The position numbers and the translations under genes were made by a program. Source: Alopecurus myosuroides (lineage: Eukaryota; Streptophyta; Magnoliopsida; Poales; Poaceae). Taken from it: a stretch of 64,000 nucleotides of DNA. The notes under the pieces are model-generated. The model was not told the DNA's origin. It did not search any database and worked only from the letters and a program-made list of their open reading frames with translations. The stretch is taken from the NCBI GenBank assembly GCA_028641055.1, contig CM054060.1, forward strand, positions 315,151,682 through 315,215,681. Direction: 5' to 3'. Of this stretch, positions 1 to 64,000 are shown one piece after another (position 1 is the stretch's first letter; the number at the start of each line of letters is the position of its first letter).

Positions 1-105
1 TCGTCATTGGTGTAGATCTCGCCGATGATGAAGTTCTTCATGCTCTTCCGAGCTTCTCCCGTGATGTAAACACCTTTGGACGCAGGCCCCACGGTGGGCG
101 CCAAC
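1..105 (-). CDS. gag N-terminus, partial
   Basis: The minus strand is open across the PBS: from the LTR it reads SAVIIPRQLAPTVG and goes on to PASKGVYITGEARKSMK up to the window edge. The Tat element gag at 38204 shares the SAV..PRQLAPTVG stretch in the same frame across its PBS, which supports real coding. No ATG is visible at the position matching the Tat gag start, so the start is lost or lies elsewhere. Only about 35 codons are in the window, so the function is inferred from position. Confidence 0.45.
87..105 (-). promoter_or_regulatory. Primer-binding site
   Basis: The minus strand reads GTTGGCGCCCACCGTGGGG directly after an LTR ending CCCACGACA. The same 19 bases follow the Tat element 5' LTR at 38233. 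I do not assign the priming tRNA. Confidence 0.7.
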
Positions 106-150
106 TGTCGTGGGATAATCACGGCAGATGTTACCTGGGGTAACTGATCT

Positions 151-581
151 TGTTCAGGATATCGCTTATCGTTAACTTATCGGTCGGCCCATGATAAGAG
201 ATATATCGGCTTATCGGCCGATAAATCGATTTTATCGGTCGACTATTTATCGGCCATTTTTTTTTGTAAATCCTAAATTGTAGCAATAAGATATGCTATA
301 AAATACGTTATATCGGCACTAAAAAATCTAGATCATGATATTAGATATATTGTATTCAATAATACTAAAAATTCTATGATGGATGTCATTAATCACATGT
401 TCCAGTGCTAGAAAATCGATATAACGTCCTATTTATCGGCGTATTGACCGATAAATCGCTTGCAAGACCGATAAAATGGCCCGAATGATAAACTCCACCG
501 ATATCCATTTATCTTATCGGTCAACACCCGATAAGCGATAAATCGGCCGATAAATCGGCATATCGGATGATATTTGGAACA
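151..581. repeat. TATCGG-rich palindromic segment, possible MITE
   Basis: Many copies of TATCGG/CCGATA and GATAAATCGGCCGATAAATCGG are packed into both ends of a 431 bp segment with an AT-rich centre. The ends are roughly inverted: TGTTCAGGATATCGC at 151, and GATGATATTTGGAACA ending at 581. No target duplication is convincing. It may be a fold-back MITE inserted in the LTR or a repeat belonging to the LTR. No coding capacity is seen. Confidence 0.45.
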
Positions 582-731
582 GTGGGTTTAGCTCGAAGGA
601 AGACATGGCAAAAAGCGATCTAAGAACCGGAAAGCAACTCGCCGGATCTCTAATATGAATTATACTGGATACTCGATAACAGGTAGTATGATTATGTCGG
701 GGATTTCTGTCAAGCTAAACCTAGGGGCCGG

Positions 732-739
732 TTTATAAA
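732..739 (-). promoter_or_regulatory. TATA box of the minus-strand LTR
   Basis: TTTATAAA on the minus strand is followed by a GC-rich CCGGCCCC stretch. It sits mid-LTR, as expected for an LTR promoter. Confidence 0.4.
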
Positions 740-2048
740 GTACCCGTACCCCCCCTGGCTTGCCCTCCAAGGCGCAGCTTGAGTCCTATTCGAACTCTGC
801 TTACAAACCCTAGCTTCCCTTACCGCAACCCACAACCCGGGTTACGAGGCCTACAAACTTTGGGCCTTCCAGAAGTTTCTTCATCCTTAGCCGGACCTCA
901 CGAAGCGTCCTTTGGGCCGGGTTACACCTTGGAGTTGGCCTACCGGGTTACTATCCCCTCATCACCGTGGCTGGGTCACTGCGCGGTGCAGGTCCTTTTC
1001 CAAGTTTTCTTTTTTTTCTGTTTAGGTCCTAAATATTACAGAATGGTCCCTTAAACTAAAAAGTGAATAACTTTTATTTTATAACTCCAATTAATAAAAA
1101 ATAAAATATGTGCACTGCTCTAAATTCAATTATCTATCCATTGGTAACATTTGTTTTCTGTTTTGAATTTTCCAAATGCATTTCAAATTTGAATTCAAAT
1201 AATTCAATTGCAATTTGCTAAAATCCATAACTAATTCATACTTAATCCAAATAATGCAAATAAAATATGTTTTCCATGCTATTTCAAATAACCTTTTCAA
1301 ATATAAAATTTGTTTCATGGTTTGAATAATTAAAATTGTTTAAATATTTTAAACTTTGTTTAAATCATTTAAATTTGATAAAATCATAACTTGCTCAAAT
1401 TAAATTATTTTTGAACATGCAAAATATGTTTTCCAACTAGAAAAGTATAAACTTTTCAAATGTGAATTTGAATTTATGTTTTGAACAAATAAAATTCAAA
1501 TAATATTCATGCTTGTTTTAAATTCATTTAAAACTTGTTTAATCTTGTTTAATTCATAATTAAATCATTGTAATTCCTTTTTCAATATTTGAAACATGTA
1601 ATCCAACTAAAATTTTGTATTCTTTTCAAATATGAATTTTTTTATTTATTTTGCACAATTTAAATTGGTGAAAACAACAACTATTTGTGTAATCCCTTAA
1701 AGGAACCAAAAATTCCCTAATTTAATAAATAAATTTCTAAATTAGTAAACCTTATTTCCAATTGGTTCTATTTTTGTTATTTTGTTGTTTTCCTCATCCA
1801 TGCATCATACTAATCCACTTTCACCTGTTGGTTAATTGGAAAACAATTATTTCAACCAAAATTCATGGGCTTTTCATATGCAACTCAAAGTTGCATGTGG
1901 GTCCATTTAATCATGTATTGTTTCCCATGTCAACTATTTTATTTTGATGCATCAGTTAAATTGACATGCATCATCCCATGATTGTGCACTATGCCATGAT
2001 ATTGATTGTTTATATTTCTGCCTTGTTTGTTTGCTTCTTCTCGGATAG

Positions 2049-2126
2049 ACAACGACGTTGAGACAGACGATCTTTACAGCACCCCTTCTGAGGATCTAGC
2101 TCAGTACCAGACTACTGAGTTTGCAG
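2049..2126 (+). other. Candidate LTR-internal exon (left chromovirus LTR)
   Basis: An acceptor-like CGGATAG precedes this 78-nt stretch and a GC-type donor GCAAGT follows it (TTTGCAG then GCAAGT). In phase 1 it reads NDVETDDLYSTPSEDLAQYQ and then TTEFA, an acidic peptide. Its final G joins the AC that opens 3316-3380 to make one continuous frame. The right LTR copy at 28077-28154 differs by one base or so. Transcription and splicing are inferred. Confidence 0.4.
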
Positions 2127-3315
2127 GCAAGTTATCACTCACATGAACCACCGTGTTCCTTTCAACATTGGTTACCGATACTTTCCGTTGCCTATTTTGC
2201 TAGCCCTATGTATAGTTGTTTCTGATACGAACCTATCACATGAATCCCTTAACCCTGATACTGCCTCACCTCCACTCCTACAACCCTATTGTTTGAGCCA
2301 GTGTCTTACTAGCATGCTTAGGTTGTTTTGCTCGAGTCTGTTACCCGTTACTTTCTGTTACTATATTCCATTATGCTCTGGGGGCTCGATGTTAATCAAT
2401 CAACCTGTTAACAATAATATGCTGATAAGGCACCGGCAGGAGGCCCTGTGTGGTTTTGAGGCCTGCTAGTGTCGACCCTAATAGGAAAAGGGTCTTGTCT
2501 ACTGATCCATGATGAGCGCACTACCCGCATGTGGGAAGCGAGTATGGGCACCCCCCTCAATTTGATTCGATTCGCATCTCGTCCAAATCGCCTCATTTAG
2601 TTCGTGTTTTCCATTTGCCGCATGCATGTTTTTGCGAGCCCAGCGCAGGGTGGAACTTTTGTAGTCGGCATATAGGGGGACACGTTCTTAGAGTGCTATG
2701 AGGGTCCCCTTTCTTCGGGGCTCGATTAGCCGTGCGCCCAAGGTGCTTTGGGCTTGATGCGAAGAAGAGTTGGGTTGTGTTGAGTACCCCGCTTGGTGGG
2801 AGGCATCCCATCTGGCGGGTTATTCTTACGTGTACGGCCAAATTGGTGCACCCCTGCAGGGATAAATCTTCTCGAGAAGCCGTGTTTTCCGCGGTTATGG
2901 TTAACTTGGTGAAAGTACTGGCTAACAAGTACTCAGAACAACTTACACCTAAATAATGATAACCTGACTAGTAATAGACTTACACAACCACTTGATCCAT
3001 CATCCATTTAATCCAACTGTGTGAGTTATCCTCGGATTGCTTCTTTGGATAAGGGGCGAGATCCAGGATGGGTTTGCTTGGTGGTTATTTATAGTTGGTT
3101 ACGATACGATATCTTATCTTCTTTCCGTTAGCCGGAAGTGGTAGAATCTCTGTAGTTGTTCAGCGCAGCCAGTTGCAGCATCTTTTATATCCCCTTTCTT
3201 CCGTTGAACCCAAGGCATATGTGCTTGGTGTTGACGGGCTACACTTTGGTGAACTGTGAGTCTTGCTTGCCAGTACGTTTATGTACTGACCCCTTTGGGG
3301 CTGTGGTTTCCGCAG

Positions 3316-3380
3316 ACTACGCTTACGAGGATCCCAGTGACGGCTACTACGTGGAGTTTGACGAGGCTGCTGACGAGTAG
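3316..3380 (+). other. Candidate LTR-internal terminal exon (left chromovirus LTR)
   Basis: It follows the acceptor-like GGTTTCCGCAG and reads DYAYEDPSDGYYVEFDEAAD plus E and a TAG stop when joined to the exon ending at 2126. The peptide is strongly acidic and tyrosine-rich. The right LTR copy (29347-29411) is conserved. The intron would be 1,189 nt and of GC-AG type. No function is recognised. Confidence 0.4.
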
Positions 3381-3855
3381 GTAGCGGACCCGGGCAGGAT
3401 CCGAGACTTCATGGATGGGCTCCGTTTTCCTTTCATTCCCGGCTTCTTAAGCCTATTTGGATTTGTCTGTACTCAGACCCTTTGAATGCTTCCGCTGAGA
3501 TGTAATGTTGTTATGTTGGGACATGTGTCCTCTGGATGATTGTATTTGCTATCTCTGCTCTAGTGAGAGCTATTTGCAACTTATTTCAATCTTTTGTGTC
3601 TTAGAGATATGTTGTGTTATCATTCTGTTACAAGCCGTTGCCGTACCATGTGTGTATGGTATGAAGTACGTCAATGGTAGTATCCTGATTTCTATGGGAT
3701 AGTTTACGTCGACGATGAACAGATAGGGGTTGGTTGTCACACATACGTGTGTTGGCCTACTCGTAAGAGGACGCGGGTGCCGGTAAGCCCCGTAATCCAA
3801 TCTACTACTGTTCAACGGAACGGCGAGTATCCTTTAGAAGTCCGGGTGCGACAAA

Positions 3856-3868
3856 TGGTATCAGAGCC
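3856..3868 (+). promoter_or_regulatory. Primer-binding site, initiator tRNA-Met type
   Basis: TGGTATCAGAGCC lies two bases after the LTR end GCGACA. It is the classic complement of the plant initiator tRNA-Met 3' end. Confidence 0.9.
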
Positions 3869-4003
3869 TGTCTGCCTGTAGGATCCCTTTTACTGGTCGC
3901 AGTTGAGTCTAGAAACTATTTTTGTAGCTATATAGGAAAAATGAAACGTGAGAGTAGGAATTCTGCCATTTTTCTTCTTTCCCCACCCACCCACCCTTTT
4001 CTG

Positions 4004-5253
4004 GTAAGGAAGTGCAACGTTGTTTTCTCTTCTCACCTAAACTTTCAAGTTAGGTTTTCACGAGTTTTGGGTTCTCCGTAGTACCTCAGGATTTTTGGTC
4101 CCGTGTTTCCCGATGTTGCTTCAATATCCTGTTCTTTTCAACATCCTTATCGTCCGTTGAAATCTTGTTGTTGCTTTCCACTACAGTTCTCTACCGGCGT
4201 CTAATCAAAACTTCCCCGGTCATCTGCAGATGGATCTCAGGTTCTACCCGCAGGTGGTTCAGATGACTCGTTGTGAGAGCACCGCCGGTTATCCGGAGAT
4301 GCTGAGAGACATGGTCACTTATCTGGGGTTCCGTTGGGCACCAGAGTACCAGGTCTACGAGCAGCAGCGAGAGTTTGACCAGACCTACTACCAGGCTATC
4401 GTCTACATTCTGTCAGATGATGGCATGAGCGTTGTCCACCGCTACGAGGCAGTAGGTTCCACAGTGGATATGGCCGTGCAGCAGGCAGCTTATGTGAGTC
4501 TCACCGTCCTTCGTGCTAACTACTGGGGATTTGACGATTCTATCTATCGCCACATCCCCCGTGGTTACATCACTTCGGAGGGAGCTCATTTCACTCTCTA
4601 CGACAACCTGGATGTCTACGAGCATGATAACACCAGGCTGCACACCACCGCTCAGTTTGTGAGGCACAGTGACGCAGTTGCCACCACACTTTCTCAGGAG
4701 TTGGCCTCAGTCAGAGAGCAGCTCTACCTTGCTTTGACTCGTCTGGCGACGTACACCACAGACTTTGTTGGAGATGAGCGCTTTGCACGTTTCGATCAGC
4801 CAGTTGGTCGTCGTCTGCCAGATGCTGGAGGTTACGAGCCGATCAGAGGTCCACTCCTCAACCTCGGAGCTGGTTACACTGGGATTCCACGCTTTGGAGC
4901 ACAGGGAGTCGACGCTATGTACTTCACCACACCTAGAGTTGCTCTCAGGCCACGTCAGATCTATGTGGATCGTCGTTCTACCTACTTTCGGGGGCGTGCT
5001 CCTCACCGTACCCCTCGTCGTACTACTCACCGCCGTCCTGCGTGATGAGCATGGGAGTACTGATGTATCCGTTCTTAGCTATATTTAGTTATCCTTTGGC
5101 TTTCGAACCATGTATTGGTCTGTTGGATATCCTGATGTATTTGAACATGTTATGATGTACCTGTTGGTTATCTATTCATGCGTCGGAATAAACTATCTTT
5201 CGGTTACCAAGTCTATCTTTTCTATTGTTGTGCTAAAATGCATTTCCATCCAG
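4004..5253 (+). promoter_or_regulatory. Candidate alternatively spliced leader: one donor, two acceptors
   Basis: CTG|GTAAGG at 4001-4009 is a strong donor-like site in the leader. TCTGCAG ends at 4229, the base before the ATG of the 4230 ORF, with a branch-like CTAAT at 4201-4205. ATCCAG ends at 5253, one base before the gag ATG at 5255, with CTAAAA at 5233-5238. Using the first acceptor would put the 271-aa ORF first on the mRNA; using the second would remove it and put gag first. No transcript data are available. Confidence 0.45.
4230..5045 (+). CDS. Extra ORF upstream of gag, dsRBD-like N-domain
   Basis: This is an intact 271-aa frame between PBS and gag, a place where a chromovirus normally has only leader. 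Residues 22-95 follow a dsRNA-binding-domain outline. They run from a helix (PEMLRDMVTYLG) and a P-E-Y turn, through alternating beta-type residues (YYQAIVYI), to GSTVDMAVQQAAYVSLTVL, which resembles the GS..xA..AA..AL..L second helix. The lysines that normally contact RNA in that helix are absent. Residues about 145-172 are helical and residues 248-271 are arginine-rich. It could be an RNA-binding accessory protein, a silencing-related factor or only a fold resemblance. The ATG directly follows a CTGCAG acceptor-like site. I recognise no named family. Confidence 0.7.
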   Translation: MDLRFYPQVVQMTRCESTAGYPEMLRDMVTYLGFRWAPEYQVYEQQREFDQTYYQAIVYILSDDGMSVVHRYEAVGSTVDMAVQQAAYVSLTVLRANYWGFDDSIYRHIPRGYITSEGAHFTLYDNLDVYEHDNTRLHTTAQFVRHSDAVATTLSQELASVREQLYLALTRLATYTTDFVGDERFARFDQPVGRRLPDAGGYEPIRGPLLNLGAGYTGIPRFGAQGVDAMYFTTPRVALRPRQIYVDRRSTYFRGRAPHRTPRRTTHRRPA

Positions 5254-5254
5254 G

Positions 5255-8200
5255 ATGCCGCCAACAAGGAACAACCCGCCTGAGCCACCGCCAATCACGG
5301 AGCTGTTGACTCAGCTGACTCAGGTCATGGCACAGATGGCCCAGTTCCAGACTAACCAGCACAACAACCAGAATGCTCCACGAGTCAGCATCAAGGAGTT
5401 CCTCAGTCTGGGTCCGAGAGCTTTCGTGGCAACACGGGAGCCTCTGGATGCTGATGACTGGATCCGGGAGATGGCCAGGGCTCTGGACATTGCTCACGTT
5501 GCTGAGGAAGACAAAGTCAAGTATGCCACCTACCTGCTGAAGGGTCAGGCAGCTACTTGGTGGGAGAACTACCAGACCATGAGAGTTGGCTATCCTATTA
5601 CCTGGGGTTGTTTCAAGGATGCCTTCCTGAAGCACCACATCCCAGATGGTCTCATGGAAAGAATGCGTGAAGAGTTTTGCTCTCTTAAGCAAGGCAAGCT
5701 GGACGTCATTGGCTATCAGAATGAGTTCAATCGTCTCGCTCGATACGCTGGTGATGAGGTGTCCACTGAAGCTAAGAAGATGGCAAGGTTCCGCCGAGGT
5801 TTTAACCCGGAACTCAAGTACGCACTCACCAACATCAAGTGCAAGGACTTCGAGGAGCTTGTGAACACCGCGCTCAATGAGGAAAATGGGCGCAAGGCGT
5901 TCGAGGAGTCCCGCAAGCACTCACGTGAGGGTGGTTCCTCCTCCAACATGACCACCCCTCCGCAAAAGCGCCGCATCTGGGTGCCAAATGGTGCTGTCAC
6001 TCGGGCTCCATATGCCCAAGCTTCTCCAGGCTTTGCTCCCCGCCCACCCAACCCATCTCAGATGCATGGTCAGAGGGTTCCAATGGGGCAGCCAAGGCCA
6101 GGTCCTCCTCGTGTCGTCACTTGCTTCAAGTGCAAGGAGACTGGACACTACGCTGATAAGTGCACTCAGAGGCAGCTACCTCCACCACCTCGCCCCAACA
6201 CCAACCAGGCAATGGTGCGTGCTCCCCCGGCTAAAGCCTTCAACTCCAACAACAGGCCTGTCGGGAGGACCGCGAGGGTGAATCATATCAAGGCCGACAA
6301 AGCTGAGGAAGCTGCTGACGTCGTTCTCGGTATATTACCCGTAAACTCTTTTCCAGCTAAAGTGTTGTTTGATACCGGAGCATCGCATTCTTTTGTGTCA
6401 AAGATCTTTGCTACAACGTACAACCTAGTTCTGGTTCCACTAAGCAATCAAATAACTGTTCACTCTCCGGGATCTCAAATGTTGACTCCCAAGATAAGTA
6501 AGGACGATCAAATCCTAATTGGAGGTTGCATATTCCTTTCTTCACTCATGTTGCTGGGAAATTCTGACATTGATGTCATTCTGGGCATGGATTGGTTAAA
6601 GACCAATGAAGCTAAAATTGACTGTGCTCAAAAGTCAATAACTCTATCCCACCCTTCTGGCCAGATAGTCTATTCTCCATATGGATCAAGGTCTATTCAG
6701 CTATGCACTCTCGATGCAAAACCTCTACCTCTACTCGAAAATGTTCCGGTGGTTTGTGAATTCCCTGACGTCTTTCCAGAAGAGTTGCCAGGAATGCCTC
6801 CGGACAGAGCAGTTGAGTTCGTGATCGAGCTTGAGCCAGGTACTGCTCCAATCTCTAGGCATCCATACAAGATAGCTCCTCCTGAACTGAAATTGTTGAA
6901 GGAGCAATTCGATATGTACATGGAGAAAGGTTACATTCAGCCTAGTTCCTCCGCTTGGGGTTGCCCAACTCTCTTCGTTGCCAAGAAGGATCAAACAAAA
7001 AGACTCGTGGTTGACTATCGTCCTCTCAACGAGAAAACCATCAAAAACAAGTATCCAATTCCTCGTATCGATGATCTTTTTGATCAACTTGCTGGAGCCT
7101 CAATATTCTCAAAGTTGGACTTGAGGATGGGTTACCATCAAATAAAGATTAGAAAGGAGGATATTCCTAAGACAGCTTTCACCACTCGGTACGGTCTATA
7201 TGAATACACCGTCATGTCCTTTGGTCCCACCAATGCACCGGCGACATTCTCTAGACTTATGAATTCTGTCTTCCATGAATACCTCGACAAGTTCGTTGTG
7301 GTATATCTCGATGACATTCTGGTCTACTCCAAATCCGAGGAAGAGCATGGAGAACATCTTCGTCTCACTCTAATGAAACTTTGCGAGCATCGTTTGTATG
7401 CCAAGTTCTCCAAATGTGAGTTCTGGATTTCAGAATTTGCTTATCTTGGTCATATCATCTCTGCCAAAGGCATAGCCATTGACCCAGAAAAGGTTAAGGC
7501 AATTGTTGATTGGAAACCTCCTAAGACGGTAAAGCAAGTAAGAAGTTTCCTAGGCTTGGCTAGCTATTGCCGTCGTTTCGTCCAAAACTTTTCCAAGATT
7601 GCCAAACCTCTCACTGATCTCACAAAGAAGGAAAAGAAGTTCGTTTGGTCTCCACAGTGTGATGAAAGTTTCAATCCCCTGAAGACTAAACTCACTTCTA
7701 CACCTGTTCTGGTTGGCCCAGATACTACCAAACCTTTCCAGATATTCTGCGATGCATCTCTCCAAGGTCTAGGTGCAGTTCTTATGCAAGAACGCCAAGT
7801 TGTGGCTTATGCTTCACGTCAGTTGAACATCCATGAGCAAAACTATCCCACTCATGACCTAGAACTTGCAGCAGTTGTGTTTGCCCTCAAGAAATGGAGA
7901 CAATACTTGTTGGGTAACCGCACTGAAATCTTTTCCGATCATAAGAGTCTGAAATACATCTTCACTCAGCCAGATCTAAACCTCAGGCAAAGGACATGGA
8001 TTGAAAAGATTAAAGACTTTGATCTCACCATTTCTTACACTCCAGGCAAGGCTAATGTTATGGCCGATGCTCTCAGTCGCAAATCCTATTGCAATAATCT
8101 CATGATCATGGAAAGCCAACCTCCACTTCATGAAGAATTCCAGAAGTTGAACCTTGGTCTTGTTCCTGAAGGTTATCTTGCAAGCTTGACAGCTAGTCCA

Positions 8201-9302
8201 ACTCTCGAGGACAAGATTCGTTCTGAACAACTTCGTGATGCTGAAATCAAGAAGATTGTAGAGCACATCAAAGAAGGCAATGATAAATTCAAGTCCTTCT
8301 CAATTGATGACAAGGGAACTGTGTTCTTTGAAGGACGCATTGCAGTTCCTCAGATTCAAAGTCTCAAAGATGTCATTCTCAAGGAGGCTCATGAAACTCC
8401 TCTCTCCATACACCCTGGAAGTACAAAGATGTACCAGGATCTTAAGACGCTGTATTGGTGGCCTGGCATGAAACGTGAAATTGCTCAATAAGTTTCTGAA
8501 TGCGAAGTTTGTCAACGTGTTAAGGCAGTCCATCAGAAAACAGCAGGTCTACTCCAACCTCTGAAAATTCCTGAGTGGAAGTGGGACATGATTGAAATGG
8601 ACTTCGTCACTGGTTTTCCAAAGTCCAAGAAGGGCAACGATGCAATCTTCGTTGTTATTGATCGTCTCACTAAGGTAGCTCACTTCTTTGCTGTCAAAGA
8701 AACAATCTCAGCTAGCCAGTTAGCAGAGCTCTACACAAAAAAGATTGTTCCTCTTCATGGTGTTCCATTGGAAATAAGCTCAGACCGTGGAAGCATATTC
8801 ACTTCTCATTTCTGGAAAAGCTTTCAAAAAGCATTGGGCACCAAACTTCTGTTCAGCACAGCTTATCACCCTCAGTCTCAGGGGCAAGTCGAAAGAGTCA
8901 ATCAGATTCTCGAGGATATGCTCAGAGCATGTGGTCTCTCCTTTGGCATGAAATGGGAGGATTGCCTTCCATATGCTGAATTCTCCTACAACAACAGCTT
9001 CCAGGCAAGCCTAGGTATGGCACCATTTGAAGCACTCTATGGCCGCAGATGCAGGAGTCCAATCAATTGGTCTGGAGCTGGTGAACGTTCACTCTTAGGC
9101 CCTGACATTGTTAAGGAAGCCGAGGAGAAAGTTCATATCATTCGTGACAATCTCAAGATTGCTCAGTCTCGTCAGAAAAGCTACTATGACAGCAAGCACA
9201 GGGATATGATCTATGCACCTGGTGACAAGGCATATCTCTGTGTAACTCCCCTCAGAGGCACTCATCGTTTTGGTGTGAAAGGAAAGCTTGCACCAAGATA
9301 CA
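5255..9302 (+). pseudogene. Chromovirus gag-pol, first segment (stop at 8489, then interrupted)
   Basis: It is a single gag-pol frame. Gag ([18 protein letters not shown], capsid-like region to about residue 230) is followed by a CCHC knuckle [14 protein letters not shown] (about 290-303) and the protease [10 protein letters not shown] (about 371-380). RT has YLDD (684-687), RNase H has FCDAS (about 830), and the integrase HHCC zinc region follows. A TAA at 8489-8491 falls inside the zinc region (KREIAQ, stop, VSECEVCQR), and the same frame stays open past it. The integrase core MDFVTGF, SSDRGSIF and HPQSQGQVERVN keeps its D, D, E residues. At 9302 the frame is cut by the LARD and resumes at 25093 in phase. 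The lesions are thus one stop plus the insertion. Confidence 0.9.
9298..9302. repeat. Target-site duplication ATACA, left copy
   Basis: ATACA precedes the LARD LTR start TGTCACATCC and is repeated exactly at 25088-25092. It lies within the integrase codons of the host chromovirus. Confidence 0.95.
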
Positions 9303-10539
9303 TGTCACATCCCAATTTTGGAATACCTGTTAACACAGTTGTTTTGCTAATTGCTTTACTAATAAACCTTGGTTGTGGTTGTTTAAGTGCAACTAAACAA
9401 ACTAATTATATAAACTTGCAAACTTAAAAGGATAGCAAAGCAGTGAACTAAAAATATTCAACATATTGTTCCAGGGATAAAAATATTCAACATATTGTTC
9501 CAATGACCTTGGCAATATTTTCTAAAGTAAATATTGATCAAAGAGTTTTCCAAAAACATCTTAGGAATCCCATACTTGTGGAATATTATTCCAAGTTCTA
9601 AATTAAGAAAGAGGAAACACTAAATAAAATTTCCCTAAAAGATTATCAGAAAAAGAGGCATTCTTAAATGCTTCACCAAAATATTATCAAATGTTTTTCC
9701 AACCTTGCAAGATTAAAAACAAAGGTATTGGAGAGCATTGACTTGCTATCTCTAGTCACATAAATATTTTGGCAAAGCATTGTTAAAGAAAAGCCAAGTG
9801 CCTTATTAAATAGAAATTCCAATATTTCCAGAAACAGAAAACTAAAACAAGTTACTATTGGAAACTTTCTTAAAATGATTTGAAATTCATACCATTGCTT
9901 CCTTATATCAAATAAGGAACACACACAAGAGGAGACCAAAAATTGAATCCATTAAAGTCCTGAAAACATGATTTTTCTCCACAGCAACATTTGGGATTTT
10001 GAACAAGTTTTTTCTACAAACTTTTTGCAAATGCCATGAAATAAATACCACATGCTCTATATCATAAATAAGGATGAAAACCAAAAGGGCACAAGTTTTT
10101 GAATAATTTAAGTTGCCAAAAACCCCTGTTTTCTTGACAGCACCTTTTTGAAATTTGAACAAGTTTGTTCTATGAAGTAACTCTAAATGACTTGAATTTT
10201 CTACCACATAAGGAACACATCAAATAAGGAATGTGTGCCAAAAATTATCATTTTTGGAAGCTCCTAAGTAGGTTAATAAATTCAATGTCCATTTATGTAA
10301 GAATTCAAATTTGAACAACTTTGAATTATAAAGTTTATCCAATGGAGCCAATTTTCACATATGTTGGGTACCTTAACTAATAAGAATTTTGGGCAAAAGG
10401 ATTTCAAATTTTGACTTTGTTTGCTTAGGGAAAACATCCTTTTTCAGAGAAGAGAAGGACCTAGTTGTAAATACCCAGGGACTAAAATGAAATCTGAGTC
10501 ATCTTCTACCTCTAGCTCTCTGTAGCAAACAGCACACCT

Positions 10540-11340
10540 AGCCATTGCCTTCGAGTAGAAGGTTTCCTCGAAGATAAAGAGGCCCCCCATGTGCTAGTGT
10601 CCCCTGCTTGCTCCCTCTCTCCCCCTAGAGCTCTCCTCTCTCTCTCTCTGTACAAAATTGCTCCAAACCGAAACCCTAGCTAGCACCTCGCCGTCGATTC
10701 GGCCTATTGAGACCTCGCCGCCGGTCGCCGCTTGCACCATTCGCTCCGCCTCGTCGTGGTACTCCTCCCTGCGAAAGGAATCGTGGAGATTCGAGCCGTA
10801 GAGCCCGCGCCGTCCCGATTCCTCTTCGGCCCCGACGGAGCTCCGGTGAGCCATTGCCGCCGCCTCGAGCTCCCTCCTCCTCATCCGAGCCCTCCAACGT
10901 GTTCACGGTGAGCAGCCGCGTCTCCCCGACCCATTTACCCTCTCCCTCTCCCCTTATTTCTTGCCGTGCAGCGCTCACCGTCCGGCCGCCGTGCGCCGTT
11001 CGTCGCCGGCCGCCCTTCGTTCGTTCCCAGGAAACGAAACTGCCACCGTTGGGTTCCTTGTGTCGTGTACGTCGCGTAGGTGTTTAGGAATCGAAATTTC
11101 GCGTCCGATATCGACGGATTCGAGCTCGCCGGAGAACCTCCCGCCGGCGAGTGACATCACCTCGACGTCACGCTCGCGTCACGTCTCCTTTGACCCCGCG
11201 CTGGGCTGGTCAAACCGGCTGGTGGGGCCCCGCTGTGCCGCGTGGCTGCCTGCGTGGCGGTTGGCCCGCGTGTCAGCCTCAGTGGCTAGATCCCCCCCGG
11301 TAGAATAGATCTGGCCGGCCCAACAACTGGATCTGGCCCA
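10540..11340 (+). promoter_or_regulatory. GC-rich promoter/leader-like island in the LARD LTR
   Basis: An AT-rich LTR switches abruptly to GC-rich DNA. The block starts with a TATA-like AAGATAAAGAGG, then a CT-rich run, then AAACCCTAG (telo-box-like, common in plant promoters and leaders). Donor-like ACG|GTGAGC at 10904 and acceptor-like GCCGTGCAG near 10971 follow. It probably holds the transcription start and leader. The same block recurs at 20230-21040. Open frames here (up to 126 codons) start from non-ATG codons and look like composition artefacts. Confidence 0.45.
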
Positions 11341-13644
11341 TCCACTCTGTTTTTCTTTTTAATTTTTGGCAGAACGTTACCTGTTTACTTTTGGATCTAA
11401 AAGGCAACTTAAAAGATGAATTTTACCAAACCAAAATTCACAGATGTAAAGCAACAAAATATGAACCACCTCCAACTTGTAGATCTACATTTGGATGAAT
11501 GGTTTTGAAAGTAAAAATGATTTGGCAACAGGTACCAGAAACACCAAAATAAGCACCATTTTAATTTCACAACTCAGAATGAAGTGAGGCCAATTGCATT
11601 GGAAAGCCCTTGAAATTATCTAACAGGAGCAATTAACCTCGTTTCCAAATTCATTGTATTTTTGAAATGGCATGCAATTTGGTAAAACACCAGAGAGCAC
11701 TTTGGTGATTTTTATAAATTAATTAAAGATGAATTTTGATGCAAACCAAATTGGATGGTCTTGTATATGTTTAGGTCTATCCAAACCTAGAAGGGTTTAA
11801 TTTTTAGAGCATCCTAGAAAATTTTGTGGACAGATCCTTGTTTTGCATATTTCTGCCATTTTGGCATTTTAGTTAATTAATTTGTGTGGTGGTATTTTTG
11901 TGTTGCAATATTGTTTTCTAGCATGTATAAGTTGTGTGAACTTGCTTTATAAGTGTTACTTAACTATTTTAGCATGTTAGAATGTGTGGACTTGAGTGGA
12001 GAAGAAATGTGATATTTGTTAGTAGCATATGTTTATCTCTAGTGTATAGTTGCATATAATTTTTGAGTGATGAATTGATGTGCTAGCACTTGGATTTTTG
12101 ATTGGATCCAGTGCCATGTTAGTACTTATTTTGTGTTGTTATCACCTCTGCTATATTGCACTTGAGTTGGTAGAAAAGCATGAGTAGCTTTGTCATGACT
12201 ATGAGAATGGTTATGGAAAAATTCCCTCATGTGTGGAATTTTGACATAATCATTTGTGGTTTTGTGGCCACATATTTTTGTGTTGTATCCATAGGACCAG
12301 TAGCATTTTTATTATGTTGTTATGAGTACTTTATCCCTAGAGTTTTCAGTTGTGTGAAAACAATAGCATGAGTAGCATTACCTTGCTTATTTTTGCACCC
12401 TATTATTTTCTACTAGTATGGTTATTGCACTAGATGCTAGTTTAGTTTTTTGTTAATTTTTAGCAAGTGGACCAGAGGCATTGTGACCTCTTAATGCTTT
12501 GTTATTCTAGTGGAACACCCACTGGTGTCATTGCATTTTTGGTGGAAACATTATTTCCCCAAACTAGATGTATTTCTTTTATATAGTTTCATAACTATTG
12601 AGTGCCTAGTATTTTTGCTTTGGGAATTTTTGTGCTAAACAAAAATGGGTATGCTTCTGTTTGTAAGTGGTTGTAATCATGTGTGGATTGATAGGAAAAA
12701 TACATTCTTGGAGTGTTGTTTGATTCCTCTAGTAATGCCCTTTTTATTACTACTAGTATATAGGAGTTGCCCTGCAAAATGATACCTTGTTTTATCCAAT
12801 GGGATATTTTTAGCAAGTATAGATGTTTTTCACTACTGTTTTTATGACATGGACCCTCTGGTTGTATTTCAATTACTTTATTGAAATACATCCATTGATT
12901 CTTCATGTGTGAGTAGTACTAGTTTCCTTAGCAGTTTTTGTATTGAATTATTTTTTCTGCCAACTTGTGTTTGGTAGATATTTGTGTATCCTTGCATGAG
13001 GACATGTTTTCATTCCCATTATGATAACATGGTTCCTTGTTTGCATTTTATTACTTTACTTATTATGCATGCTTGCATAGCAAACTTTTAGTAGAAACAT
13101 GTCTATAGGATTCCTCCTTTTAGTCATTATTTCTATTGTTCTCACTATGAGAAATTGTGTGTTTTGTGATGAGTCTATTACTTTGTTACACTTGTGTAGG
13201 CTCACTGATTTGTAAAAGTAACTTTTGCAAATCATGTGTCTTAGTTATTCTTGATGTGAATTTAGGCTTAGCAGATTAGCTGCCTTTCTCTTTTTGTTGT
13301 TTGGTTGATAGACCCTTTGCCATGATTAATGTGGTGCATGTTTTATATACTTTTAGTAGTCTCACCCTTGTGAAACTAAGTATATTTTGGGTTTATTAAT
13401 ATCTTGGTATGAGAGTGGAACACCCACTGAATCCATGATATTAAGGTTGTGAGATATGTCCCTCCAACCTTAAGTTGTCTTATTAAATGGCATTTCTGCC
13501 AAGTAGTTTTGTTTGATTGTTTGCCTCCATTAAGAATTGTGTGATTGGTTATTATTAGATTTCCTTGCTGTATGTATTTTTATGTATGGTTGCTTGCCTT
13601 GATTGGTTCTGAATGTGTGTCCTTTATTCCTTTTACGGCGTTAG

Positions 13645-13725
13645 AAAACGAAGAGGAAGGAAGTGTCGGGAAGCTCTGTTTCAAGTTCCAGTCATTCCAA
13701 AACCAGGGACACAAGGAGATACCAG
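13645..13725 (+). other. Candidate LTR-internal exon (left LARD LTR)
   Basis: It is preceded by ACGGCGTTAG and followed by the GC-type donor GCAAGCC (ATACCAG then GCAAGC). In phase 1 it reads NEEEGSVGKLCFKFQSFQNQ and then GHKEIP. Its final G plus the AT opening 15049 continue the frame. The layout (phase 1, GC-AG intron, acidic end) mirrors the chromovirus LTR exons although the peptides differ. Right copy: 23339-23419. Confidence 0.4.
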
Positions 13726-15048
13726 GCAAGCCATCCTGATGCTTGCTGATACAATACTTACCATTATCTATCATGCATGTTTTACCTCTGAAGTTTTACA
13801 AAAACTTGATTATCAAAACTATTTTTGAGGTGGAAATTACTACTATACTATATTATAGGTTACTATCATGCCAGTAGTTAAACTTGGTAATACCAAGCCC
13901 ATAAGCCACCATATGGTATTTATTACCATCAAATATACTAGTCCCTAAGTGGACACCCTAAAATTGTGATTCTACAAAACAAAGGCTTTACGGAAAAACC
14001 CGGAGAAAAGGCGGATCCTTGTTCTCCGGAGGAATGTGGAAGTGGTCATTTTTGAGAAAGTGGTGTTTTCAAAAATGACACATAACCTAGTCTTCGCCGG
14101 ACAACCTTTACCGTACTGCTACCCTACCCCAACATGGGCAAGGGGCTTAACTTGAAGTTTGTTCTTATTAGTGTGTGCTATCTCAATGTGCTATAGGGGA
14201 TGCGATCCTCTGAACCGAATGTCGTGGAGACATATAAAGTGTGGGATTAATTTTCCCTCCGGATGCATCAGTTGAGGCATCCTGGCTTGGCGGGGATTAG
14301 CTCGGTGCCGGGGATGTGGTTAAACTCAATTGAGAGATAGGCATATTCTAGCTTGAACATAGTGGATGGTTATGATCAGATACCTGATGTTTACATACTG
14401 TTGTTACAGTCCGTGATTGTTTCACGGGAGGTGTACTGGATCTGGTGGATGTGTACACCTCTGCAGAGTACAACTTTTTCGAAGGAGCCGCGTCCTCGGA
14501 TATGGACAGTTGAATGGCCATGTAGCTAGCATTGTGTCAATGTTTTCAAAAAGGAAGTTTTTTGAAAGGGAAACTTTGGAAAGGAAGTGTGAACTTGTGA
14601 AGTTCGGAAAGGAATGGAAACTGATACCGTGGAGGTATCGTCGATGATGAAAAGCCAGATGATGTTATAAAAAAAACAAAATGTTTTGCAAAGAAAACCT
14701 TTTCTACTCTAAGCAAGAATTCTGGAAACTGATTCCAAGAAGTTTTGCAAAGAGAAAATATTCTTTAACAAAACTTTACAAAACCTCTTGTACATGTGAT
14801 ATCTACAAGAGAAATAAAACTATATATTATTTTTCTTCTGAAATATCTTCTTCAACGAAGATACAGATAAACCTGACTGCAACTGTGGTGTCATCATATA
14901 TGAACACCATTGATAGTGAACCATATTTATAGCTTACCTATTCCACCATATAAGCATATTTGCATGTTGGTAAGTGACATGATGGATGTCTTGCTGAGTA
15001 CATTCAAATGTACTCATTATGGTTTCGCCCCTGGTATCTACTTATCAG

Positions 15049-15116
15049 ATTTGGAGGAGGAGCCTCCGAAGGATATTTATGAAGAGAAGTACGGAGTTGG
15101 CGGCTTTGCGAACTAG
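15049..15116 (+). other. Candidate LTR-internal terminal exon (left LARD LTR)
   Basis: It follows the acceptor-like CTACTTATCAG and reads DLEEEPPKDIYEEKYGVGGF then AN and a TAG. Joined to the exon ending at 13725 it makes one short acidic frame. The implied intron is about 1.3 kb. Right copy: 24742-24809. Confidence 0.4.
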
Positions 15117-15398
15117 GATCGTCTCCGGGTCAGCAGCCTGTAGGTTAAGGCGTGACTTGGGCTCAACTACGTTGTGTTTTATTTGTCTTCCGCTGTGTTT
15201 GATAAGTTGCATGCCCCATGTGGCAGTTGCGTTAAACTTGATCATGAGATCTTTTATGTAATACCTTTATGTATTCGTGTAATGGATGATGTATTTCTGT
15301 GTGCCAACTGTGTATGTTGTTCACGACTGATCTTTCTGGGATCGTGAATGTATGCATACGTAGGGTTTCAGACTGCCGGTCTGGGGTCCTTACAGAGT

Positions 15399-15411
15399 TG
15401 GTATCAGAGCC
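15399..15411 (+). promoter_or_regulatory. LARD primer-binding site, tRNA-Met type
   Basis: TGGTATCAGAGCC lies four bases after the LTR end CCTTACA. It has the same 13 bases as the chromovirus PBS. Confidence 0.9.
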
Positions 15412-18400
15412 ATCCTGACCTTAGGAGACCTTAGTTAGCATGGACGTCTGATAGGAAAGAAAAGTATTTTGGAGTAAAAACCTATTTACTATCTAAATTA
15501 TTTTTATCTAAGGGAATTTTAGTATATTTTCCCCTCCTTATGATCTTTTCAAAAGATTCTAAATGCATATCAAGGGCGTCCTTGAACAGTGGTTCGAAGG
15601 GCGGGCCTTACAGAGTTAGTATCTCTCTCGGTTAAGAGTTTGTTTCTTACTTGTTTACAACTGCTCCGCTCTGTTTTTGAAACATCTCTCGTATTTGAAG
15701 TTTTCTGTCCAGAAAATAGTTGGAGTTTCAAAAACAGATTGTTGCATAAAGTTTTCTCGAAACTTTACTTCTATTATCTTGTTTCCGTCCAAAAACTTGT
15801 ATACTGGTCGATGTCCCGAGAAGACCAAAATAATCGCATAGCTCTACAGTAATGTTGGTCAGCAGTAGAAATAGTTCTTCAGCCACTTCTAGGATTTTGG
15901 ATCATCCCCTGACGTAGCTCCAATGGAGCCTTGCTTGTGTGTTTTGGCTTGCTTATGTGTGTCCATAGGACTTTGTGCTATTGTGTGGTGTAGAATTTGG
16001 TTCATCTAGGCTTCTATATGTTTGCGAAGTGCTCAAATATTTGCAGATTTGTGATTGCCCCGCTCTTGTTTTTGAATCGCCTCGTGTTAAATTTTTGCAA
16101 GCAAAAATGTTTGTATAGTATTCAAAAACAAGAATTTGTTGCTTAGACGTATACTCGTTTTCGCTTCATAGTGCGACCCGTCGTGAACCACCACCATCTC
16201 CCCCACAATCAATGAAAGCACCGTTGGGCCTATATAGAGGACCATCAAGCCACACGAGCTGATAGCGTTGCTACCAGTGATGCACTCCAACGGATAAAGC
16301 TCCAACAACGACAACCCTCAAAGAAGAAAAGGCGTGAAGAAAACCAACCACTACTGACCAAAACTTCTATGTTTGTCTGTTTGCAAAAGACTCTTTTTAC
16401 CCTGTTGGCTAAATGTCGCACTTTTTTTTATGTCCCCTTTTAAAAGACCAAACTAAAGAGATCCCCTTTAGAAAGTTATATACCTCCCTCCTCTGGAGAA
16501 AGGTGCAAAAGAAGTCTCCACATGCCATGATGCGCAATCCCCTCAAAAGCCAATCAAAAGAGCACAATTCAATATTCGACGTATGACGCTAGTCGTATCT
16601 TGTCGGACAAACATGATTAAATAGAAAGATAACAAGACTAACATGTTTGGTATAATCTTAGGTTGACACCTAACCAAAGCATGTGAACTACTGACAACTC
16701 TTTCTAAACCAAGAAATTAAGTGACTTGCGACACCTTTTAATCTGGTTGGTAAAAAGGAGAAGTCACGAGGAAATAAGATGATGACTTATTCGTTTACTA
16801 GTCAATAGGATATCATGTGTATCTACTTTGGAAACCAAATCTTAGTAGACGTTGTAGGTACTATGAGATTTGGGGTATTAGAAATTAAGTGAACGATGGA
16901 ATGATTACGATAGATCAAGAAAACATCAGTTTTCCTGTTTTTGTTTCTTTGTGTGCTCTTGATTGAAACGAATTTGTGTTTTATTCAATCTTGCTTCCTA
17001 ACTTATATGGACTTGTTAGGACTTGTTATTATATTGTTTTCTTACAATAAATCTACCCTAGAAAGTGTGTGCATGATTGAAAACTCGAATAAAAATGAAA
17101 TAGCATTTGTTACCTTCTAGTTTATTAATTGGAAGTATTGTGAGAACCAGATCTGTGTATACTTTCTTAGTAAATTTTGTGCTATGTTTTCTTTGAGTCC
17201 AGTACCATTTAGGTACTGTTATTTTGAGGCTTGTACCTATGTTAGCTTGCATGTCTCTTAATAGTAAAGCATATGTAAGCATTGCTATCAATATGCACTA
17301 GTATTGCTTCACTGGATTAAATAGCCTTATATTTTTATCTTGTATGCAAAGTTTTTCATGAGTAACCAGAGGCTTAGTACCTATTTTTACTTGGTATTAG
17401 TAGGCCATAGCCCACTGGTCCCATTGCCTTTTGGCTTGAGGATGAAAATCCCCAACCATACACCTGTGTGAAAATAGCATGTTTCACTATGTGATTGATT
17501 TCTATTTTCCACCATGGAAAATATAATTGTTTGTTCCCACCTATGAAAGTGAGAAGTTTATCTCTTATTAGTAAAGACTAATATGTTTAGGTGTGATCCT
17601 TTTGTTAGCATAATATTCCTTAGGGGTATCATGTTAAGAAATGTTTCACTATCGTGTGCTGAAATTAAATTGTTCGCAAATAAAATAAATTCCTCTTGAT
17701 TGGTAGATTGTTTGTGAATGATTTTAAATTGAGTGTATGTATTTTTGAAAAGGTTTAGATAACTTTTCACTAATTGCATAGCTACTGGTTGTGTGAGTTA
17801 TACCTTGCTTGTTTGCTAGCAATTGGTTAAAGAAAAACATAAATTGCTAGAATTAATTTATGCATGTTTAATAGTTGTTTCATGGGATTGTTTTGATGTT
17901 TGTGCTTACTAGCATGAGTAAGTTTTGTGTACTGTTATTAGGTACATTTATATTCATGACTTGCTTGTTTAAGTTTAAACATCATGATAGCATTGTTTGC
18001 TTCTCTAGCGCGAAAACTAGTTTCACCACTAGAAAATGGTGATTTTTGCTCTAGTATTAGCCTCTTTATTTTTATGAGTATATGAGTTGATATAGCATGT
18101 TTAGGAAGTTATTACTTATGTTATCATGCCATGAATTATTTAGTTGCATGTTCTATGGTTATAGGATATGATTATCTCTTATAGCATGCTGGTGTAGATT
18201 TTTTTATACTAGTATGTTATTTGTGCAGTCCTGTTTTTATGCCTGTGAAATAGGAGTTTCATCTTGTGTAAAGATGGTATTTCAGAGTACCTTTATGATT
18301 GAATTAATTGGTTTTTAGCTACTGGTTGTTTGCTAATTGTTCATGATTGATGGATTTCCAAAACCTCTAATAAACAATAACCTAGTGAATAAATAGTCTA

Positions 18401-18951
18401 TTCATCTGTGGTGTTGTTTGCTTGCTTATTGGATTTTGTTTAAATGTTTTACCTTAGCATGAGTTTATACTTGTGTTATGATTGTGCTTAAGAGTATCTT
18501 ATTAAACTAAAAACATCCAACTAAAATCATGAACATATTAAGTGATAGTTGCTTGTGGTGAGTAATAACCACTGCCATGGGTATTGTTCTGTCTGTTTGT
18601 TTTACCTTAGCAACCTAACCTCTTGCACCCACAAGCTATATTTTTAGCTTCTTATATACCTTGTTATGAGAGTGGTAGACCACTCCATATGTGGTATGTA
18701 ATATGTGGGATTTAGCTAGAAACTCATGTAAATAATTGACGGTACATTTCCAGGTAGTTCTGCACTAACCTTAATTTTTGTTCAAACTAGGAAACAAAAG
18801 TTTTGGACCTAAAACACTACTGGTGTACTTTTTAGAAAGAATTTTCTAATTTAGTGAAGTACCCCTCCTCCCAAGGAAAGTCAAAGGGGGGAAGCACCTG
18901 CACTCCAACACTAACATTGTGTTTGTTGGCCCTCCCTTAGTCCTCGCTTGT

Positions 18952-18988
18952 GAATCTCGGGGACGAGATTCTTTTTAAGGGGGGAAGA
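18952..18988 (+). promoter_or_regulatory. LARD 3' hairpin and polypurine tract
   Basis: GAATCTCGGGGACGAGATTC (18952-18971) is a perfect 8-bp stem with a 4-base loop. AAGGGGGGAAGA (18977-18988) is the PPT, two bases before the right LTR. The chromovirus carries the same module at 25434-25468. Confidence 0.75.
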
Positions 18989-21900
18989 CCTGTCACATCC
19001 CAATTTTGGAATACCTGTTAACACAGTTGTTTTGCTAATTGCTTTACTAATAAACCTTGGTTGTGGTTGTTTAAGTGCAACTAAACAAACTAATTATATA
19101 AACTTGCAAACTTAAAAGGATAGCAAAGCAGTGAACTAAAAATATTCAACATATTGTTCCAGGGATAAAAATATTCAACATATTGTTCCAATGACCTTGG
19201 CAATATTTTCTAAAGTAAATATTGATCAAAGAGTTTTCCAAAAACATCTTAGGAATCCCATACTTGTGGAATATTATTCCAAGTTCTAAATTAAGAAAGA
19301 GGAAACACTAAATAAAATTTCCCTAAAAGATTATCAGAAAAAGAGGCATTCTTAAATGCTTCACCAAAATATTATCAAATGTTTTTCCAACCTTGCAAGA
19401 TTAAAAACAAAGGTATTGGAGAGCATTGACTTGCTATCTCTAGTCACATAAATATTTTGGCAAAGCATTGTTAAAGAAAAGCCAAGTGCCTTATTAAATA
19501 GAAATTCCAATATTTCCAGAAACAGAAAACTAAAACAAGTTACTATTGGAAACTTTCTTAAAATGATTTGAAATTCATACCATTGCTTCCTTATATCAAA
19601 TAAGGAACACACACAAGAGGAGACCAAAAATTGAATCCATTAAAGTCCTGAAAACATGATTTTTCTCCACAGCAACATTTGGGATTTTGAACAAGTTTGT
19701 TCTACAAACTTTTTGCAAATGCCATGAAATAAATACCACATGCTCTATATCATAAATAAGGATGAAAACCAAAAGGGCACAAGTTTTTGAATAATTTAAG
19801 TTGCCAAAAACCCCTGTTTTCTTGACAGCACCTTTTTGAAATTTGAACAAGTTTGTTCTATGAAGTAACTCTAAATGACTTGAATTTTCTACCACATAAG
19901 GAACACATCAAATAAGGAATGTGTGCCAAAAATTATCATTTTTGGAAGCTCCTAAGTAGGTTAATAAATTCAATGTCCATTTATGTAAGAATTCAAATTT
20001 GAACAACTTTGAATTATAAAGTTTATCCAATGGAGCCAATTTTCACATATGTTGGGTACCTTAACTAATAAGAATTTTGGGCAAAAGGATTTCAAATTTT
20101 GACTTTGTTTGCTTAGGGAAAACATCCTTTTTCAGAGAAGAGAAGGACCTAGTTGCAAATACCCAGGGACTAAAATGAAATCTGAGTCATCTTCTACCTC
20201 TAGCTCTCTGTAGCAAACAGCACACCTAGCCATTGCCTTCGAGTAGAAGGTTTCCTCGAAGGTAAAGAGGCCCCCCCATGTGCTAGTGTCCCCTGCTTGC
20301 TCCCTCTCTCCCCCCTAGAGCTCTCCTCTCTCTCTCTCTGTACAAAATTGCTCCAAACCGAAACCCTAGCTAGCACCTCGCCGTCGATTCGGCCTATTGA
20401 GACCTCGCCGCCGGTCGCCGCTTGCACCATTCGCTCCGCCTCGTCGTGGTACTCCTCCCTGCGAAAGGAATCGTGGAGATTCGAGCCGTAGAGCCCGCGC
20501 CGTCCCGATTCCTCTTCGGCCCCGACGGAGCTCCGGTGAGCCATTGCCGCCGCCTCGAGCTCCCTCCTCCTCATCCGAGCCCTCCAACGTGTTCACGGTG
20601 AGCAGCCGCGTCTCCCCGACCCATTTACCCTCTCCCTCTCCCCTTATTTCTTGCCGTGCAGCGCTCACCGTCCGGCCGCCGTGCGCCGTTCGTCGCCGGC
20701 CGCCCTTCGTTCGTTCCCAGGAAACGAAACTGCCACCGTTGGGTTCCTTGTGTCGTGTACGTCGCGTAGGTGTTTAGGAATCGAAATTTCGCGTCCGATA
20801 TCGACGGATTCGAGCTCGCCGGAGAACCTCCCGCCGGCGAGTGACATCACCTCGACGTCACGCTCGCGTCACGTCTCCTTTGACCCCGCGCTGGGCTGGT
20901 CAAACCGGCTGGTGGGGCCCCGCTGTGCCGCGTGGCTGCCTGCGTGGCGGTTGGCCCGCGTGTCAGCCTCAGTGGCTAGATCCCCCCCCCCCGGTAGAAT
21001 AGATCTGGCCGGCCCAACAACTGGATCTGGCCCATCCACTCTGTTTTTCTTTTTAATTTTTGGCAGAACGTTACCTGTTTACTTTTGGATCTAAAAGGCA
21101 ACTTAAAAGATGAATTTTACCAAACCAAAATTCACAGATGTAAAGCAACAAAATATGAACCACCTCCAACTTGTAGATCTACATTTGGATGAATGGTTTT
21201 GAAAGTAAAAATGATTTGGCAACAGGTACCAGAAACACCAAAATAAGCACCATTTTAATTTCACAACTCAGAATGAAGTGAGGCCAATTGCATTGGAAAG
21301 CCCTTGAAATTATCTAACAGGAGCAATTAACCTCGTTTCCAAATTCATTGTATTTTTGAAATGGCATGCAATTTGGTAAAACACCAGAGAGCACTTTGGT
21401 GATTTTTATAAATTAATTAAAGATGAATTTTGATGCAAACCAAATTGGATGGTCTTGTATATGTTTAGGTCTATCCAAACCTAGAAGGGTTTAATTTTTA
21501 GAGCATCCTAGAAAATTTTGTGGACAGATCCTTGTTTTGCATATTTCTGCCATTTTGGCATTTTAGTTAATTAATTTGTGTGGTGGTATTTTTGTGTTGC
21601 AATATTGTTTTCTAGCATGTATAAGTTGTGTGAACTTGCTTTATAAGTGTTACTTAACTATTTTAGCATGTTAGAATGTGTGGACTTGAGTGGAGAAGAA
21701 ATGTGATATTTGTTAGTAGCATATGTTTATCTCTAGTGTATAGTTGCATATAATTTTTGAGTGATGAATTGATGTGCTAGCACTTGGATTTTTGATTGGA
21801 TCCAGTGCCATGTTAGTACTTATTTTGTGTTGTTATCACCTCTGCTATATTGCACTTGAGTTGGTAGAAAAGCATGAGTAGCTTTGTCATGACTATGAGA

Positions 21901-23338
21901 ATGGTTATGGAAAAATTCCCTCATGTGTGGAATTTTGACATAATCATTTGTGGTTTTGTGGCCACATATTTTTGTGTTGTATCCATAGGACCAGTAGCAT
22001 TTTTATTATGTTGTTATGAGTACTTTATCCCTAGAGTTTTCAGTTGTGTGAAAACAATAGCATGAGTAGCATTACCTTGCTTATTTTTGCACCCTATTAT
22101 TTTCTACTAGTATGGTTATTGCACTAGATGCTAGTTTAGTTTTTTGTTAATTTTTAGCAAGTGGACCAGAGGCATTGTGACCTCTTAATGCTTTGTTATT
22201 CTAGTGGAACACCCACTGGTGTCATTGCATTTTTGGTGGAAACATTATTTCCCCAAACTAGATGTATTTCTTTTATATAGTTTCATAACTATTGAGTGCC
22301 TAGTATTTTTGCTTTGGGAATTTTTGTGCTAAACAAAAATGGGTATGCTTCTGTTTGTAAGTGGTTGTAATCATGTGTGGATTGATAGGAAAAATACATT
22401 CTTGGAGTGTTGTTTGATTCCTCTAGTAATGCCCTTTTTATTACTACTAGTATATAGGAGTTGCCCTGCAAAATGATACCTTGTTTTATCCAATGGGATA
22501 TTTTTAGCAAGTATAGATGTTTTTCACTACTGTTTTTATGACATGGACCCTCTGGTTGTATTTCAATTACTTTATTGAAATACATCCATTGATTCTTCAT
22601 GTGTGAGTAGTACTAGTTTCCTTAGCAGTTTTTGTATTGAATTATTTTTTCTGCCAACTTGTGTTTGGTAGATATTTGTGTATCCTTGCATGAGGACATG
22701 TTTTCATTCCCATTATGATAACATGGTTCCTTGTTTGCATTTTATTACTTTACTTATTATGCATGCTTGCATAGCAAACTTTTAGTAGAAACATGTCTAT
22801 AGGATTCCTCCTTTTAGTCATTATTTCTATTGTTCTCACTATGAGAAATTGTGTGTTTTGTGATGAGTCTATTACTTTGTTACACTTGTGTAGGCTCACT
22901 GATTTGTAAAAGTAACTTTTGCAAATCATGTGTCTTAGTTATTCTTGATGTGAATTTAGGCTTAGCAGATTAGCTGCCTTTCTCTTTTTGTTGTTTGGTT
23001 GATAGACCCTTTGCCATGATTAATGTGGTGCATGTTTTATATACTTTTAGTAGTCTCACCCTTGTGAAACTAAGTATATTTTGGGTTTATTAATATCTTG
23101 GTATGAGAGTGGAACACCCACTGAATCCATGATATTAAGGTTGTGAGATATGTCCCTCCAACCTTAAGTTGTCTTATTAAATGGCATTTCTGCCAAGTAG
23201 TTTTGTTTGATTGTTTGCCTCCATTAAGAATTGTGTGATTGGTTATTATTAGATTTCCTTGCTGTATGTATTTTTATGTATGGTTGCTTGCCTTGATTGG
23301 TTCTGAATGTGTGTCCTTTATTCCTTTTACGGCGTTAG

Positions 23339-23419
23339 AAAACGAAGAGGAAGGAAGTGTCGGGAAGCTCTGTTTCAAGTTCCAGTCATTCCAAAACCAG
23401 GGACACAAGGAGATACCAG
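23339..23419 (+). other. Candidate LTR-internal exon (right LARD LTR)
   Basis: Identical second copy of 13645-13725 with the same acceptor and GC-type donor. Confidence 0.4.
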
Positions 23420-24741
23420 GCAAGCCATCCTGATGCTTGCTGATACAATACTTACCATTATCTATCATGCATGTTTTACCTCTGAAGTTTTACAAAAACT
23501 TGATTATCAAAACTATTTTTGAGGTGGAAATTACTACTATACTATATTATAGGTTACTATCATGCCAGTAGTTAAACTTGGTAATACCAAGCCCATAAGC
23601 CACCATATGGTATTTATTACCATCAAATATACTAGTCCCTAAGTGGACACCCTAAAATTGTGATTCTACAAAACAAAGGCTTTACGGAAAAACCCGGAGA
23701 AAAGGCGGATCCTTGTTCTCCGGAGGAATGTGGAAGTGGTCATTTTTGAGAAAGTGGTGTTTTCAAAAATGACACATAACCTAGTCTTCGCCGGACAACC
23801 TTTACCGTACTGCCACCCTACCCCAACATGGGCAAGGGGCTTAACTTGAAGTTTGTTCTTATTAGTGTGTGCTATCTCAATGTGCTATAGGGGATGCGAT
23901 CCTCTGAACCGAATGTCGTGGAGACATATAAAGTGTGGGATTAATTTTCCCTCCGGATGCATCAGTTGAGGCATCCTGGCTTGGCGGGGATTAGCTCGGT
24001 GCCGGGGATGTGGTTAAACTCAATTGAGAGATAGGCATATTCTAGCTTGAACATAGTGGATGGTTATGATCAGATACCTGATGTTTACATACTGTTGTTA
24101 CAGTCCGTGATTGTTTCACGGGAGGTGTACTGGATCTGGTGGATGTGTACACCTCTACAGAGTACAACTTTTTCGAAGGAGCCGCGTCCTCGGATATGGA
24201 CAGTTGAATGGCCATGTAGCTAGCATTGTGTCAATGTTTTCAAAAAGGAAGTTTTTTGAAAGGGAAACTTTGGAAAGGAAGTGTGAACTTGTGAAGTTCG
24301 GAAAGGAATGGAAACTGATACCGTGGAGGTATCGTCGATGATGAAAAGCCAGATGATGTTATAAAAAAACAAAATGTTTTGCAAAGAAAACCTTTTCTAC
24401 TCTAAGCAAGAATTCTGGAAACTGATTCCAAGAAGTTTTGCAAAGAGAAAATATTCTTTAACAAAACTTTACAAAACCTCTTGTACATGTGATATCTACA
24501 AGAGAAATAAAACTATATATTATTTTTCTTCTGAAATATCTTCTTCAACGAAGATACAGATAAACCTGACTGCAACTGTGGTGTCATCATATATGAACAC
24601 CATTGATAGTGAACCATATTTATAGCTTACCTATTCCACCATATAAGCATATTTGCATGTTGGTAAGTGACATGATGGATGTCTTGCTGAGTACATTCAA
24701 ATGTACTCATTATGGTTTCGCCCCTGGTATCTACTTATCAG

Positions 24742-24809
24742 ATTTGGAGGAGGAGCCTCCGAAGGATATTTATGAAGAGAAGTACGGAGTTGGCGGCTTT
24801 GCGAACTAG
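24742..24809 (+). other. Candidate LTR-internal terminal exon (right LARD LTR)
   Basis: Identical second copy of 15049-15116, ending in TAG. Confidence 0.4.
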
Positions 24810-25087
24810 GATCGTCTCCGGGTCAGCAGCCTGTAGGTTAAGGCGTGACTTGGGCTCAACTACGTTGTGTTTTATTTGTCTTCCGCTGTGTTTGATAAGT
24901 TGCATGCCCCATGTGGCAGTTGCGTTAAACTTGATCATGAGATCTTTTATGTAATACCTTTATGTATTCGTGTAATGGATGATGTATTTCTGTGTGCCAA
25001 CTGTGTATGTTGTTCACGACTGATCTTTCTGGGATCGTGAATGTATGCATACGTAGGGTTTCAGACTGCCGGTCTGGGGTCCTTACA

Positions 25088-25092
25088 ATACA
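25088..25092. repeat. Target-site duplication ATACA, right copy
   Basis: Matches 9298-9302 exactly and restores the integrase frame when one copy and the LARD are removed. Confidence 0.95.
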
Positions 25093-25433
25093 TTGGTCCT
25101 TTCAACATCCTCTCAAGGCGTGCGGAAAATGCCTATCGTATTGAACTTCCAGAAAAACTATCCAAGGTGCACGATGTGTTCCACATGTCACAGCTCAAGA
25201 AGTGTTTCAAAGATCCAGATCGTGCAGTTGATCATGATTCCATTGAACTGCAAGATGATCTCTCTTATGAGGAGCACCCTATTCGAATTCTCGATGAGAC
25301 CGAGCGTAAGACTCGCAACAAGAGCACCAAGTTCTTGAAAGTGCAGTGGTCGCATCATTCCGATAAGGAGGCAACGTGGGAGACCGAAGAGGATCTTCGA
25401 AAGAAGTATCCGGACATTTTCCTTTCTCAGTAA
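25088..25433 (+). pseudogene. Chromovirus integrase C-terminus and chromodomain (second segment)
   Basis: After the second ATACA copy the frame continues YIGPFNILSRRAENAYRIEL, the usual integrase C-terminal domain, then KVHDVFHMSQLKKC. A chromodomain (KFLKVQWSHHSDKEATWETE..DL...YPDIF) closes the protein at a TAA ending at 25433. Removing the LARD and one duplication copy restores phase with the segment ending at 9302. The chromodomain is thought to guide integration to particular chromatin. An upstream open stretch from 25041 is only LARD LTR sequence. Confidence 0.9.
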
Positions 25434-25468
25434 GGAATCTCGGGGCGCGATTCCTTCAAGAAGGGGCG
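25434..25468 (+). promoter_or_regulatory. 3' hairpin and polypurine tract of the chromovirus
   Basis: GGAATCTCGGGGCGCGATTCC (25434-25454) starts directly after the pol stop and can fold as a stem-loop. AAGAAGGGGCG (25458-25468) is the likely polypurine primer for plus-strand DNA, just before the LTR start at 25472. The LARD has the same arrangement at 18952-18988. Confidence 0.65.
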
Positions 25469-26262
25469 TTTTGTAACATCCCAAGTATGAAAATACCCCC
25501 TAGAATGTTTGATTTCTTGTTTAATTAAAGTATTGCATCATGTCATCATATTTATTTTCCTTGTTTGCATTTGTTTTGCATCTGTTCTTCCTTGTTTTCA
25601 TAATGGAAATTCAAACAATTTCAAATGATGTGTTTCATACTTGTCATGTTACAATATTTTCAAATCAAAATTGCAATCCAAAGTCTCATTTTGTTTCCAT
25701 TTATTTCATAGTGATCAACTATTAAAAATGAGGGATTTTTATCAACCCATCAATTCCAAATGGTAATTCAAATTCAAAGCAAAAACATTCAAACAGTACC
25801 CAAATGCAACTTATAAAAATCAGCAAAATAACCCTAATCATTTGTTCTTTTTAACCAATAGGGTTCACCCTAATAAACATGTTGTTTTTGATAAAAATCC
25901 ATTAATAATCAATTCTTTCAAATATTGATTTAAATTACAAAACAGTAATTAAAAGTTGAATTTTTGAAAAACCAAACTTGGCATTTGGTTGTATTTGACC
26001 TAAATAGCACACCCAAATTTTTACAAAATTTTTGCTAACTCTAAACCTATCTTTTTCTTCCTATTCTAATTGCTGCAAAAAAAAAATAGAAAAAAGGAAA
26101 AAAACGCGCGCGAGCGGCAGCTAACCTAGCGCAGGCCCAGCCCACTTACCTCCGCGCGGCCCGTACCGCTTCGGCAGTCGTCTTCAACCTGTACGGCCGT
26201 GCATCCAGCGATGCCACGGCGGCACAGGAGCAGAACGACGGCCAGCAGCTGCCCCTGCCCCC

Positions 26263-26269
26263 TATAAGA
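26263..26269 (+). promoter_or_regulatory. LTR TATA box (chromovirus)
   Basis: TATAAGA in CCCCCTATAAGACCCC precedes a pyrimidine-rich start region and a GC-rich leader. It probably marks the U3/R transition. The equivalent part of the left LTR is not in the window. Confidence 0.55.
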
Positions 26270-26404
26270 CCCCCCTAGGGCTCTCCCTAGCCTGCCCTAA
26301 ACCTACCTCCCTCTTCCCCCGAGCTCGCGCCGCCGTTTCCCTCTCCCTCGCCGCGATTCCCCTCTCTCTGCCGCCACTCGCCGGAGCGTTTCTCTGAACC
26401 TGCC

Positions 26405-26590
26405 ATGGCCACGTCCACCTCGTTGCACCGCCACCCAACCTAACCACCGGAATCAGCTCGCCGTGTCTTCCTCGACCTCGACGACACCCCATCGCCCCCG
26501 GATACCTACTGGAACGCCGCCGCGATCCCTGCTGTTGCCGCCGGCGACGACCACCGCTACCCCGAGCCTCTGCCGCGACTCCAGCCGAGG
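26405..26590 (+). other. Candidate first exon inside the chromovirus LTR
   Basis: About 140 bp after the TATA box an ATG opens 62 codons: MATSTSLHRHPT, a TAA stop, then PPESARRVFLDLDDTPSPPD and on to PLPRLQPR, ending at a donor-like GAGG|GTGAGC. Apart from the one stop the block reads like protein. It ends in phase 0 whereas the exon at 28077 needs phase 1, so another exon would be required. It may be a remnant of a captured gene or a non-coding leader. Confidence 0.3.
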
Positions 26591-26854
26591 GTGAGCACGC
26601 AGCCATCTCCTCCTCCCTGTCCTCTTTCTGCACCACGTGCACACCGCAGCACGCCCACGTTTCCACGGCAGCACCACGAGCCCAGTAGCCACCGTAGCTC
26701 ACCGCCGGCGACGCATCTCTGTCAGGTTCAGAAGCGATCGCGCGCTTCAGTTTCAGTTAAACACCCAAGTCTGAACCTTACCTTTGCCGCGCGATGTATA
26801 CTGACAGAAGCGAATTGCACACCGCACTGGCAGCACTGCTCCCTATCGCGCGCC

Positions 26855-26898
26855 TGGTCGTGGGTTCGAGCCCCCGCAGCGCTAACCTTTTTTTTGGG
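26855..26898 (+). other. tRNA-like 3' half with B box and T-run
   Basis: GTGGGTTCGAGCCCCCGC has the GGTTCGANNCC B-box core of a tRNA T-arm, and a run of at least eight T follows within 20 bases, like a Pol III terminator. An A-box-like TGGCAGCACTG lies about 35 bases upstream but is imperfect. It is best read as a tRNA-derived SINE scrap captured in the LTR. Confidence 0.3.
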
Positions 26899-28076
26899 AT
26901 TTTTCCCTAAGCTCGTGGCCCACCTGTCTGTGGGCGTGGTGGCCAGCTGTGCTGCCACGCAGCGCCACGTTGGCCCTTGGCCCACTGGCAGTGACCGTGG
27001 CTGGGTCACTGCGCGGTGCAGGTCCTTTTCCAAGTTTTCTTTTTTTTGTTTAGGTCCTAAATATTACAGAATGGTCCCTTAAACTAAAAAGTGAATAACT
27101 TTTATTTTATAACTCCAATTAATAAAAAATAAAATATGTGCACTGCTCTAAATTCAATTATCTATCCATTGGTAACATTTGTTTTCTGTTTTGAATTTTC
27201 CAAATGCATTTAAAATTTGAATTCAAATAATTCAATTGCAATTTGCTAAAATCCATAACTAATTCATAGTTAATCCAAATAATGCAAATAAAATATGTTT
27301 TCCATGCTATTTCAAATAACCTTTTCAAATATAAAATTTGTTTCATGGTTTGAATAATTAAAATTGTTTAAATATTTTAAACTTTGTTTAAATCATTTAA
27401 ATTTGATAAAATCATAACTTGCTCAAATTAAATTATTTTTGAACATGCAAAATATGTTTTCCAACTAGAAAAGTATAAACTTTTCAAATGTGAATTTGAA
27501 TTTATGTTTTGAATAAATAAAATTCAAATAATATTCATGCTTGTTTTAAATTCATTTAAAACTTGTTTAATCTTGTTTAATTCATAATTAAATCATTGTA
27601 ATTCCTTTTTCAATATTTGAAACAAGTAATCCAACTAAAATTTTGTATTCTTTTCAAATATGAATTTTGTTATTTATTTTGCACAATTTAAATACGTGAA
27701 AACAACAACTATTTGTGTAATCCCTTAAAGGAACCAAAAATTCCCTAATTTAATAAATAAATTTCTAAATTAGTAAACCTTATTTCCAATTGGTTCTATT
27801 GTTGTTATTTTGTTGTTTTCCTCATCCATGCATCATACTAATCCACTTTCACCTGTTGGTTAATTGGAAAACAATTGTTTCAACCAAAATTCATGGGCTT
27901 TTCATATGCAACTCAAAGTTGCATGTGGGTCCATTTAATCATGTATTGTTTCCCATGTCAACTATTTTATTTTGATGCATCAGTTAAATTGACATGCATC
28001 ATCCCATGATTGTGCACTATGCCATGATATTGATTGTTTATATTTCTGCCTTGTTTGTTTGCTTCTTCTCGGATAG

Positions 28077-28154
28077 ACAACGACGTTGAGACAGACGATC
28101 TTTACAGCACCCCTTCTGAGGATCTAGCTCAGTACCAGGCTACTGAGTTTGCAG
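28077..28154 (+). other. Candidate LTR-internal exon (right chromovirus LTR)
   Basis: This is the second copy of the exon at 2049-2126, with the same GGATAG acceptor context and GCAAGT GC-type donor. The frame is kept despite about 0.9% divergence between the LTRs; the one difference seen (CAGACT to CAGGCT) is a single codon change. Confidence 0.4.
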
Positions 28155-29346
28155 GCAAGTTATCACTCACATGAACCACCGTGTTCCTTTCAACATTGGT
28201 TACCGATACTTTCCGTTGCCTATTTTGCTAGCCCTATGTATAGTTGTTTCTGATACGAACCTATCACATGAATCCCTTAACCCTGATACTGCCTCACCTC
28301 CACTCCTACAACCCTATTGTTTGAGCCAGTGTCTTACTAGCATGCTTAGGTTGTTTTGCTCGAGTCTGTTACCCGTTACTTTCTGTTACTATATTCCATT
28401 ATGCTCTGGGGGCTCGATGTTAATCAATCAACCTATTAACAATAATATGCTAATAAGGCACCGGCAGGAGGCCCTGTGTGGTTTTGAGGCCTGCTAGTGT
28501 CGACCCTAATAGGAAAAGGGTCTTGTCTACTGATCCATGATGAGCGCACTACCCGCATGTGGGAAGCGAGTATGGGCGCCCCCCTCAATTTGATTCGATT
28601 CGCATCTCGTCCAAATCGCCTCATTTAGTTCGTGTTTTCCATTTGCCGCATGCATGTTTTTGCGAGCCCAGCGCAGGGTGGAACTTTTGTAGTCGGCATA
28701 TAGGGGGACACGTTCTTAGAGTTCTATGAGGGTCCCCTTTCTTCGGGGCTCGATTAGCCGTGCGCCCAAGGTGCTTTGGGCTTGATGCGAAGAAGAGTTG
28801 GGTTGTGTTGAGTACCCCGCTTGGTGGGAGGCATCCCATCTGGCGGGTTATTCTTACGTGTACGGCCAAATTGGTGCACCCCTGCAGGGATAAATCTTCT
28901 CGAGAAGCCGTGTTTCCGCGGTTATGGTTAACTTGGTGAAAGTACTGGCTAACAAGTACTCAGAACAACTTACACCTAACTAATGATAACCTGACTAGTA
29001 ATAGACTTATTGACACAACCACTTGATCCATCATCCATTTAATCCAACTGTGTGAGTTATCCTCGGATTGCTTCTTTGGATAAGGGGCGAGATCCAGGAT
29101 GGGTTTGCTTGGTGGTTATTTATAGTTGGTTACGATACGATATCTTATCTTCTTTCTGTTAGCCGGAAGTGGTATAATCTCTGTAGTTGTTCAGCGCAGC
29201 CAGTTGCAGCATCTTTTATATCCCCTTTCTTCCGTTGAACCCAAGGCATCTATGCTTGGTGTTGACGGGCTACACTTTGGTGAACTGTGAGTCTTGCTTG
29301 CCAGTACATTTATGTACTGACCCCTTTGGGGCTGTGGTTTCCGCAG

Positions 29347-29411
29347 ACTACGCTTACGAGGATCCCAGTGACGGCTACTACGTGGAGTTTGACGAGGCTG
29401 CTGACGAGTAG
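29347..29411 (+). other. Candidate LTR-internal terminal exon (right chromovirus LTR)
   Basis: Second copy of 3316-3380, unchanged in reading, after TTTCCGCAG and ending in TAG. Spliced to 28154 it gives the same acidic tail. Confidence 0.4.
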
Positions 29412-29884
29412 GTAGCGGACCCGGGCAGGATCCGAGACTTCGTGGATGGGCTCCGTTTTCCTTTCATTCCCGGCTTCTTAAGCCTATTTGGATTTGTCTG
29501 TACTCAGACCCTTTGAATGCTTCCGCTGAGATGTAATGCTGTTATGTTGGGACATGTGTCCTCTGGATGATTGTATTTGCTATCTCTGCTCTAGTGAGAG
29601 CTATTTGCAACTTATTTCAATCTTTTGTGTCTTAGAGATATGTTGTGTTATCATTCTGTTACAAGCCGTTGCCATACCATGTGTGTATGGTATGAAGTAC
29701 GTCAATGGTAGTATCCTGATTTCTATGGGATAGTTTACGTCGACGATGAACAGATAGGGGTTGGTTGTCACACATACGTGTGTTGGCCTACTCGTAAGAG
29801 GACGCGGGTGCCGGTAAGCCCCGTAATCCAATCTACTACTGTTCAACGGAACGGCGAGTATCCTTTAGAAGTCCGGGTGCGACA

Positions 29885-32138
29885 GCCCTAGACCCCCTTG
29901 GTCCTTGGGTCGACAGATTGAGGGCCAGTTAACCATATGGTACTTACGATCAGGCCAGGCTCCTTCCCAATAGAAGCAGGCTCTAAGGGAGTCAAATTTC
30001 TCGTGAACTCCTTTTTGGATGATGAAGAGGCCCATAGCGTACGTGGTGAGGTTGTGTAGATAGGAGTTGGAGAGGATCAGCATGCCGCCCAAGGAGAGAA
30101 ACCTACCAATCCACGGCTCGACCCTAGCTGCCAACTTGTGAATCGGGAACACCCATTGTTCCCTAGTGAGATTTTTGTCAGCAATCGGGATACCAAGATA
30201 TGACATGCGAAGCTTGCCAAGATTGTAGTTCAAACATCTAGCTACACTAATACAAACCGCCAGAGACTGGTTGAGGACAATAACTTCGCTCTTGTGATAG
30301 TTGATCTTTAACCCTGACATGTTCTCAAAACATGAGCGGGAACTTGAGATTGGCCACAGCGAGGTCGATGTACTGGCTGAGAATGATTGTGTCATAAGCG
30401 TATTGCAAGTGCGTGACTTTCCCCAAGGACTAAGTGGGGAACCACCCTACTAATATGGCCAGCAGCCGCCGCCTTACTCAACATTGCCGCCAGACCTTCG
30501 GCAACAAAATTGAACATGAGAGGGGAAAGTGAGTCACCCCGACGCACCCCCCTACTTGTTGCGGAAAAAGGGGCCCATCTCCCCGTTGATAGAGATTGCC
30601 GTCAGCCCCCGGCAACGAGTTGGGAGATTCTATGGATGTAGCCAAACTCGAAACCCTTCCGGCGAAGCACTTTTAGAAGAAAATCCCATTTTACACGGTC
30701 GTAGGTTTTCTCGAATTCTAGCTCAAGTAGAATGCCCCCTAGCTTTTGGATTCTGAGCTCGTGTGTGATATCGTGCAAAGCCAAAGCTTCGTCTAGGATG
30801 GATCTGCCGTTAATGAAGGCAGTTTGGTTTTGGCTAATCACTTTATTGGCGACGAAGTCAAGCTTGGACGCAAAAGCTTTTGAGACTATTTTGAAAATAG
30901 TGTTGATTAGTTCTATGGGGCGGAATTGAGAGATGTGGTTCACCCCCGGGACCTTAGGAATAAGAGAGAGCACCCCAAAGTAGATCCTTGAGATATCAAT
31001 CCTCCCGAGGATGAAATTGTTCAAAATGTGTAGGACCCCGTGTTTAATCAAGATCCAACATTTTTGGAAGAAAGGGACCGGGAATCCATCCGGCCTAGGA
31101 GCGGTGTCGGATTTAACTTCTTTCACTAAACTTTCTAACTCGGACTAGGAGAAAGTACGACAAAGGAGCTCGTTGTCCTTGTCCGGGACCAACTCGTCCT
31201 CGGCCCAAATATTTGCTGCAAGACCGCAGTGGTGGGGGGTTGAAGACCCTAACAGCTCTCTATAAAAGATGTGCGCTTGGAGAGCCTCTTTGTCGGAAAT
31301 CACCCCGGAGTCTGAGACGAGGGAGGAAATGTTGCAACATATCCTTTTTCCATTGGCAACGGCGTGACATTACGCCATATTGGCATCCCCTGGAGCGCCC
31401 ATGAATACGGCCATGTTGCCGCCAATACTCTTCCTCCACTCTGTATATCTACAGGAGTTGGTCCTCAAGGTGTAGCCTATACGCCCACTCGTCATCATCC
31501 GGGGACGACGAGTCCGCTTTGAAATCAAGGTATTTGATAGCAGCCAACGGAGAGGCTTTTTGGCTCTGACCTCTTTAACTATGTTGCGGCTCCATCCACG
31601 CAACACTTGTCTAGTTCCCCTGCTCATGTGCATCCACCAATCTATGATGTCACGACCCCCCGCCTCCGCCGCTAGTTTAACCCAAAAAGATAGCCGGGGG
31701 ACTTATAGTCAGGAAGTTTGAACCACCCGGTTTCGAAGAAGAATCTATTGCCATGGACTATGACGCCCTCGCCCGAGTCGAGAATAAGTGGGGTGTGATC
31801 CGAGCCCAAACTGGTTTCTTCCACCAAGGAGCACAAGGGAAAATGCATGTCTAAACTTGTGAACATGAAGACTCCGTCAAGCACGCATCGAACCGGGTTC
31901 AACCGTTTGTTGGTCCACGTGTACCTGGCCCCAGAATGGTCCACCTCCCTAATCTCCCAGTTGGCGATGTGAAGGTTAAAAAGGTCGACCCTCGACCAGA
32001 TTATGTTAGAGTTGTTCTTGTTCTGGGCACCACGAATGAGGTTAAAATCCCCTCCCATCACCACCGGATGTTGGCGGCGCAAAATTTTATCGGAGATTTC
32101 ATCTCGGAAGATATTCGTGAAGGCGTAATCAGCAGGGA
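29885..32138 (-). pseudogene. Degenerate LINE ORF2 (endonuclease and reverse transcriptase)
   Basis: On the minus strand, from high to low coordinates, these follow one another. First come endonuclease pieces (VVMGGDFNLIRGAQ, SDHTPLIL; 32082-31672). Then the RT finger/palm (TAPRPDGFPVPFF, GRSILDEALALHDI, LELEFEKTYDRVKW; 31126-30602) and GDSLSPLMFNF near 30520. Last is the thumb region (YLGIPIADKNLTREQW, GGMLILSNSYL, PKDQGGLGLS; 30395-29885). The catalytic YADD reads YAYD (changed codon 30394-30396). Frameshifts and stops separate the pieces. The chromovirus LTR interrupts the frame at 29884 and another LTR start interrupts the endonuclease at 32138, so it is the oldest layer here. Confidence 0.85.
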
Positions 32139-34905
32139 TGTAACATCCCAGTGTTTGGAATGTTATAAGGATCTAAATATAATATGTGCATTTGCAAATC
32201 ATGCATCTAAAAATACGGGAAATTTTGGCGCGAAAGTTTAAACAAACCAAAGTGACCAATGTTCCACTTGACATGATGAAATAGGTTTAGATCATCGGGT
32301 CAGGAGTATATTTGAAGTGATCTTTATAACAAGTATCTTGTAAACAAAATCATATGAATACACAAATCATAATTGGTTGTGACCAACACAAACTCTCAAC
32401 AACCTTAACCACAAGTCTATAAGTGACTTGGAATAATTCACTAGGTACCTAGAACTCAAAGACGGGTGAGTATCCAAATCACATGGCTGATGATCACACT
32501 TCCGCAAGATAATAATGCACAAGTGAACCATCTCAACAGTAGAGACATTATGTCCTATAATCCTGAACTTTTTAAGTCATCAACTATTCACACAACATCT
32601 TTCTAAATTCTCTAATAACTACTAAGTGAACCTTCACAAGTAAATCATAAAAGTTTAGTGAAACACAAATGATAAAAACAAGTGTTAACTCAAACCCACA
32701 AGTGGGAAATGACTTAATTACCATTAATAACATATTTAGGGAATGCGTACATATCTCATCAACAAGAAGGGAAGCATTTAAAAGAAGAAATCAATATTCT
32801 TAAACTACTGTTACACCTAGATCATTACATATGATATTTCCAAACCTCTATGTATGCATCATGATTACAAATGAAGAATATAAAGTAGAAACATGACACT
32901 CTGAGAAACCAACTAACAACTCCGACTAAGTTCATTAAAATCCAATAACCTTCATATGCCCAATGTCTCATTCATCTTATACAAGTGAGCACATGATATC
33001 TAAACACACCAATGAGCCATTTGATCAACTTAGTATCTTAAGTCCCCATTACACAAACATTCCACATTTCTACTAATTAAAATCAACATTCAACAACTAA
33101 AGTATCTCTGGATACAACTAATGAATAACAACAAGTTATAACCTCTACTAGAGGAATTGAATGGATAGCTAAGTAACACCAAACATATATGAACAAGTAC
33201 ATATCCTATGGGAGATAAAATAAGAAGTATATGGAAGGAGAATAAAAGCATGAACTAACTCTTAATCTAGATCTTGTTACTTTGTCTAGACCATTATATC
33301 TTGTTCCCAATCTTCTCAAAGACACTATGCAAGAGAAACAACCCACAAGAAAAGGAGAACTTCCACAAGAAGATCTTTAGGGAGATTCTTTAGAGTGTTC
33401 TAGAACTGCTATTCCAATCTATCATAAGAGTATTTGGAACTCTTATATTTTAATCTGATCTTATTAATTTCTCAAGAAATAGTGTGATATTCCAATGTTA
33501 GTGATATATAGAAGTATTTTGGTAACAAGACTAGCTACCTTGATAACAGATCACTTTTGTATACTCAAACAATTGAGTGTCATACACAAACAAAAACAGA
33601 AGGTTGAATAACCTGATACATCTCAGCCTATTGTATATGAATAGTAATTTGGAGGAAAGGCTGGCTACCTTGTTAACAAATTCTTCTTATATGCAGAGGG
33701 AAAATTGATTTGATAACAGACACCTACATTCCTTTTACAACCAACTAAGAGAAAGGATAACAATATGAAAACAAGAAACCCATTATAACCTAGGAAACAC
33801 ATTCAAGTTTCTAAACTAAGAAGCTACATTGATATTTATGGTGTTTCCCCAAGAATAGAAATTCATGGATAAAGTAAAGCCAAATCATAAAGCCACATAA
33901 TCACCATCCATAACCATTGTGGCATGAGTCAACCCTCACCTTTTTGTGAGTGGTCTAGTCTCATAAGAAAGTAGTTCACAAGTTCATCTCGTGAATAAAG
34001 CCATTCGGTTTGTTCCTGAGATTCTTCTCAAGAAGAGACAAAATTGGACACGTGGTCAATTAAACTACATGGACTACTTAGTCAGAAGTTGATCTAACAA
34101 TTTGCTTACATCCACAAAGGTATCAATTCCCATCAAAGGGAATTTCACTAGCATTGTATCTTGAGAAGAAGTTATGGAATCCAGAGACATTCCATTTTCA
34201 TCATTTTACTCGTCTATCTTCCATAAGACCTGGTCACATGCAGGACATATGTATGTGATGCATGCACCAACATCTGATCATGTTTCCACCTAATTTAGTT
34301 GTCAGACACCACAAACCAGAACCATTGTGATAATATACCATGCTTGGCATGTAGTTGAATTAGAATCTTTGTGGCTTGTCAAGCTCATCAGAGATGAGGG
34401 TCACATAATAACATCTTTAGTGAAACAATTATGAACTCATTCTCATACACAAGACAAATAGATAATAACACAATATCATCCATGCAAATGATTAAATGCT
34501 TCTAAAACAACATGAGATAATATCCCTATTTGTAAAACAGGGTGGAAAACAAACAAGTAATTCCAAAGCTACTCATGATCACACTTGATCAAGTTCTTGA
34601 TATATCAAACATGGCATACACAAACCTAATTATAATGTCAACTAAATATTTTTAAGAGATTCAATTATGAAAATATCAAGCCCACATAAAAGAAAACAAG
34701 TCCTTTCACTAAACAAAATCATCTGGCATGACTTGGAAATAAATTCCATAGTCAGTGATTTTATTTTCAATGCATAACAAACACTACTCAGTAGATTTAC
34801 AAATTAGTTTATAAAAGACTAGTATCTAAAATGGTCCAATTAAAACACACCACTTTGTTAACCACATGTGTGTTGTGTGGACATGATAATTATGCCTAAA
34901 ATAAC
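32139..34905 (+). mobile_element. AT-rich LTR-like sequence, incomplete
   Basis: It starts TGTAACATCCCAGTG exactly where the LINE endonuclease frame breaks, the same opening style as the chromovirus LTR (TGTAACATCCC). It is followed by 2.7 kb of AT-rich DNA without ORFs. I cannot find a matching end, PBS or target duplication, so it is probably a truncated LTR cut off by the Copia-like piece at about 34916. A loose internal repetition (TAGCTACCTTGATAACAGA near 33530, TGGCTACCTTGTTAACAAA near 33660) is visible. Confidence 0.45.
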
Positions 34906-34915
34906 TAACCTCATG

Positions 34916-35275
34916 TTCATGCGCTTGGCGAAGCCCTGAACGAAGTTTTATCCACCACACCACATTGTCGTGCTACTGGAGTTCCGAGGGATCCTCTACT
35001 TCCGTTGCCCCACTGGATTGAGGGAACGGAGGTCGTCATCAAGCCGTACGTGTGACCGATCACGGAGGCGTTGCCGGATTGCATCGCACATCTTCACGAT
35101 CTTGAGATCGATGTGAGTTCGACTATATCAACAACAAGGTTCGATCTCGTAACGCTTAGAGTCTTCGCGGGTATGTTTTTCTAACACTCTTTCTCCCTGT
35201 TACTTTCATCTCCTAGATTAGATCTTGGCCCTTCAGGTGTCTCTCAAGTAGGAATTTTTTTCTCTATGAAACGTA
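34916..35275 (+). mobile_element. Copia LTR 3' fragment, BARE/Angela/WIS-like
   Basis: CTTGGCGAAGCCCTGAACG, a CACACCAC...GTCGTGCTACTGGAG stretch, TGCCCCACTGGATTGAGGGA and ATCAACAACAAGGTTCG follow the familiar order near the 3' end of BARE/Angela-family Copia LTRs. The TTTTTTTCTCTATGAAACGTACC end resembles the usual GCTACGTTCCCC end. It is diverged and has no internal domain. The family call rests on recall of the motif order, not on an alignment. Confidence 0.5.
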
Positions 35276-35607
35276 CCCTTCATCTCTTCCTTCAGAGGTG
35301 CATCGATAGCCTCTTCATTCAGAGGCAGCTTCCGAGGAACTTAATCAGAGGCTGATCCATTGAAATCACAGCGAGTGTATCAATAGGCACCGCATTCTCA
35401 TCATGTTTCTGTAGTGTCATCTCATATAAAACTTGCAGAGGGAGTGTTTTTTCAGCCACTGATTTCACATTTCAGGGAGCTCGTTCTTAATAAGGTGTTG
35501 GAGAGGGACTCTCTTCTTACGGGTTGAAGATCAAGAACATCGATGGGTCTCTTTTTGGAGTACACGGAGGGGGCATACATAATAGGTGAGGGAGGTGCAA
35601 CGAGGGC
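35276..35607 (-). pseudogene. Unrecognised coding-like fragment, minus strand
   Basis: From an acceptor-like GTTAG the minus strand reads ALVAPPSPIMYAPSVYSKRP then IDVLDLQPVRRES. Two one-base shifts later it reads VAEKTLPLQVLYEMTLQKHD and PRKLPLNEEAIDAPLKEEMK. The segments follow each other directly and look like one decayed protein. I do not recognise the family. It abuts the Copia LTR fragment, which may have truncated it. It could be the 3' part of the gene whose first exon is at 35823-35892. Confidence 0.4.
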
Positions 35608-35822
35608 CTAACAGGAATCATGAAGAGACTATGGTAAGCAACATGGTAAATATGGATCCTGACCAAACTATGATAAACACACAGGAGACAAGCAATCATA
35701 TCTTTCAAGTCTACCACAGATCTAAATTATGCACCCGGATTATGCGGACAGAAGGAGCTCGGAGGGACTTACAAATGGAGAATGCATCACACAATTGGGG
35801 AATGAGCACGGACCCGACTTAC

Positions 35823-35892
35823 CGCTGACTATTACCACCGTCCCCATTGGCATCGCCCTCTTCTGCACCGGAGTCCACGCGTGTCCAGCCAT
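35823..35892 (-). other. Candidate first exon, minus strand
   Basis: ATG at 35892 opens MAGHAWTPVQKRAMPMGTVV then IVS, ending in a good donor (AGCG|GTAAGT) at 35823/35822. GC-rich DNA with TATATTACAC lies upstream (about 35960), consistent with a promoter. The exon ends in phase 1 and does not join the 35607 fragment in phase, so a missing exon or decay is needed. Product unknown. Confidence 0.35.
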
Positions 35893-36453
35893 GTCTTCGA
35901 GCGAGCGAGCTTGGGAGTTAAAATGGCGGTTTTTCGTTTTGGGGGTGAGCCGGTCAGTGTAATATAGGGGCCTATTTTTCGCGGACGGTGACGCAAAACC
36001 TCCCGCCGCAATTTCACCGCTCGCGCCATCTCCGCTCTACAGCAGCTCGCACGCCACGTTCCTCTTCCTCGCACCCACGCAGTCTGGCTCCAGAGAAACT
36101 GCCGATTCGGCCGTTTTCAGCGGGTCTGGCCCAGCGTACTTTAAAGTTCGCGCGAACCAAAGATTCTTCTTGCATGCAACCAAACGTGCTACCTAGCTTT
36201 GCACCCAACGGGCCTGGTCTAGGGGCATGCAGGCTACCAAACGCGCTCAAGGAGAAGGAGCGGCCAAGGCGTCGAAATCGATCGATGGCCGATAGATGTG
36301 TGTGTGTGCGCTGCGTGCCTTTTCCTCTCCCGATGGCCAATTTTGCTGGGCCCTTTAGCACGTTTTTTGCAGCCCCATATATCAGGAGCAGTTGTATATA
36401 AACATATGCGGTGATGGGCCCTCCACTGACATGGCCCCTGGCCGCATACAGGT
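35893..36453. other. GC-rich gene-flank-like stretch without a clear gene
   Basis: It contains TTCGCGCGAACCAAAG and twice a motif close to GCATGCA(A/G)(C/G)(C/T)ACCAAACG (about 36171 and 36227), as seen near small transposon ends and gene promoters. ORFs up to about 137 codons are open on both strands at once, as in GC-rich non-coding DNA. I support no product. Confidence 0.3.
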
Positions 36454-36666
36454 CTAGCCGGGGGTACCGTTAGAACCGGAACGAGTGGCGAAGATGCGAG
36501 CGGCGTGGGCTTGCTCGCCGACAAGTCTGGCCTCACGGTCAATCTTCGCTGCCCCCTTCTTGGACTTTGCGATAGCCACGTCCAACATGGTTTTTGCAAC
36601 ATAGGCGTTGGGCGGTCCGTCTCCGTGTTGGTCACGGACTTGGCTAAGACGATTTGATGGACCGCA
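36454..36666 (-). pseudogene. Unrecognised C-terminal coding fragment, minus strand
   Basis: A 70-codon frame on the minus strand ends ...AYVAKTMLDVAIAKSKKGAA, KIDREARLVGEQAHAARIFA, TRSGSNGTPG and a TAG at 36456-36454. It looks like a helical, lysine-rich C-terminus. The DNA upstream (to 36810) continues coding-like in other frames (ERIRLEAAVGYPAARRPHTP), so it is probably a decayed gene or transposon ORF. The family is not recognised. Confidence 0.35.
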
Positions 36667-36823
36667 TCGCTAGCTCCGGTGAGCAATGCCCTCTCCGCCG
36701 AGCGGGGTCCGTGTTGTGAAGGCGTCGCCGGTCCTCGGTCTTCGGCGTATGCGGTCGTCTAGCGGCAGGGTAGCCGACGGCAGCCTCCAACCGGATGCGC
36801 TCATGTTCGGTCCCATTATACTA

Positions 36824-37046
36824 CTCCCTTTGGTCTTTACAAAGTGCCCCTAGTTGTGCTATAACTTTGTACTCTCTCCGTTCCAAAATAGATAACTTCC
36901 ATTTGTTCAAATATGAATTTATCTATACACTAAAACATGTCTAGATACATGTCTATTTAGACAAATGGAAGTCATCTATTTTGGAGCGGAGGGAGTATAT
37001 GTTTAGTTATTTTCCCACCACACTAAAATTGTAGGATCGGAGGGAG
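36824..37046. mobile_element. Outer Stowaway-like MITE
   Basis: TA|CTCCCTTTGGTC at 36822 and GATCGGAGGGAG|TA ending at 37048 form imperfect inverted ends with TA duplications. With the nested element (36872-36995) and one TA removed, about 97 bp remain, a normal Stowaway size. It is probably mobilised by Tc1/mariner transposase. Confidence 0.65.
36872..36995. mobile_element. Inner Stowaway MITE nested in the outer one
   Basis: CTCTCTCCGTTCCAAAATAG and CTATTTTGGAGCGGAGGGAG form an inverted pair. The interior is also self-complementary (ATAACTTCCATTTGT against ACAAATGGAAGTCAT). TA duplications lie at 36870-36871 and 36996-36997. Length 124 bp. Confidence 0.85.
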
Positions 37047-37048
37047 TA

Positions 37049-37345
37049 CTTTTTTTTCTGTCTCTTTTTTTAGGGCTTTTTGTTTTCCTGCCTATCTCAT
37101 CATCTAACCGTTTTGTTTTTTTTGCGGGGAGTATTTAACCGCTTGTACGATTCTGTTTCCATAACGCAAGCCCAGTCAATACTTTCTCCTAGTTTCTCAA
37201 AAAAAAAAAAAACTTTCTCCTAGTACACGAGATACTGCGCGAGGGACGAGTGCCTCAAATCGCGATCCCCAACTCAGGCTCCAGCGGTCGCCGGCGCCGG
37301 CCCCTCCCAGCCTCAACTCCTCCGCCTCCAGTCCTCCTCGCAGGT
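37049..37345 (+). promoter_or_regulatory. Promoter and start of 5'UTR exon of the F-box gene
   Basis: A TATTTAA box (37132-37138) precedes GC-rich, CT-rich leader ending CCTCCTCGCAGGT. There the Tat element begins, and its CAGGT duplication links this DNA to the leader at 52298-52403. It is therefore the upstream end of the gene whose CDS starts at 53063. A 13-A run lies at 37200. Confidence 0.6.
37341..37345. repeat. Target-site duplication CAGGT, left copy
   Basis: CAGGT before the Tat 5' LTR is repeated exactly at 52298-52302. Confidence 0.95.
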
Positions 37346-38232
37346 TGTCGGGGGTTACCCCCGAGTAGGGTAAAGGCAAGTGGTAAAGGCGACTGTCAGA
37401 AGAGAGGATTGGTCGAGTAGCCGCCTACCCGGTACTTGCTACCCGGTTGACTGCTACTCGGTCTCACCTCAAGATGACCAGAAGGAAGAATCATTCAAGT
37501 TCTCTCCATTCGAGTAGAAGAGTTGGCCCGAGTAAAATTGGCGGGAACCTACTCGGGCCAGAAAGTCAAAGGAGCCGTTCTGACACAGAATCCCGCGTAT
37601 CCTGGGTCCGTACTTGGCAGTATTCGAACAACTGTTCATCTGGGAACGGCCTGCCTGACAGTGACAGCATGGAAGCAGGCCGTCGCAGGATAAGGGGGCC
37701 CTACTCTGTGTTTGGCACAGTGATACCAGTCTGTCCCCTTGTTTTGCCCAACGACTTTCCAGATGCAGCCAAGATTAGGAACCAAAGCTGTCAGCGGGAA
37801 CCCGGAAGAAGGACGATGTGCACACTATGTCGACACTTGTCTAGGTTTGGACGTATCCGGCTGGGCACCAGGTATATAAGGTGCCCCGCCGCCTCCTGCG
37901 TGAGGCATCGCCACATCGCAGGTTGAGATCGAACACCTTGTGACCTAATTCTTGACCTAGTTCATCACGTAGAGAGAGGAGTGGCTACTCGGTAGCAAGA
38001 TCCATTGTACTGTGGCTACTCGGTGAGACACCAGAATACATACAGAAAGGCAGGAGTAGGGGTTTTACCTCCTCACGAGGGCCCTGAACCTGGGTAGATC
38101 GTGTTGTTTGCAGTGTTTACTTCGTACCCCACGCGGCTACTCGTCGCGTGATCCCTCCCCGAGCACCTCCAGCGTCCTTCGTCCCCACATCTTTAGCCAT
38201 CCCATGGCATCTGCCGTGACACCACCACGACA
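37346..38232 (+). repeat. 5' LTR of the Tat element
   Basis: TGTCGGGGGTTACCCCCGAG start, ACCACCACGACA end. TATATAAG at 37873-37880 is the likely TATA box. A 159-codon open frame (37447-37926) recurs in the other LTR only because the LTRs are nearly identical; I do not call it a gene. The gag ATG lies inside the LTR at 38204. Confidence 0.95.
37873..37880 (+). promoter_or_regulatory. TATA box of the Tat 5' LTR
   Basis: TATATAAG in CCAGGTATATAAGGTGCCCC, followed by CG-rich leader. The same box is at 51938-51945 in the 3' LTR, aimed at the F-box gene. Confidence 0.75.
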
Positions 38233-40609
38233 GTTGGCGCCCACCGTGGGGCAACCAGCGGCGCTGGTTGGAGTTTCTGTTCGGACGGGATCTTCTTCAG
38301 CGGAGCGTGTGGTCTGTGGCCTTGTCCACAGATTCAGCTCTTTCGACTTCGTCACCGACAACGCCGGCTGTTTCGGCGGCATGGCCATGCCGGAGGGCGG
38401 CTCGGTGATCTCCTTCGGCTCTCACCTCGTCTACGTCGCCACCGTCGCCAACCGCGCGTACCCCGAGCTGGTGCATGACGCGGAGGATCCTCCCGCGGTG
38501 ATTGCTGCTCGTGGAAGGCCCGCGTGCCGCTCTGCGAACTGCGCTGAGGTGATGGTGACGGGCTTGGCGGCAAACACTGGCGCAGCCGCTACTGGCGCTG
38601 CGGCCGTCATCGAGGATCTTGATGAACCGGCTGCTGGTGGCAGGACTCACCGGCCCTACGAAAGGGAGAGCAACTTGCCGCCTTCCACGTCTACGGTTAT
38701 TCCCGCGTCGGCTACGCGACTTGGCATGCCGACTCCCACCGACATCGAGCTTCTAGCCATGAGGGAGCAGCTCGAGCGGCAACGCCTGGAGCTGCTTGCC
38801 GAGCAGGCGGAGTTGGATAAGGTAAGGTTGGAGTTGAGTTTAGATCAGCTCGAGTACAACAAGGCTCATGGCTTCACGCCAGTCGCTAGGAGGGCTAGCA
38901 GAGTGGGTGCCAATCGGCGCAACCTTGGTGCCGAGATGGCGACAGTTGTAGAGGTTCCTGCTCAGTCCGCCACCGCAAACACCTCCACCAGGCCCAGATA
39001 TAGCACGCCCGCCAAGACACTCAGAGCTGCAGAGGCTGTAGCTGCCGAGTTGCCTCGTCTTGATGGCGATGCACGTGTTAGGCAGCAAGAAAGGCTCAAC
39101 GAGTTGGTGTTGGAGGCTGCTAGGCAGAATGAGGAGTTCCGGAAGGCCAACCCGGGTGCTGGAGCCTCGCAGGTGGTGCACTCGCACGCGGCTAGATCTA
39201 ACGATCAGGCCTCATCCCCGCATCCCAGCCGCGAGAAGAGCCGCAGTGGACGTTCAGGCCGAGATAGGCAAATGCAGGTGTACGACCCGGCTGCTGCCGC
39301 GAAACAGCACGCTGTGCCGCAGCAGTCTGGTCAGGAACACAACGCTGCAAGAGCAGGCTTCCAAGCCCAAAAAGCTCAAAGCCAGGCCCGAGATGGAGAG
39401 CGTCCAGGTCCTTCTCGGCAACCCGCAGCTCAGCCTACTCGGCAGAGGCAGCAGCCGCGTGCAGTGGCGCCAGTCGCCAACCCGGTGGAGCAGCCTGCTG
39501 CTGTGCAGGTGGATAGGTATGATGACGGCTACTCGGCTATGGAGATGGCCGGCTATGATATTCATGACCGTGTTGGTGAGCGCGTATTGGCGCCTGGAGA
39601 TGCAAGGCATCAGCTGGATCGTATCAGTTTGTCAGCGCGGCTTGAGAGCACGGGTCCTCCTGGCCCCGAGTGCTTTGGCCCGCGCATCATGAACGAGCCT
39701 TCCGTGAAGGGTTTCCAGCTCGCAAGGGGCACCAAGAGCTACAACGGCAGCACCAAGCCTGAAGATTGGCTCAATGACTATGTCACCGCGGTTCATATCG
39801 CGAATGGCAACCGGAGATGGGCGGTGCGGTACGTTCCGCAGATGCTAGAGGGTCCAGCTCGCACTTGGCTCAACAACTTGCCCAAGAATAGCATCAACTG
39901 CTGGCTGGACTTCTCGGATGCCTTCATCAGCAACTTCACCAGCACATACAAGAGGCCGAATAGGCCACAGCAGCTGTCTGCTTGCAGGCAGCGAGAGGAT
40001 GAGACAGACCGCGAGTATCTTACTCGGTGGAGCACCCTGAGGAACACATGTGAAGGTGTGAATGAAGCACAGGCCATTACTTGGTTTGCGCAGGGATGCA
40101 GACATGGCAGTATGTTGTGGCAGAGGTTGCAGAGGGAGATGCCAAACACTCTGGCGGAGACCATCAAGATTGCGGATCAGTACGCACTTGGTGATCCTAC
40201 TCAGCCACTGATGGACTCCTCTGAGCCGAGAAGAAACTTCAGCAACGGCAAGCGCAATGAGTTCCGCAACAAGCGCCGAGTAGATACTCGGTATGATCCT
40301 GAAGAGGTGAACGCAGTGACTGTTGGAGCTGGTGGCAGCCAGAGGCAGAAACCTGCTAGAGCCTACGGGCAGAACCAGAACCAGGGCCAAGGCAACAAGA
40401 AGCCATTTCGCACCTCTCAGTCGGGTAGCGGGAACTCCGAGCAGCCGAAGAAGTTTGTCTTTGATGACATGAAGGATGGCCCATGCAGTTTTCACACTCA
40501 CCACCCCTCGAGGCCTGCAAACCATACTACTCGGCAATGCGAATGGTGGGATGCGATCAAGAGTGATGGCTTGCCTCCTCCTCCTCCCCTGCCAGCCTGC
40601 CAATGCTAG
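38204..40609 (+). CDS. Tat element gag
   Basis: The ATG at 38204 lies 29 bases before the LTR end and the frame crosses the PBS: MASAVTPPRQLAPTVG. The related element at 1-150 keeps the same frame, so this start is plausible. The protein is about 801 residues. A coiled-coil-rich part (REQLERQRLELLAEQAELDK) comes first. The capsid-like gag domain (YNGSTKPEDWLNDYVTAV, ARTWLNNLPKNSINCW, CRQREDETDREYLTRW) spans about 510-660. A basic tail and a Cys/His cluster (CSFHTHHPSRPANHTTRQCE) close it. A one-base shift in 40590-40603 ends the frame at TAG; the gag-pol junction continues in the next frame. Confidence 0.8.
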   Translation: MASAVTPPRQLAPTVGQPAALVGVSVRTGSSSAERVVCGLVHRFSSFDFVTDNAGCFGGMAMPEGGSVISFGSHLVYVATVANRAYPELVHDAEDPPAVIAARGRPACRSANCAEVMVTGLAANTGAAATGAAAVIEDLDEPAAGGRTHRPYERESNLPPSTSTVIPASATRLGMPTPTDIELLAMREQLERQRLELLAEQAELDKVRLELSLDQLEYNKAHGFTPVARRASRVGANRRNLGAEMATVVEVPAQSATANTSTRPRYSTPAKTLRAAEAVAAELPRLDGDARVRQQERLNELVLEAARQNEEFRKANPGAGASQVVHSHAARSNDQASSPHPSREKSRSGRSGRDRQMQVYDPAAAAKQHAVPQQSGQEHNAARAGFQAQKAQSQARDGERPGPSRQPAAQPTRQRQQPRAVAPVANPVEQPAAVQVDRYDDGYSAMEMAGYDIHDRVGERVLAPGDARHQLDRISLSARLESTGPPGPECFGPRIMNEPSVKGFQLARGTKSYNGSTKPEDWLNDYVTAVHIANGNRRWAVRYVPQMLEGPARTWLNNLPKNSINCWLDFSDAFISNFTSTYKRPNRPQQLSACRQREDETDREYLTRWSTLRNTCEGVNEAQAITWFAQGCRHGSMLWQRLQREMPNTLAETIKIADQYALGDPTQPLMDSSEPRRNFSNGKRNEFRNKRRVDTRYDPEEVNAVTVGAGGSQRQKPARAYGQNQNQGQGNKKPFRTSQSGSGNSEQPKKFVFDDMKDGPCSFHTHHPSRPANHTTRQCEWWDAIKSDGLPPPPPLPACQC
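38233..38251 (+). promoter_or_regulatory. Tat element primer-binding site
   Basis: GTTGGCGCCCACCGTGGGG follows the LTR end directly. It is identical to the PBS of the partial element at 87-105 and is also translated as part of gag. Confidence 0.8.
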
Positions 40610-41726
40610 CGTGCAGCCTACTCGCGCACCCGCAGCTCGACCGCCAGTGTACCCGAGAAGAGAGAATGTGAACCAGGTGGCTTTAGGAGCCAACCGCAAC
40701 TTCAACAACGAGAGCTACCGCAACAACAACAACAACTACAACCGCAACAACAACTACCAGGGCAACAACAACAACGGCAACAATGGGGGCGGAGGCTCCA
40801 ATCAGTACCAAGAGCACCATGAGAGCTACATGATCTTCACTTCTGAGGCAGTCGACAAGCAGTCACAGCACAGGCGTGCCATGGAGGTCAATGCAGTGAT
40901 TCCTGCTGTCCCTCACTACATGTACTGGTGCAACCAGGAGATCAGGTGGTCCCGAGTAGATCATCCCAAGGTGATGCCCAACCCGGGTACCTATGCCTTG
41001 GTGCTGGATCCTACCTTCCTGGGCCCCGAGAAGAATGTGAGGTTCAGCAAGGTGCTAATCGACAACGGCAGCAGAATCAACATTGTGTACAAAGACACAC
41101 TCGAGAAGCTTGGCATGGCCGAGAACACGATGCTGCCCAGCAAGACCACCTTCCATGGAATTGTGCCTGGGATCTCATGCAACCCGATTGGCCGAGTATG
41201 GATAGATGTGCTATTCGGTACCCGGGAGAACTGTCGCACAGAGCGCCTGCAGTTTGAAGTGGTTGATCATCAGAGCCCCTATCATGCTCTACTCGGCAGG
41301 CCTGCTCTGAGCAAGTTCATGGCTTCCACGCATGTTGCGTACCTGAAGATGAAGATCCCTGGTCCCAATGGCATAATCACTATCGCTGGCGATTACAAGA
41401 AGTCCATGGAGTGTGCCTCAGCGAGCTCCAAGCTGGCAGAGTCAATGGTGATTGAGGCCGAGAAGAAGAAGATGTATGAGGTGGTGGCCATGGCGCAATC
41501 TGCGCAAGCTGGCGCACAAGGTGTGCCGAGTACCCAGCACGGCACTGCTTTTCAGGCTGCCAAGGAGACAAAGAAGATCCAGGTCGACCCCGAGTTCCCC
41601 GACCGCGTAGCCATCATTGGCTCCGGGTTGTCGGAGAAATAGGAAAGCGAGCTCATCCACTTCCTCCGTGAGAATCGGGATGTTTTCGCCTGGACCAATG
41701 AAGATCTACCAGGAGTCCCGAGGGAG
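40604..41726 (+). pseudogene. Tat protease region, stop at 41640
   Basis: After an Asn-rich linker encoded by AAC repeats (40718-40790), the frame has a retropepsin motif VLIDNGSRINIVY (D-N-G in place of the usual D-T/S-G) and the flap-distal YHALLGRPAL. A TAG at 41640-41642 separates it from RT; CAG to TAG would explain it, because the frame goes on ESELIHFLRENRDVFAW into RT. The D-N-G variant may be lineage-normal or a defect. Confidence 0.75.
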
Positions 41727-43085
41727 TTGGTTGAGCACTCTTTGCATGTGCGTCCTGACGCCAAGCCCGTGAAGCAGGCTATGCGCCGTTTCGGAGATGA
41801 GAGAAGGAAGGCCATTGGTGACCAAATCACCAAGCTGCTGATAAGTAACTTCATCATGGAGGTGCTGCATCCGGATTGGCTAGCCAACCCGGTCATGGTC
41901 GAGAAGAAGAAGGAGGATCCCAAGGCTGCTACCGCATGGCGTATGTGCGTCGACTACACCGACTTGAACAAAGCATGCCCCAAGGATCCTTTCCCGCTAC
42001 CTCGCATCGATCAGGTGATCGATTCCACTGCTGGTTGTGACCTGCTGTCTTTCATAGATGCCTACTCTGGTTTCCACCAAATTGCACTCAATCCTGTTGA
42101 TCAAATAAAGACTGCCTTCATTACCCCGTACGGGGCTTATTGCTATCGTGTCATGTGTTTTGGCTTGAGGAATGCGGGTGCAACCTATCAGAGATGCATG
42201 CAGAAATGCTTGCACGATCAACTCGGCAAGAATGTGCAGGTGTACGTAGATGACATTGTCATCAAAACGAATAAAACACATACTCTGCTTGCCGACCTGG
42301 AGGAAACCTTTGCTAACCTACGCAAGTACAAAATGAAGCTGAATCCGAGTAAGTGCACCTTTGGTGTACCGGCTGGAAAGCTACTCGGTTTTCTAGTTTC
42401 TAGTCGGGGCATTGAAGCCAATCCTTCTAAGATAAAAGCTATTGAGAGCATGTCTTTGCCGAGATCACTGAAAGATGTGCAGAAGTTCATAGGTTGCTTG
42501 GCATCTCTGAGCCGTTTTCTGGGCCGAATGGGCGAGAAGGCCCTGCCCCTATACCAGCTGATGAAGAAAAGTGACAAGTTTGTCTGGACTCCGCAAGCGG
42601 ACGTGGCATTCAACGAGCTGAAGGCAATGCTGGGTAGCGCTCCCATCTTGGCTAGTCCGCTACCCAAAGAGCCAATGCTGTTGTATATTGCTGCGACCAA
42701 CCGAGTAGTCAGTGTGGTGATTGTGGTGGAACGAGAAGAAGAAGGCAAGAGTGTGCAGCGCCCAGTATACTATCTCAGTGAGGTGTTGTCTAGCTCCAAG
42801 CAGAACTACCCGCATTACCAGAAGATGACCTATGGTGTGTACCTAAGCGCCAGGAAGCTGAAACATTATTTCCAGGAGCACCCCATCACTGTCGTGAGTT
42901 CTGCCCCCATCTCGGATATCATGGGCAACAAGGAGGCGAGTGGCAGAGTAGCCAAATGGGCGATCGAGCTAGCTGCGTACGCTCCCGCGTATACGAGAAG
43001 AGAAGCCATCAAGTCACAGATCCTGGCGGAATTTCTTGTGGACTGGGCCGAGGTGCAGTATGAACCTCTGCTCCAGTTTCCAACT
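41727..43085 (+). pseudogene. Tat reverse transcriptase and first RNase H
   Basis: RT motifs in order are FIMEVLHPDWLANPVMV, RMCVDYTDLNKACPKDPFPL, FIDAYSGFHQIAL, VMCFGLRNAGATYQR and the active site YVDDIVIK (about 42243-42266). The connection/RNase H region (LLYIAATNRVVSVVIVV, PVYYLSEVLSSSKQNYPHYQ) lacks the catalytic FDAS-type aspartate. This is expected in the Tat lineage, where a second RNase H takes over. A one-base deletion near 43080 shifts the frame just before the second RNase H. Confidence 0.85.
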
Positions 43086-43700
43086 ATTGGAGGATGCATT
43101 TTGATGGCTCGAAAGTGAAGGAAGGCCTTGGTGCTGGTGTCGTGCTTACGTCACCCAAGCGAGATCAACTCAAGTATGTACTGCAGATTCATTTCAAGGC
43201 GTCCAATAATGTTGCCGAGTACGAGGCAGTAGTACATGGCTTGCGAGTAGCCAAGGAGGTTGGAGTGCAACGCATCATATGCTATGGAGATTCAGATCTG
43301 GTGGTGCAGCAGGTCTCAGGCACTTGGGATGCTCTGGATGCCAACATGGCGTCGTATCGCTTCCTGGTGCAGTCTATGACAGGATTCTTCGAAGGCTGTG
43401 AGTTCCAGCACATCCACCGAGCAGAGAATGAAGCGGCAGACGAGCTATCCAAGTTGGGATCTTCTCGGCAGTCCATCCCGGCGGGGATTGCCTTGGAGCA
43501 TTTGAGGAAGCCATCCATCAAGCCTTCCCCCAACTCGGAATCCATTTCCGTTCCTTCTCTGCCAAGTGAGGAATCTGATCCCATGGACATTGACTGGGAG
43601 AATGCTACAGGAAACTCGGGGACTGCCACTCCCTACTCGGGACTGTCATTCCCTACTCGGGGACTGCTGTCCTTAACCCGGGGACTGTCGCATTCATTGA
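43086..43700 (+). pseudogene. Tat second (plant-type) RNase H and linker
   Basis: MHFDGSKVKEGLGAGVVL, NNVAEYEAVVHGL, ICYGDSDLVVQQV and AENEAADELSKL supply the D, E, D, D residues of an active RNase H fold. It is followed by an acidic linker (EESDPMDIDWENATG). The linker holds a short tandem array of CTCGGGGACTG units (43613-43690). A frame change between this linker and the integrase (43690-43765) breaks the polyprotein again. Confidence 0.8.
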
Positions 43701-43764
43701 GGAGGTCCTTGCCAACCGATCAGGGCTACAGAGAAGTGCTCCTAATCCTCCTGAGCAACCACAA

Positions 43765-45087
43765 GTGCCCGTCCCAATGGAACTGGACGAACCAGTGTTT
43801 CCTATGCGGGAGACACCGAGTTGGGCTATGCCCTTATTATCCTTTCTAAGGGACGGTACCTTGCCAGAAGATGAAGTTACTGCAAGGCAGATTCAGAGAA
43901 GATCCAAGGGCTACACCATAGTCAGAGATGTGCTGCACAAGAGGAGTGCCACAGGCGTGCTGCAACGCTGTGTGGACCCAGAAGAAGGAGGAGAAATCTT
44001 GTTGGAGATACATCAAGGAGAATGTGGGCATCACGCCTCATCTCGGGCATTGGTCAAGAAAGCTTTTCGGCATGGCTTCTACTGGCTCACTGCTCTGCAG
44101 CAAGCTGAAGATATTGTGAGGAAGTGCAATGGCTACCAGATGTTCGCAAGTAAGATTCACATGCCTGCTTCCGAGTTGAAAACGATTCCTATCACATGGC
44201 CGTTTGCTGTTTGGTGTCTGGATATGGTTGGCCCCTTCAAGCCGGCTAAAGGCAACATGCCACATATCTTGGTCATGGTGGACAAGTTCACCAAGTGGAT
44301 TGAAGTGAAGCCTATTCGGAAGTGCGATGGGGTCACAGCTGTGAAGTTCGTAAAAGATGTGATCATGAGATATGGCTACCCGCATAGCATCATCACCGAC
44401 AACGGCACCAACTTCACAGAGGGGGCAATGGTGCGGTTCTGCAGAGATAAGCACATCCGACTAGACGTCGCGTCAGTCGCGCACCCTGCCTCCAATGGGC
44501 AAGTTGAGAGAGCAAATGGTATGGTACTGGCAGGCATAAAGCCGAGGCTGATTGAGCCACTGCTGAAAACACCTGGGTGTTGGCTAGACGAGTTGCCAGC
44601 GGTGTTGTGGAGTCTAAGGACTACCCCTAACCGGTCAACCGGCTACACGCCATTCTTCTTGGTATACGGGGCTGAGGCCGTGTTGCCAATAGACTTAGAG
44701 CATGACTCCCCCCGAGTAACCCTCTACACTGAGGTGGAGGCGAGAGAAGCTCGAGAAGACGACGTTGACCTGCTTGAAGAAGCAAGAGAGCTGACTCTGT
44801 CACGTTCGGCTATCTACCAGCAAAACCTGCGGCGTTATCATAGCCGAAAGGTGAACCCAAGGGTTTTCCGAGAAGGAGACATGGTCCTTAGGCTTGTGCA
44901 GCGCACAGCCGGGATGCACAAGTTGTCTCCTCCATGGGAAGGGCCTTTCATTGTGAGCAAAGCGCTGCACAACGATGCTTACTATCTTGTAGATGTGCGC
45001 CCACCACAGGCGAACAGGGCAGATAAATCCGGAGAGGAAACCAAGCGCCCTTGGAATGTAGCTCTACTCCGTCGTTTTCATTCGTAA
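43765..45087 (+). pseudogene. Tat integrase
   Basis: The zinc region HQGECGHHASSRALVKKAF...DIVRKCNGYQMFA has Tyr (TAC, 44134-44136) where the second zinc cysteine is expected; TGC to TAC is one G-to-A change. The catalytic core keeps D (WCLDMVGPF), D (IITDNGTNF) and E (ASNGQVERANG). The C-terminal region has GDMVLRLVQ and LSPPWEGPFIV and ends NVALLRRFHS. No chromodomain is present. The first 40 or so codons (MPVPMELDEPVFPMRE) are linker. Confidence 0.85.
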
Positions 45088-45760
45088 GCAAAGATGTTTA
45101 TGTACCCTCTTATCCGAGTTGAAATTCTACTCTGCAATCTGAAAGTGTTCTCGGGGACTGCCCTCGCTCAAGTTTGCTCTAAGTGTTCTTACTCGGCTTT
45201 ATCTTTTGCCTATTCGGTTGCTCTACTTCAAAATTCAAAGGTACATCGAGTACTGTGTTTAAACCTATATGCCAACTCTTCGACTTTGCTGCTGTCCGAA
45301 ACCCGGCTTCATGGCAAGCAAGAGAACAAGCAAAAGGTCCATGAGCACAAGAAAAATTACTAAGGAAAGGAAGAGTGCAGGAACCGAGTAGGGTGTTTTT
45401 ATTACTGTTCTGTGACTTGTCTTTTCGGCTAAGTGGTGGGCTGCGTTACTATGATTGTTTCTAAGCGGCTAAGTATTTGCAGCTCTACTCTTTAACTCTT
45501 GTGACTCGAATACCAAAAAAGCAACAAGTTGCGGGTAGAGCTGAGACGAAAAGGGAGAGTGAATAAGAAATGCAACTCGGGGACTCGCATAATAACGCAA
45601 CTCGGCATCCAGCCCAGGTTGAAAAAATTGATTAAGTTGGAAATAACAAAGTGGGAATAAAATTGAGTAGCAACGGAATAAAATAGTCTGATACATCTGT
45701 TCCCGGCATCCCGGGGATCTGATAAGTGTTTGAGTAAAAATTTGCAGGATAAAATCAAAT
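45088..45760. other. Spacer between integrase and the antisense gene 3' end
   Basis: AT-rich, without protein-like frames. It should contain 3' ends of sense pol and antisense transcripts facing each other. The unit CTCGGGGACT occurs twice (45149, 45577). Confidence 0.55.
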
Positions 45761-48700
45761 TCAGGTCGACGGGGTGTACTCGGTGCTCGCCTTGGTTGCT
45801 TCGTCTTCCTCAGTGGCCATGGTGGCGTCTACCTCTGCGATGGCATCAGCAGTCTTCGCTTGCTCGGCGTCAGGCTCGGTGGTGACCTGCTCGGAAGTTG
45901 CAGTGGCCACCGAGATGGGCGCTGTTGCGGAGGCGGAGCCGGTCTCGGGGGCGTGGGTGCGCACCGTGTCGTCAAGTGCGGCTCCTGAGGAGGTGCCGAA
46001 CTCGAGGGCAGCTGTGTCGATCTCCTCGACTTCTTCATCGCTACTCGCGATGACCGCGGCCTTCCCCTTGCCCTGGGGAGAATCGAAGAATCCCAACTCG
46101 GGATCTGTTTCTTCATCCTCCTCCTCGTCCTCCTCCATCTCGGTGTCGGGCTCAGGGAGGCCATCGATGAAGGTGGCCGTATCCGCGCACTCCGCAACCT
46201 CATACGCAATCAGTTTGCGCGTGGTCACGCAGCTGGGATCCATCTCCCACTTGGAATTGGCGCGCTTCCCGCGGATGACCTGCATGTTCAGATTCTCGTA
46301 CCAGGAGGCGACGCAGAGCAGCATCAGATCAGCGCCCGCCCGAGCTCCCGAGGCGCGCCACTTCTTAAATTCGGCTTTCACATTCCGCAGCTTCAGAGCA
46401 AGGCCACCAATGGTTGTCGGCGTGGGATCTTCAGGCCAGAATAGCTTGTGGAGCTCGAAGCCAACACGCACCAGGTCGGTGCCCACGCCGGCTAGGCGTT
46501 CGAAATGCCCTCGCATCACCAGCAGGCTGTCCTCGATCTCGGCTCTGGTGTCCGCAGCCTCGCCCTTCTCAACACGAGCTGCTTGGGCCTTGGCCAAAGC
46601 AGGGGCGCAAGCAGACACGATGTCAGGAAAGATTTCTGCAAGAAGCAAGCGACAAGTTCAGTAACAGAATCAGAGAAGAGGTATGACCGAGAAGAAGAGA
46701 TGCAGAAAGGAAAGAACTTACTATTCAGCTCATGGCGCAGCTGCTGCAGCTGGATTTTCCACTCCTCTTCATTGGACACATGCTTCTCCTCAAGCAAGCG
46801 CAGACCATCCAGCTGAGTAAAGAGCCCAGCATTGGCCTTTGTCAGCACTTCGCACTCCTGCTCGAGGGTTTTTATCTTGGCATTGAAGGTTGTCTCGGCT
46901 TTTGCCTTCTCGGCGATGGCTCTGTCCCTCTCATCACCAAGCTTGACAGCATCCTGGAGTGCCTTCTGCAGCTGGAGTTGCAGCGTCTCCATCTCGGTAG
47001 TGTGTGCACTCTGCAGAGCTGCAGATTGGCTTGCTAGTCGCACCTCCACTTCAGCAGGTTTGAGGCAATCTTGATGCTCTAGAACAAACTTCTTATGATC
47101 TTCTGAAAAGAGCAAAGCACGGTTAGCAGAGAAGCAAAGGAAACAGACACAAGGGCAAACCGAGTAGACGGAGGTTTACCTTCAAGCTTCTTGATGGTGG
47201 TCTCGGCATTCGCAACAAAGGCACGGCAGTTCTCGTGTTCGTCAGCAAGGGCTTTCAGTTTCCCTGCAGAGTAGAAATGGTTAGCGCAAGAAAGCAGAAG
47301 CGGGCGTAAACAAAAAACGCAAGAACCGCGCAGCTAAAAACGTACCTTCCACTTCAGACAGCTTCAGAGTGCTATCCTTCGCATTCTTACCGGCTGCCTC
47401 CGCAGCTGCTTTCTCTCTTTCCAGTGCAGCAATTCGCCTCCTGGCGATAGCATGGTTCCAGAGAAGCTGGCGATGCAGATTGGTCCGCTTCAGAACGCTA
47501 TCCTGAGAAGCGAAAGGAAAACAAGTTAGGCAAAGAAGTGAAGATTCAACCCGAGAAGGCGGCTACTCGGGAGAGTGTCCGCCTACTCGGCCAGAATCTC
47601 GGGGACTGGGTGATGGATAAGGATAAGAGGAAGAGAAGAAAAGAAGTAAAGATGCAACTCGGAAAAGATAAGTTGAGGCTTACCGCGTAAGACTGCTCGA
47701 GATCTTCTGCGTTCTTGCGGTGCACGAACATCTTGGCAGCCAGAGTAGCAGAGGTGGTCGAGACGGTCATGGGTTTGCAACCCAAGTCCACCTTGTTCCA
47801 GTCCTGGCGCATGTGGTCGATGTCACCCAAATCGATGCCGTTCCAGTTGGAGTTGCCGAGAACCTTGCTGTCCCATTTGGCGTCGATGAAGCCAATCAGG
47901 TCGAGAACTTGCTCCAGGCTCTGGGAGGTTATCGCCTGGTCTTGAGCTCCCCGAGAAGCAATGGAGACAGATCTGTCCTGATTTGGGGCTGGGGGCCTGG
48001 AGTCCACCGCCACGGCTTTCCTTCCTCTCGTGAGAGCAAGCTTCCGGTCCTCGACGGAGAGGCCAATCTGGTGCTGTTGGCTGACCTTCACCATGTAATC
48101 CGGGTAGAGGGGCTGATCAGCTATGGTAGCGGCGGCAGGAACCGCACTGGGATTGCGGATAACCAGCTGCTTGGACTGGCCAGCTGATGTCGGCGGCGGC
48201 TTGTCGGCAGCCTTCTTCTTTGCTGTCTCTTTCTGAGCAGGTGGCTTCTCGGAGGTTGGCTTCTTGATCTTCTGCATCTCGGTTTCCTTCTTCTCGGTTT
48301 TCCCTTCCTCGGCTGCCTTCTTCTCGACTGCCTCCTTCAGAGCATCTAGGGCTTGTTTCCTGGTTACTCGCCCGGCAGGAGGGCTGGCTGCGTCCTTGGT
48401 CTGTGGCACCAAGGAGGAATCTGGCGGTGCAGAGCCTTGATCAATGGGTGGCACCACGAACCCACCACTTCGTGCAGCATCTGGTTGCGCGCTACTCTGT
48501 GCAGCGCCTGGTTGCGCACTGCTCAGGGGATACTCCTCAGTCATGGCTATATCTTCTACCCGCTGCTCGGCAGCGGGATTCTCTTGTCCGGCAGCGTCTG
48601 TGGCTGGCTGCTCAGGTTCGGCTTCTTGCCGCTCGACGGCGGCATCATGGTGCATCTCTGTATCTTGATCTTGATTCCCCTCGGCGGCGTCGGCTGGAGG

Positions 48701-49550
48701 GGAAGGTGGTTTCTCCTGATGGGCAGCATCCTGCGGCTCTGGCTCAGCGTTCTGGGCATCAGTGCCCTCTGTTGATGCATTGGCGGCATTGTTCTCGTCG
48801 CCATCGAGGTCGATTAATTTGTCGACATCGATGGTAGTCTTCTTCTGAGTCTCGGTGGATGCAAGAGCGGCATCTGCGTTCAAGGGGGCTCTGAAGAGGA
48901 AATTGGGCTCGAAGATAAGAAAAGGGCAGAGGAAAACAAGAGAAAACAGTGAAGGAAAGGGACTGGGAGTCAACCGAGAAGAGCAAGATAAACTGAAACA
49001 TGCAACCGATAAGAAACTTACGCGGTGGTGGAGGGAATTGTTCGCCTTGTTCTCTTCACGACCGCCTTCTTGGTCGCCTTCTCGGTCGCCTTCTTCTTCT
49101 TGGCGGGGGGCTCTAGGGCGCCGCTGCCGGTCCGCTTGCGGGTAGCAGGTGCAGCAACAGAAAGAGGATTGACCTCAAGGACTCTCTCCTCCTCGTCCTC
49201 GTCATCATCCTCAGCATTTGCAGCATCTGTGAAATAGGGAGGAAGGAAAACATTTCAGAAACAGCAGGCAAAGGGCTTGAGCTTTTCGCAGAGGGAGAGC
49301 GCGAATTCAGTTACCTTCGAACTCGTCATCGGACCACTCTCGAAGAGATGTTTCGGCAGGCTGCTTCTCTGTCGTAGGAGAGTGAGGAAGGTTGATCTGG
49401 TCTGCAGTCTCAAAAGAGGCCTTGTCGTCCTCCTCTCAGTCGGCAAACCAATTGCCTTCAAAGCGCTCACAGCTCTCCATAAGCTGGCGGTTGAGGACCT
49501 GAAGAGCGGAGAAGTGTCACAAGTTAGCCGAGTAGCGGGAAGGTATCCTA

Positions 49551-49730
49551 CTCGGATAGGCGTGCAAACACAAAGCACACTAAGCCTAAGCAATTTTACC
49601 GAATGTTCTACTCGGAAAGGCGTGCGAGCATCAAGCTTATTAAACCTAAGAATTATTTCCGAGTAGGTTACCCGACAAGGCGTGCAGGCACAAAGCACAC
49701 TAAGCCTATACAATTCTGCTAAGTACTCTA
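49551..49730. repeat. Three 60-bp tandem repeats in antisense intron 1
   Basis: Units starting CTCGGATAGGCGTGCAAACA, CTCGGAAAGGCGTGCGAGCA and CCCGACAAGGCGTGCAGGCA are spaced exactly 60 bp. A partial fourth begins at 49731 (CTCGGTACAG). They share GGCGTGC...CACACTAAGCCTA. The array lies wholly within intron 1 (49821-49499). Confidence 0.8.
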
Positions 49731-49821
49731 CTCGGTACAGAATGCAATTGCTAGTTGCAGCCAAGAGAGAAGATTTTCTAGTCGGATGGCAAATATCGAA
49801 AGCAGAATAAGGAGAACGTAC

Positions 49822-50715
49822 CCGGGGAATCGGTTTCGTGCGGCTGAATGGGATGAACCCATACTGCCAGTGGTCACCAAGGCTAGTTGTCAGGATGGCC
49901 CTGGCGTGCGCGGGAACATCCGCGTTGTCGAGCTCGATGGTGGTCGTCCTGGTGCAGTCGCGGGGGCCTCCCATATAGCACATCAGATGGCTGCGCTCTT
50001 GCAGAGGCAGCACGCGATTCTTGATCCAGCAAGCCACAGGATCATCGCTCTTGAGGCCCTCGTCGATTAGAACACCGAGCCGCTCATCCATCTCCATCGA
50101 GTTGAGGTCATTGGAGGGCTTCGCCTTCCAATTTTTCCCGGATGGAGCGCGATTACTCCAAGCGGGAAGGTTAATTCTGTCGGTTACCTGGCCTCCTTCC
50201 GTGGCGGGGATGTTCTTGACGTAGAGGAAGGTCTTCTGCCACATCCGGACGGATTCCAAACCCTTGATGCGAGGGTGATTGGTCCCCGACCGCTGCACCA
50301 TCATGGCGCAGCCAGTGTCGGTTGTGCGGCTGCTGGCGGCCGCGCCATCCTTCTTCCCGGTGGTTTGCTGGCGGAGATGGAAATACTTCAACCAGGTATC
50401 CGTCGTGGGATGGATACCAAGGAAGGCCTTGCACACCACGGCGTGGTAGGCGAGGAAGACGACGGCGTTTGGTGGCAAGTGGTGCATTTGGAGGCCGAAG
50501 TGGTCGAGGAAGCGGCGGAGGAAGTCGGAGGCCGGCAGGCCGATTCCGCGCTCGAAGTGCGACAAGAACACGACGTGCTCGCCCTCCTACGGGGTTGGCA
50601 CGATCTCGCCCTCAGACGGTCGGCATTGAACACCAGGAGGAACCCTCCGGGTGTTCACGAGCCAGGCGCAATCCTCGGCGGTGACGTGCGAACCAGCCCA
50701 GCCGGCGCGAGACAT
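49822..50715 (-). other. Antisense exon 1 with Transposase_28-like domain
   Basis: MSRAGWAGSHVTAEDCAWLV starts the exon. After the TAG at 50589-50587 the frame goes on EGEHVVFLSHFERGIGLPAS, DFLRRFLDHFGLQMHHLPPN, AVVFLAYHAVVCKAFLGIHP. This is the GxGLP...F.R..L..FGL..H.L.PN......F...CEAFLG pattern of the putative gypsy-type transposon domain (Transposase_28, PF04195). The TAG is CAG with one C-to-T change. Exon 1 is 298 codons and ends PFSRTKPIPR before GTACGT. Confidence 0.75.
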
Positions 50716-50882
50716 GGTCGCGAGCAGGGAAGGGGGGAAGAACTGGAAAGATTTGGTCGGGTGGATTGAATTCGCGGCGGCGCAAAAGATTGCGCGGCGG
50801 CGGAGAGCTCGGCAGCGGAGAAGAACAGAGAGACGAAAGAGGAAAAATGCGAAGGAGGAGAAGAGGAAGTTACCGGCGGGGG

Positions 50883-50890
50883 TATTTATA
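50883..50890 (-). promoter_or_regulatory. TATA box of the antisense gene
   Basis: TATAAATA on the minus strand (in GAGGATATAAATACCCCC) lies about 170 bp before the antisense ATG, giving a predicted 5'UTR near 140 nt. It suggests the gene has its own promoter in the 3' part of the element rather than using an LTR. Confidence 0.6.
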
Positions 50891-51395
50891 TCCTCTCCGC
50901 GGTTTACCGTTACCATCGGGGAAGTGGGATCGATCGTGGCGTGTGGTGGGGTCTGTGGCCGGCTGGAAACGCACACAAGCGCGGGATGCGCGCGTAACGG
51001 CCGCAAATGATCCCACCGCCAGATCGTGGCCTATTATTACGCTTGATGGGACATAACGAGCCGGTGGGCCCGCTCCGTGAAAACTGGGCGCGTGGCACGT
51101 CGTGTCGTGGGCAGCGAAACGACTGGGTCACGGATGCTTGACACGCGTCCAGTCGCAGCACGGAAGGCTGGATAATGTTGTGCGCTGCAGAGACGCCAGA
51201 GGAGAAATTCTCTAAGTCTTTTTACTCGGTTACAGAGTAGAGAGCTGGTGCTACTCGAAAGACAGGAAACTCAAGGTACTTTCTAGAGTACTACTCGGAG
51301 GTCTTTTACTCGGTATCTTGAGGTTCAAGGGCTATGTTGCAAAGATTGGTTTTAAGCTGGCAGAGCCTAGTGAACAAGTTCGCAAGACTCAACCA

Positions 51396-51409
51396 GCTTC
51401 GGGGACTGC
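51396..51409 (+). promoter_or_regulatory. Probable polypurine-tract region of the Tat element
   Basis: AGCTTCGGGGACTGC immediately precedes the 3' LTR start at 51410. The same CGGGGACTG core recurs at several sites in the 3' half of the element. It is a weak PPT by composition, so the call rests on position. Confidence 0.4.
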
Positions 51410-52297
51410 TGTCGGGGGGTTACCCCCGAGTAGGGTAAAGGCAAGTGGTAAAGGCGACTGTCAGAAGAGAGGATTGGTCGAGTAGCCGCCTACCCGGTAC
51501 TTGCTACCCGGTTGACTGCTACTCGGTCTCACCTCAAGATGACCAGAAGGAAGAATCATTCAAGTTCTCTCCATTCGAGTAGAAGAGTTGGCCCGAGTAA
51601 AATTGGCGGGAACCTACTCGGGCCAGAAAGTCAAAGGAGTCGTTCTGACACAGGATCCCGCGTATCCTGGGTCCGTACTTGGCAGTATTCGAACAACTGT
51701 TCATCTGGGACCGGCCTGCCTGACAGTGACAGCATGGAAGCAGGCCGTCGCAGGATAAGGGGGCCCTACTCTGTGTTTGGCACAGTGATACCAGTCTGTC
51801 CCCTTGTTTTGCCCAACGACTTTCCAGATGCAGCCAAGATTAGGAACCAAAGCTGTCAGCGGGAACCCGGAAGAAGGACGATGTGCACACTATGTCGACA
51901 CTTGTCTAGGTTTGGACGTATCCGGCTGGGCACCAGGTATATAAGGTGCCCCGCCGCCTCCTGCGTGAGGCATCGCCACATCGCAGGTTGAGATCGAACA
52001 CCTTGTGACCTAATTCTTGACCTAGTTCATCACGTAGAGAGAGGAGTGGCTACTCGGTAGCAAGATCCATTGTACTGTGGCTACTCGGTGAGACACCAGA
52101 ATACATACAGAAAGGCAGGAGTAGGGGTTTTACCTCCTCACGAGGGCCCTGAACCTGGGTAGATCGTGTTGTTTGCAGTGTTTACTTCGTACCCCACGCG
52201 GCTACTCGTCGCGTGATCCCTCCCCGAGCACCTCCAGCGTCCTTCGTCCCCACATCTTTAGCCATCCCATGGCATCTGCCGTGACACCACCACGACA
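51410..52297 (+). repeat. 3' LTR of the Tat element
   Basis: 888 bp, matching 37346-38232 with three substitutions seen (GAGTCG/GAGCCG, CAGGAT/CAGAAT, GGGACC/GGGAAC) and one extra G. Its TATATAAG (51938-51945) and the gag ATG near its end face the F-box gene, so read-through transcripts would carry a 27-codon frame MASAVTPPRHRSPIAARSRG... ending in TGA. Confidence 0.95.
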
Positions 52298-52403
52298 CAG
52301 GTCGCCCATCGCAGCTCGGTCTCGCGGCCGCGCCACCCAGAGACAGCTGTGAGCAGCGCTGCTGCTGCAGCACGCGAGCACCGGAGCAGCCTAGCAGGAA
52401 TTG
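52298..52403 (+). other. F-box gene 5'UTR exon 1, remaining part
   Basis: It starts with the right CAGGT duplication (52298-52302). GC-rich leader follows, ending GGAATTG|GTAAGCC, a good donor. Together with 37140-37345 it forms the original first exon, now split by 14.95 kb. Confidence 0.6.
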
Positions 52404-53019
52404 GTAAGCCTGCTTCCGCTTGTTCATATCATCGACCGCCTGATGCCCTGCTGTATTGTTGTGCCCACCTGCCCCCCATGAACCCTAAATCCCCATCCCC
52501 AATGCCTAAGCCGAAGTGTTACATTACTTGTTTTAATTATTATTGTGTGCTGATATTTTCGGAATCGCCAACTTATTTCTGTTTTTTTGCTTGTGTTTGT
52601 TGTAATGGTGGATTCACTCACATTTGAAACATATGATTGAACTAGAATGTTGTGAATCAATAGGATGTTTATATTGTTCATTTGCCAGCCCACCCTCCAA
52701 TTTTTTTTCTGGTCCGCCAATGCATCAGGCAGTTTTTATTAGGTCACTGTTCTGTTACTGAAATTGTCCATGTTTTGTGTCAATTCACTAGTTTCTTATG
52801 CTAGTTTGGTGTTACTTTTATTGTACAATTGTCGAAAATACAGAGACTATTTTGTTTATGTAAGACTATTCCCAAATCCCAACTATTTGTATTTGCTATT
52901 TTTGTTAACATTAAACATATTTGGTGAGCTATAATATTGTAAAACCTATTTATATTGTTCCTTTCGGTAACACCGTGTTATATGCGATGCTGGTTTTTTT
53001 TTTTCTAAATATGGCACAG
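52404..53019 (+). other. 5'UTR intron of the F-box gene
   Basis: GTAAGCC at the start, a T-rich tract (TTTTTTTTTTTCTAAAT) and GGCACAG at the end. The 616-bp AT-rich interior contrasts with GC-rich exons on both sides. Confidence 0.6.
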
Positions 53020-53731
53020 GAACTCTGAAAATTTTCCGGCTCCACCACAGTCACCGAGAGACATGTCAATCGTGCGTCGAGTGCGGTCTCATGCGTCTGG
53101 CGGTGAGGACCGCCTTAGCGCGCTCCCCGACGAGCTGATCCTCCTCATAGTAAGCAGTCTGGACACCCAAACAGCGCTCTCCATGGCCGTCCTCGCTAGA
53201 CGCTGGGCGCGCATCCCGCGCAAGCTGTCTGCGCTCGACTTCAGGGTGAGCGACATACTCCCGCCGGAGTATGACCGGACCGTCGCCCTTCGCCAGCGCA
53301 ACTTGCCGCGTGACAGCACTTTGGCCGGGATACTCGACGGTCTCAAGGCGTGCTGTGAGATCGACGCAATGCGGTCGTTTTCCAGTGGAGTTACGAGCTT
53401 CCTGGAAGCGGACGGTGGCCTTGACCGTCGCGTGAAGACCCTCCGTCTCGAGTTTTTTAAGACGTACAACGGCATCTGTGCGGACCGCCTTATCAACACG
53501 GCGGTTGGCGCATGGGGAGTGGAAGATCTGGAGGTTGTCGTTAGGCGATCGTCCGGTGATGGTCACACGCCGGCATATAGCTTGCCCCACGACTGCTTCA
53601 ACCTCTGGTCGCGCCTTCGCAGCCTGACGCTGGGCAAGTATTGCGCACTGCCACCGCTGCATATCTACAGCACGCTAACCAAGCTCGTCCTGCGTGATAT
53701 GCCTGCTTCCATGCCCGTGGACATGTACGAC

Positions 53732-53745
53732 AAGGTGTTCAAAGA
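53732..53745. repeat. LINE target-site duplication, left copy
   Basis: AAGGTGTTCAAAGA, repeated at 60044-60057 after the poly(A) tail. Fourteen bases is typical of L1-type target-primed insertion. Confidence 0.9.
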
Positions 53746-56193
53746 TCAAACACCGGTGTGGCGGGTACGGCAGTGGTTGGGCAGTTCGCGGTTGGTACGG
53801 TGGCAGCAACTGGAGTGGCGAAACGCAAGAACAAAAAGAAGAAGACGGCTCAGGTAGTGGCTACTGGGACTCACGAGGCAGCTGTAGCATTACCAGTTCC
53901 TGTGGTTGAACAGTTGGCCCTCCCCGCCGCTGGACCCGTGGGAGCTGATGTTGCCGCGGCAGTGACGGTTCGGAAGACTAGGTGCTGGAGATGCGAGGTG
54001 AACACACATGCGACGAGGGATTGTACGGTGGAACACTACTGCTATGTGTGCGACTCAAAAACGCACCCTATGAAGAAGTGTCCTACGCTCAGGCTTCCTA
54101 AGCCGACTGTGTCCATTGGTGGGATTGGTAGCTTGCATACGATGTTCTCCCAGTTTCCGGACAGCTTGTTTCAGGAGGGAGATGTGTCTGGAGGGCCGGT
54201 GGCGCTGGTCACTGTGGTTGGTTCTGCCGCTACGGCGAAACAGGTCGAGGCCACGGTTGCTCGCATGAGTTCTGCGCCGCGGTGGAAGTGGGAAGCACTT
54301 CCTAGCGGGGATAATCGGTTCAAGGTCGTGTTCCCGTCTGTGACAGAATTGGATAGATTTGATGGGATGGATTTCGGGGTGCCATCTCAATCTACTAGAC
54401 TGCTGTTCAGCAAGTGGAAGCCGGTAGACGTTGAGCCTAAGTTGGAGTTCGAGCAGGCATGGGTCCATGTGGAAGGTGTGCCAAATCCTTTGAGACACTT
54501 CTTGGGTCTGTGGGCGGTTGGATCCCTCATCGGTATTACTTTAGATGTGGACCTGTTGGCTCTACGTCGCAGAGGTATTGTTCGGCTGAGGTTGGCACTG
54601 TCAGATGACGAGGTGTTCAACAAGGTGGACGAGGTGGGTCCTTACGTGAGAACTGATGGTGTGCTGCGTTTGAAGGGATATAGCTTCACTTTTCGCCCGG
54701 AGCCTGAGGATTATGTGCCAGAGACAGATTTCGTACCTTATATGTGGGACTTGAAGACGCCCACGGAGTCTTCTACCAGGGGGGTCCGAGATGATGTACC
54801 TGATGCAGCTGCTGATCTGGAGGGCGATGCGGGAGATGCTACGAGTATGGCTATTGACTCGGTTCCTGCGGATGGTGGTAATACGGCCCATGCTGAGGCG
54901 TTGGAGTTGCTGAAGAGCTATGCATTGACGCCAATCAACTTGTCCCCGGCCACTCCTAGGGGAAAGGAGATTGTCCGGTCACTGCAGTCATCAGGCGATT
55001 TTCTCGCCAAGCTGGCGTCGGTGGAGACGCCGTCTTGTGCGGCTTCTTCGGGTGGTTCACAGGCGGCGGGATGCGCCAGTCCGATCGTCGCCCAGGCGGG
55101 GCGTAAGGACGCGCTGCAGGCGGTCCACAGCAGCTCCCGTCGGCTGGCAGCTGGGCCAGGCGGGGCGACCCTATCTGTCGCTCAGGCGGAGCTGACGGTA
55201 GGTGGCCCGTTAGGAGCTGGGCCCAGCTGCTCCAGGGCGCATGTTGCTGGGCCGGGCGGTTCGACGGTATCCACCGCCCAGGCGAAGCGGGTGGCGGATG
55301 CTGGGCCGGGCGGCTCGACGCCATCCACCGCCCAGGCGCAGCGGACGGAGGCCCATCCTGCGGCGCGCGGGGAGGAGATGGAGGCTACCGCCCAGGCGAC
55401 AGTTAGTGGCGGAGGGCGGGCTAGTGCTGGGCCTTCTCATGCACTGCCTGTGCCTGCCGCTACCAGGCGGGGCGGCTCGCAGTCACCTGCTGCGCGCGTC
55501 GACGACGGGCCGAGGGAGCGCACGCCCCCCCCGGTTCGTGAGGAGTCGATGGCTGCGGTTCCGGTCCCGGTCTTGGCGGATGTGGACATGGTGGTCGGGG
55601 GGGTTTCTTCTTCGACATTGCCCCCCTCCGCCGTGGCGCCTTCCTCTGGAGTTCTTGGGCAGCCTAAAGGTGGGCTGAGACGTAGCGCTCGCCACCTAGT
55701 TGCTGCAGACGGGGCTTCATCGACGGACGAGGACGCCATGTCCAAGGCCATGCGGCGAAAGGCGGCACTGTACTCAGCTCCACCGCAGGGTATGGGTTCT
55801 TATCCTCGTTCATTTCTTTCTTTTTCAGATACCAAGTTATCCTCTAGTTTAGGTGTAGTTGGTGTTTCATTAGGAAAAAATGACAAGGAGATCACGTTGT
55901 CCACTAATGTGTTGAAGCATATGGAATTTGATCGTTTAACGGTCAAACCGAGTGCTTCTTCCATGGTGGACATACCTCACATGGATGATGATTCAGCGTA
56001 TGCCTCTTCGGATGGACAGCTTTTATCACATCTAGTGGGGGAAGTGACTGAGGTGGGATTGGATGAGGACGGGCTTGGATCCTTAGTTGATCTATATGCA
56101 TCCGGCCGGAAATCCAAAACCGCTAAGCAAAAGAGGAAAAACTCACCGCGAAACGTTGCGAGACCGCCTAAAAATCCATGTGTTTCCCGATGA
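53746..56193 (+). CDS. LINE ORF1 (nucleic-acid-binding, 5' truncated)
   Basis: The frame is open from the insertion point; the first in-frame methionine is about residue 105, just after two zinc knuckles (CWRCEVNTHATRDC and CYVCDSKTHPMKKC, both C-x2-C-x4-H-x4-C). The true start is therefore missing. A lysine run (KRKNKKKK) precedes the knuckles. A DUF4283-like domain follows (LDRFDGMDFGVPSQSTRLLF...WVHVEGVPNPLRHFLGLWAV). The middle (about 440-600) is a low-complexity tract with repeated AGPGGST.STAQA units. The protein should coat LINE RNA. It ends at TGA 56191-56193, overlapping ORF2. Confidence 0.85.
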   Translation, partial: SNTGVAGTAVVGQFAVGTVAATGVAKRKNKKKKTAQVVATGTHEAAVALPVPVVEQLALPAAGPVGADVAAAVTVRKTRCWRCEVNTHATRDCTVEHYCYVCDSKTHPMKKCPTLRLPKPTVSIGGIGSLHTMFSQFPDSLFQEGDVSGGPVALVTVVGSAATAKQVEATVARMSSAPRWKWEALPSGDNRFKVVFPSVTELDRFDGMDFGVPSQSTRLLFSKWKPVDVEPKLEFEQAWVHVEGVPNPLRHFLGLWAVGSLIGITLDVDLLALRRRGIVRLRLALSDDEVFNKVDEVGPYVRTDGVLRLKGYSFTFRPEPEDYVPETDFVPYMWDLKTPTESSTRGVRDDVPDAAADLEGDAGDATSMAIDSVPADGGNTAHAEALELLKSYALTPINLSPATPRGKEIVRSLQSSGDFLAKLASVETPSCAASSGGSQAAGCASPIVAQAGRKDALQAVHSSSRRLAAGPGGATLSVAQAELTVGGPLGAGPSCSRAHVAGPGGSTVSTAQAKRVADAGPGGSTPSTAQAQRTEAHPAARGEEMEATAQATVSGGGRASAGPSHALPVPAATRRGGSQSPAARVDDGPRERTPPPVREESMAAVPVPVLADVDMVVGGVSSSTLPPSAVAPSSGVLGQPKGGLRRSARHLVAADGASSTDEDAMSKAMRRKAALYSAPPQGMGSYPRSFLSFSDTKLSSSLGVVGVSLGKNDKEITLSTNVLKHMEFDRLTVKPSASSMVDIPHMDDDSAYASSDGQLLSHLVGEVTEVGLDEDGLGSLVDLYASGRKSKTAKQKRKNSPRNVARPPKNPCVSR

Positions 56194-59100
56194 ATGGCTT
56201 ATTCACTAATAGCAGAGGTCTTGGAGACTTGGCTAAACATTTGAATATTGCACAATACGTCAGGGATCACGATTTGGACTTTCTGGCTATCTCCGAAACA
56301 GGGAGGCGAGATTTCCAAGTGAGTGTTTTGAACCGCCTTTCAGGTGGTATCGACTTTACTTGGCATTCTATTCCTCCTCGCGGCAGGTCGGGGGGTATCT
56401 TACTAGGCGTTAAAACTGACTCCTTTGATGTGTTAGCAAGGTCGGATGGTGATTTTCATATTAAATTACACCTCCGTAACCGTGCCGACAATTTCGTATG
56501 GAGTTTAGTCGCTGTGTATGGTGCTGCCCAGGAAGAGTTCAAAGAGGCTTTTCTTCGGGAATTGGTTAACTTGGCTAATACTAATCCACATCCAATATTA
56601 ATTGGTGGCGATTTTAATATGCTAAGGTTTCCATACGAGAAAAGCCGGGGACGGTTTGATGGTCATTGGCCTTTCCTGTTCAACGCTGTCATTGATAGTT
56701 TGGACTTGAGAGAGGTTTACATGTCCGGAAGACAGTTCACCTGGGCAAATAGTTTGCCGGAGCCTACATACGAAAAGCTAGATCGCGTATTAATGAGTAC
56801 CGATTGGGAAGTTAAATTCCCATTGGTAACGGTACGTGCTCTAGAACGTATTGAGTCTCTGTCAGACCACGCCCCTTTGCTTCTTTCAACTGGTACATCA
56901 AAACCAAAAGGCCATACTCAGTTCAAGTTTGAACTAGGTTGGTTTTTGAGAGATGGTTTCGATGATCTAGTAAAGAAAGTATGGCATAAACCGGTTGTAG
57001 GTGATAACCCGATACGGAGGTGGAATAATAAAATGCGCAATTTGCGTAAATATCTCCGTGGATGGGCGAGACATACGACCGGGATGCTAAAGAAGGAGAA
57101 AGAACGTCTTTGTTCCATTATTGATGAGTTGGACCGGCTCGCAGAAACTAGGTTGCTATCTATGCAAGAGATTGAACTGAAAAGTCAATCCAATGCGAAA
57201 GTAGCACATATGTTGCGGGAAGAGGAACTCAAATGGTATCAAAGATCGAAGGCTCAATTCATTCTTGAAGGAGATTCGAATACTCGTTATTTCCATAATG
57301 TTGCTAATGGCAGACATAGGAAAAAACGGATTCAAAGTCTCCAACAAGAGGAAGGTCTCATCGAGGGACAAGAGTGTCTCAAGACTTATATCACAAAGTT
57401 CTATAAAGATCTGTTTGGGGCTCCCGAAGTGGGTAATATTACCATGGATGAGAGCCGCACAGATGATATTCCCCAAGTTTCAATGGAAGAAAACGCTTTT
57501 CTTACTGCTCCCTTCTCTGAAGAGGAGGTAAAGAAGGCGATATTTCAGATGGAACATAATAAGGCACCTGGTCCAGATGGTTGTCCGGCAGAGTTCTATC
57601 AGCATTTTTGGGAAATTATTAAACATGATCTCTTAGAAATGTTTGATAGCTTGCAGAGTGGACATCTGGAGTTATATCGCCTTAATTTTGGGGAAATCGT
57701 TTTGTTACCTAAGGTTTTGAACGCAGAACGGATACAACAGTACCGTCCTATTTGCCTTCTTAACGTTAGTTTCAAAATCTTTACTAAGGTTGCAACTATT
57801 AGGCTGAATTCGGTGGCAGACCATGTGGTAAAACCTACACAGACTGCTTTTATGCAGGGTAGGAATATCCTAGATGGGGTCGTGACTTTACACGAAACCG
57901 TACATGAGCTGCACACGAAAAAGCTTAATGGGGTAATCCTCAAAATAGACTTTGAAAAGGCTTATGATAAAGTGAATTGGGAGTTTCTACAACAGACTCT
58001 GAGAATGAAAGGATTTTCAGAGGAGTGGTGTACCCTAGTTCGCAGTTTCGTAGCTGGAGGAAGTGTGGCTATCAAAGTCAATGACGATATTGGCCGGTAC
58101 TTCCAAACAAAGAAAGGCTTGAGACAAGGTGATCCGCTATCGCCCGTATTGTTTAATATTGTGGCAGATATGTTAGCAATCATGATCGATCGAGCCAAAG
58201 AAAATGGCCTAATTGAGGGAATAATTCCACATCTTGTAGATGGGGGATTGTCGATCCTTCAATATGCAGACGATACAATTCTATTTATGGAGCATGATTT
58301 GGAGAAAGCGGCGAATCTGAAATTAATACTTTCAGCGTTCGAGCGTTTATCCGGATTAAAAATTAATTTCCATAAAAGCGAATTGTTCTGCTTTGGCGAG
58401 GCCCATGATGCAGTTGCGCAGTATACCGAGTTATTCGGATGCGAGCAAGGTCAGTTTCCTATTAAGTATCTGGGAATACCAATACATTACAGGAGATTGA
58501 CTAATGCAGAATGGGGCCAAGTCGAAGAGCGTCTGCAGAAAAGGCTAGCTAGTTGGAAAGGAAAATTGTTGTCACTTGGTGGACGACTGGTACTCATTAA
58601 TTCAGTCCTTACTAATATGGTACTGTATATGATATCATTCTTCCAGTTACCCAAAGGAGTCTTAAAAAGATTGGATTACTTCCGATCTAGATTCTTTTGG
58701 CAAGGTGACAACGAGAAAAAGAAATATCGATTGGCCAGATGGGATGTAGTTTGTCGTCCACGAGATCAAGGGGGGCTTGGTATTCATGATCTCCATGTCA
58801 AGAATTCAGCCCTACTTGGTAAATGGATTTTTAAACTACTAACCGAAGACGGCGTTTGGCAGACTATCCTGAAACGCAAATACATAGGCTCGAAAGCAAT
58901 GTCACAGGTCACGTGGAGACCAGGTGATTCACACTTTTGGGCTGGACTCATGGCGACCAAAAATAAGTTTTTTCGCTATGGGGTATTTAAGATTAAGGAT
59001 GGATCACAGATACGGTTCTGGGAGGACAAGTGGTTAGGCAATACCACACTCAGAGAACAGTATCCGGCCTTGTACACCATTGCGCGACATAAGGAGGATA

Positions 59101-59867
59101 CGCTGGCTACGGTCATGCAAACATCACCTCCTAATGTTACGTTCAGGCGAGATTTAATCGGGCCTAGACTAGTGTCTTGGCAAAACCTGGTTGATAGATT
59201 AACTACAGTTACTCTTACACCAGGCGCCGATGAATTTCGATGGAAGATCACTAAGAATGGACAGTTCTCGGTGGACTCCATGTACAGAGCCCTAATCCAG
59301 TCGGATATGCCAATCGATATATTCAAAAATGTATGGCGTATGAAAGTGCCGTTGAAGATTAAGATCTTCGCGTGGTACCTTCGTAAGGGGGTCATACTCA
59401 CAAAAGATAATCTTGTCAAACGTAATTGGCATGGAAGCTCTAAGTGTGTTTCTTGTTCTCACGATGAGACAATTAAACACTTATTCTTTGATTGCCCATT
59501 TGCGCGTTCTATATGGTCCGCTATCCAAATGGCTTCGAATCTATATCAACCCACTTCCGTTGCGAATATATTCGGTAACTGGTTGAATGGGGTAGATAAA
59601 CGATTTAAGACTATTATTAGGGTAGGAGCGCTTGCAGTTATCTGGTCGCTCTGGCTATGTAGAAATGACAAGATTTTCAATGATAAAATTTTTTCTCGTA
59701 TGCAGGTTCTATTCAGGAGCACAGGTATTCTCCGTTCGTGGTCCACATTACAGCGAGGGGAGTTACGAGGCCTTTTTATGGAGGCATGTGCACGACTGGA
59801 GCAGGTGGCGAGGGATATTTTTATCCCACATGGATGGCCGCTTGATCTACGGATTGAGGCTCCATAG
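56178..59867 (+). CDS. LINE ORF2 (endonuclease, reverse transcriptase, zf-RVT)
   Basis: 1,229 codons, intact. The AP-like endonuclease has AISETGRR, VAVYG, IGGDFN (about 142-147), LDRVL and SDHAP (about 229). The RT has HNKAPGPDGCPAEFY, LKIDFEKAYDKVNW, GLRQGDPLSPVLFN and YADD (696-699), then YLGIPIHYRRL and SLGGRLVLINSVL. The C-terminal zf-RVT region has CVSCSHDETIKHLFFDCPFA. ATGs at 56178 and 56190 are both possible; the second forms ATGA with the ORF1 stop, a stop/restart overlap. Confidence 0.95.
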   Translation: MCFPMNGLFTNSRGLGDLAKHLNIAQYVRDHDLDFLAISETGRRDFQVSVLNRLSGGIDFTWHSIPPRGRSGGILLGVKTDSFDVLARSDGDFHIKLHLRNRADNFVWSLVAVYGAAQEEFKEAFLRELVNLANTNPHPILIGGDFNMLRFPYEKSRGRFDGHWPFLFNAVIDSLDLREVYMSGRQFTWANSLPEPTYEKLDRVLMSTDWEVKFPLVTVRALERIESLSDHAPLLLSTGTSKPKGHTQFKFELGWFLRDGFDDLVKKVWHKPVVGDNPIRRWNNKMRNLRKYLRGWARHTTGMLKKEKERLCSIIDELDRLAETRLLSMQEIELKSQSNAKVAHMLREEELKWYQRSKAQFILEGDSNTRYFHNVANGRHRKKRIQSLQQEEGLIEGQECLKTYITKFYKDLFGAPEVGNITMDESRTDDIPQVSMEENAFLTAPFSEEEVKKAIFQMEHNKAPGPDGCPAEFYQHFWEIIKHDLLEMFDSLQSGHLELYRLNFGEIVLLPKVLNAERIQQYRPICLLNVSFKIFTKVATIRLNSVADHVVKPTQTAFMQGRNILDGVVTLHETVHELHTKKLNGVILKIDFEKAYDKVNWEFLQQTLRMKGFSEEWCTLVRSFVAGGSVAIKVNDDIGRYFQTKKGLRQGDPLSPVLFNIVADMLAIMIDRAKENGLIEGIIPHLVDGGLSILQYADDTILFMEHDLEKAANLKLILSAFERLSGLKINFHKSELFCFGEAHDAVAQYTELFGCEQGQFPIKYLGIPIHYRRLTNAEWGQVEERLQKRLASWKGKLLSLGGRLVLINSVLTNMVLYMISFFQLPKGVLKRLDYFRSRFFWQGDNEKKKYRLARWDVVCRPRDQGGLGIHDLHVKNSALLGKWIFKLLTEDGVWQTILKRKYIGSKAMSQVTWRPGDSHFWAGLMATKNKFFRYGVFKIKDGSQIRFWEDKWLGNTTLREQYPALYTIARHKEDTLATVMQTSPPNVTFRRDLIGPRLVSWQNLVDRLTTVTLTPGADEFRWKITKNGQFSVDSMYRALIQSDMPIDIFKNVWRMKVPLKIKIFAWYLRKGVILTKDNLVKRNWHGSSKCVSCSHDETIKHLFFDCPFARSIWSAIQMASNLYQPTSVANIFGNWLNGVDKRFKTIIRVGALAVIWSLWLCRNDKIFNDKIFSRMQVLFRSTGILRSWSTLQRGELRGLFMEACARLEQVARDIFIPHGWPLDLRIEAP

Positions 59868-60043
59868 CATTGACATTCTACAGAGGATTTCGTAGCTTTA
59901 CAGTCTACAGAGGATTTTGTAGCTTTGTCATTTTTGTTTATTTTCATTTTCGGATTGAGGCTGTGTGCATCTCACGATGCAGAGGCCGGGTGTAATGCTT
60001 TAATTTTTGAGTAATAAAGCCCTTTATCAAAAAAAAAAAAAAA
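59868..60043 (+). terminator. LINE 3'UTR, poly(A) signal and tail
   Basis: It has an imperfect direct repeat of TCTACAGAGGATTTYGTAGC (starts about 59878 and 59907), the poly(A) signal AATAAA at 60013-60018 and an A run from about 60029 to 60043 that merges with the duplication at 60044. Confidence 0.85.
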
Positions 60044-60057
60044 AAGGTGTTCAAAGA
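60044..60057. repeat. LINE target-site duplication, right copy
   Basis: AAGGTGTTCAAAGA as at 53732-53745. The F-box frame goes on from it as CTGLQVLHLMSC. Confidence 0.9.
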
Positions 60058-60874
60058 CTGCACCGGGCTGCAGGTGCTTCACCTCATGTCCTGTTGCTGT
60101 GCACATCCCACTCTGGTGGTGGACGCGGCGTGTTCACAGATAAGGGAGCTCGTCTTGGAAGAGTGTTCCTTCTTTGTGATCGAGCTACGCAACCTCCCAA
60201 TGCTTGTCCGCCTGGCGTGCTGCGTAACCAACACAGCGAGTATTGTATTCGGCTCGGTTCCGAGCCTCATGGACACTAACCTCACATTCTCTCTAGAGAG
60301 TGATAGTATAGTGGCGGCACGGTGGATAGATGAGTTTGACTCGTTCCTCAGTATGTCCCCCACCATGGCAAACCTCGTCATCCGATTTACCGGGCTGAGA
60401 AGATGGATTGGGGCGAGTCGTCCGGAGAGGAAGTTGCCGGACCTGAAAAGGCTCCTTGTTGCTGACATGCCTTCGAACTGGGACATATCATGGACACGTA
60501 GCCTCCTTATGGCCTCGACATTTCTTGAGGTCTTGCACATCCACGTGCCTCGCTCGGAAACAGAGCCAGATTACCTGCGTGGGATGAATTGGAAGAAATC
60601 ACGCAATGAGCTTCGGCACCATCACCTCAAGGAGCTGGTCGTGATTGGATTCACACAGCGCAATATATGGCTTTTTAAGTATGTTGTGAGGATGTGCACA
60701 TCGTTGCAACGCGTTGTTCTGCTAAAGGATGGGCATGTTCTGTACAACGGACTCTGGGATTGGCGGATGGTCGGGCAGCAAACATGTTCGTGGAGCGATG
60801 ATGAAAAAATTGTAGTGAGAGGAATGCTAAAAAAGTTTGGGCTCAGGCCTCTTGTGGAACTGATCTTGGGATAA

Positions 60875-61250
60875 TCTCTTTATTGACTCTCATGTGCACA
60901 TTGTTACTGAGCCTAGAGGGATCTTGTAATCGATGGGAAAATAGGTTTGTTCTTAGTTTAGTTGCATTCCATAGATGTCCATTGTCGAATTCTGAAATGC
61001 TACTAGTATAGTTTCTGAGAGTGGCATGAAGAGTATGCCAACATCCTTGGAAGCCTGCAATCTCAAGCTTAGATGGTACGTATAACTCCTCAGCTCGACC
61101 TCTACTTCCTCTGAACCAGACTCCACAGCCATGTATTTACGAACATGATTTTTTTTATTTAGGCAATGAACCGTAGAACAATTGTTCTGCGGTATATTTT
61201 CTATATATATAAAAATATGCACAAGTTCCACAGAACAACCAATTAACCTA
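60875..61250 (+). other. F-box gene 3' flank
   Basis: AT-rich DNA after the TAA, likely holding the 3'UTR (GGGAAAATAGG near 60935); no clear AATAAA. A minus-strand frame of 92 codons (61231-60953) shows no recognisable domain and I do not call it. A near-perfect 24-bp palindrome lies at 61170-61193. Confidence 0.4.
61170..61193. repeat. 24-bp palindrome
   Basis: ACCGTAGAACAA then TTGTTCTGCGGT; it is self-complementary except for one T/C mismatch pair. It could be a cruciform or a remnant transposon end. Confidence 0.5.
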
Positions 61251-61289
61251 TTCCAGCTTTCTCTAACATGAGGGTGAAAAAAAACTGAA

Positions 61290-63060
61290 AACTAAGAAAG
61301 AGACAACTCAATCCAATCTTTCAGACAAGCAACATGCTTGGTCTTTATTCTGTAGGTAATAATGGAAGGTTCTTTCTTGAGGACAATACGCCAAGTCTGA
61401 ATGCTGGTGGGTCTGGTTCCTCTGCACATTTTTTTCATTGCGCTGCATCCAGATGTTCCAACTCCCCATGATGACAATTTCCGTAGCAATTTGTTTGGGA
61501 AGTGACCACAATGCCTGTTCACAATCATCCAAAACAGAAATGCCTCTCTTCCTGTCTTGAAGTATAGATACCTTGCAGTCTAATGCAAAAGGACAATCCC
61601 AAAAAAAGGTGCAAATGTTTCCAGGGAATTTGAGTTGCAAAGTGCTCATGTATAGTCTGGTAAATGGAACGACTTACGGAGAAGCAGACTTCTTGAATTA
61701 AGTCTATCTTTGAGTAATAACCAAAAGAAGACTCTGAATTTGAGAATCGTGGCACTTCTCCATAATCTTTTGAATAAATACGGAGCTGCAGGAGCATCCA
61801 TGAGACGTTTGTATATTTTCATAGAGGAATAAATAGTACTACCTCCGGTCCGTTTAAAGTGTCAGAAGTTTACACAGTTGTAGGCAAAATTTAGGCTAGC
61901 TCTCCGACACTTAATTAGGACAGGAGGGAGTAGTACCTTCATTAATTGTCCAAATGTCCGGATTAGTACTCAGCTAAATGATTTGCGTATCTTGCTCGAG
62001 ATTCTGTAGCTGTTGGAATGCCTAGATGGAGAGGTGTGAAGAAGTTGTCTTCAACTGATTCTGCCTGGATATAATTCTTACTGTTTTGATTACTGTTCAG
62101 ACAGCAGGAAAATCTTTGCAGCTCTGAATATTCCATTGATCTTTCCGCATCATGATTGTGTTTCCTTCTTCTACCTGGCAGATACTCATCTTCTTGTATT
62201 CTGGAATTAGTTTTGTTAAGCTTCTCCGCCAGAAGGACCCTACTGGTCTTTCATCAATTTCCCTGTCGGAATAATATTTCTCCTTGACAAAATTAATCCA
62301 TGAAAGATTATGAGAGTTAAAGAACTTATGCAAATGCTTCATAAGAAGATCTTTGTTGTGGGAAGATAAGTCAATCACACACAGTCCTCCTTGCTCCTTC
62401 GGTTTGCAAACTTTATCCCGCGAAATGAGAGCAATTCCTCGGTCTTCCATACCATACTTTATCCAGAAGCAATGCTTCATGAACTTGTTGATTTGTTCAA
62501 TAACTGATACTAGAATGTTGTGAATGCTCATGCATAAATCTGGAAGGCATGAGAACACTGACTTGATGAGTTGCAGTTTTCCCCCATAGGAAAGCATTGA
62601 GTAGCAGCCAAAAAGTCTTTGGTGTACCCGATTTAAAAGAGGGGAGTAGTCAATCACTTTAGTCTTAGAAAGACATGAAGGCAAATCAAGGTACGGAATT
62701 GGCAAATCTCCAACAGCACATCCAATAGCCAAAGCAAGATGTTGAAATCTGTCTTAAGGAATATTGATAGGGAATAAATTGGATTTCTCATAATTCACCT
62801 TGAGTCCAGTATAGTTTGAAAAGTGTAGGAGGAGATTTTTTGCAAATCAAAATAGTAAATCGTGAACGATCGGAAAATCTGGGCAAGAATGTGATGACAA
62901 AGGAGCAGATATCAAATTGTTTCTCATAGCCTCATTGAAGAATATCTGAGATAGATTTGTCCTCCCAACATATCGAAAGCCTTTCCAAAGTCTAGCTTGA
63001 GGACAATAACTATCATTTTGTCCACATTGATGTAGGTGCTCCGCCATTCCTCTCCCAAAC
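61290..63060 (-). pseudogene. Degenerate LINE ORF2, RT to C-terminus
   Basis: Minus strand, from high to low coordinates. LKLDFGKAFDMLGG (about 63000) is an RT palm motif; after a deletion come SNYTGLKVNYEKSNLFPINI and PIPYLDLPSCLSK (about 62800-62640). YSMLSYGGKLQLIKSVFSCL and KPKEQGGLCVIDLSSHNKDL follow (to 62100). Further zf-RVT-like C-terminal pieces are ICTFFWDCPFALDCK and IVIMGSWNIWMQRNEKNV (61650-61310). Several stops and shifts are present, and a Stowaway MITE sits inside. It differs from the intact LINE upstream, so it is an older, separate family member. Confidence 0.75.
61839..61930. mobile_element. Stowaway-like MITE in the LINE remnant
   Basis: TA|CTACCTCCGGTCCGTTTAA and GACAGGAGGGAG|TA form imperfect inverted ends with TA duplications. 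CTCCGACACTTAA against TTTAAAGTGTCAGAAG extends the stem. Length 92 bp. Confidence 0.75.
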
Positions 63061-63119
63061 AGCTAGTGTTCTGAATTCCTCAATTGAGTCAAATACATAA
63101 TAGCATCATTTGCATTATT

Positions 63120-64000
63120 AATAAGTTCAGACTATATCCACCTTAGCAGTACCCGGTTCATAGGATCGGATGGAAGGAGGATCACGACCATAAATAACTT
63201 TAAAGGGGCTGGTCTGAATGACACACTAGAAACTCGTGCTGTAGCAATATTCAGCCCAAGGAAGCCACTTCACCCGATATCTAGGTTGATCTCCAGATAG
63301 ACACCGTAAGTACAACACAATGCTACGATTTTCACGACTTCTGCCCGTCCACCAGACTGGGAGTGAAAATCTGAGCTGAAGTTAAGTTTGACCCTAGAGA
63401 GACGAAAGAGCTCCCGCCAAAAATTTCTAGTAAATCTTGGATCTCGGCCACTAACTATCGATGCTGGAAAACCATGGAGTCGTACCACTTCATCAAAGAA
63501 CAACCGTGCCACTGAACTTGTTGTCTATGGCCGGGACAAAGCAATGAAGTGCGCATATTTTGAGAAGCCATCATCGACCGTAAGGATGACTGATTTGCCA
63601 TTGACCTTGGGTAAACCTTCAACAAAGTCCATTGAAATATCCGTCCAAATTTGTTCTCGTACTTCAAGGGGCTGCAACAGACCCAGCTGATGGAGATGCT
63701 CTATTTTATTTCGTTGACATGTATCACAATTGCGCACCCAATCACCCACCAATGTTCTGACCCTAGGAATATAAAAGTCACTGCGTAAACGGTGCAATGT
63801 TTTCTGAACTCCTTCATGTCCCAAGCTATGTGTGGACACCAATTTTTTTGAAATTAATGTTGAGTCGGTAGGGACAAATCTCCTATTCCCATGGGTAACC
63901 AACCCCTCCACCAAGCTCCATGGGACAACTAATTCCCCCGACTCAATTTGTTGTTTCTTTGAAAGTAGAAGTGGATGCTGCTGTCCGTCGGTACATATAT
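63120..64000 (-). pseudogene. Dead gypsy integrase, continues beyond the window
   Basis: The minus strand reads THSLGHEGVQKTLHRLRSDF...NCDTCQRNK (HHCC zinc region, 63830-63700) and ISMDFVEGLPKVNGKSVILT (first catalytic D). A stop comes after HFIALSRP. Then VARLFFDEVVRLHGFPASIV, SGRDPRFT (Gly where the second catalytic Asp is expected), FSSDFHSQSGGRAEVVK, and a shifted WLPWAEYCYSTSF...FKVIYGRDPPSIRSYEPGTA ending near 63120. It is a Ty3/gypsy remnant unlike the two elements upstream. The rest of pol lies beyond the right edge. Confidence 0.85.

Follow-up and report, generated by a model that had tools for sequence, protein, structure and literature searches.

An eight-exon gene lies on the minus strand of a complete LTR retrotransposon in the window, the whole 64,000-nt stretch of Alopecurus myosuroides DNA analysed here. 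In other copies of the element its splice sites, reading frame, start codon and TATA box are conserved, with a dN/dS near 0.2. The element is likely of Retand type, and the gene is probably its conserved antisense accessory gene, predicted to be transcribed, spliced and translated into a nuclear, trans-acting protein. That the gene is truly spliced is held with high confidence. The antisense TRP28 gene as such was already known; what looks new is a single intron-rich antisense gene maintained by selection.

Structure of the antisense gene

The gene runs from 50715 to 45761 on the minus strand, and its eight exons are joined via seven GT-AG introns. The joined CDS is 3,987 nt, or 1,328 codons plus a stop, and the copy in the window carries two internal nonsense codons, at codons 43 and 319. 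The G+C content is 0.52–0.62 in the exons and 0.43–0.48 in the introns. Exon 1 (50715-49822) holds the start codon, the nonsense codon at residue 43 and a Transposase_28 domain (residues 48-115), and intron 1 (49821-49499, 323 nt, phase 0) contains a 60-bp tandem repeat at 49548-49708. The second nonsense codon, at residue 319, is in exon 2 (49498-49315), which is followed by intron 2 (49314-49227, 88 nt, phase 1). Exon 3 (49226-49022) encodes an acidic and then a basic segment with NLS-like motifs and is followed by intron 3 (49021-48891, 131 nt, phase 2). Exon 4 (48890-47684) includes a low-complexity segment, with its 3' part better conserved. Intron 4 (47683-47503, 181 nt, phase 0), exon 5 (47502-47346), intron 5 (47345-47264, 82 nt, phase 1), exon 6 (47263-47180) and intron 6 (47179-47103, 77 nt, phase 1) lead to the coiled-coil-like exon 7 (47102-46722) and intron 7 (46721-46636, 86 nt, phase 1). 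Exon 8 (46635-45761) encodes residues 1038-1328, comprising a conserved C-terminal part and an acidic tail, and ends in the stop codon at 45761-45763. A TATA box, TATAAATA (50883-50890, minus strand), is located 175 nt upstream of the ATG.

A first-pass annotation of this DNA had claimed eight GT-AG exons, only two nonsense codons in a total of about 1,328 codons, a TATA box, and an antisense position inside a gypsy retrotransposon. The exon model was confirmed and strengthened by shuffle tests, the TATA box is present, and the gene is enclosed by a complete LTR element with a target duplication. A sense-strand open frame at 45753-46664 was also considered as a gene and was dropped, as all tblastn matches between the relatives and the window are on the minus strand.

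The joined frame contains 2 internal stops, compared with 40 and 53 in the other two frames and with a mean of 45.7 (minimum 24) in 1,000 shuffles of the exons. The best spliced chain was searched by dynamic programming, with at most seven introns, at most two nonsense codons and a fixed splice-site filter tuned to admit the seven real introns. On the gene strand the best chain is 4,629 nt; the search is free to pick other sites and so exceeds the 3,987-nt model. The opposite strand of the gene region gave 1,212 nt, and 100 dinucleotide shuffles gave a mean of 720 nt and a maximum of 1,128 nt. Six other real stretches or strands gave best chains of 432–1,272 nt, except for the plus strand of 5000-11326, where a 4,197-nt chain represents the long gag-pol frames of another element.

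The host retrotransposon and its lineage

The whole antisense gene is enclosed by a single LTR retrotransposon of 14,952 bp (37346-52297), flanked by the 5-bp target site duplication CAGGT (37341-37345 and 52298-52302). The 5' LTR (37346-38232, plus strand, 887 bp, TGTC...GACA) and the 3' LTR (51410-52297, plus strand, 888 bp) differ by 3 substitutions and 1 base in length. Since the LTRs are near-identical and the introns are still present, the seven introns appear to have survived a recent copying round. The stretch directly 3' of the 5' LTR (38235-38252, plus strand) is what we take to be a primer-binding-site-like sequence. On the plus strand, gag-pol occupies 38060-45087 as several stop-to-stop open frames, to which Pfam was applied as separate pieces: gag (38060-40609), RT-RNase H (41643-43118), a second RNase H (43064-43849) and integrase (43594-45087). 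It is interrupted by a nonsense codon at 41640-41642 and by frame changes. The internal region of the element is 13,177 bp, and the part between pol and the 3' LTR (45088-51409) is 6,322 bp.

The Pfam order on these separate open frames is RVT_1, RT_RNaseH, RVT_3 and rve, placing a second (archaeal-type) RNase H before the integrase. Retand and Ogre elements both have their second RNase H at this place, after the first RNase H and ahead of the integrase (Neumann et al., 2019, PMC6317226). Antisense genes with a Transposase_28 (TRP28) domain typify Retand elements, and in 97% of recent Retand clusters an antisense TRP28 gene is found between pol and the 3' LTR (Vicient, 2025, PMC11963269). The element shares both features with Retand, and its pol-to-3' LTR region falls within the published 2,933–6,566 bp. 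Recent Retand clusters have LTRs of 315–1,194 bp and internal regions of 7,380–12,869 bp, ranges that are no strict definition (PMC11963269); the LTRs of this element lie inside and its internal region slightly above. The element is likely a Retand-type gypsy (Ty3/gypsy, Tat clade), as judged from its sequence. The first-pass annotation had remarked that antisense ORFs are already known in Tat elements, and the TRP28 domain indeed groups the gene with the published Retand antisense genes. Published work handles the Retand ORFs singly (TRP28, Smc, mitotic checkpoint and others; PMC11963269), whereas here the TRP28 and coiled-coil parts are exons of one gene. In the two papers checked on these antisense genes, PMC11963269 among them, ORFs are listed with no mention of introns, and our literature search found no earlier description of introns in this antisense gene.

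Three known systems offer comparisons. Grande gene23 is likewise antisense between pol and the 3' LTR, has its own upstream promoter and is reported to encode a nuclear protein (PMC7264820, PMC11963269); compared with it by description, the present gene has a conserved TATA box with predicted promoter activity and a basic NLS-like segment known from sequence. Ogre, which belongs to the Tat clade, likewise has an intron that is spliced from gag-pol, but this is a single sense-strand intron removed from some transcripts only (PMC6317226), in contrast to the seven predicted antisense introns here. HBZ of the retrovirus HTLV-1, a parallel drawn for antisense genes in PMC11963269, is a protein gene opposite gag-pol and may be taken as a works-like analogy.

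Conservation among copies

The gene was compared in 26 further full-length copies from the same genome (scoring covered 31 of 14,024 first-look candidates), a sample of shared ancestry in which intron-less or diverged copies would be under-sampled because the search query included introns. Conservation of the exon borders in copies had been named beforehand as a test; the splice-site dinucleotides are kept in 361/364 cases, compared with 74–81% for other GT/AG dinucleotides, and three of the 26 copies have lost one splice site each. The TATA box is kept and the start codon is in frame in 26/26 copies. In 16/26 copies the reading frame is disrupted at least once, by a nonsense codon or a frame-breaking indel.

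Purifying selection, a second test named beforehand, is present as well. In four comparison sets the joined frame has a dN/dS of 0.21, 0.18, 0.22 and 0.19, against 1.2–1.9 in the two wrong frames, with dS not a clean neutral yardstick because divergence is lower in introns than at fourfold sites (0.131 vs 0.244 between groups); relative to introns, dN is about 0.4–0.65 by arithmetic from the copy divergences. In every one of the eight exons, divergence is highest at the third codon position. Of 35 exon indel events, 22 are in multiples of three and the other 13 are each restricted to one copy; among intron indels the fraction in multiples of three is 1/17.

Predicted protein and its relatives

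The Transposase_28-like N-terminal domain proposed in the first-pass annotation was matched by Pfam PF04195 at residues 48-115 (E=1.4e-17, 64.1 bits; curated cut-off 26.2). The basic segment, coiled coils and acidic tail that it had also proposed were located at residues 402-420 (with NLS-like motifs), at residues 831-1037, where the heptad periodicity of hydrophobic residues was equally strong in 3/2,000 shuffles, and beyond residue 1195, respectively. Structure prediction is of low confidence (mean pLDDT 42 for exon 1 and 57 for exon 8), and such poor models give no fold backing for DNA binding. A profile search of solved structures gave no match, nor did NCBIfam for three exon pieces of the protein; two database relatives have weak SMC-type and other NCBIfam matches.

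The first-pass annotation had suggested Triticeae; the database relatives, which are predicted gene models, come from Lolium and Festuca and were retrieved with a query confined to residues 44-330. The whole joined protein gave one weak match and the C-terminal 531 residues none, each among about 8,000 candidates listed; these lists were uninformative, probably because of low-complexity words. In 21/27 relatives the N-terminal part of the joined protein and its C-terminal part are both matched, in order, with weak C-terminal matches in two of these (E 7e-5 and 2e-4); the other 6/27 match the N-terminal part only. A profile built from 18 relatives crosses the exon 1/exon 2 joint without a gap, and PF04195 is matched by 27/27 members of the alignment of relatives (A1). 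No relatives were found in the viral contigs and prokaryote genome contigs scanned, as expected for a plant gene. In the genome, 150 of 57,073 first-look Transposase_28 candidates were scored. Among the best-scoring places are Transposase_28 open frames with 70–78% mutual DNA identity at 541.7-543.7 Mb of C1. At another Transposase_28 locus (L008), with about 28% of residues shared, a GTAAGT...AG interval occurs at the apparent place of intron 1 and in the same phase.

Alternative explanations

Stops are few in GC-rich DNA and GT/AG are frequent, so a mosaic of open stretches chosen by eye might arise by chance. None of the 100 shuffles exceeded 1,128 nt, compared with 4,629 nt for the real sequence, and splice-site conservation and dN/dS in the copies also refute this explanation, whose likelihood is practically nil. 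Alternatively, the unit could consist of several separate unspliced antisense ORFs, the "introns" being spacers between independent coding stretches, much as published surveys list antisense ORFs of at least 600 bp individually (PMC11963269). This is very improbable given the near-complete retention of splice dinucleotides and the presence of both ends within one predicted protein in most relatives; moreover, the short exons 2, 3, 5 and 6 are without a plausible start of their own, yet they show the third-position excess.

The antisense unit might instead work as RNA, with antisense or double-stranded RNA tuning the element, an idea raised for such transcripts in a 2020 review (PMC7264820). 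The lower divergence of introns than of fourfold sites would fit a constraint on the DNA or RNA sequence as such, but a dN/dS near 0.2 that is confined to the joined frame, together with frame-preserving exon indels, requires a protein. An RNA role is therefore a very improbable explanation of the unit, though it could coexist with a protein role. As to origin, an ancestral element may have captured an intron-bearing host gene in antisense, with host relatives surviving. A captured nuclear gene would be expected to bring along ordinary-looking introns such as these seven, and the group of Transposase_28 open frames within about 2 Mb of C1 is in line with surviving relatives; against this, the published survey, in its treatment of TRP28, found no similarity outside transposable elements (PMC11963269). 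Host capture is possible but doubtful, and is compatible with a conserved antisense accessory gene.

Proposed function and implications

Transcription of such an accessory gene would start from a TATA promoter of its own next to the 3' LTR, and the antisense transcript would be spliced and then translated into a self-associating protein. The element would copy itself from sense RNA, where the introns appear as CT...AC and would escape splicing, so that they would survive, as the first-pass annotation had proposed; near-identical LTRs and all seven introns in one copy fit this mode of retention, which we infer. The basic segment, along with the reported nuclear location of the related Grande protein, points to a nuclear protein that may act in trans on the element. 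It is proposed that the TRP28 domain touches DNA and that the coiled coil keeps the complex together. Its job is suggested, only tentatively, to be regulating the element's own copies as a DNA-bound protein or assisting them in the nucleus.

Introns are expected to be lost from elements that replicate via RNA, and a selected seven-intron gene carried in a retrotransposon is an example of escape from this loss. A 2020 review urges looking for antisense and spliced transcripts (PMC7264820), and the gene model answers this request. The full-length protein, needed for function tests, is now available as a prediction. The annotation of an abundant element group would change, with one spliced gene in place of fragments. 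There is an even chance that the antisense ORFs of Retand elements throughout the flowering plants, among them TRP28, "Smc" and "mitotic checkpoint", belong as exons to a single spliced gene of ancient origin, and the intron-1-like interval at L008 hints at such a gene beyond this family. The Retand lineage would then have kept a full intron-bearing gene over many rounds of RNA copying by its antisense placement: only the opposite-strand nuclear transcript could be spliced into protein, and the copying RNA and the message would be separate, which is impossible for gag-pol.

The antisense gene and its host element

One complete LTR retrotransposon (37346–52297) contains, between its pol region and its 3' LTR, an antisense gene that has introns and is under purifying selection. 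The element is bordered by a 5-bp duplication, CAGGT, and its LTRs of 887 and 888 bp are separated by three substitutions and a one-base difference in length. At a substitution rate of 1.3e-8 per site per year, these differences give an age of about 0.13 million years. The gag-pol of the window copy is split over several frames and has a nonsense codon at 41640–41642; some of these frame changes may be natural. Because pol runs in the order RT, RNase H, second RNase H and integrase, the element is Ogre or Retand in the scheme of PMC6317226. The predicted antisense Transposase_28 gene points to Retand, in which antisense ORFs with this domain (TRP28) are described for 97% of recent clusters (PMC11963269).

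Two other features were identified in the window. The gag-pol of another gypsy element (4161–9427) consists of two long abutting frames with gag, protease, RT, RNase H and integrase domains. A LINE interrupts an F-box/LRR-type gene (53009–60874; F-box 53009–53857, LRR part 60011–60874). This LINE carries DUF4283 and endonuclease-RT-zf-RVT frames and a poly-A tail, and it is flanked by the 14-bp duplication AAGGTGTTCAAAGA, whose copies are at 53732 and 60044.

Gene structure

On the minus strand (50715–45761), eight exons separated by seven GT-AG introns make up a coding sequence of 1,328 codons closed by a stop, and nonsense codons at 43 and 319 are the sole interruptions of the joined frame in the window copy. 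The other two frames of the joined exon sequence contain 40 and 53 stops, and 1,000 shuffles of the exons gave a mean of 45.7 stops and a minimum of 24. These counts bear out the first-pass annotation, which had proposed eight such exons of about 1,328 codons with two nonsense codons. GC content is lower in the introns than in the exons. The best spliced chain, searched under a fixed splice-site filter and free to use sites outside the eight-exon model, reached 4,629 nt on the strand of the gene versus 1,212 nt on the opposite one; the longest chain among 100 shuffled sequences was 1,128 nt. Among six other real stretches or strands, five gave chains of 432–1,272 nt and one gave 4,197 nt, the last being the gag-pol of another element.

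Copies in the host genome

The 4,955-bp gene has at least 33 matches in the host assembly (3.57 Gb; window at C4:315151682-315215681), which come from 31 scored among 14,024 first-look candidates. The copy set comprises 26 matches covering more than 4,700 bp, window excluded; six partial matches were left out (two pieces each at loci L024 and L036, one at L038 and one without a locus). The two L024 matches overlap and meet where intron 1 has a 60-bp unit repeated 2.7 times in tandem (49548–49708).

Conservation of the exon borders, set as a check on the model, was found: 361 of 364 splice dinucleotides are intact across the 26 copies, with the three losses spread over three different copies. 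Outside the splice sites, introns retain 79% of GT and 81% of AG dinucleotides, and exons retain 74% and 78%. All seven introns, 77–325 nt long, are found in the aligned copies. The TATA box of the first-pass annotation is identical in every copy (26/26), a start codon stands at codon 1 in 10 copies and one codon upstream in frame in the other 16, and 24 copies retain the stop codon at its position. Every copy has an LTR match upstream of the antisense gene, in one case of just 176 bp. The stretches expected to contain the 5' LTR were examined for three copies. The LTR pair of the copy formed by L010 with L039 shows 12 differences over 795 bases, which places the introns in two insertions dated independently of each other; no LTR match was found in these stretches for L040 and L041.

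Selection on the antisense gene

Divergence over 351 pairs of sequences is 0.077, 0.058 and 0.175 at codon positions 1, 2 and 3, and position 3 is the most divergent in every exon. Within the two groups of copies, the Nei-Gojobori dN/dS of the joined frame is 0.21 and 0.18; it is 0.22 for comparisons between the groups and 0.19 for those with L037, the most distant copy. Purifying selection, a further check set for the gene, is evident from these values of about 0.2 versus 1.2 to 1.9 for the same alignment columns in the two wrong frames. With the window copy as reference, the exons carry 35 indels, of which 22 are multiples of three and the other 13 are each restricted to one copy; in introns, 1 of 17 indels is a multiple of three. 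Ten of the 26 copies are free of nonsense codons and frame-breaking indels, and 16 have at least one.

Between groups, introns diverge less than fourfold sites (0.131 versus 0.244), which compromises dS as a neutral reference; set against intron divergence instead, dN gives a calculated ratio of about 0.4 to 0.65. Lower intron divergence is also seen beside each of exons 1 to 7. The shortfall, at 49499–49821 and in the other introns, is about half of the fourfold divergence and persists with CpG sites set aside. It is possible that the introns are themselves constrained. Between-group divergence along 50715–45761 is also uneven, at 6–7% around 48015–47415 and 29% over 300 bases from 48615, a pattern resembling that of segments exchanged between lineages or evolving at different rates.

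The predicted protein and its relatives

The domain layout of the first-pass annotation was recovered. Pfam places Transposase_28 at residues 48–115 and matched no other domain in the window protein. It is followed by an acidic and then a basic segment with NLS-like motifs at 402–420, a coiled-coil-like stretch (831–1037), a C-terminal part that is conserved and predicted to be helical, and finally an acidic tail. Structure models are weak, and no match was found among solved structures.

A search with residues 44–330 retrieved 26 proteins, of which Lolium multiflorum accounts for 25 and Festuca glaucescens for one. One further Lolium protein came from the first protein search. The N-terminal and C-terminal parts are both matched, in order, in 21 of these 27 relatives (two C-terminal matches being weak), and the N-terminal part alone in six. 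A profile of 18 relatives, built with the window sequence left out, spans the exon 1–exon 2 joint without a gap and aligns again over the C-terminal part. The relatives support the joined protein as predicted; since they are gene models and not cDNA, they do not prove splicing.

Distant Transposase_28 loci

Among eight distant loci of the host genome (L001–L008), L008 has a GTAAGT...AG interval at the apparent place and phase of intron 1; a look for GTA[AC]G donors within the open frame of the other seven gave no clear case of this kind. Six loci (L001–L003 and L005–L007; C1:509.3 Mb and 541.7–543.7 Mb) contain Transposase_28 open frames with about 69–78% mutual DNA identity. They are among the best-scoring of 150, five fall in a span of about 2 Mb on one contig, and they may form a host gene cluster. 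PMC11963269 reports TRP28 from transposable elements only.

Expression and possible role

Judged from the sequence evidence, the antisense gene is very probably truly spliced. It would be transcribed from its own TATA promoter, then spliced and translated. The RNA of the element itself would be sense, and the antisense introns would survive copying because they would not be recognised in it. In Grande, a promoter upstream of the antisense gene, gene23, is reported to drive antisense transcription (PMC7264820). PMC7264820 also calls for antisense and spliced transcripts to be examined. No word beginning with "intron" occurs in PMC11963269 or PMC7264820.

The antisense protein of Grande is reported to be nuclear (PMC7264820, PMC11963269), and by likeness the window protein may be nuclear too. 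TRP28 is predicted to bind DNA (PMC11963269). The protein could act in trans on copies of the element, as a regulator or nuclear helper, a role that we put forward only tentatively. An antisense accessory gene is already known; what appears to be new is its recognition as one selected eight-exon gene.
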